Assembly (NCBI GenBank): GCA_947388675.1
Contig: CANDRW010000016.1
Span: 1 to 41,315 of the forward strand
Reading direction: 5' to 3'
Length of the DNA: 41,315 bases
Source: an uncultured Clostridium sp.
GTDB lineage: Bacteria; Bacillota; Clostridia; TANB77; CAG-508
The notes under the pieces are model-generated. The model saw only the letters and a list, made by a program, of their open reading frames with translations. It searched no databases and was not told the origin of the DNA. Position 1 is the first letter of the stretch, and each line of letters starts with the position of its first letter. The position numbers and the translations under genes are program-made. Shown here piece after piece: positions 1 to 41,315 of this stretch.

Positions 1-14
1 AAACCTAAAAAAAT

Positions 15-43
15 AGCAGTGCATCCTAAAAGACTACACTGCT
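15..43 (-). terminator. Rho-independent terminator after the CarD-family gene
   Basis: On the minus strand, the 7-bp arms AGCAGTG and CACTGCT enclose a 15-nt loop and are followed by a run of seven T (minus strand) at 7-13. It lies 14 bp past the stop codon of the CarD-like gene, in the right orientation to end that transcript. Confidence 0.8.
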
Positions 44-56
44 CATTATTTATTTT

Positions 57-635
57 TTATAAATTTGTTGTTCCATCATTATTATCAAATGGAATAAATT
101 TATTTACCATGCTTGTATTTAAATCTATTTCTTCATGTGTTGTTCTATACTCATCAAATGATAAGCTAATCTTATTATCTATTAGTTCTTCAACTTCTTC
201 TTGTGAAGCATGTTCTGCCAAAACTAATTCACTAACTAAAATTTGTTTTGCATTGGAAAGCATTTTCTTTTCTCCTGTTGATAGTCCTTTTTCTTTTTGT
301 TTGAAAGCTAAATTTCTAACAACATCTGCTATTTCATATACATCTCCACTTTTCATTTTTTCCATATTATCTCTATATCTTTTATTCCAATTTTGAGACA
401 TTTCTGTTTCATCTTCTCCCAAAATAGAAATAACTTTTTCAGCTTCTTCTTTACCTATTATATTTCTAACACCAATTTGTTCTGCTTTTGCAGTTGGAAC
501 CATTACTTTTACTTCTCCTGGCATTTTAATAATATAATAAGCTTGGTTTTCTCCTAAAATATTTTTTTCTTCTATCGCATCTATTGTTCCAGCTCCGTGC
601 ATTGGGTATACAATTTTATCACCTACATTAAACAT
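57..635 (-). CDS. CarD/CdnL-family transcriptional regulator
   Basis: This is a 192-residue protein of the CarD_CdnL_TRCF family, which binds the RNA polymerase beta subunit and stabilises open promoter complexes. The N-terminus MFNVGDKIVYPMHGAG is the typical start of the RNAP-interacting Tudor-like domain (about residues 1-60). The remaining 130 residues are helical and charged, as in the DNA-binding half of CdnL. I chose the ATG at 635 because AGGAGGA sits 5 nt upstream of it. An in-frame ATG at 653 would put that ribosome site inside the gene. It is a single-gene unit with its own promoter (713-741) and terminator. The family call is strong, the regulated genes are unknown. Confidence 0.9.
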   Translation of the reverse strand: MFNVGDKIVYPMHGAGTIDAIEEKNILGENQAYYIIKMPGEVKVMVPTAKAEQIGVRNIIGKEEAEKVISILGEDETEMSQNWNKRYRDNMEKMKSGDVYEIADVVRNLAFKQKEKGLSTGEKKMLSNAKQILVSELVLAEHASQEEVEELIDNKISLSFDEYRTTHEEIDLNTSMVNKFIPFDNNDGTTNL

Positions 636-712
636 GTAAGTCCTCCTTTCCATTTGCTATATGTATATTAGTTAGTTAAGAAAGGGATTGTCTCTTCTTA
701 AACCACATCTCT

Positions 713-741
713 ATTATACTACAAATTTTGGCAAAAGTCAA
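713..741 (-). promoter_or_regulatory. Sigma-A type promoter of the CarD-family gene
   Basis: On the minus strand, TTGACT (736-741) and TATAAT (713-718) are separated by exactly 17 nt. Transcription would start near 706 and leave a leader of about 70 nt. Between this promoter and the end of dut (742-839) I see no gene, only AT-rich sequence with a weak TTGG/CCAA hairpin. Confidence 0.8.
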
Positions 742-839
742 AGCCTTTTCAAGCACTTTTTTCCTATCATTCCTGTAATTTCCTTTGTTGGCAAGCTTTT
801 CCAAGGTTTTATATTTTTTTAACTTTTTTATACAATATC

Positions 840-1301
840 TTATTTACTAGTAGAACCAAATCCTCCTGTTCTTTCTCCTTCTGCATTGTCATTATCTACT
901 ACTTCAAATTTTTGGAAAATGGCTTGTCCTATACATTCTCCTTTTTTGATTTCAATATCTTCTGCTTTAATGTTGAAAAAGCCAAACATAAAGTGTCCAT
1001 CATTATCTGAATTCCCATAATAGTCTGCATCTATAATTCCTACACTATTTGCCATAACTAATCCTTTTTTCTTTGGATTAGAGCTTCTATTACAAAGCAT
1101 CATATACTCATTTTCTGGCATATATGCTTTTAATCCTGTTTTAATTAAAGTTGGTGCTTGTCCTAGCTTAAATGCTGGTACAATACAGTCTTCTGCTGCT
1201 TCTATATCATATCCTGCTGAATATCTTGTTTTTCTCACTGGCATATGAATGTCATTATTTTCAAATCCTTTTGCTACTTCAAATCCTCTTACTTTTTCCA
1301 T
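840..1301 (-). CDS. dut: dUTP diphosphatase (dUTPase)
   Basis: Hydrolyses dUTP to dUMP and pyrophosphate, keeping uracil out of DNA and feeding thymidylate synthesis. The protein has 153 residues, the normal length for trimeric dUTPases. The family motifs are present in order: SAGYDIEA (motif 1), RSS followed by NPKKKG (motif 2), GIIDADYYGN with the catalytic Asp (motif 3), GQAIFQKF (motif 4) and the C-terminal GGFGSTSK P-loop-like arm (motif 5). There is a small insertion with SDNDGH after motif 3. AGGATG precedes the ATG. It appears to be transcribed alone from the promoter at 1335-1363. Confidence 0.93.
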   Translation of the reverse strand: MEKVRGFEVAKGFENNDIHMPVRKTRYSAGYDIEAAEDCIVPAFKLGQAPTLIKTGLKAYMPENEYMMLCNRSSNPKKKGLVMANSVGIIDADYYGNSDNDGHFMFGFFNIKAEDIEIKKGECIGQAIFQKFEVVDNDNAEGERTGGFGSTSK

Positions 1302-1334
1302 TTTATTTTCATCCTTTCTATTGCATTTTTTGCC

Positions 1335-1363
1335 ATTATATCATAAGTTTTTGGAAAAAGGAA
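1335..1363 (-). promoter_or_regulatory. Extended -10 promoter of dut
   Basis: The minus strand has TGATATAAT, a perfect -10 hexamer (1335-1340) with the TGN extension. It lies 17 nt from a poor -35 (TTCCTT, 1358-1363). The extended -10 probably compensates for the weak -35. Confidence 0.6.
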
Positions 1364-1377
1364 CTCTTTTTCAAAAC

Positions 1378-1405
1378 AAAGGAGAACCTTTTTCAAGGTT
1401 CCCTT
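1378..1405 (-). terminator. Terminator after the dockerin-protein gene
   Basis: On the minus strand AAGGGAACCTT and AAGGTTCTCCTT pair with one bulge around a GAAA loop, followed by TTGTTTTG. It lies 27 bp past the stop of the 1072-residue secreted protein and closes the surface-protein operon. Confidence 0.7.
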
Positions 1406-1431
1406 AAAAGGTAGGTTATATTCAAATCAGA

Positions 1432-4400
1432 TTATTTTAATCCACCAATAGTAGTAGTTGCAGTTGCTTCTGCAAACTCAATAGTTACTAATGTTGCACC
1501 TTTCGCTATTTCTGTTTTTATTGTAGCATTTTTTCCATTAAGATTAAATGCTTTCATATATTGATTAATCAATTCTTTTTCAGCATTTGTTGCTGTTGTG
1601 AAAGCTGTTTCAAAATCTTTTGCAGTATATTCTTTAATTTCTGTTCCTGCTAGAATAACAACTGGCGCTGCCATTTTGGTATTTACTGTTACTGTTGCTT
1701 TTGTCTTATCATCTTTGTTACTAACATTAACTGTTTTCGTTCCTGTTAAAGCTGGGTCAGAAATGTCAACTTCACCAGAGTTAACTTCAACATTTAAAGC
1801 ACCACTTACATTAACATTTTGTTTTGCAACAGTTACTTTTCCGCCTGTTGTTTTGATAGTAATGTCACCTAATTGTTTATCTGTTAAATCAGACTTTCCA
1901 ACAAAGGTAATCTTAGCTTCTGTTTCAGTAACATTTTGAGCAATTACATTTTCAAATGTTAAGTCATTTGTTTCTTGCTTCACTGTTACTTCTAATTCCT
2001 TTACACCTGTATTTACTTGTGATTTAATTTCAGTTTCCTTTGCAGTAGTTACTTTAACGCCATTAATTGTAACTGTTTTACCTGCTAATACAGTGTATGT
2101 GTTAGCACCACTTACCACAACCCCACCATCTAGTGTAACTTTATCAGCTTTAGCTGCAGTTAAATCATATTTTGCACCATTTCCTGCCAAACGTAATTCC
2201 CTAGCTTCTGAACCTTCTGCTATTGAAATTTCATATCCAAATACTTTTCCATTAACGATAACTGTTTTACCTTTAACAGTATCTTCAAATTCAATAGCTG
2301 TTGTAGTAGATGCATTGGTTAGTGTTAATTCTACTGTATTATCATCAATTGTAATAACATCTCCTGCTCTTAATTTTGCAATTACTGCTACACTATCTAC
2401 AAATTTTTCTGAATAAGTTGCATCTAAGGTAATTGCTTCTGCTCCATCTACTTTTAAAGTAGTTCCATCTAAGTACACTGTACCTGCTTTAGCATCTTTT
2501 ACATCTTTTACAACTGTTTTTCCTTTAATAGCAGGTGCTTGCTTTAATGTTTTGCTTCCTGCTTCAATGTATGTTGATTCTCCTTTTACCCCTTTAGCAT
2601 CTGCAACTATTTTATAAGCATATTGTGTATCTGCTTTTAATCCACTAATGATTAATTTTCCATCTTCATATTTTGTTGTAATCCCCTTTTGCTCCACATA
2701 TTTTGCAGCTTCTGGATTTGTAGTTTGAACTGTATATACTTTTGCTTCAAAATTAGTTACTTTTTCACCTTTTATAGTAATATCTCCTAAGTTTAAAGTA
2801 ATAGAATTTACATCAATTTTTTCTCCACTTACTGATGGTTTTATTCTGTAAAAGCCTTCTAATTCAGCTTCTTTTGAATTTAGTATATCACTTCCTGCTG
2901 ATTTCTTAATTACTGTAACCACTGCTTTATATGTTTTGTTGTCATCAAGATTCAATGTTACATTTGTAGCTGTAATCTTGCTTCCATCTGTTGCATCAGC
3001 TTTTGCTGTTTGTTTATAATCTTTTGCAGTCTCATCATATTCATATACTTCTACAGTATATTCTGCTACATCTTCTTTTTGGTTAGAATCTTTCCAAGAT
3101 AAAATATTTGCACCTAATTGGTTAACTTCAAAAGTAATATCTGTAACTGCTGCTAGTTCTTTTACTTCTACTTCTTTTGACATAACTGAAGTAGAATTCT
3201 TTACATTAGAACCTGTTGCAACAATTTCAATAGTATACTTTCCAGCACCATTTAAATTATCTACTATATCATATTCAGCAGTATTAACTGTTTTTTCATC
3301 TATAATTTTTCCATCTTTGTAAACAGTTACAATATATCCATTGGCGTCTTTTGCAGCTTCCCAGGTGAATTTTGTCTTACTTTTTGCTAATTCTGGAAGT
3401 ACAATCTTAGTAGCATCTACTGCTATTTGTCTATTGATAATAGCATCTGATAAAATATCAGTTTCACCTATTACAATATCTCCACCTTCGTTTTTGCTAA
3501 TACTTCCATAAGAGTTTTCTAACACATAATATACTTTATAAGTTGCATTTTTGGCTAGTTCATTAGAAACTATCTCATCAGTTAGTTTGCTATTAGCAAC
3601 TGAAGCTGATTTTGTTGTTCCTTTTGAAAATGTTGCTTTTTTAGCATCAAAAGTTGGCGCTACAGCATCAGTAGTATTTTGTACTACATAATATACTTTT
3701 GTAATATTACTTTCTCCCTTATTGGTTAGTGACATTTTTGCACTATTCCAAGCAGTACGTTCTGTACTTACTTTTGCAGCTGCTGGTGATACTGTATTTA
3801 ATTCTACTATTGCTTTAGCTACAACAGTTTCTTTATCCTTTTTGTCTTTTTCAACTAATTGAATAGTATACTTTCCATCTTCTTTGCCAGTTAAATTAAT
3901 GGTTGTAGATGTTTTTACCATATTAGCTGGAATTGTAACATTGCTATCTGCTAAAGCTTTATTTCCTTTTGCATCTAATACTCTCATAATTAAAGTTCCA
4001 TCTGCATTTAATGCTTTTGCAATCTTAATATCTACTGGTATAGAAGCTTGATTTTGATTATTCGCATATTTGTTTTTTAATTCTAATGTATAGTTAGAAG
4101 CATTTACTTCTGGTGTTAATGTAATATTCATAGAACCTTTACCTACTGCAAACTTTAATGCTAAGTTAGCATCTGCTGAAGTAACTTTTCCATCATTTAC
4201 AATGTCAGCTGCTTCTAAATTCACATTATCTACTAACTTAGATTTATCATTTGCTACTGCTAATTTTAGCATTAAGTTAGCATCTCTTGAATCTACTTTT
4301 CCATCTGCTGTTGTTTTTCCATCTTTAGAAGTAAGGTCTCCATATACTATTACTTCATAAGTTTCTTGGTCTGCGATGAAAGTATCCCCTGTTTTAACAA

Positions 4401-4650
4401 CAGTACTTCCACTATATCCTTTTACACCATTAAAGCTAGCAATATTATATTCTTTTGCAATATCAGCTATGGTTAGTCTATCATTTCTATCTTTTAATAC
4501 ATATGGTGCAACTTTATCACTATCTATTCCTTTTACTAGGTCTCTATAAGCCCCTAAAGAGGTAGCAGCATTTACTGTTCCTGCTAAGCTTGTTAATGCC
4601 ATAATTCCTGTTGTTGCTAATGTTGATATATATTTAATTTTCTTATTCAC
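1432..4650 (-). CDS. Large secreted protein with N-terminal dockerin-like domain and FN3/beta-rich repeats
   Basis: The 1072-residue protein has a signal peptide (residues 1-28, likely cut after VNA). A dockerin-like double Ca-binding repeat follows at about 104-170. Its second loop, DIVNDGKVTSAD, fits the DxxxDGxxxxxD pattern. Its first loop carries an insertion of about 7 residues before DGKVDSRD, so it is not textbook. Residues about 285-725 resemble consecutive fibronectin-III/Ig-like modules (VYYVV, YKVYYVLEN, ANILSWKD, YAYKIVADAKG). The last 350 residues are Val/Thr/Asp-rich beta strands. There is no LPXTG, SLH or membrane anchor, so retention at the surface probably depends on a cohesin, and a cohesin-like protein is encoded immediately upstream. 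Translation starts at GTG, 8 nt after GGAGG. No enzymatic domain is recognisable. The ligand is unknown. Confidence 0.75.
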   Translation of the reverse strand: MNKKIKYISTLATTGIMALTSLAGTVNAATSLGAYRDLVKGIDSDKVAPYVLKDRNDRLTIADIAKEYNIASFNGVKGYSGSTVVKTGDTFIADQETYEVIVYGDLTSKDGKTTADGKVDSRDANLMLKLAVANDKSKLVDNVNLEAADIVNDGKVTSADANLALKFAVGKGSMNITLTPEVNASNYTLELKNKYANNQNQASIPVDIKIAKALNADGTLIMRVLDAKGNKALADSNVTIPANMVKTSTTINLTGKEDGKYTIQLVEKDKKDKETVVAKAIVELNTVSPAAAKVSTERTAWNSAKMSLTNKGESNITKVYYVVQNTTDAVAPTFDAKKATFSKGTTKSASVANSKLTDEIVSNELAKNATYKVYYVLENSYGSISKNEGGDIVIGETDILSDAIINRQIAVDATKIVLPELAKSKTKFTWEAAKDANGYIVTVYKDGKIIDEKTVNTAEYDIVDNLNGAGKYTIEIVATGSNVKNSTSVMSKEVEVKELAAVTDITFEVNQLGANILSWKDSNQKEDVAEYTVEVYEYDETAKDYKQTAKADATDGSKITATNVTLNLDDNKTYKAVVTVIKKSAGSDILNSKEAELEGFYRIKPSVSGEKIDVNSITLNLGDITIKGEKVTNFEAKVYTVQTTNPEAAKYVEQKGITTKYEDGKLIISGLKADTQYAYKIVADAKGVKGESTYIEAGSKTLKQAPAIKGKTVVKDVKDAKAGTVYLDGTTLKVDGAEAITLDATYSEKFVDSVAVIAKLRAGDVITIDDNTVELTLTNASTTTAIEFEDTVKGKTVIVNGKVFGYEISIAEGSEARELRLAGNGAKYDLTAAKADKVTLDGGVVVSGANTYTVLAGKTVTINGVKVTTAKETEIKSQVNTGVKELEVTVKQETNDLTFENVIAQNVTETEAKITFVGKSDLTDKQLGDITIKTTGGKVTVAKQNVNVSGALNVEVNSGEVDISDPALTGTKTVNVSNKDDKTKATVTVNTKMAAPVVILAGTEIKEYTAKDFETAFTTATNAEKELINQYMKAFNLNGKNATIKTEIAKGATLVTIEFAEATATTTIGGLK

Positions 4651-4685
4651 TTTTCATTCCTCCACTACTATTTTTAATTCTCGTT

Positions 4686-4774
4686 GGGGACATATTTTTC
4701 CCTAGGTTATTCCTTTAGGGATAAGATATGTCCCCGTTGAATTTATTCTTCTTTTAGGGATAAGATGTGTCCCC
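4686..4774. repeat. 50-bp imperfect palindrome plus a repeated half, in the cohesin-dockerin gap
   Basis: Positions 4686-4735 form an inverted repeat. Outer arms are GGGGACATAT and ATATGTCCCC, inner arms CCCTA and TAGGG, and a 4-5 nt internal loop separates them. The right arm is repeated at 4755-4774 (TAGGGATAAGATGTGTCCCC, differing at one position). The transcript should fold strongly here, between the LPXTG-cohesin gene and the dockerin gene. The ends resemble the GTCCC/GGGAC ends of the 50-nt repeats elsewhere in the window, but the interior differs. Confidence 0.7.
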
Positions 4775-4783
4775 TCTAATTGC

Positions 4784-5437
4784 TTATCTAGCTCTCTTAA
4801 CTAATACGATTGCTCCTAAAGTTGCTACAGCTAAGGCTATAACTCCTATAAATACTGGTGTACCTGTTTGTGGTAATTTTGTAATTGGTTTTCCATCTGT
4901 TCCAACTTTATCTCCACTTGGTTTGCTTGGGTTTTCTGGTTTTTTGTCTGGATCTTTTGATGGGTCTTTCTCATCTTCTCCTGGCTTTTTATCATCATCT
5001 GGTGTTTTTATTTCTTCTGCTTTTATAGTTACTTGTGTATTTGCTAATGTTTCATTGGTATTTGCTTCAAAAGATGTAACTTTAACTCCTGCATCACCTG
5101 TAAAGTCTTTGTTTGCTGTAAATGTAACACTAATTGTTTTAGTTGTATTATCTCCACCTGCTACTGCAATAATTAATTTTCCTGCTTCATCAGCATTTAC
5201 TTGCGCAAACATATTTGTTCCTGCATTTGTTCCTTTGTATGTTAGTTTACTTGCATCATATTCCATAGTAATATCAGCATTTTCTATTGCTGTATTTACA
5301 TTGATACTTACTGTTACTTCTTCTCCTGCTTTTACTGTTTCTGGTGCAGTTACACTTCCTGCATTAACTGTTGTTCCTAATATTGCTGCTACTAAGATAA
5401 TAGCTAAAATTGTTGTTTTAAATACTGTTTTTTTCAT
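4784..5437 (-). CDS. LPXTG-anchored single-cohesin surface protein
   Basis: The 217-residue precursor has a signal peptide (1-26, TTVNA), then one beta-sandwich domain (27-138) that looks like a cohesin. Visible marks are the opening VTAPETVKAGEEVTVSI, the YDASKLTYKG strand (compare YDPxxLxxxxxxxG in cohesins) and the GKLIIAVAGGD strand. A Pro/Asp/Lys-rich wall-spanning linker follows (145-185), then LPQTG (188-192), a hydrophobic stretch (194-213) and a KRAR tail, which is a complete sortase sorting signal. The gene lies 65 bp downstream of a sortase gene and upstream of a dockerin-like protein gene, so it plausibly displays that protein on the wall. The domain could also be a general carbohydrate-binding-like fold. 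The cohesin call rests on pattern alone. Confidence 0.8.
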   Translation of the reverse strand: MKKTVFKTTILAIILVAAILGTTVNAGSVTAPETVKAGEEVTVSINVNTAIENADITMEYDASKLTYKGTNAGTNMFAQVNADEAGKLIIAVAGGDNTTKTISVTFTANKDFTGDAGVKVTSFEANTNETLANTQVTIKAEEIKTPDDDKKPGEDEKDPSKDPDKKPENPSKPSGDKVGTDGKPITKLPQTGTPVFIGVIALAVATLGAIVLVKRAR

Positions 5438-5502
5438 TTTAAATTCCTTCTTTCCTTTTATTTTTTCTTTTTGTGAAAAATATGTATGATAATATTTCTC
5501 TT

Positions 5503-6147
5503 TTAAGTCTCGCGTGCTTTGCAGACTACTCTTTTTGCGCCGCTAGGGGTGCATGTGATAATAGTCACCTCTCGTTTGCCATCTTCATTTTGGTCTAAAC
5601 AAGATAAGTCATATGGGCTACATTCATACACTTTATACACTTCATAATTCACTTTTGTTTTTGTCTTTGTATTAATCATATATAAAGTGTCACCTTTTTT
5701 TAAGGTATCTAGCTCTTTTAACATAGTCTCTCTATGACCACAAACGCAAAAGTTTCCTGGCTCATTTACTTCAGGACCATAAAGTTTTGCAATAGATAAG
5801 TCTAAAGCTGGATTATCACATATTGCTAGTAAATTTCTTTTTACTCCAATTTTATCTATCACTAATTGTCCTACCACTTCGTAGTTCCCCATTTTACTGG
5901 GTATGTTACTCACATCAGCAGTTTGGTCTTTTGCTGGTTTTGTGGTTACATTATTAAGTTCTTGATTTTCTGTTTGTTTTATCACAGCTACGCTATTAGT
6001 TTCACTTGATAAACTAAAATTTAAGCAGTCATTCACTAAATAGACAATTGAACCAATTAAAATACCTACTAGAACTATTAATGTGATTGCTTTACCTTTT
6101 TTCATTTTTTGTCTGCTAGTTTTCTTTCCCTGTAAATTAGTTGCCAT
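5503..6147 (-). CDS. Sortase (transpeptidase), first gene of the cohesin/dockerin operon
   Basis: The 214-residue enzyme has an N-terminal membrane anchor (about 19-38), a linker and a sortase beta-barrel (about 88-214). The catalytic triad is visible: His138 in CGHRE, Cys199 in TIITCTP and Arg206 seven residues later. It should cleave LPXTG signals between Thr and Gly and join the protein to the cell wall precursor. The neighbouring LPQTG protein is the obvious substrate. The TCTP signature is shared with class C and D enzymes, but I cannot assign the class. The ATG lacks a well-spaced ribosome site: AGGGGGTG lies about 20 nt upstream, so initiation may be weak or the start may differ. Confidence 0.88.
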   Translation of the reverse strand: MATNLQGKKTSRQKMKKGKAITLIVLVGILIGSIVYLVNDCLNFSLSSETNSVAVIKQTENQELNNVTTKPAKDQTADVSNIPSKMGNYEVVGQLVIDKIGVKRNLLAICDNPALDLSIAKLYGPEVNEPGNFCVCGHRETMLKELDTLKKGDTLYMINTKTKTKVNYEVYKVYECSPYDLSCLDQNEDGKREVTIITCTPSGAKRVVCKARET

Positions 6148-6212
6148 TTCGCTTTTAAAAAAACTTCACCCCCTTCATTCCCTAGTTATTCCTTAAGATT
6201 GTTTATTCTTTT

Positions 6213-6284
6213 TAATCTGTTTCAGATTATCTTTGATTATTTTAATCTATTTCAGGTTAAATGTCAATAACCTATTTCAGATTA
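6213..6284. promoter_or_regulatory. Three 17-bp palindromic operators between XRE regulator and sortase operon
   Basis: Three copies of TAAYCTRtttCAGRTTA occur at 6213-6229 (perfect dyad TAATCTG-TTT-CAGATTA), 6243-6259 and 6268-6284. Their starts are 30 and 25 bp apart. The middle site lies in the spacer of the sortase-operon promoter, the third abuts its -35, and the first covers the expected transcription start. This is the arrangement of a repressor operator. The adjacent XRE-family gene is the natural candidate for the binding protein (inference). Confidence 0.8.
6239..6267 (-). promoter_or_regulatory. Sigma-A type promoter of the sortase-cohesin-dockerin operon
   Basis: On the minus strand, consensus TTGACA (6262-6267) and TAAAAT (6239-6244) are 17 nt apart. 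Predicted start is near 6232, about 85 nt before the sortase ATG. The promoter is embedded in three palindromic operator sites. Confidence 0.85.
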
Positions 6285-6357
6285 TTTTAAAATAATTTTA
6301 CAAATTTCTACAAATACTAAATTTAAGGGGAATTATATTTTAAGAATGGAGGATTTC

Positions 6358-6576
6358 ATGTTTAAAAGATTACGAGAATTAAGAGAAGATAAAGATTTAA
6401 ACCAATCTAAAGTTGCTCAATATCTAAATATGTCACAAACAGGTTATTCTAAATATGAAACAGGAGAAAATGATATTCCTACCAAAGTCTTGATTGACCT
6501 TGCTAAATTTTACAATACTTCTGTTGATTATTTGCTTGAGTTAACAGATGAAATGAAGCCTTACCGAGAAAAATAA
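6358..6576 (+). CDS. XRE/Cro-type HTH transcriptional regulator
   Basis: A 72-residue single-domain helix-turn-helix protein of the XRE family. The fold spans almost the whole length: FKRLRELREDKDLNQSKVAQYLNMSQTG is helices 1-3 (the recognition helix begins at MSQTGYSKYE), and the tail TKVLIDLAKFYNTSVDYLLEL is the conserved end of the domain. The ATG at 6358 was preferred over 6346 because GGAGGA lies 4 nt upstream. There is no sensor domain, so a signal would have to act through another partner or through protein level. It is divergent from the sortase operon and next to three palindromic sites, and probably represses that operon and perhaps itself. Confidence 0.9.
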   Translation: MFKRLRELREDKDLNQSKVAQYLNMSQTGYSKYETGENDIPTKVLIDLAKFYNTSVDYLLELTDEMKPYREK

Positions 6577-6581
6577 AAAAA

Positions 6582-6624
6582 CAAAAGACAATGCGTTTTA
6601 TCACATTGTCTTTTGACTTTTTTT
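6582..6624. terminator. Bidirectional terminator between XRE gene and ecfT
   Basis: Perfect 12-bp stem CAAAAGACAATG / CATTGTCTTTTG with a 10-nt loop, followed by ACTTTTTTT on the plus strand and by TTTTTTT on the minus strand. It sits between two convergent genes and should stop transcription from both. Confidence 0.9.
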
Positions 6625-6637
6625 GAAATAAGAATTG

Positions 6638-7201
6638 CTAATAATCATACCCCTTTTCTATCAATGCTTCATCTATCTCATTTACCCTTTTTAAATAAGA
6701 AATCAGCAACCTTGATAAAACAATTTTACTATTTTTCAAATTAATTGGAATATTTTTTGCTTTGCAAGCCTCTCTTAGTTCTAAATACTCTCTCTTCATA
6801 ATAGGAAGTGTGGATAAAGCTATTGCTACTAATACTTCTATTGCTTCTGGATTTATTCTAAATAGTTTTAATGGTGTACATAGCTTTCCCGCTGTTTTTG
6901 CTATTTGTGCTGTAGTAGTAGTTTGGCTATATATAAAAGTAACGTTACATACTAATAATAATTTTGCTGCCATCCATAATGCGTTGATATAGGAGTCTAG
7001 CCAACAATTAATAACAAACGTAAGTAGTACAAAAGGAAATATCTTTAATAAATTTTTAATCACCTTTTTGATATTACTTTTAGTCACTATTCCTAATACA
7101 ATATTTATAATAAGAGGACATAATAGAAAAAAGCTATTCGGCATCAAAAATATAGCTGTCGCATATACTAGAAACATAATAAATGTAATTATATTTTTCA
7201 T
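6638..7201 (-). CDS. ECF transporter transmembrane coupling protein (EcfT-like)
   Basis: This 187-residue membrane protein couples ATP hydrolysis to the substrate-binding S component in energy-coupling-factor vitamin transporters. Hydrophobic segments are at about 2-20, 22-39, 54-68, 74-92 and 119-134. The cytoplasmic coupling helices end in the two charged motifs expected of EcfT: REACKAKN (143-150) and EALIEKGYDY (178-187), which stand where most relatives have A-R-G. It is shorter than the usual roughly 260 residues. The gene follows the ATPase gene by 15 bp and ends the folT-ecfA-ecfT operon. Specificity for folate is inferred from FolT and the riboswitch. Confidence 0.82.
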   Translation of the reverse strand: MKNIITFIMFLVYATAIFLMPNSFFLLCPLIINIVLGIVTKSNIKKVIKNLLKIFPFVLLTFVINCWLDSYINALWMAAKLLLVCNVTFIYSQTTTTAQIAKTAGKLCTPLKLFRINPEAIEVLVAIALSTLPIMKREYLELREACKAKNIPINLKNSKIVLSRLLISYLKRVNEIDEALIEKGYDY

Positions 7202-7216
7202 TTTAAAGTCCTTCCC

Positions 7217-8017
7217 TTATAATCTTTTAACCAGTTCTTCTACTGTATATTCTTGTAAATCAATCATTTTTCCTTTTTCATTTAGCTTACACAAAATTTC
7301 TAACAATGTTGGTAATTTAATACCATGTTGCTCTATCTCCTGTGCCCTTTGCGCTAGTTCTTCTTTCTTTATTTCTACTACTAATTTTCCTTTTTCTAAA
7401 ATAAGAGTTCTATCTGCTAATAAAATTTCATCTGCTAAATTGGTAATACAAATTAACGCATATCCTTGTTTTTTTAGATTACAAATAATTTGATAAATCT
7501 TCTCTTTTCCTAAACTATCTATCATAGTGGTTGGTTCATCTAAAATAATATACTTTGGATTTTTTGCTAAGACTTCTGCTATCATCACCCTTTGCTTTTG
7601 TCCTAATGATAAATTATATAAGTCTTGTTCTTTCACTTGTAGCATTTCTACTTTTTCTAATGCACTTTGTACTCTATTGTCTATTTCTTCTTGACCTAAG
7701 CCTTTCAAAGCAAAAGAAATTTCATCTTTGATATTACTAAATACAATTTGATTTTCTGGATTTTGAAACACAACCCCTACTTTATTTCTAATCTCTTGCT
7801 CATTTTTTTTATCTTTTATATCTAAGCCATCAATTGTAACAGTACCTTGCTTTAGTGGCAAAATACCAGTTATTAATTTACCAAGAGTAGATTTACCACA
7901 GCCATTTTTTCCTACAATAGCTATGATTTCTCCCTCTTGTATTTCTAAATTCAAGTTATCTAATACTTTTGTATCTGTTCCTTTATACTTAAAAGATACA
8001 TTCTCTATTTTTATCAT
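7217..8017 (-). CDS. ECF transporter ATP-binding protein (EcfA-like)
   Basis: The 266-residue ABC ATPase should power uptake of the vitamin bound by FolT. Walker A is GKNGCGKST (36-44), the Q-loop FQNPENQ (84-90) has the ECF-type NPENQ, the signature is LSLGQKQR (136-143) and Walker B is YIILDE (156-161). Two departures from consensus are visible: LSLGQ instead of LSGGQ, and Asn193 (ITNLADE) where the H-loop normally has His. Most ECF systems use two ATPases (A and A'), but only one is encoded here. Either it acts with a partner from elsewhere or it forms an unusual homodimer. The gene lies 8 bp after folT, with AGGAG before the ATG. Confidence 0.88.
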   Translation of the reverse strand: MIKIENVSFKYKGTDTKVLDNLNLEIQEGEIIAIVGKNGCGKSTLGKLITGILPLKQGTVTIDGLDIKDKKNEQEIRNKVGVVFQNPENQIVFSNIKDEISFALKGLGQEEIDNRVQSALEKVEMLQVKEQDLYNLSLGQKQRVMIAEVLAKNPKYIILDEPTTMIDSLGKEKIYQIICNLKKQGYALICITNLADEILLADRTLILEKGKLVVEIKKEELAQRAQEIEQHGIKLPTLLEILCKLNEKGKMIDLQEYTVEELVKRL

Positions 8018-8025
8018 TGTTTCTC

Positions 8026-8553
8026 CTAGTTTCTTACATATTTGTCAAACGGTTTTCTTAGTACTTTCTCTATGAAGAATATAACAGCCACATGAATTGG
8101 TATCATAATGAGTTGTTTTACAACTCTCATGCCTAACAATCCCCAGAATGCTTTTCCTGTAGTAATTGCAGACCATAAAGTATTTAGTCCCATATTGCAG
8201 ATAATAGCAACTAAAGTCGTTGCAATGATTAGTCTTATTAAAAAGTTGATATTGCTATATTCTTTTCCTTCTTTTTTATATAATAGTAATCCATAAATTA
8301 AACCAGCAATCGCTGTACTAATTGTGTATCCTACAAAATATGGTCCTGTTGGAAATAGAGTTGCTCCTATTACATCTCCTAATACATTTAAAAGAATTGT
8401 CCATTTTGGTCCTAGCCAAACTGCACAAAGCATCGTTGGTACAAAAGCAAAACTGATTTTCATATATGGTGTTTTAAGCGATAAAAACCTTGATAAAATA
8501 ATAAGTAATGCTAATAAAACTGCTGTTAAAATAATTTTTTTGTTAGTACGCAT
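8026..8553 (-). CDS. folT: Folate-specific ECF transporter S component FolT
   Basis: The 175-residue membrane protein has about six hydrophobic segments. The N-terminal run MRTNKKIILTAVLLALLI, the block GPKWTILLNVLGDVIGATLFP and YFVGYTISTAIAG are typical of folate-family S components, which bind the vitamin. The assignment is supported independently by a tetrahydrofolate riboswitch in the leader. I chose the ATG at 8553, with GGAGG 8 nt upstream. A longer reading frame to 8610 runs back through the ribosome site and the regulatory hairpin. It is the first gene of a three-gene transporter operon. Confidence 0.9.
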   Translation of the reverse strand: MRTNKKIILTAVLLALLIILSRFLSLKTPYMKISFAFVPTMLCAVWLGPKWTILLNVLGDVIGATLFPTGPYFVGYTISTAIAGLIYGLLLYKKEGKEYSNINFLIRLIIATTLVAIICNMGLNTLWSAITTGKAFWGLLGMRVVKQLIMIPIHVAVIFFIEKVLRKPFDKYVRN

Positions 8554-8561
8554 AAAAAATT

Positions 8562-8598
8562 CCTCCTTTTTGATAATTTCCGCATCAAAAAAAGAGGG
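8562..8598 (-). promoter_or_regulatory. Hairpin sequestering the folT ribosome binding site
   Basis: On the minus strand, CCCTCTTTTTTTGAT (8584-8598) can pair with ATCAAAAAGGAGG (8562-8574), hiding the Shine-Dalgarno of folT. It lies just downstream of the riboswitch aptamer, so it is a plausible translational off-switch. No T-run follows, so it is not a terminator. The aptamer end TTCCGC can alternatively pair with GCGGAA in this hairpin loop, which may be how ligand state is read. Confidence 0.6.
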
Positions 8599-8624
8599 AT
8601 ATATTTTCATCTTTCTCTCATCTT

Positions 8625-8722
8625 CTTAGCGGAATGCGAAAATAAATACGCAAGTTTTGAGCCTTTGCCTTGGTAGCAACTTCCCGTCTACACAAGTCTT
8701 AACGATTTATTTCCTACTCTAA
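8625..8722 (-). ncRNA. Tetrahydrofolate (THF, folT-type) riboswitch aptamer
   Basis: On the minus strand the conserved blocks of the THF riboswitch appear in order: AGAGTAG (8714-8720), CGTTAAGACTTGTGTAG, GGGAAGTTGCTACC, AAGGC, ACTTGCGTA and the closing CGCATTCCGCT. It lies in the leader of folT, where this class is typically found, and should reduce transporter expression when reduced folate is abundant. The block pattern and the gene context agree. I could not run a covariance model. Confidence 0.9.
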
Positions 8723-8731
8723 TTGACAAGT

Positions 8732-8760
8732 ATTGTAACATACTTTATTCCATTTGTATA
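8732..8760 (-). promoter_or_regulatory. Probable promoter of the folT operon
   Basis: On the minus strand, TACAAT (8732-8737) is a good -10 located just upstream of the riboswitch. A TATACA (8755-8760) 17 nt away is a weak -35. The rest of the 333-bp gap between folT and cpsB holds the riboswitch, this promoter and the cpsB-side hairpin. Confidence 0.5.
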
Positions 8761-8837
8761 TATTTTTTGACATTTTTATAGTTTTAGTTACAAAGTCATT
8801 TGAAGAATAATATCAAGATTGTTTCAAACCACTCTTT

Positions 8838-8880
8838 AACCAAAATAGAGACCATATTCATTTATAGCCTCTATTTTGTT
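8838..8880 (-). terminator. Hairpin ending the polysaccharide operon
   Basis: On the minus strand AACAAAATAGAGGC and the near-complement GTCTCTATTTTGGTT flank a short loop, just past the cpsB stop codon. The stem is long, but only the stem itself is T-rich on its 3' side, so termination may be inefficient. Confidence 0.55.
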
Positions 8881-8886
8881 AACTTC

Positions 8887-9588
8887 CTATATTAGTTTTT
8901 GTGGATTTATTGTAGTTAGTTCCTCTAGTTTTTCTTTCCCTATCATTTTTTCTAACTTCTTTAATATCTCTGGCATTTGGCAATATACGCTATTTGCTCT
9001 ATGGCAGTCTGTTCCAAAAAAAGATATCCTATTTACCTTTAGCAATTTTTTTAAAGTCTTTTCCGCTTCTTTCCCATACTGTCCAATACAACTTCCATAA
9101 TTTGCTTGAAATAGCACTCCCATATCTGCTAGTTCATTTAATATTTTATAGTTTTTCTGGACGTAAGAATATCTTTCTGGGTGCGCAATTATCAAAGTAA
9201 TGCCCTGCGAAATAATATTTTGAATCACTCTTTCTAGTCCAAGAATTTGATTATGCATTGGGAGTTCCATGAGCAAATACTTTGTTCCATTCATGGTTGG
9301 TAATTCTTCTACTTCTATCAAATGCGCTAAATTTGGTGTAATATATGCTTCCGCTCCATTATATATCCTAATATCCATTCCTTCTTCTTCAGTTTTAGCG
9401 TTTAGCATATCTATTAATTCTTGCCTTTTTGCTTTTGGCGTATGGTAGCTTTCTTCTATATAATGAGATGTAGAAATAATATTCGTAAATCCCGCTTCAT
9501 GAGCTTCTTTTATCATTTCCATACTTTCTTCTATGCTTCTTGATCCATCATCAATACCTGGCAATATGTGGCAATGTACATCTATCAT
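8887..9588 (-). CDS. cpsB: CpsB/CapC-type tyrosine-protein phosphatase (PHP family)
   Basis: The 233-residue metal-dependent phosphatase removes phosphate from the tyrosine cluster of the BY-kinase that controls capsule chain length. PHP-domain metal ligands are visible: DVHCHILPGIDDG at residues 3-15, STSHYIE about 39-45, IIAHPERY in the middle and FFGTDCHRAN near residue 190. Its length matches S. pneumoniae CpsB-like proteins. It is the last gene of the long polysaccharide operon, 16 bp after the kinase gene, with AGAAGG before the ATG. Confidence 0.92.
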   Translation of the reverse strand: MIDVHCHILPGIDDGSRSIEESMEMIKEAHEAGFTNIISTSHYIEESYHTPKAKRQELIDMLNAKTEEEGMDIRIYNGAEAYITPNLAHLIEVEELPTMNGTKYLLMELPMHNQILGLERVIQNIISQGITLIIAHPERYSYVQKNYKILNELADMGVLFQANYGSCIGQYGKEAEKTLKKLLKVNRISFFGTDCHRANSVYCQMPEILKKLEKMIGKEKLEELTTINPQKLI

Positions 9589-9604
9589 TTTTTAGCCTTC
9601 TTCC

Positions 9605-10462
9605 TTATTTATTATCATCTAAATATTGGTCAATTTGTTCCATTATCTCATCTTGTTCTTGTTTCTTTTTACTCTTTCTTGGTTTTTCCGAACTACTTTC
9701 TAAAGTTGTCTCAGTATTTTCTTCTACATAAGTTACTTCTTCTTGGTGAATACGACTTGAGTTATCCTCTTCTTCTCCCGTCTTGCTTCTTTCTCCATAA
9801 TAGTAATATTTGCTCTTATACTTTTTAAGTGATACAGGTATTCTATTGATAATAACTCCTGCTATCTTTCCACCTACATTTTCAATATTTTTTTGCACTG
9901 TTTTTAAGTTTTCCATTTTGGTTAATTTATGAGAACTTACAATCATGGTAGCATCTACAATTCTTGAAATAATGACTGCATCTGTTACAAGCATACAAGG
10001 TGTAGAGTCAAATAGAATAACATCAAATGACCTTTTTAATTCTTCTAAGCCTTGTAACATTCTTTCTGTAGATAATAACTCTGATGGATTTGGTGGAACA
10101 TTTCCTGCAGGAATAATCCATAAATTTTCCATTTCTGTTTTAATTAAATAGTCTTTAATAGATTTTTTATCTTCTGCTAGATAATTAGAAAGTCCTGGAA
10201 ATATTTTTGTTTCAAAAACATTGTGTAATCTTCCTTTTCTCATATCTGAATCTATAATAACTACTTTCTTATCTGATTGTGCAAAAGCTATTCCTAAATT
10301 AGAAGTTACCCAAGTTTTTCCTTCTCCTGGCATAGTGCTAGTTACTAATAATGAAATACTTTCGTCTTTATGTTTCATAAATTGTAGATTTGTTCTTAAT
10401 GTTTTGAAAACCTCTGAAATAGGAGATTTCGGCTCTCTATGTGTAATTAATTCACTATTCAT
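9605..10462 (-). CDS. cpsD: CpsD/CapB-type bacterial tyrosine kinase
   Basis: A 285-residue cytoplasmic BY-kinase that autophosphorylates on a C-terminal tyrosine cluster and works with its membrane activator, CpsC. Walker A is MPGEGKTW (44-51), Walker A' is VVIIDSDMR (67-75) and Walker B is VILFDSTP (148-155). The Tyr cluster YKSKYYYYGER is at about 215-225. Unlike pneumococcal CpsD, the protein continues for about 60 further residues in a Glu/Ser/Lys-rich tail. The ATG overlaps the end of cpsC by 8 bp, which suggests translational coupling. Confidence 0.92.
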   Translation of the reverse strand: MNSELITHREPKSPISEVFKTLRTNLQFMKHKDESISLLVTSTMPGEGKTWVTSNLGIAFAQSDKKVVIIDSDMRKGRLHNVFETKIFPGLSNYLAEDKKSIKDYLIKTEMENLWIIPAGNVPPNPSELLSTERMLQGLEELKRSFDVILFDSTPCMLVTDAVIISRIVDATMIVSSHKLTKMENLKTVQKNIENVGGKIAGVIINRIPVSLKKYKSKYYYYGERSKTGEEEDNSSRIHQEEVTYVEENTETTLESSSEKPRKSKKKQEQDEIMEQIDQYLDDNK

Positions 10463-11162
10463 CTTCTTTCCCTCCTATCTTTACTGCTGGTATTTGTGCT
10501 AGTACTGATAAACCAGTTTTCTTTTCTACGTCTTCTTGTGTCTTAACTGTTGTATCAAATAAACTGAAAACAAAAATAATTCCACAAGAAAGTCCAAAAC
10601 CGCCAATTGCAAAAATTAGAATATCCTTAATATGATTTACATTATATGGTTCTGTTGCTAATTCTGCTTTATCAACAATATATACGTTATTGATATTATA
10701 GATTTCCACTACTTTTTCACTAAACACATTCGCAAGTTCTGTGGTAATTAAATAGGCTATTCTTGGTTCTTCATTGACATAAGTAATTTCTATTACCTGT
10801 GTATCTTTTACAGCTTTTACTGTAATATCTTTTTCTACTTCCTCTGTCTTCATATCAGTCATACTCAAATTTTGTAAAGCCTGCTCAATTACTGTTTTAC
10901 TTTTTATCAGTACACTATAAGTAGAAACCAATGTCTGATTTAATGTGATATCTGTTTGTGTAATTTCATTTAGCTTGTCTTCTGTTTCTTGCGAATTGTT
11001 CTGCGCTAACAATAATGTTGTGGCAGATTGATATTTAGGGGTTACCAAATATTTTGTATATGCCACTCCCATGATAGCAAAAATAATGGTTACTAAGATA
11101 ATAATAGCCTTCTTTTTCCAAAATACATTAAATAATTCTTTTAAATCAATTTCTTCTTCCAT
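10455..11162 (-). CDS. cpsC: CpsC/Wzz-type chain-length regulator and kinase activator
   Basis: The 235-residue membrane protein has two transmembrane segments (about 18-37 and 172-192) enclosing an extracellular Wzz domain, the standard layout of Gram-positive polysaccharide co-polymerases. The opening EEEIDLKELFNVFWKKKA is characteristic. The short cytoplasmic tail after the second segment (DTTVKTQEDVEKKTGLSVLAQIP) activates the cognate BY-kinase in known systems. It overlaps cpsD by 8 bp. It is clearly paralogous to the N-terminal 210 residues of the fused protein at 19878-22871 (shared TPKY/VPKY, VKDTQVIEI, TEPYN blocks). Confidence 0.9.
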   Translation of the reverse strand: MEEEIDLKELFNVFWKKKAIIILVTIIFAIMGVAYTKYLVTPKYQSATTLLLAQNNSQETEDKLNEITQTDITLNQTLVSTYSVLIKSKTVIEQALQNLSMTDMKTEEVEKDITVKAVKDTQVIEITYVNEEPRIAYLITTELANVFSEKVVEIYNINNVYIVDKAELATEPYNVNHIKDILIFAIGGFGLSCGIIFVFSLFDTTVKTQEDVEKKTGLSVLAQIPAVKIGGKEDE

Positions 11163-11187
11163 GTTTCTCTAATTCCTTTTTCCTTAC

Positions 11188-12708
11188 TTATTTTATTATT
11201 CTAGCCTTTACCTCTTTTAGCATTTCTATGTAATATCTAAATTCTTTACTTCTGCCAAATAAGATAATAAATAATATCACGGCAATACCTACAGCTATGA
11301 TACCATTACATATGAATTCCCATAAACTATTGCCTATTGTTATTGCATTACATATGACAGCAGAAAGAACTGTCGCTATTACAATATAAACAAAGTATTT
11401 TACATTTTCTCCATAATATTCTTGATATGATTTTTGAAAGATTGGCTTATAAATATACTTCGGATAACTATATATAATCAAGAATAGATAACTAATTGCG
11501 GTTCCTAGTATAACTCCTGATACCCCCATTATCTTACATAAAATAATAGAAGTAACTAAGTTGATAATTGCCATAATCACATACATAAATTGGTCTTCTT
11601 CGCAAATACCTGCTGCTTCTTTATACATGGTAATTGCTCTTCTAATACTATCTGAGTAAATATAAAAAGCAAAAATCCAAATGGTAAAGTTAGATAATAG
11701 ATATTCTTTCCCCACCCATAAAGTAATAAATGGTTGAATAGCACAAGTAAATCCTACAATAAATATTCCTGTAATGAAGGAATTTAGCATATTGATCTTT
11801 TTGTAAATATCATAACTTTTTTCCGTGTTGTTTTCTGTTAATAAGTTTCCTACACTAGCTGTTAGGCTTGAAAGAATTTGATAGATAATCGTTGTGATTG
11901 CACTTACAATCATATTATAATTAGTATAATATCCAACAACTGTAATTCCTAAAAATATAGATAATACAATGTTATCTATTCCTTTATTGATAACAAATGA
12001 AATCTTTTGTAAGAAGATTGCTTTAATTCTATTGATAACATCTTTTCTTTCTTGTTTTTCTAGTTTTTTGGCTGGCTCATTGATATATTGGTAATGTTTA
12101 TTAACATATATGTTAATGATAACATTTTCTAATAATCGATAGATTAACTTGATGGCTAAAAATACCACATAGTTTTTAAATATAGCAAGCAGAATAATTT
12201 GTGTAATATTCATGAAAACGGTGTATCCCATATGCACAATGTTGACAATATAATTCTTTTGGTCAGCATATAGCAATGAGCGCTTGTAAGTCATAACATA
12301 AGAAAGAATCGTATCCAGTAGCGATATTAAATATAAAAAGATTATACTTTCTGGAATAGCAACTTCTCCTACAATCGTTGGAACTATTGGAATAATGAGT
12401 AATCCTACAATGGTAATCACTAGTGCTACACATCTGTAACAAATTTTATAAAAATTCATCCATGATTTTATTTCTTCTTTGTTATCTTCTGCAATTGGTT
12501 TATATAGCTTAAATATAATGGTAGTACCTATTCCTAGTTCTGCTACTGATAACATTGTTAAAATATTGGTAAATAAACCATTTACCCCACTATACTCTAT
12601 TCCTAAAATTCTAACAATACATGCTTGTGTGATAAAGGTAAATATCGTGGCAAATAGATAAGAACCTAAAGAGCCTAACATGTTAAATATGGAATTTTTC
12701 TTTCTCAT
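11188..12708 (-). CDS. Wzx-like oligosaccharide flippase
   Basis: The 506-residue polytopic protein of the polysaccharide-transport (MATE-like MOP) superfamily has about 12-14 hydrophobic segments. It begins SIFNMLGSLGSYLFATIFTF and contains the IVRILGIEYSGVNGLF block usual in Wzx/EpsK-type flippases. It should translocate undecaprenyl-linked repeat units across the membrane for the polymerase encoded upstream. It lies between licD and cpsC. The ATG follows AGAGGTGAAAGTGG. The repeat-unit structure cannot be deduced. Confidence 0.9.
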   Translation of the reverse strand: MRKKNSIFNMLGSLGSYLFATIFTFITQACIVRILGIEYSGVNGLFTNILTMLSVAELGIGTTIIFKLYKPIAEDNKEEIKSWMNFYKICYRCVALVITIVGLLIIPIVPTIVGEVAIPESIIFLYLISLLDTILSYVMTYKRSLLYADQKNYIVNIVHMGYTVFMNITQIILLAIFKNYVVFLAIKLIYRLLENVIINIYVNKHYQYINEPAKKLEKQERKDVINRIKAIFLQKISFVINKGIDNIVLSIFLGITVVGYYTNYNMIVSAITTIIYQILSSLTASVGNLLTENNTEKSYDIYKKINMLNSFITGIFIVGFTCAIQPFITLWVGKEYLLSNFTIWIFAFYIYSDSIRRAITMYKEAAGICEEDQFMYVIMAIINLVTSIILCKIMGVSGVILGTAISYLFLIIYSYPKYIYKPIFQKSYQEYYGENVKYFVYIVIATVLSAVICNAITIGNSLWEFICNGIIAVGIAVILFIILFGRSKEFRYYIEMLKEVKARIIK

Positions 12709-12732
12709 TTTCCACTTTCACCTCTTTCTATA

Positions 12733-13545
12733 TCAATCTTCCCAATAGACTTCTACATCATGCCTAGCCACTCTTTTTTCTAGTGGCGGTGGTGTCATAT
12801 AATCACCAAAAGTAGTTTTTAATATCATATCATAATTTTTTGGAATTTCTACTGTTAAATCTTCAAACTGGTGATCTTCTATTCCTATTAAATTTTTAGT
12901 TTCTTGTATTTCGTGTTCTATTGAATAAACTGGCCAATTGCTAACAGCATATTTTGACTCTTTAATATTATATTGGTTATTTAGTCTTCTATTTCTCTCC
13001 AATATTCTTTCTAATCCAATGAAATTTGTATAATATCGTATTATCTGCTTTATTATTTTTTTCATGATATTCGGTTCTGATATCCTCTTTAAATTATGAT
13101 AAAAAATTAGTCTTTGGTTACTTTTTATTTTTTTGCAAAACTTTTTTCTTTCTCTTGCTTGATTTGGCAATCCTGTATAGCAAAATATATCTACATGTAC
13201 TCCATAATTCTCAATTGGTTTAAAGTTATTTTCTCTCATGATTGTTTGCGTATTGACTAGCTTGGCAAATGGGTAAAAGTAATCTTTTTGTTTTGAATGG
13301 TCTAACAATAAATATTTGCTGTCTTTATTTTGATTTAAAATATTCACTAATTTTTCATAATTATCCTTTGTTAGTGCAATATCGATATCATCATCCCATG
13401 GTATAAAACCATTATGACGAATTGCACCAATTAGTGAACCTCCTATTAGAAAATATTCAATATGATTTTCTCTACAAATCATATCAATGTATTTCAAAAT
13501 ATCTATTTGTATTTTCCTTAGCTCTTTTCCCTCTATCTTTCTCAC
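12733..13545 (-). CDS. LicD-family phosphotransferase
   Basis: A 270-residue LicD/fukutin-like nucleotidyltransferase-fold enzyme. Members transfer phosphocholine or other phospho-substituents onto glycans. The core motif is visible: FLIGGSLIGAIRHNGFIPWDDDIDI (residues 33-57), with the metal-binding DDDID. It also has the helical HVDIFCYTG block (about 108-116). Translation starts at GTG, overlapping the TGA of the preceding glycosyltransferase (GTGA junction). No choline uptake or CTP:phosphocholine gene is visible here, so the transferred group is unknown. Confidence 0.9.
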   Translation of the reverse strand: MRKIEGKELRKIQIDILKYIDMICRENHIEYFLIGGSLIGAIRHNGFIPWDDDIDIALTKDNYEKLVNILNQNKDSKYLLLDHSKQKDYFYPFAKLVNTQTIMRENNFKPIENYGVHVDIFCYTGLPNQARERKKFCKKIKSNQRLIFYHNLKRISEPNIMKKIIKQIIRYYTNFIGLERILERNRRLNNQYNIKESKYAVSNWPVYSIEHEIQETKNLIGIEDHQFEDLTVEIPKNYDMILKTTFGDYMTPPPLEKRVARHDVEVYWED

Positions 13546-14660
13546 TGTTTCAATTCCTCTCTTGTATTCTTTTTATAAAATTCTACTAACTCATTTACTG
13601 TATTGTCTATATCAAAACCATTTAATTTCTTATTATTTTTTACTTCTTCTCTATGAATCGATTTTTCTAGTGTTTCTTGTGCCCATTCTTGTATGGTATT
13701 GTTTTTTAAACTGAGTCTTTTAATTCTTTCAGAACAATTTACTTCTTCTGGCAAACTATCTGTAATGATACAATTTAGACCAGATGCCTGTGCCTCTATC
13801 AGTACAATTCCTAACCCTTCAAATAAAGACGGAAATAAAAAACTATCAAATGCACTCATATATTCATTAACGTTATTTACATAGTCTATGTATATCACAT
13901 TGTTTTCTATTTTCTTATCTTGCATATATCTTTTCACTTCATCTCTTAATGGACCATTACCAATTAACACTAATTTTGTTTTTGGATTTAATTTGGTAAT
14001 CTCCTCATAAACTTTTGCTAAAAAGATATGATTTTTTTGTTCTACAAATCTTCCTACATTTCCAATGGCAAATTCATCATCTTTGATATTGAGACTTTTT
14101 CTTATTTTCTCTCTTGATAACTCATTGTAGAAAAATTCGTCTATTTTAATTCCATTGTTGCAAACTTTAAATTCTTTGTTTTTAAAACTTTGAAACATAT
14201 CTTTTCCAGCATCACTAGAGCAAGCTAATTTTAGAAAAGAGGTATTGCTTTTTACAAATCTTTCTCCTATCCAACTTAGTAGTTTTGTCTTTTTCGAAAC
14301 TATCTTATTATCTGCTATGTGTGAATGTAAAATAATGTTAGCGTTGGTATATTTTTTAGCATAAATAATTGGTTCAAAAAGGCTAAAACTCATTAAGTGG
14401 ATATGAATAAAGTCATAATTACTTTTTTGTAAAAACTCCTTTAACTGCTTTTTGAAGGCAAAATAATTTTCTTTTCTATCTTTTATAAAGAATGTATTTT
14501 CTTTTATTTCTTCATAAAAGCATGGTTTTTGCTCTCCTAAAATTAGAAAATCCATTTGAATTTCTTCTTTATTGATTTTTCTATATATGTTAATTAAATA
14601 TTTTTCTATTCCTCCCATATTAGCTGAAAAGCCAATATGTAGCACTTTTATGCAAGACAT
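13542..14660 (-). CDS. GT4-family glycosyltransferase
   Basis: A 372-residue GT-B fold retaining glycosyltransferase. N-terminal acceptor-domain motif: KVLHIGFSANMGGIEKYL (residues 5-22). Donor-domain marks: GNVGRFVEQKNH (about 205-216), KLVLIGNGPLRDEVK (about 235) and the FLFPSLFEGLGIVLIEAQASG signature with EX7E (about 273-293). It should add one sugar to the lipid-linked repeat unit on the cytoplasmic side. Donor and acceptor are not predictable. The gene starts 1 bp after the stop of the upstream glycosyltransferase, so the two are tightly coupled. Confidence 0.9.
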   Translation of the reverse strand: MSCIKVLHIGFSANMGGIEKYLINIYRKINKEEIQMDFLILGEQKPCFYEEIKENTFFIKDRKENYFAFKKQLKEFLQKSNYDFIHIHLMSFSLFEPIIYAKKYTNANIILHSHIADNKIVSKKTKLLSWIGERFVKSNTSFLKLACSSDAGKDMFQSFKNKEFKVCNNGIKIDEFFYNELSREKIRKSLNIKDDEFAIGNVGRFVEQKNHIFLAKVYEEITKLNPKTKLVLIGNGPLRDEVKRYMQDKKIENNVIYIDYVNNVNEYMSAFDSFLFPSLFEGLGIVLIEAQASGLNCIITDSLPEEVNCSERIKRLSLKNNTIQEWAQETLEKSIHREEVKNNKKLNGFDIDNTVNELVEFYKKNTREELKQ

Positions 14661-14661
14661 A

Positions 14662-15708
14662 TTATTCTCCTATTTCTTGGTATAAGTCATACATTTTTTT
14701 TATATATCCTTGTGTATTATCTAACTTCTCTGCTTTTTCACTAGCATTCTTTGATAATCTTTCATACTCATCACTATCTGTCAAAACTTTTAATATTTGT
14801 TTTGTAAATTCCTCTTCTGTTGCACATAGTTTGCCACAGGAATCATCTACAATGTTGACAAGTCCTCCTACTTTTGAGACAATACATGGTAGTCCTAAAC
14901 TTAATGCCTCAAAAGCAACTAAACCGTATCCTTCCCATTTTGATGTTAAGACGAACATTTTTGATTTTGCCATATAGGTATATGGATTTTCTTGAAATCC
15001 TACAAACTCCACATTTCCTGTAAGTTCTAGCTTGTCCCTATAGGAAATCATTTCTTTATATAACTCTCCATTTCCTACCCATACAGCCTTTATATCTTTC
15101 CTCTCTTTTTTAACTTTGCTAACAACCTCTAAAAACATTTTTGGATTTTTCGCTTCTGTTAGTCTTCCTACACAACAAATATCATATTTTTTCTGGTAAT
15201 CACTTTCTTCTACTTTCTCTAATATTTTATTTTTACTAACTGGATTTCCAATCACTTCAATTTTATCTTTTATTGCATTAGAAAAAATGTATTCTTCTTG
15301 TATCGAATTAGATACCGTTAATATTTTCTTTGCCTTTCTTCCTGCATATAGATAAGAAATAGAATAAGGACAAAGCCTTTTTATCCAAGGTGCGTTATTG
15401 TGCAAGTGATTAATAATTGGTAATTTTTTAGCTGTTAATGCACATATTACACTAGCAGTGTAGTCATGTGCTTGTAGTATATCTGGTTTCCACTGTTCAA
15501 TAAACTTTCTGATACTTTTTTTGTTCATTTTTTCTATCACATAGTAATTAATATTCTTATCTTGCAATATTTTTACAATTGGTCCATCTTGTGTTACATA
15601 GATCATTTCAAAATCTTTGTGCTCTTTTTTGAAATTATCTATGATATTGCACACAACATTTTCTAGACCCGAATAACTATTGGAATTGATAATATGTGCT
15701 ATTTTCAT
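14662..15708 (-). CDS. GT4-family glycosyltransferase
   Basis: A 348-residue GT-B glycosyltransferase of the polysaccharide operon. The N-terminal MKIAHIINSNSYSGLENVV is the usual first strand and Gly-rich loop. The C-terminal half has CCVGRLTEAKNPKMFLEV, AVWVGNGELYKE and the VLTSKWEGYGLVAFEALSLG signature with the EX7E pair. I set the start at 15708, where AGGAGA lies 6 nt upstream. The frame is open to 15732, but that would overlap the preceding gene and bury the ribosome site. The sugar is unknown. Confidence 0.9.
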   Translation of the reverse strand: MKIAHIINSNSYSGLENVVCNIIDNFKKEHKDFEMIYVTQDGPIVKILQDKNINYYVIEKMNKKSIRKFIEQWKPDILQAHDYTASVICALTAKKLPIINHLHNNAPWIKRLCPYSISYLYAGRKAKKILTVSNSIQEEYIFSNAIKDKIEVIGNPVSKNKILEKVEESDYQKKYDICCVGRLTEAKNPKMFLEVVSKVKKERKDIKAVWVGNGELYKEMISYRDKLELTGNVEFVGFQENPYTYMAKSKMFVLTSKWEGYGLVAFEALSLGLPCIVSKVGGLVNIVDDSCGKLCATEEEFTKQILKVLTDSDEYERLSKNASEKAEKLDNTQGYIKKMYDLYQEIGE

Positions 15709-15719
15709 TCGTTTTCTCC

Positions 15720-16826
15720 TTATTCTTGGCATAGTTCAATAGCTTGCTTTTCTGCTATCTCTTCTTGTGGCTTCTCCTTGATAAGTAAAGTGCACACTTG
15801 AATAGCTAGTACAAAGTTTAGTCCTGGATTGATTAAGTGACTCTCACAGCAGCCATAAATCAGTGTCATAATAAATATTTTAGTTAGTCTCCTGTCTACT
15901 TCCAGCTTTTCTCCTGATTTCCAATACATCCAAAAATAATAGACATAGAACACCAAACCTGATGATAAAATGATATGTAAATAGACATTGTCAATGTTGT
16001 TAAAGTTTGTATTTGTTTGAATTTTACTTAAATTATTTCCTAACACATTAAAAATCAATCCATTTTCCATTGTTGCATGAGCATAATATGGTCTGTAACT
16101 TAAAGCTTCGTTTAAAGGGCTATTCATATTAGCACCAAAAACTCCTAATAAAAGAGTTAAAACTGTACCAAGTGCAAAAAAGTATTTATTAATTTTGATT
16201 TTTGAATGATATAGAACATCAATTGCTAAGAATACAAAAATACACAAAAATCCCGTTCTACATAGTGTTATTTTATATAGTACATAAGCAACAATTAATG
16301 CTAAAAACCAAAATAACTTTTTGTTTTTACTAAAATAATAGAAGCCTAATAAAATCATAAAGAAATAGCAATATGTTTCATTTGGATGCGCAAATCCTAA
16401 TGAATTTCTTTGAATTCTTATACCATCAATAATTCTACTTAAATATGCTGACTCTAAAATTCCACATTGGTATAAAACAATAGTTGTAATAAATACAATT
16501 ACTAATGAAATTAAAAAATATTTGATAATATTCCTTGTATAATTTTTATCCTCAGTGAAAAGAATTCCTAGCATCAATAAAATAAGAATGTCAACATCCC
16601 TTAATAGTACAATTTGCACTACCGCTATCAATGCTAAAATTAGAAAATAGTTGGTATTGATATTCTTGATTTTCCCTCTAGAACCTAGCCAGATTAAAAC
16701 AATAAATAGGGTAGCTAATAAAATACAATTACTTATTGTATTACTGATAAAATTTTGCATTTTTAAATACTTAAATATAACAAGTAAAAAAACAATTATA
16801 AATCTAAGATTAAATTTTATCTTCAT
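15720..16826 (-). CDS. Wzy-like O-antigen/capsule polymerase
   Basis: The 368-residue protein has 10 or so hydrophobic segments and a larger extracytoplasmic loop around ESAYLSRIIDGIRIQRNSLGFAHPNE (about 128-153). RNSLGFAHPN is typical of the Wzy/O-antigen ligase superfamily. A second conserved stretch, NNIDNVYLHIILSSGLV, lies at about 280-296. It should polymerise flipped repeat units. It overlaps the preceding glycosyltransferase stop by one base. Sequence divergence in this family is high, so the call relies on topology, motifs and position. Confidence 0.85.
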   Translation of the reverse strand: MKIKFNLRFIIVFLLVIFKYLKMQNFISNTISNCILLATLFIVLIWLGSRGKIKNINTNYFLILALIAVVQIVLLRDVDILILLMLGILFTEDKNYTRNIIKYFLISLVIVFITTIVLYQCGILESAYLSRIIDGIRIQRNSLGFAHPNETYCYFFMILLGFYYFSKNKKLFWFLALIVAYVLYKITLCRTGFLCIFVFLAIDVLYHSKIKINKYFFALGTVLTLLLGVFGANMNSPLNEALSYRPYYAHATMENGLIFNVLGNNLSKIQTNTNFNNIDNVYLHIILSSGLVFYVYYFWMYWKSGEKLEVDRRLTKIFIMTLIYGCCESHLINPGLNFVLAIQVCTLLIKEKPQEEIAEKQAIELCQE

Positions 16827-17968
16827 TATTTACCCTTTCTATCATTTGTGTCAAATTTTATATAAATTCCTTCTAATTTTTTTGCTTCTTTTTGTATATC
16901 AAAACCTTTTTGTGTCATTTCACTTAAAGTGTTCTTTCTTTCAAATTGCTTCGTCGCATTACATATAGTATCTGCCCATTTTTTTTCGCCTTCATTTAAC
17001 GACAAAAATGTAGTAGTTTCCAATACTTTCGTTTCTTTTGTCATATCATCTGAGAATATGCATAGAAGCCCTGCTGCTTGCGCTTCTACTCCTACAACTG
17101 GTAACCCTTCATATAAGCTAGGTAATACAAAGACATCCATCGCCTGATACAATCTATTAGCGTCATTTCTTTGTCCTAAAAATTTAACTACCTTATCTAG
17201 CTTCATTTCTTTTACTTTTTGTTCTATCTTTTCTTTTAAAGGGCCTTGTCCCGCAAGCAATAAAATGCTATTTTCATTTTCTCTATATATTTCATTAAAT
17301 ATCTCAATTAAAAACTTATGATTTTTAACTGTTACAAATCTTCCAATATGCCCCATAACAAAAGTTTTTTCACCAATATTCAATTCTTTTCTTACTTCTT
17401 CTCTTATTTTCTCATTATATTCAAATTTTTGCAAGTCTATCGCATTATTTAATAGATAAATTTTTCCCTCATTATATAGTTTATCGCCAAATAGCCATCT
17501 TCCTGCTAATTCTGAGCAACACATATAATCTGTTGCAAATAGCTTTGAAAATGGCTTCAATACTTGCTTCATTAAATTTTTCTTTTTTTCTTTTTTATTG
17601 GTGGTACTATGAGAATGTGCAATACGTACTGGCACTTTAGCACATTTTGCTGCAAACAAACTAAACACAGATAATGTGTTTATGTGTGAATGCACAATTT
17701 TATAATTTCCTTCTTTTAAAACTCTTTTTAATTCTTTATGATATCTAAATAACTTTTGATAAGGTGGAATTAAAATTACTTTTCCACCTAATCTCTCTAT
17801 TTCTTCATAAGGTATATTAGTTGAATCTTCATCACAGATAAAATCAAATTGTATCTTACTTTTGTCAATGTGGCGGTAGTAGTTCATCACAACCGCTTCT
17901 ACTCCACCGCCAATCCATTTTCCAATAACTTGTGCAATTCTAATAGGTTCTTGTTTCATATTTTCCAT
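16826..17968 (-). CDS. GT4-family glycosyltransferase (EpsF-like)
   Basis: The 380-residue GT-B enzyme opens with PIRIAQVIGKWIGGGVEAVV, the hallmark of EpsF-type exopolysaccharide glycosyltransferases, followed by MNYYRHIDKSKIQFDFI. The C-terminal domain has GHIGRFVTVKNHKFLIEIF, LLLAGQGPLKEKI and FVLPSLYEGLPVVGVEAQAAG with EX7E. Start: ATG at 17968 with GGAGG upstream. It follows the priming transferase gene by 34 bp and may add the second sugar of the repeat unit (inferred from gene order). Confidence 0.9.
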   Translation of the reverse strand: MENMKQEPIRIAQVIGKWIGGGVEAVVMNYYRHIDKSKIQFDFICDEDSTNIPYEEIERLGGKVILIPPYQKLFRYHKELKRVLKEGNYKIVHSHINTLSVFSLFAAKCAKVPVRIAHSHSTTNKKEKKKNLMKQVLKPFSKLFATDYMCCSELAGRWLFGDKLYNEGKIYLLNNAIDLQKFEYNEKIREEVRKELNIGEKTFVMGHIGRFVTVKNHKFLIEIFNEIYRENENSILLLAGQGPLKEKIEQKVKEMKLDKVVKFLGQRNDANRLYQAMDVFVLPSLYEGLPVVGVEAQAAGLLCIFSDDMTKETKVLETTTFLSLNEGEKKWADTICNATKQFERKNTLSEMTQKGFDIQKEAKKLEGIYIKFDTNDRKGK

Positions 17969-18002
17969 AACCTACTTCCTCCTAAATGTGTTCTTATGTC
18001 TT

Positions 18003-18719
18003 TTATCTTGCGCCTTCCTTTGCAAACACTTTGAATGCTGTCTTTATTAAAATTTTAGTATCACATTTCATTCCTTTTGATTGATTATATGTATAATCTA
18101 AACTTAGTCTTTCATCAAAACTTGTTTCACTTCTTCCTGAAACTTGCCATAGTCCTGTAATTCCTGGTTTTGACTGAATAATACAGTTATAGTAACTTTT
18201 CATGTCGTCTTTTTCTCTTGGTAAATATGGTCTTGGTCCTACTAAACTCATATTGCCAATTAAAACATTTACTAATTGTGGTAATTCATCAATACTTGTT
18301 TTTCTAATAAATTTCCCTATTTTTGTTACTCTTGGATCATCTTTTAACTTTTTATATGTTTGATATTCTTTTCTTGCTTCTTCATTTTCTGCTAAGTATT
18401 TCTCTAAAATTGCATCCGCTCCGACTACCATGGAACGATATTTGTACATTTTAAAAATCTTACCATCTTGTCCAATTCTTTCTTGTACTAAAAAAGCTGG
18501 TCCTTTAGAATCTAGTTTTACAGCGGCTGCTGCAAATAGCATAATTGGTGATAGTGCTACTAATGCAATTGCTGAAATTACAACATCTGATGTTCTTTTA
18601 AATCCTAGATATACGTCCTCCTTTTTTAATAAACTTCTCTCTTTTAACTCTACTAATTCTGTACGCATTGGTATTTGCATTTGCATCCCATCTACATTTT
18701 CTGCTACATTGTTTTGCAT
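18003..18719 (-). CDS. Priming sugar transferase (undecaprenyl-phosphate sugar-1-phosphate transferase)
   Basis: The 238-residue member of the bacterial sugar transferase family moves a sugar-1-phosphate from a nucleotide sugar to undecaprenyl phosphate, the committed step of repeat-unit assembly. It has only the catalytic module: a membrane re-entrant hairpin (about 49-72), then LVQERIGQDGKIFKMYKYRSM, the KIGKFIRKTSIDELPQL block, LVGPRPYLPRE and GITGLWQVSGR. The four-helix membrane bundle of WbaP is absent, as in PglC/EpsL-type short forms, and the first 40 residues are non-conserved. GGAGG precedes the ATG. Confidence 0.93.
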   Translation of the reverse strand: MQNNVAENVDGMQMQIPMRTELVELKERSLLKKEDVYLGFKRTSDVVISAIALVALSPIMLFAAAAVKLDSKGPAFLVQERIGQDGKIFKMYKYRSMVVGADAILEKYLAENEEARKEYQTYKKLKDDPRVTKIGKFIRKTSIDELPQLVNVLIGNMSLVGPRPYLPREKDDMKSYYNCIIQSKPGITGLWQVSGRSETSFDERLSLDYTYNQSKGMKCDTKILIKTAFKVFAKEGAR

Positions 18720-18809
18720 AATATGTTTTCCTCCATCTTTTCCTTCTTAAATTTGCCTTCTTTCGTTTCTTGTTTTCTTTGGTATCTTATATTATGCTTG
18801 TCCTTGTGT

Positions 18810-19874
18810 TTATTTTGTATAACCTGTTTTTTGAATAATTTCATTGCTAATTTGTTTTACTGCATTAGATGGTTCATAATCTTCTTGTCCATAAATTTCT
18901 TTATGCAATCTTATTACATTGCTTTCTAATGTAATTGGTGGTCCATACCAAATTCCATTAATTGTTGCGCCTTTAGTTTCATATGGCCAACCAATATTAT
19001 ATTTCATTTTGTAAGTTGCAAGCTCTGGTATCATTGCTAAAATTTCTTGTGCTTCAATATTGGTATAAGTTTTAGGTAATAGAATATCTACTATTTTATT
19101 TAATTCTGTTACACTTAAGTTTTTTGCTTTTTGAAGCATTTTCTCAATAACAGTTCTCATTCTTTCTGTCCTTTTATAATCTCCGCCTTCCGTATAACGA
19201 ATTCTTGAATAAGCTAATGCTTGTACACCATCTACTTGTCTTTTTCCTGCTGTTGTAATTTCTTCAGAAGAATGTTCTGTTACACGATTAATCTCGCTAA
19301 TATACCCATTAATGTATTTTACTTCATCTTCTGTGATATCTAGCTCAATTCCGCCCAAAGCATCTACGGCTTCTACTACTGCTTCAAAGTTAACTGTGAC
19401 AAACTCTTTAATATCTAAATCTAAGTTTGTATTTAAAGTACTAATCGCTAGTTCTGGACCGCCATAAGAATAGGCATGTGTTACTTTGTCTAAATACATG
19501 TCTGTCATTTTTAAGTAAGTATCTCTATAAACAGATACTAAACTGACTTCTTTGGTCTTTTCATTTAAAATGGCAAGAATAATACAATCACTTCTATTTC
19601 CTTTGTCATAAGTATCTTCTCTTGCGTCAATTCCGAATAAAGCAATAGTTCTATAGGTTTCTAGTGCTTCTGCTTTCACTAATACTTCTGGATTTACTTG
19701 TATTTTATTTTGGTCAAGTTCCACATAATTGATTTTTGCTAATTTATCATTAATGTAGAAACTTCCTAATGTGACAATTGTTATGATAAGTAACAGTAGA
19801 ACACTAAAAATGCTAATTATAATTTTCCCCTTTTTTCCTGTTTTCTTTTTACCTGTTTGCATTTCTTCTTCCAT
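18810..19874 (-). CDS. LytR-CpsA-Psr (LCP) family glycopolymer ligase
   Basis: A 354-residue membrane-anchored phosphotransferase that attaches finished capsule or teichoic polymers from the lipid carrier to peptidoglycan. After a Lys-rich cytoplasmic start, one membrane segment lies at about 17-37. The LCP domain shows ALFGIDAREDTYDKGNRSDC (with the Asp/Arg that bind pyrophosphate lipid), VSVYRDTYLKM and the QALAYSRIRYTEGGDYKRTERM block with conserved arginines. The gene lies 3 bp after the fused kinase, with GGAGGG before the ATG, so capsule export and anchoring are co-expressed. Confidence 0.93.
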   Translation of the reverse strand: MEEEMQTGKKKTGKKGKIIISIFSVLLLLIITIVTLGSFYINDKLAKINYVELDQNKIQVNPEVLVKAEALETYRTIALFGIDAREDTYDKGNRSDCIILAILNEKTKEVSLVSVYRDTYLKMTDMYLDKVTHAYSYGGPELAISTLNTNLDLDIKEFVTVNFEAVVEAVDALGGIELDITEDEVKYINGYISEINRVTEHSSEEITTAGKRQVDGVQALAYSRIRYTEGGDYKRTERMRTVIEKMLQKAKNLSVTELNKIVDILLPKTYTNIEAQEILAMIPELATYKMKYNIGWPYETKGATINGIWYGPPITLESNVIRLHKEIYGQEDYEPSNAVKQISNEIIQKTGYTK

Positions 19875-19877
19875 GTT

Positions 19878-22871
19878 CTACTTTGCCCTCCTTTGATTTT
19901 GATTGGTATTAAATTCGTATACTCCAATTGCTAAGTCTAATAATTGTTCGTATTCAATCTCTTTACCATATTCAATAATTAATTCTTCTTGTTTCATTTT
20001 CTTCTTGGCAGTTTCTAATTCAATTACATTATTTTTATTAGCTGCTTTTGTTTTTGTAGTTTGTTTATCAGGCTGTTTTGTAGTTTGAGAAACTTTCTTC
20101 ATAGCTGTTAAATTTTTGTTTACTTCTTGTGCTAGTTTGTCATATCTTGTGTTAATTTTCTTTAATTCTTTCATGATTTCTTTGATTTGATCTGAACTGT
20201 CTAATTTTTCTAGTTTCTTCTCATTTTCTAGTTTCATTTTTTCTACAACTTTGCTTAGTTTCTCTCCTGAATCTTTGCTATTAACTGCTTGTTCTACATC
20301 TATCATTTTGTTCATCAAATTTGCAATATCTATATTAGCTTGGTTTGAACTCATATCGTTTTCAAGTTTTTCCACTTTATTCATTAAACTGCTAATTTCA
20401 TCTTTGTAATTTAAGTTTGCCATTTTTTCTTCTAGTAATGTCTTAGTTTCATTTTGATTTTCCATCATATTAGAAAGCATTGTTTTAAATGTCTCTTCTA
20501 ACATTTTCATTGTGTTTTCTGTTGTTTCTGATTTCATAGCATTAAGCATATCTTGCATTTTTTCTTCTAATAGTCTTTGTGTAGTTTTGTTTTGTTCTTC
20601 TTTCATTTCTAAAATCATAGCTTGAATTTTTTCTTCAACCATTTGGATACTTTCTTTTGTTGTATCTTGGTTTATGTTGTTTTCTAAGTTATTAAGCTTA
20701 TCCATTAAGTTATTGATTTCTTGCTTGTAATTTAAACTAGCCATTTTCTCTTCTAATAAGTTTTGTGTTGCTAGTTTGCTTTCTTCTAATAAATTTTGAG
20801 TTTCTAGTTTCGTTTCTTCTATTAAATTTCTAGTTTCTTCTTGACTACTTGCTAATAAATTTCTAGTTGCTATATTGCTATTTTGTAATAAGCTTCTAGT
20901 TTCAAGTCCGTTCTTTTCAATATTTTCATTTTGATTTTGTGTTAACTTGTCCATTCTTTCTAAAATGTCTGATAAAGCTTTACTACTATTTAGCTCTTCT
21001 ATTTTTCTGTTTTGTTCTTCTTTCATTTCAGAAATCATATTCACTATTTTTTCTTCTGTTGTATCTTGATTAATTGCATTTTCAATACTTTCAATCTTTT
21101 GGATTAAACCATCTATTTCGTTCCCATGGTCTAATTGCTCCATTTTTTGCGCTAGAACATTTTTGGTTTCTTCATTGTTTTGTTCTAATTTTTTAACTAA
21201 TTCATTTTTGATAATATTTTCTTTGATATTTTCAGCTAATTTATTTTTATCAATTTCGTTCTCATAAATAGCCCTTATATCTTCTACCGCTTTTGTATAT
21301 CCTGCTAAATTCATATCTGGAATTTTTAATAATTTGTCTTCTAATCCTTCAATCTTTTCAGCAAGTAATGTAATTTGCTCTTCCTTCATAGTTGGCTCTA
21401 ATACAACTTCTTCATTTACTTCTTCTATATTTTGTTTTCTATTTTCAATTAATTCTTTTACAGTATATGTTTGTAGTTCTACTGTTGCATTTTCGTCATC
21501 TATTTTTCCATAGTAATATCCTTTGCCATATTCTTTACTCTTCATTTCTTTCTTGTTTAAAATCGCACCTTCAATATTACCACCTACGTTTTGAATTAAC
21601 TTCATAACGTTTTTCAAGTCTTCAATTTTCGTTCTTCTACATTCTGTAACAAGTACAGTTGAGTCAGCAATTCTAGATACTGGAATACTATCTGCTACTA
21701 AGTTACAAGGTGTACCATCAATGATAACTACATCATACACACATTTTAACATCTGAACTAATTCACTTAGTTTGTTAGATGATAATAACTCTGATGGGTT
21801 TGGAGGTACTGCTCCAATTGTCATAATATGTACTTTTGGCACATTAGTTTGTTTAATATAATTTTTTAGTGTTTTATAATCTTCACTATCTTTAATTTCT
21901 CTTAAACATTCTGATAAACCATTTTCGTTTGATACTTGGAAAATGTTATGTTGTCTACCTTTTCTCATATCTGCGTCTACAATAATTACGTTTTTATTTG
22001 ACCATGCATAAGCTACTGCCATGTTTGCAGTAATCCAACTTTTACCTTCTGATGCATTACAGCTGGTAAATAAAATCGTTCTAGATTGTTCATTTGATTT
22101 TGAAAAGGCTATATTCGTTCTAATTGTTTTGAATGCTTCTGATACTACTGATTTACTATGATGATGTACAATTAATTCTTCATCTGTTTTTGATTTATGG
22201 AATGGTACAACACCTACTACATTTAATCCAACATATTCTTCAATATCTTGCTCAATTTTAATAGTAGTATCTAAAACATAAATGATAGATACCATAATGG
22301 TACATGTTACCATACCAGCACCTAAGAACATCAAAATATCAACCATATGATGTATGTTATATGGCTCTGTTTCATAAGATGCTTGGTCTACAATGCTAAT
22401 ATTATCTATTTTATAAAATTCTCTAATTTCTTGGATAAATACATCATTTAGAGTTCCAGCTATTTTTTGTGCTTCAGTTGGATCTTCATGTATTACTCCA
22501 ATTTCAATAATTTGAGTGTCTTTTACTTCTTCTATTTCTATATTTTTGTATAGTTCTTCTTCTTCCATGTCTAAATGCAAGCGTTCAATTACTTTGTTTA
22601 GTACACTGCTGCTCTTTAGTATTCTTCCATACGTACCAATTAAGTTTTTATTTAAATTGATATCGTTTTGTGTTAAGCTGTCCGTATCTTTATTTACATT
22701 ATCGCTTGTTAGAAGCATGGTAGAAACTGATTTGTACTTTGGTACAACCATGTTATATGAGTAAAAGTATCCACATAAGATGAATAGAAAAAGTATTAAC
22801 ACAATTTTTAAGCTATTTTTCTTTACTACATTGCTTAATCTTTTTAAACTATTCTTTTCCTTTTTATCCAT
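19878..22871 (-). CDS. Wzz-BY-kinase fusion with a long C-terminal coiled coil
   Basis: The 997-residue first gene of the polysaccharide operon. Residues 1-210 are a Wzz domain with membrane segments at about 22-40 and 178-200. Residues 236-440 are a BY-kinase with SCNASEGKSW (Walker A, 270-279), VIIVDADMR (A', 295-303) and VVIIDGTP (B, 381-388). A small Tyr cluster GKGYYYGK follows (449-456). Residues about 490-950 are a charged, Leu/Glu/Lys/Asn-rich coiled coil with degenerate repeats (LLEEKMASLNYKQEI, LLEEKMANLNYKDEI) and five tandem 11-residue repeats at 658-712. The tail contains a Lys/Thr-rich segment. Typical Wzc-like fusions end near 730 residues with a short Tyr tail, so this coiled coil is extra. 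It may be a cytoplasmic scaffold. The second kinase at 9605-10462 has no such extension. Confidence 0.9.
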   Translation of the reverse strand: MDKKEKNSLKRLSNVVKKNSLKIVLILFLFILCGYFYSYNMVVPKYKSVSTMLLTSDNVNKDTDSLTQNDINLNKNLIGTYGRILKSSSVLNKVIERLHLDMEEEELYKNIEIEEVKDTQIIEIGVIHEDPTEAQKIAGTLNDVFIQEIREFYKIDNISIVDQASYETEPYNIHHMVDILMFLGAGMVTCTIMVSIIYVLDTTIKIEQDIEEYVGLNVVGVVPFHKSKTDEELIVHHHSKSVVSEAFKTIRTNIAFSKSNEQSRTILFTSCNASEGKSWITANMAVAYAWSNKNVIIVDADMRKGRQHNIFQVSNENGLSECLREIKDSEDYKTLKNYIKQTNVPKVHIMTIGAVPPNPSELLSSNKLSELVQMLKCVYDVVIIDGTPCNLVADSIPVSRIADSTVLVTECRRTKIEDLKNVMKLIQNVGGNIEGAILNKKEMKSKEYGKGYYYGKIDDENATVELQTYTVKELIENRKQNIEEVNEEVVLEPTMKEEQITLLAEKIEGLEDKLLKIPDMNLAGYTKAVEDIRAIYENEIDKNKLAENIKENIIKNELVKKLEQNNEETKNVLAQKMEQLDHGNEIDGLIQKIESIENAINQDTTEEKIVNMISEMKEEQNRKIEELNSSKALSDILERMDKLTQNQNENIEKNGLETRSLLQNSNIATRNLLASSQEETRNLIEETKLETQNLLEESKLATQNLLEEKMASLNYKQEINNLMDKLNNLENNINQDTTKESIQMVEEKIQAMILEMKEEQNKTTQRLLEEKMQDMLNAMKSETTENTMKMLEETFKTMLSNMMENQNETKTLLEEKMANLNYKDEISSLMNKVEKLENDMSSNQANIDIANLMNKMIDVEQAVNSKDSGEKLSKVVEKMKLENEKKLEKLDSSDQIKEIMKELKKINTRYDKLAQEVNKNLTAMKKVSQTTKQPDKQTTKTKAANKNNVIELETAKKKMKQEELIIEYGKEIEYEQLLDLAIGVYEFNTNQNQRRAK
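20736..20900 (-). repeat. Five tandem 33-bp repeats encoding hendecads
   Basis: Within the coiled coil, residues 658-712 are five consecutive 11-residue units: TRSLLQNSNIA, TRNLLASSQEE, TRNLIEETKLE, TQNLLEESKLA and TQNLLEEKMAS. Hendecad periodicity favours a nearly straight or right-handed coiled coil. The repeat is visible in the DNA as a 33-bp unit, so copy number could vary between strains. Confidence 0.85.
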
Positions 22872-22891
22872 ATTTCACCACCTATACATAA

Positions 22892-22920
22892 ATTATACCA
22901 CACATAATTTATTTTTGCAA
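22892..22920 (-). promoter_or_regulatory. Promoter of the polysaccharide operon
   Basis: On the minus strand TTGCAA (22915-22920) and TATAAT (22892-22897) are 17 nt apart, with TGG before the -10 (extended -10). The start site would be about 15 nt before the ribosome site of the fused kinase gene. I see no other strong promoter within the 14-kb operon. Confidence 0.85.
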
Positions 22921-22981
22921 CATTTTATGTTTACTTATTGGCGTCTTTTTATATCTATACAAATTTTTGTTATCATATAAA

Positions 22982-23010
22982 TTGACTTTTCCCCTTTTGT
23001 GGTGTATGAT
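22982..23010 (+). promoter_or_regulatory. Promoter of rubrerythrin gene
   Basis: TTGACT (22982-22987) and TATGAT (23005-23010) with a 17-nt spacer, 37 nt upstream of the rbr start codon. It is divergent from the polysaccharide promoter, with about 60 bp between the two -35 elements. No clear PerR palindrome is visible. Confidence 0.8.
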
Positions 23011-23046
23011 GTAGGCGTTAATAATATTATTCTAAGGAGGAAAATT

Positions 23047-23580
23047 ATGGAATTAAAAGGTTCAAAAACAGAAGCTAATTTAATGGCTGCTTTTTCGGGA
23101 GAATCTGAAGCGAGAAATAAATATACTTATTTCGCTAGTGTTGCTAAAAAGGAAGGATATGAGCAAATCGCTGCTATTTTCTTAGAAACTGCTGAAAATG
23201 AAAAAGAACATGCCAAATTACATTTTAAATATTTACAAGGGATTGGCGATACTTTATCTAATTTAAATGATGCCGCTGCAGGTGAAAATTATGAATGGAC
23301 AGACATGTATGCAAATTTTGCCAAAGTTGCTGATGAAGAAGGATTTACAGAAATTGCAGCTACATTTAGAGGAATTGCAGAAGTGGAAAAACATCATGAA
23401 GAAAGATATAGAAAATTAATTGAAAACTTAGGAAATGGTGAAGTTTTCAAAAAAGGAAGTATTACTGTTTGGAAATGTAGAAATTGCGGTCATATCCATG
23501 TTGGTACAGATGCACCTATAATTTGTCCTGTTTGTAAACATCCACAAGCATACTTTGAAGTAAATTGCGAAAATTACTAA
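23047..23580 (+). CDS. rbr: Rubrerythrin
   Basis: The 177-residue non-haem iron peroxidase of anaerobes reduces hydrogen peroxide using electrons from NAD(P)H via rubredoxin-type carriers. The N-terminal ferritin-like four-helix domain carries the diiron ligands in [18 protein letters not shown] and VEKHHEERY (the last near residue 115). The C-terminal rubredoxin-like domain has CRNCG and CPVC (Cys-X2-Cys pairs). The ATG at 23047 follows AAGGAGG; the frame opens earlier, but that part overlaps the promoter. It is a single-gene transcript with its own terminator. Confidence 0.96.
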
Positions 23581-23598
23581 TATCATTAAACTTTGCAT

Positions 23599-23630
23599 AT
23601 TAAAAGGCTAGTATAAACTAGCCTTTTAAT
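23599..23630. terminator. Terminator between rubrerythrin and truB
   Basis: Perfect 13-bp stem ATTAAAAGGCTAG / CTAGCCTTTTAAT with a 6-nt loop, between the convergent rbr and truB genes. The stem bases themselves supply T-rich 3' ends in both directions. Confidence 0.8.
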
Positions 23631-23647
23631 AGTTTGATAATACATTG

Positions 23648-24532
23648 TTATAAAATCTTTGCAATTATTATATCCCTTTTTAATAAATTTTTTTCAATGA
23701 TACCTGTACCAATAAATTCATTTTTTTCGTTATAAATTTTGTAAATGTCATCTTTCTCTTTTCTTGTTTGTTTAACTCCATTAAAAAATAAAGTCAATTG
23801 TTTCTCATTTAATACAATACTTGATTTATCCTTGAAAAATTGCTCTATGGTTATTACATTTTCTTGCCAAAAGTTTTTGTCTTGATTTTCTTCTATTTGT
23901 GTTAATGATATAGTTTGTTCTATAGTAAACTTACCCACCTTAATACGATTCAGTTCTTTCATATATCCTATTGTTCCTAATTTTTCTGCTATTGTTTCAC
24001 ATAAACTTCTAATATATGTTCCTTTTGAACAATGAACTCTAAAAAAAATTGTTTTTTCTACTTCATCGTAGTTCATTAATTGTAAACTATAGATTTCTAT
24101 TTCACGTTCTGGAATTTCTATTTCTTCATTCTTTCTGGCATATTCATATAGCTTTCTTCCCTTTATTTTAATAGCTGAATAAATAGGTGGTCTTTGTTTT
24201 TGTTTTCCTTCTAATTGCTTTAACACAGTTTGTATTTTCTCTACATGAAATATACTTTCATCTATTTCTTTTTCTTCAACTATTTTTCCTTCTCCATCTG
24301 CTGTATCTGTTTTTTGTCCTAACCTAACTACTGCCTCATAAATCTTATCATGCTCTATTAGATACTTAGAAAGCTTTGTTCCTTCACCTAATAACAATGG
24401 GAGCACCCCAGTTGCCATTGGATCTAATGTACCTGTGTGCCCTACTTTTGTTTTTGTTATTCTTTTTACTTTCGCTACTACATCATGCGATGTACAACCT
24501 TTTTCTTTTTTGACAATTAAAATTCCATCCAT
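23648..24532 (-). CDS. truB: tRNA pseudouridine(55) synthase
   Basis: Converts U55 of the tRNA T-loop to pseudouridine. The 294-residue protein has the TruB opening MDGILIVKKEKGCTSHDVV, the catalytic loop HTGTLDPMATGVLPLLLGEGTK (catalytic Asp near residue 39), PPIYSAIKIKGRKLYEYAR and HCSKGTYIRSLCETIAEKLG. A C-terminal PUA-like region follows with moderate conservation. The ATG follows AGAGGAAA. It ends the rimP-to-truB operon, 79 bp after nrnA, the gap carrying a long AT-rich hairpin. Confidence 0.95.
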   Translation of the reverse strand: MDGILIVKKEKGCTSHDVVAKVKRITKTKVGHTGTLDPMATGVLPLLLGEGTKLSKYLIEHDKIYEAVVRLGQKTDTADGEGKIVEEKEIDESIFHVEKIQTVLKQLEGKQKQRPPIYSAIKIKGRKLYEYARKNEEIEIPEREIEIYSLQLMNYDEVEKTIFFRVHCSKGTYIRSLCETIAEKLGTIGYMKELNRIKVGKFTIEQTISLTQIEENQDKNFWQENVITIEQFFKDKSSIVLNEKQLTLFFNGVKQTRKEKDDIYKIYNEKNEFIGTGIIEKNLLKRDIIIAKIL

Positions 24533-24564
24533 TTGTATTTCCTCTATTTTTATTTCTTGAAAAT

Positions 24565-24605
24565 AATAGATATTTATAATATTGCTTTTATTATAAATAT
24601 CTATT
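24565..24605. repeat. Perfect 16-bp AT-rich hairpin between nrnA and truB
   Basis: AATAGATATTTATAAT and ATTATAAATATCTATT flank a 9-nt loop. On the minus strand the right arm is followed by ATTTTC rather than a T-run. It lies between the nrnA stop and truB, so it may attenuate or stabilise the transcript. It is unlikely to be a strong terminator. Confidence 0.6.
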
Positions 24606-24611
24606 CTACCA

Positions 24612-25559
24612 TTATAATAATCTAATAACTTCGCTTAAAACCTTTTCTTTCGCTTGTTCAATTGTCCCTTGGATAGTTGCTCCTGCTGCTCTACAATGTC
24701 CTCCACCACCAAAGATGGCACATGCATCCGCTACATTTACATAATCGTTGGAGCGAAGTGAAATTTTACATCCTTTTTCTGTTTGACGAATAAAGATTGA
24801 AACTTCTACTCCTTCTACACATCTTCCAATGTCTACAATTCCTTCATGGTCTCCACTTTCTGCTCCTACTTTTGCTTCATCTTCTGCTGTAATATAAGTA
24901 TAGGCAATTTTACCATCTTCAAAAAATTCCACTCTATTGTTAGCTATTCTGTGTAATTCAAAGTTTGGTTTTGTTTTCACCTCTAGCACTTGACGATAAA
25001 TGCTAGATACATTTACACCTTTATTTAATAACCAGGCTACAAACTCAAAAGTTTCTGCTGTAACACCTTGATATTTAAAGCCTCCTGTATCTGTAATAAT
25101 TCCTGCTAAAATACAAGTACCAATCTCCTTTGTCATCTCTATTCCAAAGTATTCTAAAATAACTAGTAGAATTTGCGCACAAGCTGGTGCTGCTGGATTG
25201 ACATAGTTATAGTCCCCAAACATAGTATTTGTACTATGATGGTCAATACAAACTTTTACTTTTGCATTTTCAAAATAATTAACAAAACCATTTAGCATTT
25301 TAATTGTCGCACAATCTAATGATATTGCTAAATCATAGTTTTCTATATTACTTTCCGTTTTAATATCTTCTACTCCTGGTAAACAATTAAAAACTTTAGA
25401 ATGTACTGGTATAACCACATCTGGATTTTTTCCAAATGCTTTTAAGGCATGGTACATTGCTAAACTACTTCCTATTGCATCACCATCTGGATGTTCATGT
25501 GTTAATATTACAATTTTTTCTGCTAACTTAACTTCCTTTAATATATTATCTAATGTCAT
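24612..25559 (-). CDS. nrnA: DHH-family phosphoesterase, NrnA-like nanoRNase / pAp phosphatase
   Basis: A 315-residue DHH/DHHA1 protein. In Bacillus, NrnA degrades 2-5 nt RNAs and dephosphorylates pAp. Metal-binding motifs are visible: THEHPDGDAIGSS (20-32), SLDCAT (about 82), the DHHSTN signature (about 106-111) and an Asp in GIITDTGGF. The C-terminal DHHA1 domain ends with IFGGGGHCRAAGATI. The ATG at 25559 follows AAAGGAG. The position between rbfA and truB is conserved in many Firmicutes. Some homologues act on c-di-AMP-derived pApA, which would fit with DisA in this genome (inference). Confidence 0.92.
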   Translation of the reverse strand: MTLDNILKEVKLAEKIVILTHEHPDGDAIGSSLAMYHALKAFGKNPDVVIPVHSKVFNCLPGVEDIKTESNIENYDLAISLDCATIKMLNGFVNYFENAKVKVCIDHHSTNTMFGDYNYVNPAAPACAQILLVILEYFGIEMTKEIGTCILAGIITDTGGFKYQGVTAETFEFVAWLLNKGVNVSSIYRQVLEVKTKPNFELHRIANNRVEFFEDGKIAYTYITAEDEAKVGAESGDHEGIVDIGRCVEGVEVSIFIRQTEKGCKISLRSNDYVNVADACAIFGGGGHCRAAGATIQGTIEQAKEKVLSEVIRLL

Positions 25560-25610
25560 TCTTTGCTCCTTTATCGATTAATGTTTGCAATCTCGTTGCC
25601 CTCGATTGCA

Positions 25611-25650
25611 TAAGTTATCTGTAACTCACTTCGTTCGAACAGCTAACTTA
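25611..25650. repeat. Hairpin with CTTCGTTCGAAC loop between nrnA and rbfA
   Basis: TAAGTTATCTGT and ACAGCTAACTTA pair with one mismatch around a loop containing TTCGTTCGAA. A smaller palindrome, TGCAATC / GATTGCA, precedes it at 25586-25610. The 166-bp gap 25560-25725 thus holds two hairpins plus the 50-nt REP-like element, and no ORF. Confidence 0.55.
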
Positions 25651-25675
25651 ATCTAACGTCATATTTTTCTACTTT

Positions 25676-25725
25676 TGTCAGTTAGAGGGACGTATGTTTA
25701 ACTGACATCTGTCCCCTGGCTGACA
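25676..25725 (+). repeat. 50-nt REP-like palindromic repeat (copy 1)
   Basis: The element begins TGTCAG and ends CTGACA. It has GGGAC and GTCCC blocks and an internal TTTAACTGACATCTGTCCC. It ends exactly at the rbfA stop codon. The inverted form of the same element lies at 32168-32217 (19 contiguous identical bases plus both ends), and partial units lie beside the RAYT gene. Confidence 0.85.
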
Positions 25726-26082
25726 TTATTTTTCCTCTTTGTGATTCAATTCATTTAATATTTTGTCTATTTTGGCTCCATATTCCATAGAGTCATCTAT
25801 TTCAAAGCTTAGTTCTGGTGTTACTCTTAAATTCATTGTCTTAGCAATTTGTGCACGGATAAAACCTGCTGATTCTTTCAGTCCTTCCATAGTTTTGGTA
25901 TTGCTTTTTGAATTTAATAAACTTACATAAACTTTGGCATATCTAAAGTCTGGTGTAATTCTTACTTTTGTTACACTAACCATGCCTGTTACTTTTGAGT
26001 TTTGAAGTTCAAAAGTAAGTACATTACTAATCGTCTTTTTTAGTTCTTCATTCACACGGTCTAATCTATTATTTTTAGTCAT
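25726..26082 (-). CDS. rbfA: Ribosome-binding factor A
   Basis: The 118-residue KH-like protein is needed for 30S subunit maturation and 16S rRNA 5'-end processing. Typical features: the N-terminal RLDRVNEELKKTISNVL, the VTKVRITPDFRYAKVYVSLL strand block and the C-terminal RVTPELSFEIDDSMEYGAKIDKIL. Length is normal for the family. The ATG follows AAAGGAAA. It is separated from infB by an oppositely oriented small gene, which is unusual for this operon. Confidence 0.95.
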   Translation of the reverse strand: MTKNNRLDRVNEELKKTISNVLTFELQNSKVTGMVSVTKVRITPDFRYAKVYVSLLNSKSNTKTMEGLKESAGFIRAQIAKTMNLRVTPELSFEIDDSMEYGAKIDKILNELNHKEEK

Positions 26083-26117
26083 TTGATTTCCTTTCTGTTT
26101 CTGATTTTTACATAAAT

Positions 26118-26146
26118 TTTACTTTCTGTAAGTTTTATGGTATAAT
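26118..26146 (+). promoter_or_regulatory. Promoter of the 68-residue membrane-protein gene
   Basis: TTTACT (26118-26123), 17-nt spacer, TGGTATAAT (extended -10; hexamer 26141-26146). The start codon is 34 nt downstream. The promoter is fully contained in the infB-rbfA gap and directs transcription against the host operon. Confidence 0.8.
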
Positions 26147-26179
26147 ATGCATATCTTTTATATTGGAGGGATTTAAACT

Positions 26180-26386
26180 ATGAAATCAGCAAAAGTTCTC
26201 GTAACTTTTTGGCTCTTCTTTCGGATAGTATTTCTCTTTGTTGGGCTTGCCCTCTACGAAATCTCGTGTCCGATAAGAATTGACCCTTGGATTCTTTGGG
26301 TTATAGCCCTATTTTTAATCCTTGAGCCACTGTTTTTGCTTTTAGTAGTATTATTAAATGATACTACTAAGAGCAGTCCAAAATAG
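26180..26386 (+). CDS. Small two-helix membrane protein, unknown function
   Basis: The 68-residue protein is not recognised. It has two hydrophobic segments (about 6-26 and 36-60) separated by a short loop with SCPIRIDPW, and ends in a polar tail. A good GGAGGG lies 8 nt before the ATG, with its own extended -10 promoter and a strong terminator, so it looks expressed. Codon use (CTC, TCG, CGG, GCC) and visibly higher G+C differ from the neighbouring genes, which suggests acquisition. It lies antisense to the direction of the infB-rbfA operon, splitting it. A membrane toxin or a small accessory subunit are possible, with no evidence for either. Confidence 0.7.
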   Translation: MKSAKVLVTFWLFFRIVFLFVGLALYEISCPIRIDPWILWVIALFLILEPLFLLLVVLLNDTTKSSPK

Positions 26387-26403
26387 TAGCTTCCTCCAAC
26401 ATC

Positions 26404-26463
26404 GCCCACAAGTTCATGGGCTCCCTACATCTTCGCAAGAAAGTGTAGGGCTTTTTATTTTTT
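26404..26463 (+). terminator. Hairpin plus rho-independent terminator of the small membrane-protein gene
   Basis: A GCCCA/TGGGC hairpin (26404-26421) is followed at once by CCCTACATCTT ... AAGAAAGTGTAGGG (26423-26450) and CTTTTTATTTTTTT. The second is a textbook terminator on the plus strand. On the minus strand it lacks a T-run. Confidence 0.85.
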
Positions 26464-26500
26464 TAGTATTTTGACTTTATTTTGCTAATTATTAATAAAT

Positions 26501-27940
26501 TTAACGTTTAACTTCTTCCATAATATAAAATTCTAATACGTCATCTTCTTTAACGTCATTGTAACCTTCAATTTGAAGTCCGCATTCAAAGCCTTTTGTT
26601 ACTTCTTTTGCATCATCTTTGAAACGTTTTAAAGATACTAGTTTTCCGTCATGGATAACAACATTTTCACGAATAACACGAACGCCTGCATTTCTTTCTA
26701 TCTTACCGTCAGATACATAAGCTCCTGCAATTGTTCCAACGCCAGATACTCTGAAAGTTTGTCTTACAATCGCATTTCCTATTACTTTTTCTTCGTAAAT
26801 TGGCTCTAGCATTCCTTTCATAGCTGCTTCAACATCTTCTAAGGCCTGATAAATAACTGAATATTGTTTAATTTCAACAGCCTCTTTTTCTGCCATATCT
26901 TTTGCTGTATTTACAGGACGTACATTGAATGCAATAATAATACATTTTCCTGCTTTAGCAAGTTGAACATCTGACTCTGTAACTGCTCCTGCTACTGCAT
27001 GAATAACTCTTACCTTTACTTCGTCATTAGATAATTTTTCTAGTGATTGTTTTAAAGCTTGTGCTGTACCTTGTACATCTGCTTTTACAATGATATTTAA
27101 TTGTTTTAAGTTTTCACTTTCCATTTTTTCAAATAAGTTGCTTAATGTTACTTTGCTGTTTTCCGCCATGATTTGTTCTCTTTCTTGGCGTTTTCTTCTT
27201 TCAATTAAATGTTTTGCCATTTTTTCGTCTTTTACTTCATAGAAAGTATCTCCTGCTTCTGGTACTTCTGTTAAGCCCATGATTTCAACTGGTGTAGATG
27301 GTCCTGCTTTCTTTACTTTTTGTCCTTTATCATTTTTCATAGCACGAATTCTACCAATTGATTTTCCTACAACGATAGTATCACCTTCGTCTAGAGTTCC
27401 TCTTTGTACAAGCATTGATGCAATAGGTCCTTTTGCTTTGTCTAGTCTTGCTTCAATAACAGTACCTTTTGCTTGTTTATTAGGATTTGCTTTTAACTCT
27501 TTCATGTCAGCTACTAATAGTACCATTTCTAATAAGTTATCAATATTTAATTTCTTTTTAGCAGAAATTGGCACATAGATAGTATCTCCGCCCCATTCTT
27601 CTGGTACTAGTTCATATTCCATTAATTCTTGTTTTATTTTTTCAACATTTGCACCTGGCAAGTCGATTTTGTTTACTGCTACAATAATTGGAATTTCAGC
27701 TGCTTTTGCATGATTGATAGCTTCTACTGTTTGTGGCATGACACCATCATCTGCTGCAATAATTAAAATTGCAATATCTGTAATTTGAGCACCTCTTGCA
27801 CGCATAGCAGTAAATGCTTCGTGTCCTGGTGTATCTAAAAATGTAATCTCTCTACCTTTAATATTTACTTTATACGCACCAATATGCTGGGTAATTCCGG
27901 CCTGCTTCTCCTTCAATAACATTAGTACTACGGATAGCAT
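26501..27940 (-). CDS. infB: Translation initiation factor IF-2, C-terminal part (downstream of an apparent frameshift)
   Basis: IF-2 is the GTPase that recruits initiator tRNA and joins the ribosomal subunits. This frame carries everything after switch [12 protein letters not shown] (G2), [17 protein letters not shown] (G3), [11 protein letters not shown] (G4, NKID), then domains II, III and IV ending in [11 protein letters not shown]. The open frame technically begins at 27940, but the first 13 or so codons are an out-of-frame reading of the upstream part. True homology begins at about 27898. Removing one base at about 27899 (extra C in GGCCGGAATT on the minus strand) joins it to the N-terminal part as EAGGITQHIG. 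No ribosome site precedes 27940. Confidence 0.9.
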
Positions 27941-29669
27941 CTAATAATGAAGTTTTTCCGTGGTCAACGTGTCCCATTACTACAACAACTGGTGGTCTCG
28001 CTTCTAATTCCTCAGCAGTATCTTCTGTGTCGTCAAATAGGATATCTTCCTCTTTTACTTCTTCTTTTTTGTTAGCAGTAATACCAAATTCTTCTGCTAC
28101 TAAAAAGGCTGTATCAAAGTCAATTGTGTTATTAATGGTAGCCATTATTCCATAATTAAATAACTTTTTAATAACTTCTCCACTTGTTTTCTTCATTTCC
28201 ATTGCTAAATCTTTAACTGTAATCATTTCTGGAATAGTAATTTCTTTTAATTCAAATATTTTTTGTTTGTTTCTTTCTTCTTCTCTTTGTGGCTTACGTT
28301 TATTTCTCTTTCCACGAGCAGTTGTTAAATCATAGTAGTCAAGCATTCCGCCTTCTTGGTCATCAAACATATTAGATAATTGATTAACTTGTTTTAAGTC
28401 TTTTAGCTTACCTTCATTAAAGCTTTCTTGGAAACGGTCACCTTTTTTGGCTTTTGTTCCTTTTTTCGCTTTATTGTCTTCATAACGATTTGCTTTTTCT
28501 TTATCAATTGCTCTTGTGCTAATATCTCTTTTATCTTCTTTTTCAACAATCTCTGTAGCCATAATATCTTTGATATTACGGTCAATTCCTCTATTATCTA
28601 ATGGACGATTTCCATTTTGGAAACGATTATTATTATATCCATTTCCTTGACGATTATTTTGATACCCATTATTTTGTCCATAAGGACGGTTATTATTTCT
28701 ATCAAATTGCCTATTATCACGGTTTTGATATCCATTTTGTCTGTTATCTCTATTTTGATAGCCACTTTGTCTATTATCATAATTACCATTTGGACGATTT
28801 CCATTTTGGAAACGATTATTATTATATCCATTTCCTTGATGATTATTTTGTCCATATGGGCGGTTATTATTTCTATCAAATTGTCTATTATCACGGTTTT
28901 GATATCCATTTTGTCTATTATCATAATTACCGCTTTGGCGATTTCCATTTTGGAAACGATTATTGTTATACCCATTTCCTTGATTGTTATTTTGATAATT
29001 GTTTGCTCTATTATTTTGATAAGAATTTTGCGTACTTGAAGGAGCAGTAATATTTTTAGCTTCTTCTACTACTGTTTTCTCTTCTTGTTTTGGTTTTACT
29101 TCTTCTACCTTTGGTTCTTCTTTTGGAGTTTCAATTTTTGTTTCTTCTACTACTGGTTTTGTTTCTATTGGTTTTACAGGTTCTTTCTCCGTTACTTCTT
29201 CTACTACAGCTTCTTCCTTTTTCTCTTCTTTTTGAGGAGTTTTTAAACCAAATAATTCACTTACTGTCATTGGTTTTACAGGTTGCTTTCTGTAGACAAT
29301 ATTGTAATCTTGATTTTTTCTTCTTTCTACAAAACCAACATCATTTCTATTTACTTCTTGTTTTTCTTGCTTTTCTTCTTTTTCTTCAAGGTCAGTACGA
29401 ATTACCTCACGTCTTATAATGACTGGGGTTTGTTTTTCTGCTTTTTTCTTATCACTGCCTTTTTTATCTTGTTGCTCTTCTTTCTTTTCAGTTTTAGTTG
29501 CTTTCTTTTCTCCGCCTTTAAAACCTTCTTTGATTTGGTTTGCTTGCTCTTCTTCAACAGCACTCATATGGCTAGTTGCTTCAATGCCTAGTTCTTGTGC
29601 TTTGGCTACAACCTCTTTACTTCCTAATCCTAATAATTTTGCTATTTCATGTATTTTAATTCTACCCAA
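27870..29669 (-). CDS. infB: Translation initiation factor IF-2, N-terminal part (interrupted in the G domain)
   Basis: Residues 1-50 are an IF2_N domain ([20 protein letters not shown]). Residues about 50-215 are Lys/Glu-rich. Residues about 226-355 are a disordered, repeated Asn/Gln/Arg/Gly/Tyr stretch. A second IF2_N-like domain lies at about 480-530, and the G domain starts at 560 with [11 protein letters not shown] (P-loop). After VIEGEAG the frame runs into 9 unrelated residues and a stop at 27870. Translation starts at TTG with GGGGGTG upstream, overlapping ylxQ by 8 bp. infB is essential, so a sequence error or, less likely, recoding explains the break. Together the two parts make a protein of about 1050 residues. 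Confidence 0.9.
28603..28990 (-). repeat. Tandem in-frame repeats in infB encoding N/Q/R/G/Y-rich disorder
   Basis: Blocks such as [23 protein letters not shown] and [13 protein letters not shown] recur about three times each in a unit of roughly 40-50 codons. The DNA repeats are nearly identical, including third positions, so they look recently amplified. Confidence 0.85.
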
Positions 29670-29985
29670 TCATTTCACCCCCATTAATGATACTTATCAT
29701 TTTCTTTGAAAAACCAATATCTTTAATTCCTATCACTGCCTTATTTACCTTTCCTATCGCTTTACTTAATTCCTCTATGGATAATATGGTATACATTGTA
29801 ATTTGATACTTTCTTGCTTCTTCTTCTAAATTTTTCTTTGTTCTGTCAGAAGCATCTTCTGCTACTAATACTAATTTCACTTTTCCTTTTTGCATATCTT
29901 CTATGCAAGCATCAGTACCAGCTACAATCTTCCCAGCCTTAGTGGCAATTCCTATCAGTCCACATATTCTTGTGCTATCACTCAA
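29662..29985 (-). CDS. ylxQ: L7Ae/L30e-family RNA-binding protein YlxQ
   Basis: The 107-residue ribosomal-protein-like kink-turn binder sits between ylxR and infB as in Bacillus. Family marks: [21 protein letters not shown] (residues 7-27), [18 protein letters not shown] and the AIGIKD-like [14 protein letters not shown] end. Translation begins at TTG, 9 nt after AAGGAG, and the end overlaps infB by 8 bp, implying translational coupling. Precise function in the cell is unknown for the family. Confidence 0.92.
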
Positions 29986-29991
29986 ATTTTA

Positions 29992-30249
29992 TTACTCCTT
30001 TATTCTTTCTCTTAACTCTTCATAGATGTTATCTTCTATTTTCATTTCAAAACTTTTTTCTAATCTTCTTGACTTAATCGCTTTTTCTAAACATTCTGTA
30101 TTATCACAAAGGTAGGCTCCTCTTCCTTGTGCTTTTCCTGTTTTGTCAAGTGAGATTTTTCCCTCTTTATTTTTTACAATACGAATTAAGTCCTTTTTAT
30201 CTTTTTGCGTATTACATCCAATACATGTTCTTTGTGGTAATTTTTTCAA
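29992..30249 (-). CDS. ylxR: YlxR/RnpM-family protein
   Basis: A small basic protein (about 85 residues) of the DUF448 family. In Bacillus the homologue (RnpM) binds and modulates RNase P RNA. Family signature: PQRTCIGCNTQKDKKDLIRIV with paired Cys, KTGKAQGRGAYLC and CLEKAIKSRRLEKSF. The start is uncertain. The upstream ATG at 30270 has no ribosome site, whereas TTG at 30249 has AAGGAAG 10 nt before it and gives the usual MKKLPQRTC beginning. It lies between nusA and ylxQ as expected. Confidence 0.88.
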   Translation of the reverse strand: MKKLPQRTCIGCNTQKDKKDLIRIVKNKEGKISLDKTGKAQGRGAYLCDNTECLEKAIKSRRLEKSFEMKIEDNIYEELRERIKE

Positions 30250-30297
30250 AATGTTTGTCACTTCCTTCATTTTAAGTGTATTTGCAAATTTTATACA

Positions 30298-31674
30298 TTA
30301 TTCATTAGTATCTGCCTTTTTTGACTTTCTTGTCTTTTTTTCTTTTTCAGGTTCTTCTTCTGTTTTCTTTTTCCTTGTTTTTTTAGGCTTTTCTTCTACA
30401 TCTTCCTCTTCTTTTTTAGCTGCTTTCTTTGTTACCTTCTTTGTTGTTTTTTCTTCTTCGCTCTCTTCAGCTTTTTTTGTAGTTTTCTTGGTAGCTTTTT
30501 TCGTAACTTTTTCTTCTACTGTCTCTCCTACCATTTCTTCGTTAATAATTTCGTCTTGTACTTCTTCTATATTTTCGGTCTCTTCTTGTGCTTTTTGCAT
30601 CATTTCTCTAAATTGAGATTCGCTCTTAATATCAATTTTCCAAGTAGTTAGTTTTGCTGCTAATCTAGCATTTTGACCAGCTTTTCCAATTGCTAAAGAT
30701 AATTGGTCATCTGGAACAATTACTTGTGCAAATTTTTCTTCTTCATGAACATCTACTGCCATAACTTGTGCTGGAAGTAATGCTGAAGAAATATAGATAG
30801 CTGGGTCTGGGTTCCATTCAATAACATCAATCTTTTCTCCACTTAATTCATTAATAATGTTTTGAATACGAATTCCCTTTTGTCCTACACATGAACCAAC
30901 TGGGTCAATATTTTCATTTGGAGAATATACTGCTACTTTGCTTCTGCTTCCTGGGTCTCTTGAAACACTTTTTAGTTCAATAACTCCCTCATAAATTTCT
31001 GGAATTTCTAGTTCAAATAATTTTCTAACGAAATCTGGGCAAGCTCTTGATACTAATACTTGTGGTGAACCTTTTGCTCCTCTTTCAACATCTACAACAT
31101 AAGCTCTTAATTTATCATTAACATGATATTTTTCAGTTGGTATTTGTTCTCTTACTGTCATAACACCTTCTAGTCTTCCTAAGTCTAATACCACAACTCC
31201 ACCATCAGCTTTTTGCACTAGTCCTGATACGATCTCACCTTTTCTATCATTAAATGCTTCAAAAAGAACATTTCTAGATTCTTCTCTAATTTTTTGTACA
31301 ATAACTTGTTTAGCAGTTTGTGCTGCAATTCTTCCAAAGTTCTTTGGAACAATTTCGATTTCAGCAATATCTCCAATTGCTAATTTTTTGCTTATTTTTT
31401 GTGCATCTGCTAAATTAATTTGTAAATTTGGATTTTCCACTACTTCCACTACTTCTTTTTCAGCATAGACATGTGTTTCTCCTGAATTACTATCCATAGT
31501 TACTCTTACATTTTCACTTGATTCAAAATTTCTTTTATATGCAGTTACTAAAGCAGTTTCAATAGACTCTAGAATAACATCTTTTTTTATTCCTCTCTCT
31601 TTTTCTAATTCCTCTAATGCCTCAATTAACTCTTTGCTATCAATAGCTGGTCCATTTGCTCTTGCCTTTTTCAT
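30298..31674 (-). CDS. nusA: Transcription termination/antitermination factor NusA
   Basis: The 458-residue RNA polymerase-associated factor modulates pausing, termination and antitermination. Order: N-terminal polymerase-binding domain (1 to about 125), S1 domain (about 135-200, GEIVSGLVQKADGGVVVLDLGRLEG), then KH1 and KH2 with CVGQKGIRIQNIINELSGEKIDV and QLSLAIGKAGQNARLAAKLTTWKIDI. The conserved part ends near residue 350. A further 100 residues are acidic and then Lys/Thr/Glu-rich, with KKATKKTTKK-type repeats, longer than in B. subtilis. AAGGAGG precedes the ATG, and the gene follows rimP by 15 bp. Confidence 0.95.
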   Translation of the reverse strand: MKKARANGPAIDSKELIEALEELEKERGIKKDVILESIETALVTAYKRNFESSENVRVTMDSNSGETHVYAEKEVVEVVENPNLQINLADAQKISKKLAIGDIAEIEIVPKNFGRIAAQTAKQVIVQKIREESRNVLFEAFNDRKGEIVSGLVQKADGGVVVLDLGRLEGVMTVREQIPTEKYHVNDKLRAYVVDVERGAKGSPQVLVSRACPDFVRKLFELEIPEIYEGVIELKSVSRDPGSRSKVAVYSPNENIDPVGSCVGQKGIRIQNIINELSGEKIDVIEWNPDPAIYISSALLPAQVMAVDVHEEEKFAQVIVPDDQLSLAIGKAGQNARLAAKLTTWKIDIKSESQFREMMQKAQEETENIEEVQDEIINEEMVGETVEEKVTKKATKKTTKKAEESEEEKTTKKVTKKAAKKEEEDVEEKPKKTRKKKTEEEPEKEKKTRKSKKADTNE

Positions 31675-31689
31675 TCTCCCAATTCCTCC

Positions 31690-32154
31690 TTAATTCCAAT
31701 GATATTTTAATTTCATTTTCGCAATATTTTTTCTCTCTATCTTGGTCTCTTCTTCTTTGCCTTCGACCTTTAGTATCAATTTTTCTTGGTCAAATTCCTG
31801 TAGAACTCCCTCTATTTGCTTTTCTTTTTCTATTGCTTTAAATAAATGGCATACAATTTCATTTCCTAGATTTGCTTGCAAATGTTTGTCTTTTCTTAAT
31901 ACTCTTTCTATTCCTGGTGATGATACTTCTAAAAAATATTGGTCTTTAATATAATTTGCTTCATCTAGCATATCATTAATTGCATCATTTACTTTTTCGC
32001 AATCTTCTAGACTTATTCCCTCTAGCTTATCTATAAAAATTCTTAAATAATAGTCTTGTGCTTCTTTTTCATAGATAACATCGTATAGTTCATAGCCTAA
32101 ATCCTCAATTGTTTTATGAATTAGGTTTTCCACCTTTTCTTCTATATTTGCCAT
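31690..32154 (-). CDS. rimP: Ribosome maturation factor RimP
   Basis: The 154-residue protein assists 30S assembly. The N-terminal half has GYELYDVIYEKEAQDYYLRIFID and GISLEDCEKVNDAINDMLDE. The centre has YFLEVSSPGIERVLRKDKH, the most conserved RimP motif. The C-terminal half is SH3-like. It is the first gene of the operon rimP-nusA-ylxR-ylxQ-infB. AAGGAG precedes the ATG. Its leader carries a 12-bp hairpin and a 50-nt REP-like element. Confidence 0.94.
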   Translation of the reverse strand: MANIEEKVENLIHKTIEDLGYELYDVIYEKEAQDYYLRIFIDKLEGISLEDCEKVNDAINDMLDEANYIKDQYFLEVSSPGIERVLRKDKHLQANLGNEIVCHLFKAIEKEKQIEGVLQEFDQEKLILKVEGKEEETKIERKNIAKMKLKYHWN

Positions 32155-32167
32155 TTTACTCCTTCTT

Positions 32168-32217
32168 TGTCAGTTTTTGGGACAGATGTCAGTTAAACTA
32201 ACGTCCCTAACCTGACA
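32168..32217 (-). repeat. 50-nt REP-like palindromic repeat (copy 2, inverted)
   Basis: Read on the minus strand it begins TGTCAGGTTAGGGACG, continues TTTAACTGACATCTGTCCC and ends AAAAACTGACA. It is the same element and length as 25676-25725, in opposite orientation. It sits 14 bp upstream of the rimP start codon, so it is transcribed in the rimP leader. Confidence 0.85.
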
Positions 32218-32226
32218 TTTTACGAT

Positions 32227-32255
32227 AGAAGCGTGGGATTTGTTCCCACGCTTCT
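32227..32255 (-). repeat. 12-bp perfect hairpin in the rimP leader
   Basis: AGAAGCGTGGGA and TCCCACGCTTCT with a 5-nt loop, the most GC-rich stem in this part of the window. It lies between the promoter and copy 2 of the REP-like element. No T-run follows on either strand, so it is probably not a terminator. It could affect RNA stability or be a further small repeat. Confidence 0.7.
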
Positions 32256-32277
32256 AGTAATTTATCTTGCGATTATT

Positions 32278-32306
32278 AGTATACCCTATTTTTTCAGTAA
32301 TTGCAA
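32278..32306 (-). promoter_or_regulatory. Promoter of the rimP-nusA-infB operon
   Basis: On the minus strand TTGCAA (32301-32306) and TATACT (32278-32283) with a 17-nt spacer. Transcription would start about 115 nt before rimP, giving a structured leader. Confidence 0.8.
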
Positions 32307-32382
32307 GAGTTTTTTAAGATTTTATTGAAATTTACATTCCTTTTCCTAAAGTCAGAAAAACTGATATAAAAAGTAATGTATT

Positions 32383-33906
32383 TTATAATACAACTAATAC
32401 TGGTCTAAAGCTACAATTTGTAGCTGGCTCTCCACTATTTGCATTGAAAGCATAAGGTCCTGCTAAACTGCTACTTCCATAATCTCCGCCACGTATCATA
32501 AATGGCATCTGTGTACTTGGAAATTGTGAAAATTCTGCATTCCAGCTATCATCCCAGTTAGAAATACTATTGCTTGATACTTCATAAATGCTATCCCCAT
32601 ATTTATCTTTATTGGCTCCATAGTTGCTTGTAGCATCATCACTGCTTGCAACTGCATAATTAAATTTTGTTTTATTTGCACCTTTAATGAGTACATCACC
32701 ATAAGTATATCTGTTGTTATTACTAATTGCTCCATCTGTTCCTGGCTCTTTCACATACCCATTTTCTAGGTAACTTGCTGTATATTCCCAAGCTCCACCT
32801 GCCATATCATAAATTCCTGTGACATTGCCTGTGGAACTTGCTTGCATTCCCTGTTCACTCGTATAATTAGTATCTACGCCTGTGTTTTGACTAGATGTAG
32901 CTGCATTTCCTGCTGAACCTGTAATATAACTTCCACTATTATTAATCCATATTTCACTATTTTTTCCATAAACGCTTTGGCTTAAATATGCTACTGCTCC
33001 CCATTCTGTATTCTTCATCAAATGACTATTTAAGGTTGGCATATAATTTAAACAAACAGAATAGCTTGTCCCAATTTGAATATTTCTCCAACTAGTTACT
33101 CCTGGTTTTACTTGTAATGTTTTTGTTGTTACATTGGTATTCTCCGAACCTGTATTTTCTGAGGTTGTACATTCTGTATGGCTTGCTTCAAATTTTGCTA
33201 CCCATATTCCTGTTACACTTTGTTCATATTGAAATGCTGGGTGTACAACATATCCATCTGGGAAAGAAGTATAATTTTGAGTCGTTCCTGCGTTATATTC
33301 TACAATTACTGGACCTTCTTTGATTGGGTTATTGGTTGCTTCTTTTAAGAAACAAATATCCACTGTACCTGTAATAGAATCTCCGCCTTTATGATAATTT
33401 TGTGTAATTTTATAGGCATATCTTGGAATCCAAACAAACATGCTTCCTACACTCGTTACTCTTTTTCCTTTCATCTCTTGCATTGTTGCTGTTGTAACAT
33501 CTATAATACCTTCTACTGTTAAACCATCTGTTAATATGACATTAGCCCATTGTTTCCCTCTATAATTATACCAATTTTCATCACTACTATCCGTTACTAC
33601 CCAAGAACCATTTTGCCACTTTACTGGTATCATACCTTCTTTTAGTTTTGGACTATTCACACTTTCATCTAAATTAATTGCACTAATACCTGTTCCTGAT
33701 GATCCAACACTATCGATTAAATCATTCGTTTTCTCTTCTTCCTTTGTTGCTGCATTTTGTTGTGACTGTTGTGCTTCTTGTGCTGATTTTAAAAGACCTT
33801 GTCTACTTAATATTGTTCCTACACTAGCTCCAACAATTAATAATATAACGAGAATTGTAATTACTAATATTGTTAAGGTAATACCTTCTTGTTTTTTTAA
33901 GTTCAT
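32383..33906 (-). CDS. Pilin-like secreted protein with SUMF1/FGE-like C-terminal domain
   Basis: The 507-residue protein begins MNLKKQEGITLTILVITILVILL, resembling a type IV prepilin leader: short basic leader, cleavage after Gly8, then a hydrophobic helix (9-30). It lacks the Glu5 usual in true pilins. A helical linker follows. From about 150 onward the sequence matches the pattern of the formylglycine-generating-enzyme/C-type-lectin-like fold: SMFVWIPRYAYKI, GIYDMAGGAWEYTAS (compare YDMxGNVWEW) and C-terminal MIRGGDYGSSS ending in FRPVLVV (compare RGGSW ... GFR). No metal or copper ligands are obvious, so it is probably a binding rather than an enzymatic domain. I chose ATG 33906, with AAGGAGG upstream. 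Longer starts would overlap the mutS2 promoter. Confidence 0.75.
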   Translation of the reverse strand: MNLKKQEGITLTILVITILVILLIVGASVGTILSRQGLLKSAQEAQQSQQNAATKEEEKTNDLIDSVGSSGTGISAINLDESVNSPKLKEGMIPVKWQNGSWVVTDSSDENWYNYRGKQWANVILTDGLTVEGIIDVTTATMQEMKGKRVTSVGSMFVWIPRYAYKITQNYHKGGDSITGTVDICFLKEATNNPIKEGPVIVEYNAGTTQNYTSFPDGYVVHPAFQYEQSVTGIWVAKFEASHTECTTSENTGSENTNVTTKTLQVKPGVTSWRNIQIGTSYSVCLNYMPTLNSHLMKNTEWGAVAYLSQSVYGKNSEIWINNSGSYITGSAGNAATSSQNTGVDTNYTSEQGMQASSTGNVTGIYDMAGGAWEYTASYLENGYVKEPGTDGAISNNNRYTYGDVLIKGANKTKFNYAVASSDDATSNYGANKDKYGDSIYEVSSNSISNWDDSWNAEFSQFPSTQMPFMIRGGDYGSSSLAGPYAFNANSGEPATNCSFRPVLVVL

Positions 33907-33930
33907 CTTCTGTTTTCCTCCTTGATTTGC

Positions 33931-33959
33931 TTGTATTTTACCCATTTTTATGGCATAAT
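33931..33959 (+). promoter_or_regulatory. Promoter of mutS2
   Basis: TTGTAT (33931-33936), 17-nt spacer, TGGCATAAT (hexamer 33954-33959 with TGN extension), 40 nt before the mutS2 ATG. The divergent pilin-like gene starts only 93 bp away, so the two promoters overlap. Confidence 0.7.
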
Positions 33960-33998
33960 AGTACATACAAAATGATTTTTGAAAGGATACTATTACTC

Positions 33999-36416
33999 AT
34001 GGACTCATATCGTAAATTAGAATACAATCAAATTATACAAATAATCCAAGGATATTGCAAGACTTATCTTGGAAAAAAACGAAGCTTTCAAATGGAACCT
34101 TGTTTTACTTTTGAAGCAGTTCGTACTTCACTTTCTAAAACTATGGAAGCTAGCAAGCTTCTTTATCAAAATGGTCGTCCCCCTTTTTCAGAATTAAATG
34201 AATTGGAAATTCCTTTAAAAACTTTAGAAAGTAATCAAATTTTATCTGCTAGATCTCTTTTAGATTTGGCACATTTGTTAAAAGTTGCTAGAGAATTGAA
34301 AGAATATTTTAAATCTACTGCTGAACAAGAAGAAACTGAAAGCTTTTTACAAGAGTATTTTTATACACTCTATGCTAATGCAGCTATAGAGAGAAAAATT
34401 TTTGATAGGATTTTAGATGAAAACACTATCAGTGATAACGCTTCTTCTAAGCTTGCCAGTTTAAGAAGAAGTCGTAAAAACCTAGAGCAGGGAATTAAAG
34501 ATAAACTATCTTCTTTGATACATTCTGCCAACTACTCCAAATACTTAATGGAACCTGTGATTACCATACGTAATAACCGTTATGTTATTCCAGTCAAACA
34601 AGAATATCGTTCAAATATTCAGGGTTTTATTCATGATATTTCTTCAAGTGGTTCTACTGTCTATTTAGAACCAACCAGTGTATTTGAAGCCAATAACCAA
34701 ATTGCAAGTATTCGTATGGAAGAAGAGATTGAAATTGAAAAAATTTTAGAAGAATTAACTGTCCTTCTTTATGAAATATTAACAGAATTAAATCTAAATT
34801 TGTCTACGATTGGAACCTTGGATTTGCTATTTGCCAAAGCTAGATACGCTCAAAGTTATAACGGAGTTATGCCAATACTAAATCAAGAAAAAAAGATAAA
34901 TTTAATAAAAGCAAAACATCCCTTAATCGCTCCTAATGATGTTGTTCCAATAGATGTTTCCCTAGGAGAAACTTATACTTCTCTTATCATCACTGGTCCC
35001 AACACTGGTGGAAAAACAGTGGCTTTAAAAACACTTGGCTTATTGCTATTAATGGCATATTCAGGTATCCCCATCCCTTGTCATGAAGAAAGTCAAATTT
35101 GCGTATTTGACCATATTTTTTTAGACATTGGAGACGAACAAAATATTCAAGAATCTTTGAGTACTTTTTCTTCTCATATGCTTCATATTGTGCAAATTAC
35201 AGGGCAAGTAACCTCTAATAGCTTAATTCTATTAGATGAATTAGGTTCTGGAACAGATCCTATAGAAGGTGCTAGTTTGGCAATTAGTATTTTAGAATAC
35301 TTTGCTAAAGTAGGAGCCTTAGTTTCTTGTACTACCCACTACCAAGAATTAAAGGAATTTGCTTTAGTTACTGAAGGATTTGAAAATGCTAGTTTTGAAT
35401 TTGATGTAGAAAACCTAAAACCAACTTATCATTTGCTAGTTGGCATTCCTGGAAAGAGTAATGCTTTTGAGATTAGCAAACGTTTAGGTTTATCCCCTGC
35501 TATTATTGAAAGGGCTAACTCTTTCATTGAGCAAGACCATGCTTCTATTGAGGAAGTTTTAAAAAGTATTTATGAAGATAAGCTTACCATTGAAAAACAA
35601 AAAGAAGAAATACAGAAAAACTTAAATCAAGTTGAAGTTTTACGAAAATCTTTAGAACAAGACAATTCTGACTTATTGCAAAAAAGGCAAACAATGATAG
35701 ATGATGCGAAATCTGAGGCTAGAGATATCTTGTTTTCAGCTAAGGAAGAAGCAAATAGCATTTTACAAGAACTAAACAAAAACGAAGTAGATATTCGCAA
35801 AGCAAATAGGCTCCGAAATGAATTGAATGATAAAATAAAAGACTTAGGAAGCTCTACTACTAACCTTGTGAACTCACAACCATTGAGCAAAAATGATGTT
35901 CACCAAGGTCTTGAAGTATGGATTCCTTCTTTACAAAATTCAGGAACCATCTTAAGTAGCCATGCCACAAAAAATGACAAAGTTCAAGTACAAGTTGGAT
36001 TAGCTAAAATGAATTTGAAGTTAAATGAATTGAGCTTGATAAATACTTCTTCTACACAAAATAATGCCAAAATATCTAACATTGCTAAAAATACTAAAAA
36101 TTTTGAACATTTAAAAACAAACTCTTTTACTCATGGAAAGGTAACAACTAATCAAGACTCCAAAGCCAAATTTATCTCACCTGAAATCAATGTCATTGGT
36201 CAAAATGTAGATGACGCTATTTATGTAATTGATAAATATTTAGATAATTGTATTATGAGTGGTATGTCTCCTATTCGTATTGTTCATGGTAAAGGTACTG
36301 GAAAACTTCGTGAAGGTATTCATCAGTATTTGAAAAAACATTCTCATGTGAAGTCTTTTAGGCTTGGTACTTTTGGCGAAGGTGAAATGGGTGTGACTGT
36401 GGTGGAGTTAAAATAA
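33999..36416 (+). CDS. mutS2: Endonuclease MutS2 / ribosome-collision factor
   Basis: The 805-residue protein lacks the mismatch-recognition domain of MutS and starts directly with the core/lever region (YRKLEYNQIIQIIQGYC). ABC-type ATPase motifs: ITGPNTGGKTVALKTLG at about 331-347 and LILLDELGSGTDPIEGASLA for Walker B. A coiled-coil region follows (about 515-620), then a KOW-like segment and a C-terminal Smr nuclease domain (about 730-805) with RIVHGKGTGKLREGI. Family members suppress recombination or, in B. subtilis, split collided ribosomes. ATG 33999 has GAAAGGA upstream. It is one of few plus-strand genes here. Confidence 0.95.
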   Translation: MDSYRKLEYNQIIQIIQGYCKTYLGKKRSFQMEPCFTFEAVRTSLSKTMEASKLLYQNGRPPFSELNELEIPLKTLESNQILSARSLLDLAHLLKVARELKEYFKSTAEQEETESFLQEYFYTLYANAAIERKIFDRILDENTISDNASSKLASLRRSRKNLEQGIKDKLSSLIHSANYSKYLMEPVITIRNNRYVIPVKQEYRSNIQGFIHDISSSGSTVYLEPTSVFEANNQIASIRMEEEIEIEKILEELTVLLYEILTELNLNLSTIGTLDLLFAKARYAQSYNGVMPILNQEKKINLIKAKHPLIAPNDVVPIDVSLGETYTSLIITGPNTGGKTVALKTLGLLLLMAYSGIPIPCHEESQICVFDHIFLDIGDEQNIQESLSTFSSHMLHIVQITGQVTSNSLILLDELGSGTDPIEGASLAISILEYFAKVGALVSCTTHYQELKEFALVTEGFENASFEFDVENLKPTYHLLVGIPGKSNAFEISKRLGLSPAIIERANSFIEQDHASIEEVLKSIYEDKLTIEKQKEEIQKNLNQVEVLRKSLEQDNSDLLQKRQTMIDDAKSEARDILFSAKEEANSILQELNKNEVDIRKANRLRNELNDKIKDLGSSTTNLVNSQPLSKNDVHQGLEVWIPSLQNSGTILSSHATKNDKVQVQVGLAKMNLKLNELSLINTSSTQNNAKISNIAKNTKNFEHLKTNSFTHGKVTTNQDSKAKFISPEINVIGQNVDDAIYVIDKYLDNCIMSGMSPIRIVHGKGTGKLREGIHQYLKKHSHVKSFRLGTFGEGEMGVTVVELK

Positions 36417-36551
36417 ATATCGTTTTTCATGACTATCCCTCTTTTCTATTTTTACTATTAGAATTTTCTAAATTCCAAAGTATACAATTGTCTCTATTGC
36501 ATTTAATTTTACATAATAGTATTTCGCCATTAATGCATATGAGAAAAGCTC

Positions 36552-36580
36552 TTGCCATTTTACATAACGTGTGGTATAAT
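36552..36580 (+). promoter_or_regulatory. Promoter of the 126-residue membrane-protein gene
   Basis: TTGCCA (36552-36557), 17-nt spacer, TGGTATAAT (hexamer 36575-36580). The gene starts 33 nt further on. Layout and leader length match the promoter of the other small plus-strand gene at 26118-26146. Confidence 0.8.
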
Positions 36581-36613
36581 ACCCCTGTACATATTTTTAA
36601 GGAGGAATTTCTC

Positions 36614-36994
36614 ATGACTTTCAGCCGGAACTTTTTGAACCAAATCGCTTTTCCCTTCATGGTGGTTTCCATCATGCTCCTGCTTCTTTTTACCTTTTTG
36701 CTGCCCATCCCGCTGTTGCTTAACTTCTGGTATGGTATCGCAATCATCGTAATCGACATCGTCCTTTTGGTAAAAGCCTTTTTGTTCACCAAAACAACCG
36801 ATTTCCAATACATGATTTCGTATGACAGCAAGTATCTCATAATTGAGATACCTGGCAAAGAGCGGCACGTTTATAACAGAAATACCTTGCATATTGGTAA
36901 AGGTTCCAAGTATTTTTTGCTTCAAGATGGAGAAACTCAGCACGCCTATCTTTATAACAATAAGGTGTCTACATTCCTCGCCCAACTCGAATAG
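36614..36994 (+). CDS. Small membrane protein with soluble C-terminus, unknown function
   Basis: The 126-residue protein is not recognised. It has two close hydrophobic segments (about 9-31 and 34-57), then a soluble, beta-predicted tail of about 65 residues (YMISYDSKYLIIEIPGKERH, KGSKYFLLQDGETQHAYLY). AAGGAGG lies 8 nt before the ATG; the open frame extends further upstream but across the promoter. By hand count the region is about 41% G+C, clearly above the surrounding DNA, with codons such as CTG, CCC and CGG. With its own promoter and terminator, it forms a self-contained unit between mutS2 and the cyclophilin gene. Probably horizontally acquired. Confidence 0.75.
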   Translation: MTFSRNFLNQIAFPFMVVSIMLLLLFTFLLPIPLLLNFWYGIAIIVIDIVLLVKAFLFTKTTDFQYMISYDSKYLIIEIPGKERHVYNRNTLHIGKGSKYFLLQDGETQHAYLYNNKVSTFLAQLE

Positions 36995-37010
36995 AGTACA
37001 AAAAAAACGG

Positions 37011-37036
37011 AGTCCCAGTGATTTTTCACTGGGGCT
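37011..37036. terminator. Bidirectional terminator between small membrane gene and cyclophilin gene
   Basis: AGTCCCAGTG and CACTGGGGCT pair around ATTTTT. On the minus strand the stem is followed within a few bases by a run of eight T, ending the cyclophilin transcript. On the plus strand TTTGTTC follows, closing the small gene. Confidence 0.8.
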
Positions 37037-37048
37037 TTGTTCATAGTT

Positions 37049-37855
37049 CTATTGTACACTCATTCCATATTGTTGCATTAACCATGAATAGTAATCAAAT
37101 ACATCCATTGTTTCTGGTATTCCATAATCTGCACCATAAGTCTCTACACTAATGCTTTCAATCACAACATCTGTTTTAGGCTTATCTGCTTGAAGAGCAT
37201 TTCCCTCTTTATCCTTTGGAGCTTCTTCTCCCTCTTTTAATTCAGAACTTCTATAAGTTACATCTACCTTCTCTATTTTTTCTATAACTTCCATTCCCTC
37301 TATTACTTCACCAAATGCCGCATAAACACCATCTAAAGAAGTAGTATCTTTTGTCATAATAAAGAATTGAGAACCTGCTGAGTTATATCCCTCTTCTGTT
37401 TTTCCCATTTGGCTATAATCTGACCTTGCCATAGAAATAACACCTTTTTTATGTTTTAAGGTATTTTTTGTATAACCATTTGCTATAAATTCACCTTTAA
37501 TTGCATATTCTTTATCAATTGCTACCTCATCTTGGATATTACTTAATTTTGGAGAACCTGAACCTACACCATTGATATCTCCACCTTGTATCATGAAGTC
37601 TGGAATCGTTCTATGGAAAGTTAATCCATTATAAAATCCACGGTTTGCTAAACGAATAAAATTAGCAACTGTATTTGGTGCTTTATCTGGGTATAATTCA
37701 ATCTTCACTTCTCCATAATCTTTTACTATCATTGTTGCCACTGGGTTTGGATAACTAACTGTTGCTTTTTTGTAAAATCCATATCCAACAAATCCAATTC
37801 CTACTAAAGCTAATATAATAAGTATTATTAATACTATTCTTAAAAATATTTTCAT
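37049..37855 (-). CDS. Membrane-anchored cyclophilin-type peptidyl-prolyl isomerase
   Basis: The 268-residue protein catalyses cis-trans isomerisation of proline bonds, probably outside the membrane. A single N-terminal hydrophobic helix (about 5-28) lacks a lipobox Cys, so it is a membrane anchor. The cyclophilin domain shows IELYPDKAPNTVANFIRLANRGFYNGLTFHR (catalytic Arg), DFMIQGGD and SAGSQFFIM, with AAFGEVIEGMEVIEKI near the end. An insertion DNIQDEVAIDKEY-like segment and a 60-residue C-terminal tail are extra. It follows disA by 39 bp, with GGAGG before the ATG. Confidence 0.92.
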   Translation of the reverse strand: MKIFLRIVLIILIILALVGIGFVGYGFYKKATVSYPNPVATMIVKDYGEVKIELYPDKAPNTVANFIRLANRGFYNGLTFHRTIPDFMIQGGDINGVGSGSPKLSNIQDEVAIDKEYAIKGEFIANGYTKNTLKHKKGVISMARSDYSQMGKTEEGYNSAGSQFFIMTKDTTSLDGVYAAFGEVIEGMEVIEKIEKVDVTYRSSELKEGEEAPKDKEGNALQADKPKTDVVIESISVETYGADYGIPETMDVFDYYSWLMQQYGMSVQ

Positions 37856-37894
37856 AAGTTTCCTCCTAATTTTTTACTCTTTGAGATTATACAA

Positions 37895-38971
37895 TTACAT
37901 CATTAAATTGTCAAATACAAATTGTTCTTGCATACGTTTTAATGATTGCCTAATGGTTCTTGCTCTAATCTCTCCAATTCCATCAACATCGTCTAACTGT
38001 TGTAGATCTGCAGCTAGTATGTGTTGGAAAGATTTAAAGCTCTTAATTAAATTTTCTACAATGTTGCTTGGCATTCTTGGAATTTTGTTAAGCACACGAT
38101 ATCCTCTTGTATAAACACCAACTTCATCATAATTATCAAACGCACCATATCCTAGACTTTTTGCAATTCTTTCTGCAATTAGCAAATCATCTCTATCTAA
38201 ATTTCTAATCTCTTCTAATATTCTTTCTGCTGTACGCTTCTTACCTGGTGCAATATAGTCTTTAATAATATATAACTCTTCTTTTTCTAAATCACCAATT
38301 AATTCTTCTAATTGCATTTCAAGAAGTCTTCCCTCTACTCCTAACTCATAAATGGCCTTTTGAACTTCTTCTACTACTTTCATTACCATTTCTGCACGTT
38401 GAATACTATTAATCACATTTTCTAGAGTAACAATATCATTAAATTCATACTCATTCAAAAGTCCTAGCTTGTCATCAAATACCTTCTTGTATTTTTCCAC
38501 TGTTTGTAATGCTTGACTTGCCTTTGAAATTACTTTAGAAGTATCTTCTAACACATAACGTTGGCTTCCTTTAAAAATAGTAATAATGCTTCTTCTTTGT
38601 GAAATACTAATTACCAAGCTGTTGGTCTGCTTTGCCATACGCTCTGCTGTACGATGCCTTGTACCAGTTTCAGTAGTTGTTACATTAGAAGAAGGGATCA
38701 GTTGTGCATTAGCATACAAAATCTTTTTAAAGTCATCACTTAAGACAATAGCACCATCCATTTTGGCAAGCTCATATAACCTAGAAGAAGTATAGTCAAT
38801 ATCTAACCTAAATCCCCCATCCACTAACTCTAAAAGGTCCTTTGTTTCTCCAATGACAATTAAAGCACCTGTTTTTGCTTTTAAGATGTTTTCTAGTCCA
38901 TCACGAATTGGCGTACCTGGTGCAATCATCTTCAATACTTCTGTAATCAATTCCTCTTTCTTGACAGCCAC
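37895..38971 (-). CDS. disA: DNA integrity scanning diadenylate cyclase DisA
   Basis: Makes cyclic di-AMP from two ATP and pauses at branched DNA. The 358-residue octameric protein has the N-terminal DAC domain with MDGAIVLSDD (DGA at 72-74) and GTRHRTAERMA (RHR at 105-107), both active-site motifs. A helical spine follows, then C-terminal helix-hairpin-helix DNA-binding repeats (about 290-345, VDGIGEIRARTIRQSL). Length is normal. GTG start with GGAGGG upstream. The pairing radA-disA is conserved across Firmicutes, RadA being a regulator of DisA activity in Bacillus. Confidence 0.96.
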   Translation of the reverse strand: MAVKKEELITEVLKMIAPGTPIRDGLENILKAKTGALIVIGETKDLLELVDGGFRLDIDYTSSRLYELAKMDGAIVLSDDFKKILYANAQLIPSSNVTTTETGTRHRTAERMAKQTNSLVISISQRRSIITIFKGSQRYVLEDTSKVISKASQALQTVEKYKKVFDDKLGLLNEYEFNDIVTLENVINSIQRAEMVMKVVEEVQKAIYELGVEGRLLEMQLEELIGDLEKEELYIIKDYIAPGKKRTAERILEEIRNLDRDDLLIAERIAKSLGYGAFDNYDEVGVYTRGYRVLNKIPRMPSNIVENLIKSFKSFQHILAADLQQLDDVDGIGEIRARTIRQSLKRMQEQFVFDNLMM

Positions 38972-38983
38972 TTTGCTCCCTCC

Positions 38984-40210
38984 TTATTTTAACCCCACTG
39001 CTCTCATAGCATCATTTACATCTTTGACCCCTATTATATCTAAATCATACTTTTCTTTCAATAGTTTTTTATTACTTTCTGGAATAATACACTTTTTAAA
39101 CCCAAGTTTTTCCGCTTCTTTTAGTCTTTTATCAATCAAATTCACTGCTCTTACCTCTCCTGTAAGCCCCACTTCTCCAATAATAGCAGTAGTTTTATCT
39201 ATACTCACATTTTTATAACTAGAAGCACAAACAATTACCATTCCTAAATCCACTGCTGGTTCACTAATTTTAATACCACTCACTACATTTAGATAAATGT
39301 CTTGTGAACTTAAAGGAATTCCCGCTCTTTTTTCTAATACCGCCACTAAAATTGTTAGTCTGTTATAGTCAATTCCATTTGCGGTTCTTCTTGGGAAACC
39401 AAAAATCGTTGGTGTTGTCAATGCCTGCAATTCAATTAGTAATGGTCTTGTTCCCTCCATACTCGCTACAATCACTGAACCTGGAGGGTTGTCCTCTCTT
39501 TCTGAAATTAATACAGAAGACGGATTGGTAATTTCCACCATTCCCTCACTTTGCATTTCAAACATACCTACTTCATTGGTAGAACCAAAACGATTTTTCA
39601 CACTACGTAAAATACGATAAGAAAAATATCTTTCTCCTTCTAAATATAGCACGGTATCTACCATGTGTTCTAACACCCTTGGTCCTGCAATATTTCCTTC
39701 TTTCGTTACATGTCCAATAATAATGGTGGTAATATCACTTCCTTTGCAAACTCTCATCACACGTGATGTAATTTCACGTACTTGGCTAACAGTTCCAGCA
39801 GCTGCTGAAATCTCATCAGAATACATGGTTTGAATAGAATCGATAATTACTAACTTTGGTTTCATTTCTAAAATATTATTCTCTATTAACTCTATATCTG
39901 TTTCTCCTAAAAATAAGATATCATCATTATGAATACCTAGTCTATCTGCTCTTAGTTTAATTTGCTCTGCTGACTCTTCTCCTGAAACATATAGTACTTT
40001 TCCTTCTCCTTGTACTTTATCACAAAGTTGCAAAATCAAAGTAGATTTACCAATTCCTGGCTCTCCACCAACTAATACTAAGGAGCCTTTTACTAAGCCT
40101 CCTCCTAATACTCTATCTAATTCTCCAATCCCTGTGTGTGTACGAACTGCATCTTTTCCTACAACCTCATTCAAAGCCTTTGGAGTAACTGACCTACTTT
40201 TTTTATCCAT
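38984..40210 (-). CDS. radA: DNA repair protein RadA, ATPase and Lon-like part (frameshifted from its zinc finger)
   Basis: A RecA-like branch-migration helicase in recombinational repair. This frame (408 residues) contains GEPGIGKST (Walker A, 49-57), the KNRFGSTNEVG motif unique to RadA and a C-terminal Lon-protease-like domain (VSGIKISEPAVDLGM, GEVGLTGEVRAV). It lacks the N-terminal zinc finger, which is encoded just upstream in another frame (40215-40346). No ribosome site precedes 40210. Reading through by deleting one A of the AAA at 40227-40229 (minus strand) gives [13 protein letters not shown] and a normal full-length RadA of about 450 residues. Either a sequence error or a real mutation. 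Confidence 0.92.
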   Translation of the reverse strand: MDKKSRSVTPKALNEVVGKDAVRTHTGIGELDRVLGGGLVKGSLVLVGGEPGIGKSTLILQLCDKVQGEGKVLYVSGEESAEQIKLRADRLGIHNDDILFLGETDIELIENNILEMKPKLVIIDSIQTMYSDEISAAAGTVSQVREITSRVMRVCKGSDITTIIIGHVTKEGNIAGPRVLEHMVDTVLYLEGERYFSYRILRSVKNRFGSTNEVGMFEMQSEGMVEITNPSSVLISEREDNPPGSVIVASMEGTRPLLIELQALTTPTIFGFPRRTANGIDYNRLTILVAVLEKRAGIPLSSQDIYLNVVSGIKISEPAVDLGMVIVCASSYKNVSIDKTTAIIGEVGLTGEVRAVNLIDKRLKEAEKLGFKKCIIPESNKKLLKEKYDLDIIGVKDVNDAMRAVGLK

Positions 40211-40214
40211 ACCA

Positions 40215-40346
40215 CTACCGTGTATCTTTGGCTAACTTTTCTTCGTAAAAACTATTCCATTCATTACACCCTGGGCATTTTCCTAGCCATTTGGTAGACT
40301 CGTAGCCACAACTACTACATACAAATACTGTTTTCGTTTTTGCCAT
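40215..40346 (-). CDS. radA: RadA N-terminal zinc finger, separated by a frameshift
   Basis: A 43-codon frame encodes [20 protein letters not shown] followed by [17 protein letters not shown], the C4 zinc ribbon that begins every RadA (Cys10, Cys13, Cys24, Cys27). AAGGAG lies upstream of the ATG at 40346, so this is the true radA start. The frame ends at a TAG (40215-40217) just before the ATPase frame. Confidence 0.92.
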
Positions 40347-40363
40347 TTGCTCGCTCCTTTTCA

Positions 40364-40456
40364 TGTCAGTTTAGGGGACGTTCTTTAAAACTGACAAAAG
40401 TGTCAGTTAAACCTACGTCCCTAAAAGTGACAAAAGTGTCAGTTTTTGGGACACAC
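40364..40456. repeat. Array of three REP-like units next to the RAYT gene
   Basis: Three units, each beginning TGTCAG: 40364-40396, 40401-40432 and a half unit 40437-40456, joined by AAAG spacers. The second, inverted, matches the first half of the 50-nt elements at 25676 and 32168. The third shares 17 contiguous bases (TGTCCCAAAAACTGACA, minus strand) with 32168-32217. The array fills the gap between radA and the RAYT stop codon. Confidence 0.85.
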
Positions 40457-40458
40457 TT

Positions 40459-41253
40459 TCATTTTTCCGTATCTCTCTTACTACTTTTAACTGCTCTATA
40501 TATTAGTCTTTCACTAACACCTAAAATTCTAGCTAACTGCTTTCTCTCTATTCCTTCTATCTTAGCAGCTTGTGCAATTTTTTCATTTCTGCTTTTTACA
40601 TTTAAATTCTGAACTAAAACTAAATTTTCTACTTTTAAAGCTTCTTTTACCATTTGAATTGCTATTTCATCATTTAATTGGGTATTTTCTAGTTCAAACT
40701 CATCTACTATAAACTTTTTCATTTTTCTATATTCTTCATGAAAGTCTTTGAAATCTTCTGAGTCCATTTCTGCCATTTTTAATACTTTACTTGAATCTAC
40801 AAATTCGCTAATTCTATAATATCCTTGATAACTGCTCCAGTTATATTCAGAATACCCACATATTCCTGCTTTTTCTGGATTAAAATGAATATATCTAACT
40901 AAATTTAGAAAATATGGTAATGTTTCTATCTGCTTACTTTTAAATCGATTGTAAAATACATGACCAATTCGCTCATATTTTTTATTAAAATATAAGGCAT
41001 AACTAGTCGCTAAAGATTGCACTATCTTCGAAAGATTATCTCCTTTATCCATGATTAATAAATGAACATGATTATCCATTAAAACATATGCATATAAATC
41101 ATATTGGTATTTTTCTTTACTTTCTTTTAATGATTTTAAAAATTTACTTCTATCAACATTATCATAAAAAATTTCTTGTTGATTAATACTACGTAGGATT
41201 ACATGATAAACATTAGAATAAGATTTTTGATATTCTCTTGCGTATCGGGGCAT
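40459..41253 (-). CDS. REP-associated tyrosine transposase (RAYT, IS200-like Y1 family)
   Basis: The 264-residue single-strand transposase family protein is thought to process REP hairpins. The Y1_Tnp core includes NVYHVILRSINQQEIFY, the HUH motif MDNHVHLLI (His62, His64) and the conserved LVRYIHFNPEKAG (candidate nucleophile Tyr121). The C-terminal 100 residues are extra and end in a helix-turn-helix-like LARILGVSERLIYRAV. No IS ends or target duplication are seen, so it is a domesticated RAYT rather than a complete insertion sequence. REP-like units lie 3 bp past its stop. AGAAGG precedes the ATG. Bases 41254-41315 hold no gene. Confidence 0.9.
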   Translation of the reverse strand: MPRYAREYQKSYSNVYHVILRSINQQEIFYDNVDRSKFLKSLKESKEKYQYDLYAYVLMDNHVHLLIMDKGDNLSKIVQSLATSYALYFNKKYERIGHVFYNRFKSKQIETLPYFLNLVRYIHFNPEKAGICGYSEYNWSSYQGYYRISEFVDSSKVLKMAEMDSEDFKDFHEEYRKMKKFIVDEFELENTQLNDEIAIQMVKEALKVENLVLVQNLNVKSRNEKIAQAAKIEGIERKQLARILGVSERLIYRAVKSSKRDTEK

Positions 41254-41315
41254 AAATGCGCCTTCTTGTATAATATATTTAGGTTTTTTAAATGGGATCT
41301 ACCTATAAAACCCAT

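Follow-up and report, generated by a model that had tools for sequence, protein, structure and literature searches.

The window, by which we mean the whole stretch of 41,315 nucleotides analysed here from an uncultured Clostridium sp. of the gut, carries on its minus strand three adjoining open reading frames. They encode a sortase (5503-6147, 214 aa), a secreted cohesin protein (4784-5437, 217 aa) and, from a GTG start, a large secreted protein with a dockerin (1432-4650, 1072 aa), referred to below as the cargo. A sequence-only reading of this DNA had described an operon of a sortase, a single-cohesin protein with an LPQTG signal and an unanchored dockerin protein, and the open reading frames with their Pfam, profile and fold matches bear out that description. 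A promoter-like TTGACA-17-TAAAAT (6239-6267, minus strand; 11 of 12 consensus positions) lies about 90 bp 5' of the sortase gene, a terminator-like hairpin, a consensus match only, lies 3' of the cargo gene (1382-1403, minus strand), and no minus-strand terminator-like site was found between the three genes. This arrangement fits a single operon; promoter-like matches around it are not enriched (19 observed versus 23.8 in shuffles). A divergent gene resembling HTH_3 regulators adjoins the operon (6346-6576, plus strand; Pfam match of a window ORF), and the ORF lists of L049, L050, L051, L053 and L054 have a short divergent frame of 76-89 codons in the same place.

The sortase scores 64.0 bits with Pfam Sortase (cut-off 26.6) and lies above the cut-off of TIGR01076; none of the models for classes C, D and E reaches its own cut-off. 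It has an N-terminal membrane segment, its catalytic cysteine lies within IITCTPSGAKRVVC, and its translation contains the TC..R catalytic end (IITCTPSGAKR). Five of the sortase genes look frame-shifted or split.

The cohesin domain occupies residues 29-140 of its protein (5018-5353, minus strand), as placed by Pfam, PDB profile and Foldseek. Its Pfam Cohesin score of 22.7 bits is slightly below the cut-off of 24.1; at E<=0.01 the model matches 6 of 15 family members, with a best E of 2.2e-9. Once relatives were added, the profile found solved cohesins in the PDB (best E 1.4e-5), and the predicted model has nine strands, in keeping with the nine-strand jelly-roll fold. Foldseek agrees with this placement in the cohesin family, which the earlier reading had made from the letters: the first ten entries are without exception cohesin or cohesin-dockerin structures (best E 2.9e-8; target-normalised TM 0.41-0.65), followed at rank 11 by an adhesin domain and then by a few unrelated beta proteins. 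The protein ends in KLPQTG (LPQTG at 4862-4876, minus strand, by translation) and a hydrophobic and basic tail of 25 residues; the sorting signal scores 14.7 bits with TIGR01167 (cut-off 15.9). The motif deviates from LPXTG in several relatives.

The cargo begins with a signal-peptide-like N-terminus (by eye) and a module of about 75 residues, followed by the dockerin and an Ig/fn3-like body; no wall anchor was seen in its translation, alignment or domain scans. The dockerin region, residues 104-170 (4141-4341, minus strand), was delimited by Pfam, PDB profile, alignment and repeat symmetry and consists of two EF-hand-like repeats. Its assignment to the dockerin family is upheld by a Dockerin_1 score above the cut-off (23.2 versus 22.9 bits, residues 115-162) and by the profile with relatives added, which finds solved dockerins in the PDB at a best E of 5e-13. 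A 7-residue insertion in the first loop is common to the window, L049 and L050 and absent from the other seven aligned relatives. Judged by eye, the calcium ligands of loop 2 in the window fit the canonical pattern; loop 1 is the one with the insertion, and several relatives have a degenerate second loop. The body, residues 175-1072 (1435-4128, minus strand; delimited by alignment, one match in this genome), scores 20.5 bits with Pfam fn3, below the cut-off of 25; at E<=0.01 Dockerin_1 and fn3 are each found in 9 of 10 cargo proteins. No catalytic Pfam family was found in the cargo, which is a string of fn3/Ig-like domains. In the full model the body is fairly confident and the dockerin part is not (pLDDT 42-51 in blocks of ten), and a fold search with it returned only generic fn3/Ig arrays.

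Two-fold symmetry is a further property of these dockerins. Among 38 dockerins, the 37 with ungapped repeats were used, and residue 14 is identical in repeats 1 and 2 of the same dockerin in 36 (15.0 expected from other proteins). The repeats agree at residues 17 and 18 in 18 and 24 cases (3.0 and 6.8 expected) and at residues 20, 21 and 22 in 20, 21 and 20 (3.2, 7.9 and 10.0 expected), while residues 15, 16 and 19 are unmatched (6, 6 and 7 versus 4.0, 12.0 and 6.0). The observed sum was reached in 0 of 20,000 permutations.

Candidate docking partners within and beyond the operon

The neighbourhood check proposed with the sequence-only reading turned out in its favour: sortase, cohesin and cargo genes stand in this order in 32 of 36 fetched loci, from seven genera and two families. 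These loci hold 39 cohesin-dockerin gene pairs, 32 of them with an adjoining sortase gene (one of the 39 pairs and 36 loci is a duplicate view). Across 27 loci, cohesin and dockerin co-vary with a partial Mantel r of 0.51 given sortase. We do not take this as proof of a docking pair, because the value is no stronger than that between the cohesin and the N-terminal module (0.57) and hence does not discriminate.

In the mechanism that we propose, the sortase would use the LPQTG signal of the small cohesin protein to anchor it to the wall, and the wall cohesin would hold the secreted cargo by the cargo's N-terminal dockerin, so placed that the long fn3/Ig-like body projects from the cell. From the sequences we infer that the operon's cohesin binds the operon's dockerin and that its sortase anchors its cohesin protein. 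Surface display through cohesin-dockerin docking is on this evidence very likely. The cargo itself would presumably be adhesive or form a coat, under pressure from host or phage.

The description of the system as minimal and self-contained is, as worded, not supported by a search of the window genome, which returned 11 dockerin and 10 cohesin matches; the window pair is thus not alone. The statement that glycoside hydrolases and carbohydrate-binding modules are missing stands for the 19 window proteins scanned, part of the window (0 matches), and has to be read against a genome that holds further cohesin and dockerin genes. Since some of these dockerin and cohesin proteins carry peptidase M60, M26_N, transglutaminase, NPCBM and F5/8C domains, cross-docking is possible. 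The locus could then be one branch of a genome-wide, cellulosome-like assembly directed at mucin or other glycans, its cohesin and dockerin cross-binding with those encoded elsewhere. The 11 and 10 matches in a single genome speak for such an assembly, as do the domains of the dockerin proteins (those named above, SH3_3 or Big_2) and the proteins of L069, L070 and L075 that carry both a cohesin and a dockerin. We nevertheless consider it rather unlikely. No glycoside hydrolase family was found at E<=0.001 in the eight large non-window dockerin proteins scanned (a set without the two small proteins of L069 and L075 that combine cohesin and dockerin), the dockerin helices of the operon (DANLMLKLAVA, DANLALKFAVG) appear by eye to differ from those of the remaining dockerins in the genome, and the trio recurs as a unit across the seven genera. 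With one cohesin in the operon receptor and no glycoside hydrolase in those eight proteins, the locus falls short of a cellulosome, in which a multi-cohesin scaffoldin carries glycoside hydrolases by their dockerins.

Cargo bodies and 16-bp sites in a sister clade

Since docking would need no more of the cargo than its constant N-terminal part, the exposed body should be freely replaceable, and in sister species it appears to be exchangeable. There, the dockerin codons are followed directly and in frame by a 16-bp site, CCAGAMCAAGAWGTTC, and silent bodies start at the same site in both orientations, at least six of them in one genome. With up to one mismatch, the 16-mer occurs in 8 of 30 genomes of the genus (31 matches versus 3 for the reversed pattern); the clade comprises G005, G008, G012, G018, G025, G027 and probably G016. 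When 32 sites in seven genomes were read in context, all kept a single reading frame: 24 open a stop-terminated frame of 740-998 codons, eight reach the contig end first, and none of the 32 runs into an early stop. Seven of these sites, in six genomes, follow a dockerin, two of them on overlapping contigs of G012. Among the other 25, the silent contexts, an in-frame stop lies 6-31 codons upstream of 22, and three are cut by the contig start. In some silent contexts the short stretch before the site includes an ATG (for example MFSIFNAFSVL), and such bodies may be weakly expressed on their own. Toxin-antitoxin genes lie between the cassettes. Pfam found nothing in nine of ten sister-clade bodies or genes and a Tissue_fac (fn3-like) match in the tenth, so a rod shape has no support for bodies unrelated to that of the window.

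A tyrosine recombinase accompanies these sites. Four of the proteins were scanned and match Phage_integrase at E 9e-32 to 1e-33; five of the 30 genus genomes have the gene, at >=92% identity, and in all five it lies 120-186 bp from a site. G016 (97% complete, with sites at both ends of one contig) and G008 (72% complete) have sites, but their best recombinase matches are at 30%. We infer that the recombinase acts at the 16-bp site, where it would swap a silent body in behind the dockerin codons. Judged from these sequences, the cargo gene of the sister clade is very probably the expressed end of a shufflon. The window genome (91% complete) has no site with up to one mismatch, one cargo body and no close recombinase (best match 31% identity); by its sequence, it is a single-cassette form. 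Its junction merely reads CCAGAAGTA, which we do not count as evidence for a remnant of the site. Use of the same site was also considered for the cargo relatives of G194, G197 and G207 and is not supported, as their N-terminal parts differ; by eye, these parts look like GW..W-like repeats. A near-variant of the 16-mer occurs among these relatives in G194:C86 only, and in G194:C60 a different sequence is common to both contig ends.

The evidence on inversion consists of alternative junctions in draft assemblies. For nine of 29 sites the nearest contig end is at most 77 bp away (0.30 such sites expected), and contigs overlap at sites by exactly 77 bp. Such overlaps point to assembly words of 77, and a 16-bp repeat alone should then not break contigs. 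One body of G012 appears in two settings, following the dockerin on one contig and a silent flank on a second; taken together with the breaks, this makes it highly probable that recombination is active in the sampled populations. A point against it is G005, whose two contexts show differences at 2 of 77 bases, position 6 of the site included.

Two other accounts of this variation were weighed. The extra bodies might be ordinary duplicates or pseudogenes, and the breaks at the 16-mer assembly noise: all assemblies are drafts of many contigs, repeats also occur in the stretches between cassettes, and two identical copies of one body, which are possible in G012, could mimic its two junctions. The open frames after all 32 sites and the clustering of contig ends at sites argue against this account, as does the recombinase gene beside a site in every genome that has it. 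Moreover, site and frame are common to bodies that, within one genome, are 24-71% identical or give no BLAST hit. We regard duplicates and noise as very improbable. Homologous recombination between repeated cohesin or dockerin DNA, in place of a site-specific enzyme, might instead produce most of the variation. In its favour is G185 (L142, L160, L143), where six cohesin-cargo pairs are arranged as three inverted pairs, exact inverted repeats reach 142 bp and fall largely within the cohesin genes, and the 16-mer is absent. In the clade with the 16-mer, however, dockerin and silent contexts share little beyond the site, which is short for homologous exchange, and we judge this second account improbable as well.

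Known systems and the meaning of the locus

Site-specific exchange behind a fixed plug remains our preferred reading. Taken as a whole, the explanation of the operon as a kit for surface display by docking, to which the sister clade adds a body-swapping shufflon, is quite probable. It is also likely that the product is a changeable coat, in which one sortase-anchored cohesin and one dockerin form the fixed plug, a dedicated tyrosine recombinase switches the display between several large and partly unrelated bodies and toxin-antitoxin genes hold the array together, the window species being a locked version with a single cassette.

Enzyme scaffolding is the role for which cohesin-dockerin pairs are best known, and ScaE of Ruminococcus is a sortase-anchored cohesin scaffoldin. 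The window locus resembles the ScaE type in that a cohesin protein, here probably fixed to the wall by sortase, goes with a dockerin-bearing partner. Anchoring scaffoldins of Ruminococcus are described as linked by sortase (PMC11557425). The ScaE type anchors enzyme complexes, whereas the window has adjoining genes for the sortase, the receptor and a single cargo that is not an enzyme. Among solved cohesins, those of Clostridium perfringens glycoside hydrolases (2w1n, 2jh2, 2vo8) are some of the nearest in both the profile and the fold search; they sit on enzymes, whereas the window cohesin sits on a putative wall receptor. According to passages of PMC12997984, the Limousia mucinolysome is likewise a cohesin-dockerin assembly of a gut bacterium with an LPxTG-anchored cohesin protein (cSca5); unlike the present locus, it carries enzymes on its scaffoldins, and two of these scaffoldins have tandem cohesins. 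The text of that paper contains none of the words 'inversion', 'shufflon' and 'recombinase'. For the exchange, passages of PMC9045228 on the PilV shufflon of R64 and TP114 offer the nearest likeness: a constant N-terminal part with alternative ends at recombination sites, a shufflon-specific tyrosine recombinase (Rci), and sites with one conserved and one non-conserved arm. There the TP114 plasmid pilin ends measure 69-113 residues, compared with bodies of 740-998 residues here on a protein that is probably wall-docked; the constant part here is the dockerin, and toxin-antitoxin genes lie between the cassettes.

In many uncultured Clostridia, then, the cohesin-dockerin plug seems to be put to use for a surface protein that is not an enzyme and comes with its own sortase. 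For the sister species the plug would enable the swapping of whole bodies, a wall-docked counterpart of pilus-tip shufflons. The loci are a source of new candidate cohesin-dockerin pairs and of a new pair of recombinase and site, and antigenic or phage-receptor switching in the sister species becomes directly testable.

The cohesin, the dockerin and the cargo family

The sequence-only reading had placed three genes in one operon, and open reading frames for a sortase (5503-6147), a cohesin protein with LPQTG signal (4784-5437) and a secreted cargo with an N-terminal dockerin (1432-4650), all on the minus strand, are indeed present at these coordinates. Promoter-like and terminator-like sequences around the trio are compatible with one transcript, the promoter-like matches being not enriched compared with shuffles. 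The sortase gives a clear match to the Sortase family (64 bits) and passes none of the class-specific NCBIfam cut-offs. As the window's proteins alone gave borderline scores for cohesin (22.7 bits) and dockerin (23.2 bits), relatives were added to the profiles: A1 is an alignment of 15 cohesin proteins, including that of the window, and A2 of 10 cargo proteins. The A1 profile retrieves solved cohesins (C. perfringens NagJ at E 1.4e-5, with cellulosomal ones next), and cohesin entries occupy ranks 1-10 of a PDB fold search with the predicted cohesin. Solved dockerins are retrieved by the A2 profile at E 5e-13, with Dockerin_1 and fn3 each matched by nine of its ten proteins. These results support the proposed membership of the two domains in the cohesin and dockerin families. 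The cargo can be aligned along its entire length in A2, at 29-38% identity to all relatives except the two nearest, so that these proteins form a true family and do not merely have a domain in common. Its body, the exposed part C-terminal to the dockerin, is a row of fn3/Ig-like sandwiches in the predicted model.

Comparison of the two dockerin repeats (37 of 38 dockerins were usable, some closely related to one another) reveals the same residues in both repeats at helix positions 14, 17, 18, 20, 21 and 22 in most proteins, while sharing at positions 15, 16 and 19 is not above expectation. The shared residues differ from species to species. Homogenisation of the repeats is hardly the source of these common residues, as it would not be expected to leave out just one helix face. 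In our reading, selection has kept the two binding faces equivalent, as in the dual-binding mode of cellulosomal dockerins, and has favoured lineage-specific recognition.

Gene order in relatives and further loci of the genome

With the cohesin protein as query, matches were found in 21 of 96 genomes, several of the weak ones falling in different cohesin loci that lack the trio (L064-L068). The cargo profile found something in 212 of 287 genomes of the order, mostly dockerins alone; nearly the whole profile was matched in at least 25, a lower bound with at most two candidates scored per genome. The 36 fetched loci contain 39 cohesin-cargo pairs, one of which shows a gene already counted, and a sortase gene lies directly upstream in 32, five frame-shifted or split sortases being counted among them. 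Spread over 31 genomes with the window's counted (the nearly identical G020 comes on top), and over seven genera and two families by genome labels, these 32 sets bear out that the three-gene order is conserved in relatives; since loci were selected by match, the counts show conservation of context, not prevalence. An adjacent sortase is missing only from the pairs of genome G030 and from the additional pairs in G185. In G040 (L060), sortase and cohesin adjoin a cargo with the dockerin-like part at its C-terminus.

Five sortase genes look frame-shifted or split: L051 8255-8977 (G028), L052 6746-7480 (G001), L054 8184-8919 (G022), L063 8157-8772 and L147 4617-5265. G028, G001 and G022 have the shift in common, after ..LKK, and each retains the downstream frame that encodes the catalytic Cys; a programmed +1 shift may thus operate there. 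The sorting motif of the cohesin C-termini drifts with the final G constant (LPQTG, HPQTG, NPPTG, LPQLG, LAQTG, LAPTG, LSQTG, LVQTG, IPQAG and IAQAG in A1, L142 and L143).

Across the window's genome there are 11 dockerin matches, 10 cohesin matches (8 above cut-off) and 13 sortase matches. The other cohesin and dockerin loci (L069-L078) bring M60, M26_N, transglutaminase, NPCBM or F5/8C domains. Cohesin-LPXTG genes lie beside or near giant dockerin proteins on other contigs (L069, L070, L073), and in L071 and L072 the proteins beside giant dockerin proteins are cohesin proteins in which a script detected no sorting motif. None of the eight large dockerin proteins scanned matches a glycoside hydrolase family at E≤0.001; their domains are of the peptidase, transglutaminase, SH3, Big or glycan-binding type. 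This upholds the description of the system as non-cellulosomal. "Minimal", from the same description, does not suit the whole cell, given its further cohesin, dockerin and sortase genes.

A 16-bp site and silent bodies in the sister clade

In the sister clade, the cargo gene of six genomes of the window's genus encodes ..DP[ED]Q[ED]V.. straight after the dockerin (coding DNA CCAGAMCAAGAWGTTC). Additional bodies start with the same 16-bp site, in both orientations and mostly as tail-to-tail pairs; bodies of one genome share 24-71% identity or have no BLAST match. No dockerin precedes the silent bodies: in 22 of their 25 contexts the frame is closed by a stop 6-31 codons upstream, and the remaining three are cut by the contig start. 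A few contexts hold an ATG inside the short stretch before the site; for these a separate start would be possible, but without room for a dockerin. Among 31 copies of the site (G016 left out), there is no variation at positions 3-5, 7-11 and 13-16. Position 12 is T in the four copies of G027 and A in the other 27, and positions 1, 2 and 6 vary, so that the site has one fixed and one loose arm. A tyrosine recombinase gene is found at ≥92% identity in 5 of 30 genus genomes, and in all five a site lies 120-186 bp from it. MNT/HEPN, RelB/YoeB and AbiEi/AbiEii toxin-antitoxin genes stand between the cassettes of this probable shufflon (L225, L226, L227 and L228, those of L228 assigned by resemblance only), as if they held the array.

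Several features of the assemblies suggest that recombination at the sites is active. Of 29 sites, nine are no more than 77 bp away from a contig end, where chance placement on these contigs would give 0.30; this count leaves out the one-mismatch sites that G024 and G028 have singly, the G016 sites and further sites in L063 and L248. Contigs overlap by exactly 77 bp at sites, twice in G012 and once in G018, which implies an assembly word of 77, far above the site length. In G012, one body is joined to the dockerin end on contig C90 and, identical over 77 bp including the site, to the recombinase-side silent flank on C33. Contig C44 of G018 begins at site position 7, directly after position 6 (A or C), where the dockerin and most silent flanks differ. 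A silent context of G005 contains the displayed body again, with 2 of 77 bases changed. For G012 and G005, two copies of one body, instead of inversion, are an alternative.

Contig C4 of G185 (L142, L160, L143) has one sortase and six cohesin-cargo pairs; these form three inverted pairs interspersed with MNT/HEPN-like and further genes, and the array ends near a CarD-like ORF. Relatives of the cargo body occur in tail-to-tail pairs or on contigs ending at the body start (L152-L157, L124; G194, G197, G016, G207, G213), following N-terminal parts different from the dockerin in G194, G197 and G207. A recombinase relative in G006 (L249, 8834-9961; 40% identity) lies near dUTPase- and CarD-like ORFs, and inspection of the listed ORF starts by eye showed no cargo or cohesin.

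The novelty of the system is provisional: the literature search, which covered few subscription papers and no preprints, found no paper on a shufflon with a dockerin. No such system appears among the titles and abstract starts listed on cohesin-dockerin-sortase, gut surface-protein shufflons and programmed inversions, nor among those on cohesin-dockerin adhesin phase variation and LPXTG or cell-wall shufflons. The papers compared are those on the Limousia mucinolysome (PMC12997984), Ruminococcus anchoring scaffoldins (PMC11557425) and the PilV shufflon with Rci (PMC9045228).

The single cassette of the window

Upstream of the operon, past an ECF transporter, the window carries a polysaccharide cluster (10455-22871; Wzz, LicD, glycosyltransferases, LytR_cpsA_psr). 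An exact 20-bp inverted repeat, GTTTAACTGACATCTGTCCC, is present at 25696-25715 and 32179-32198, its copies 6.5 kb apart.

The window's genome, 91% complete, has one cargo body and no copy of the site, and its best match to the recombinase, at 31%, is not a close one. Its operon adjoins dUTPase and CarD; L050 has ORFs of the same lengths at the same place, and similar-looking ORFs, judged by eye, are found close to the recombinase end in G012 and to the array end in G185. We take the window to represent a single-cassette form, which may be ancestral or reduced.
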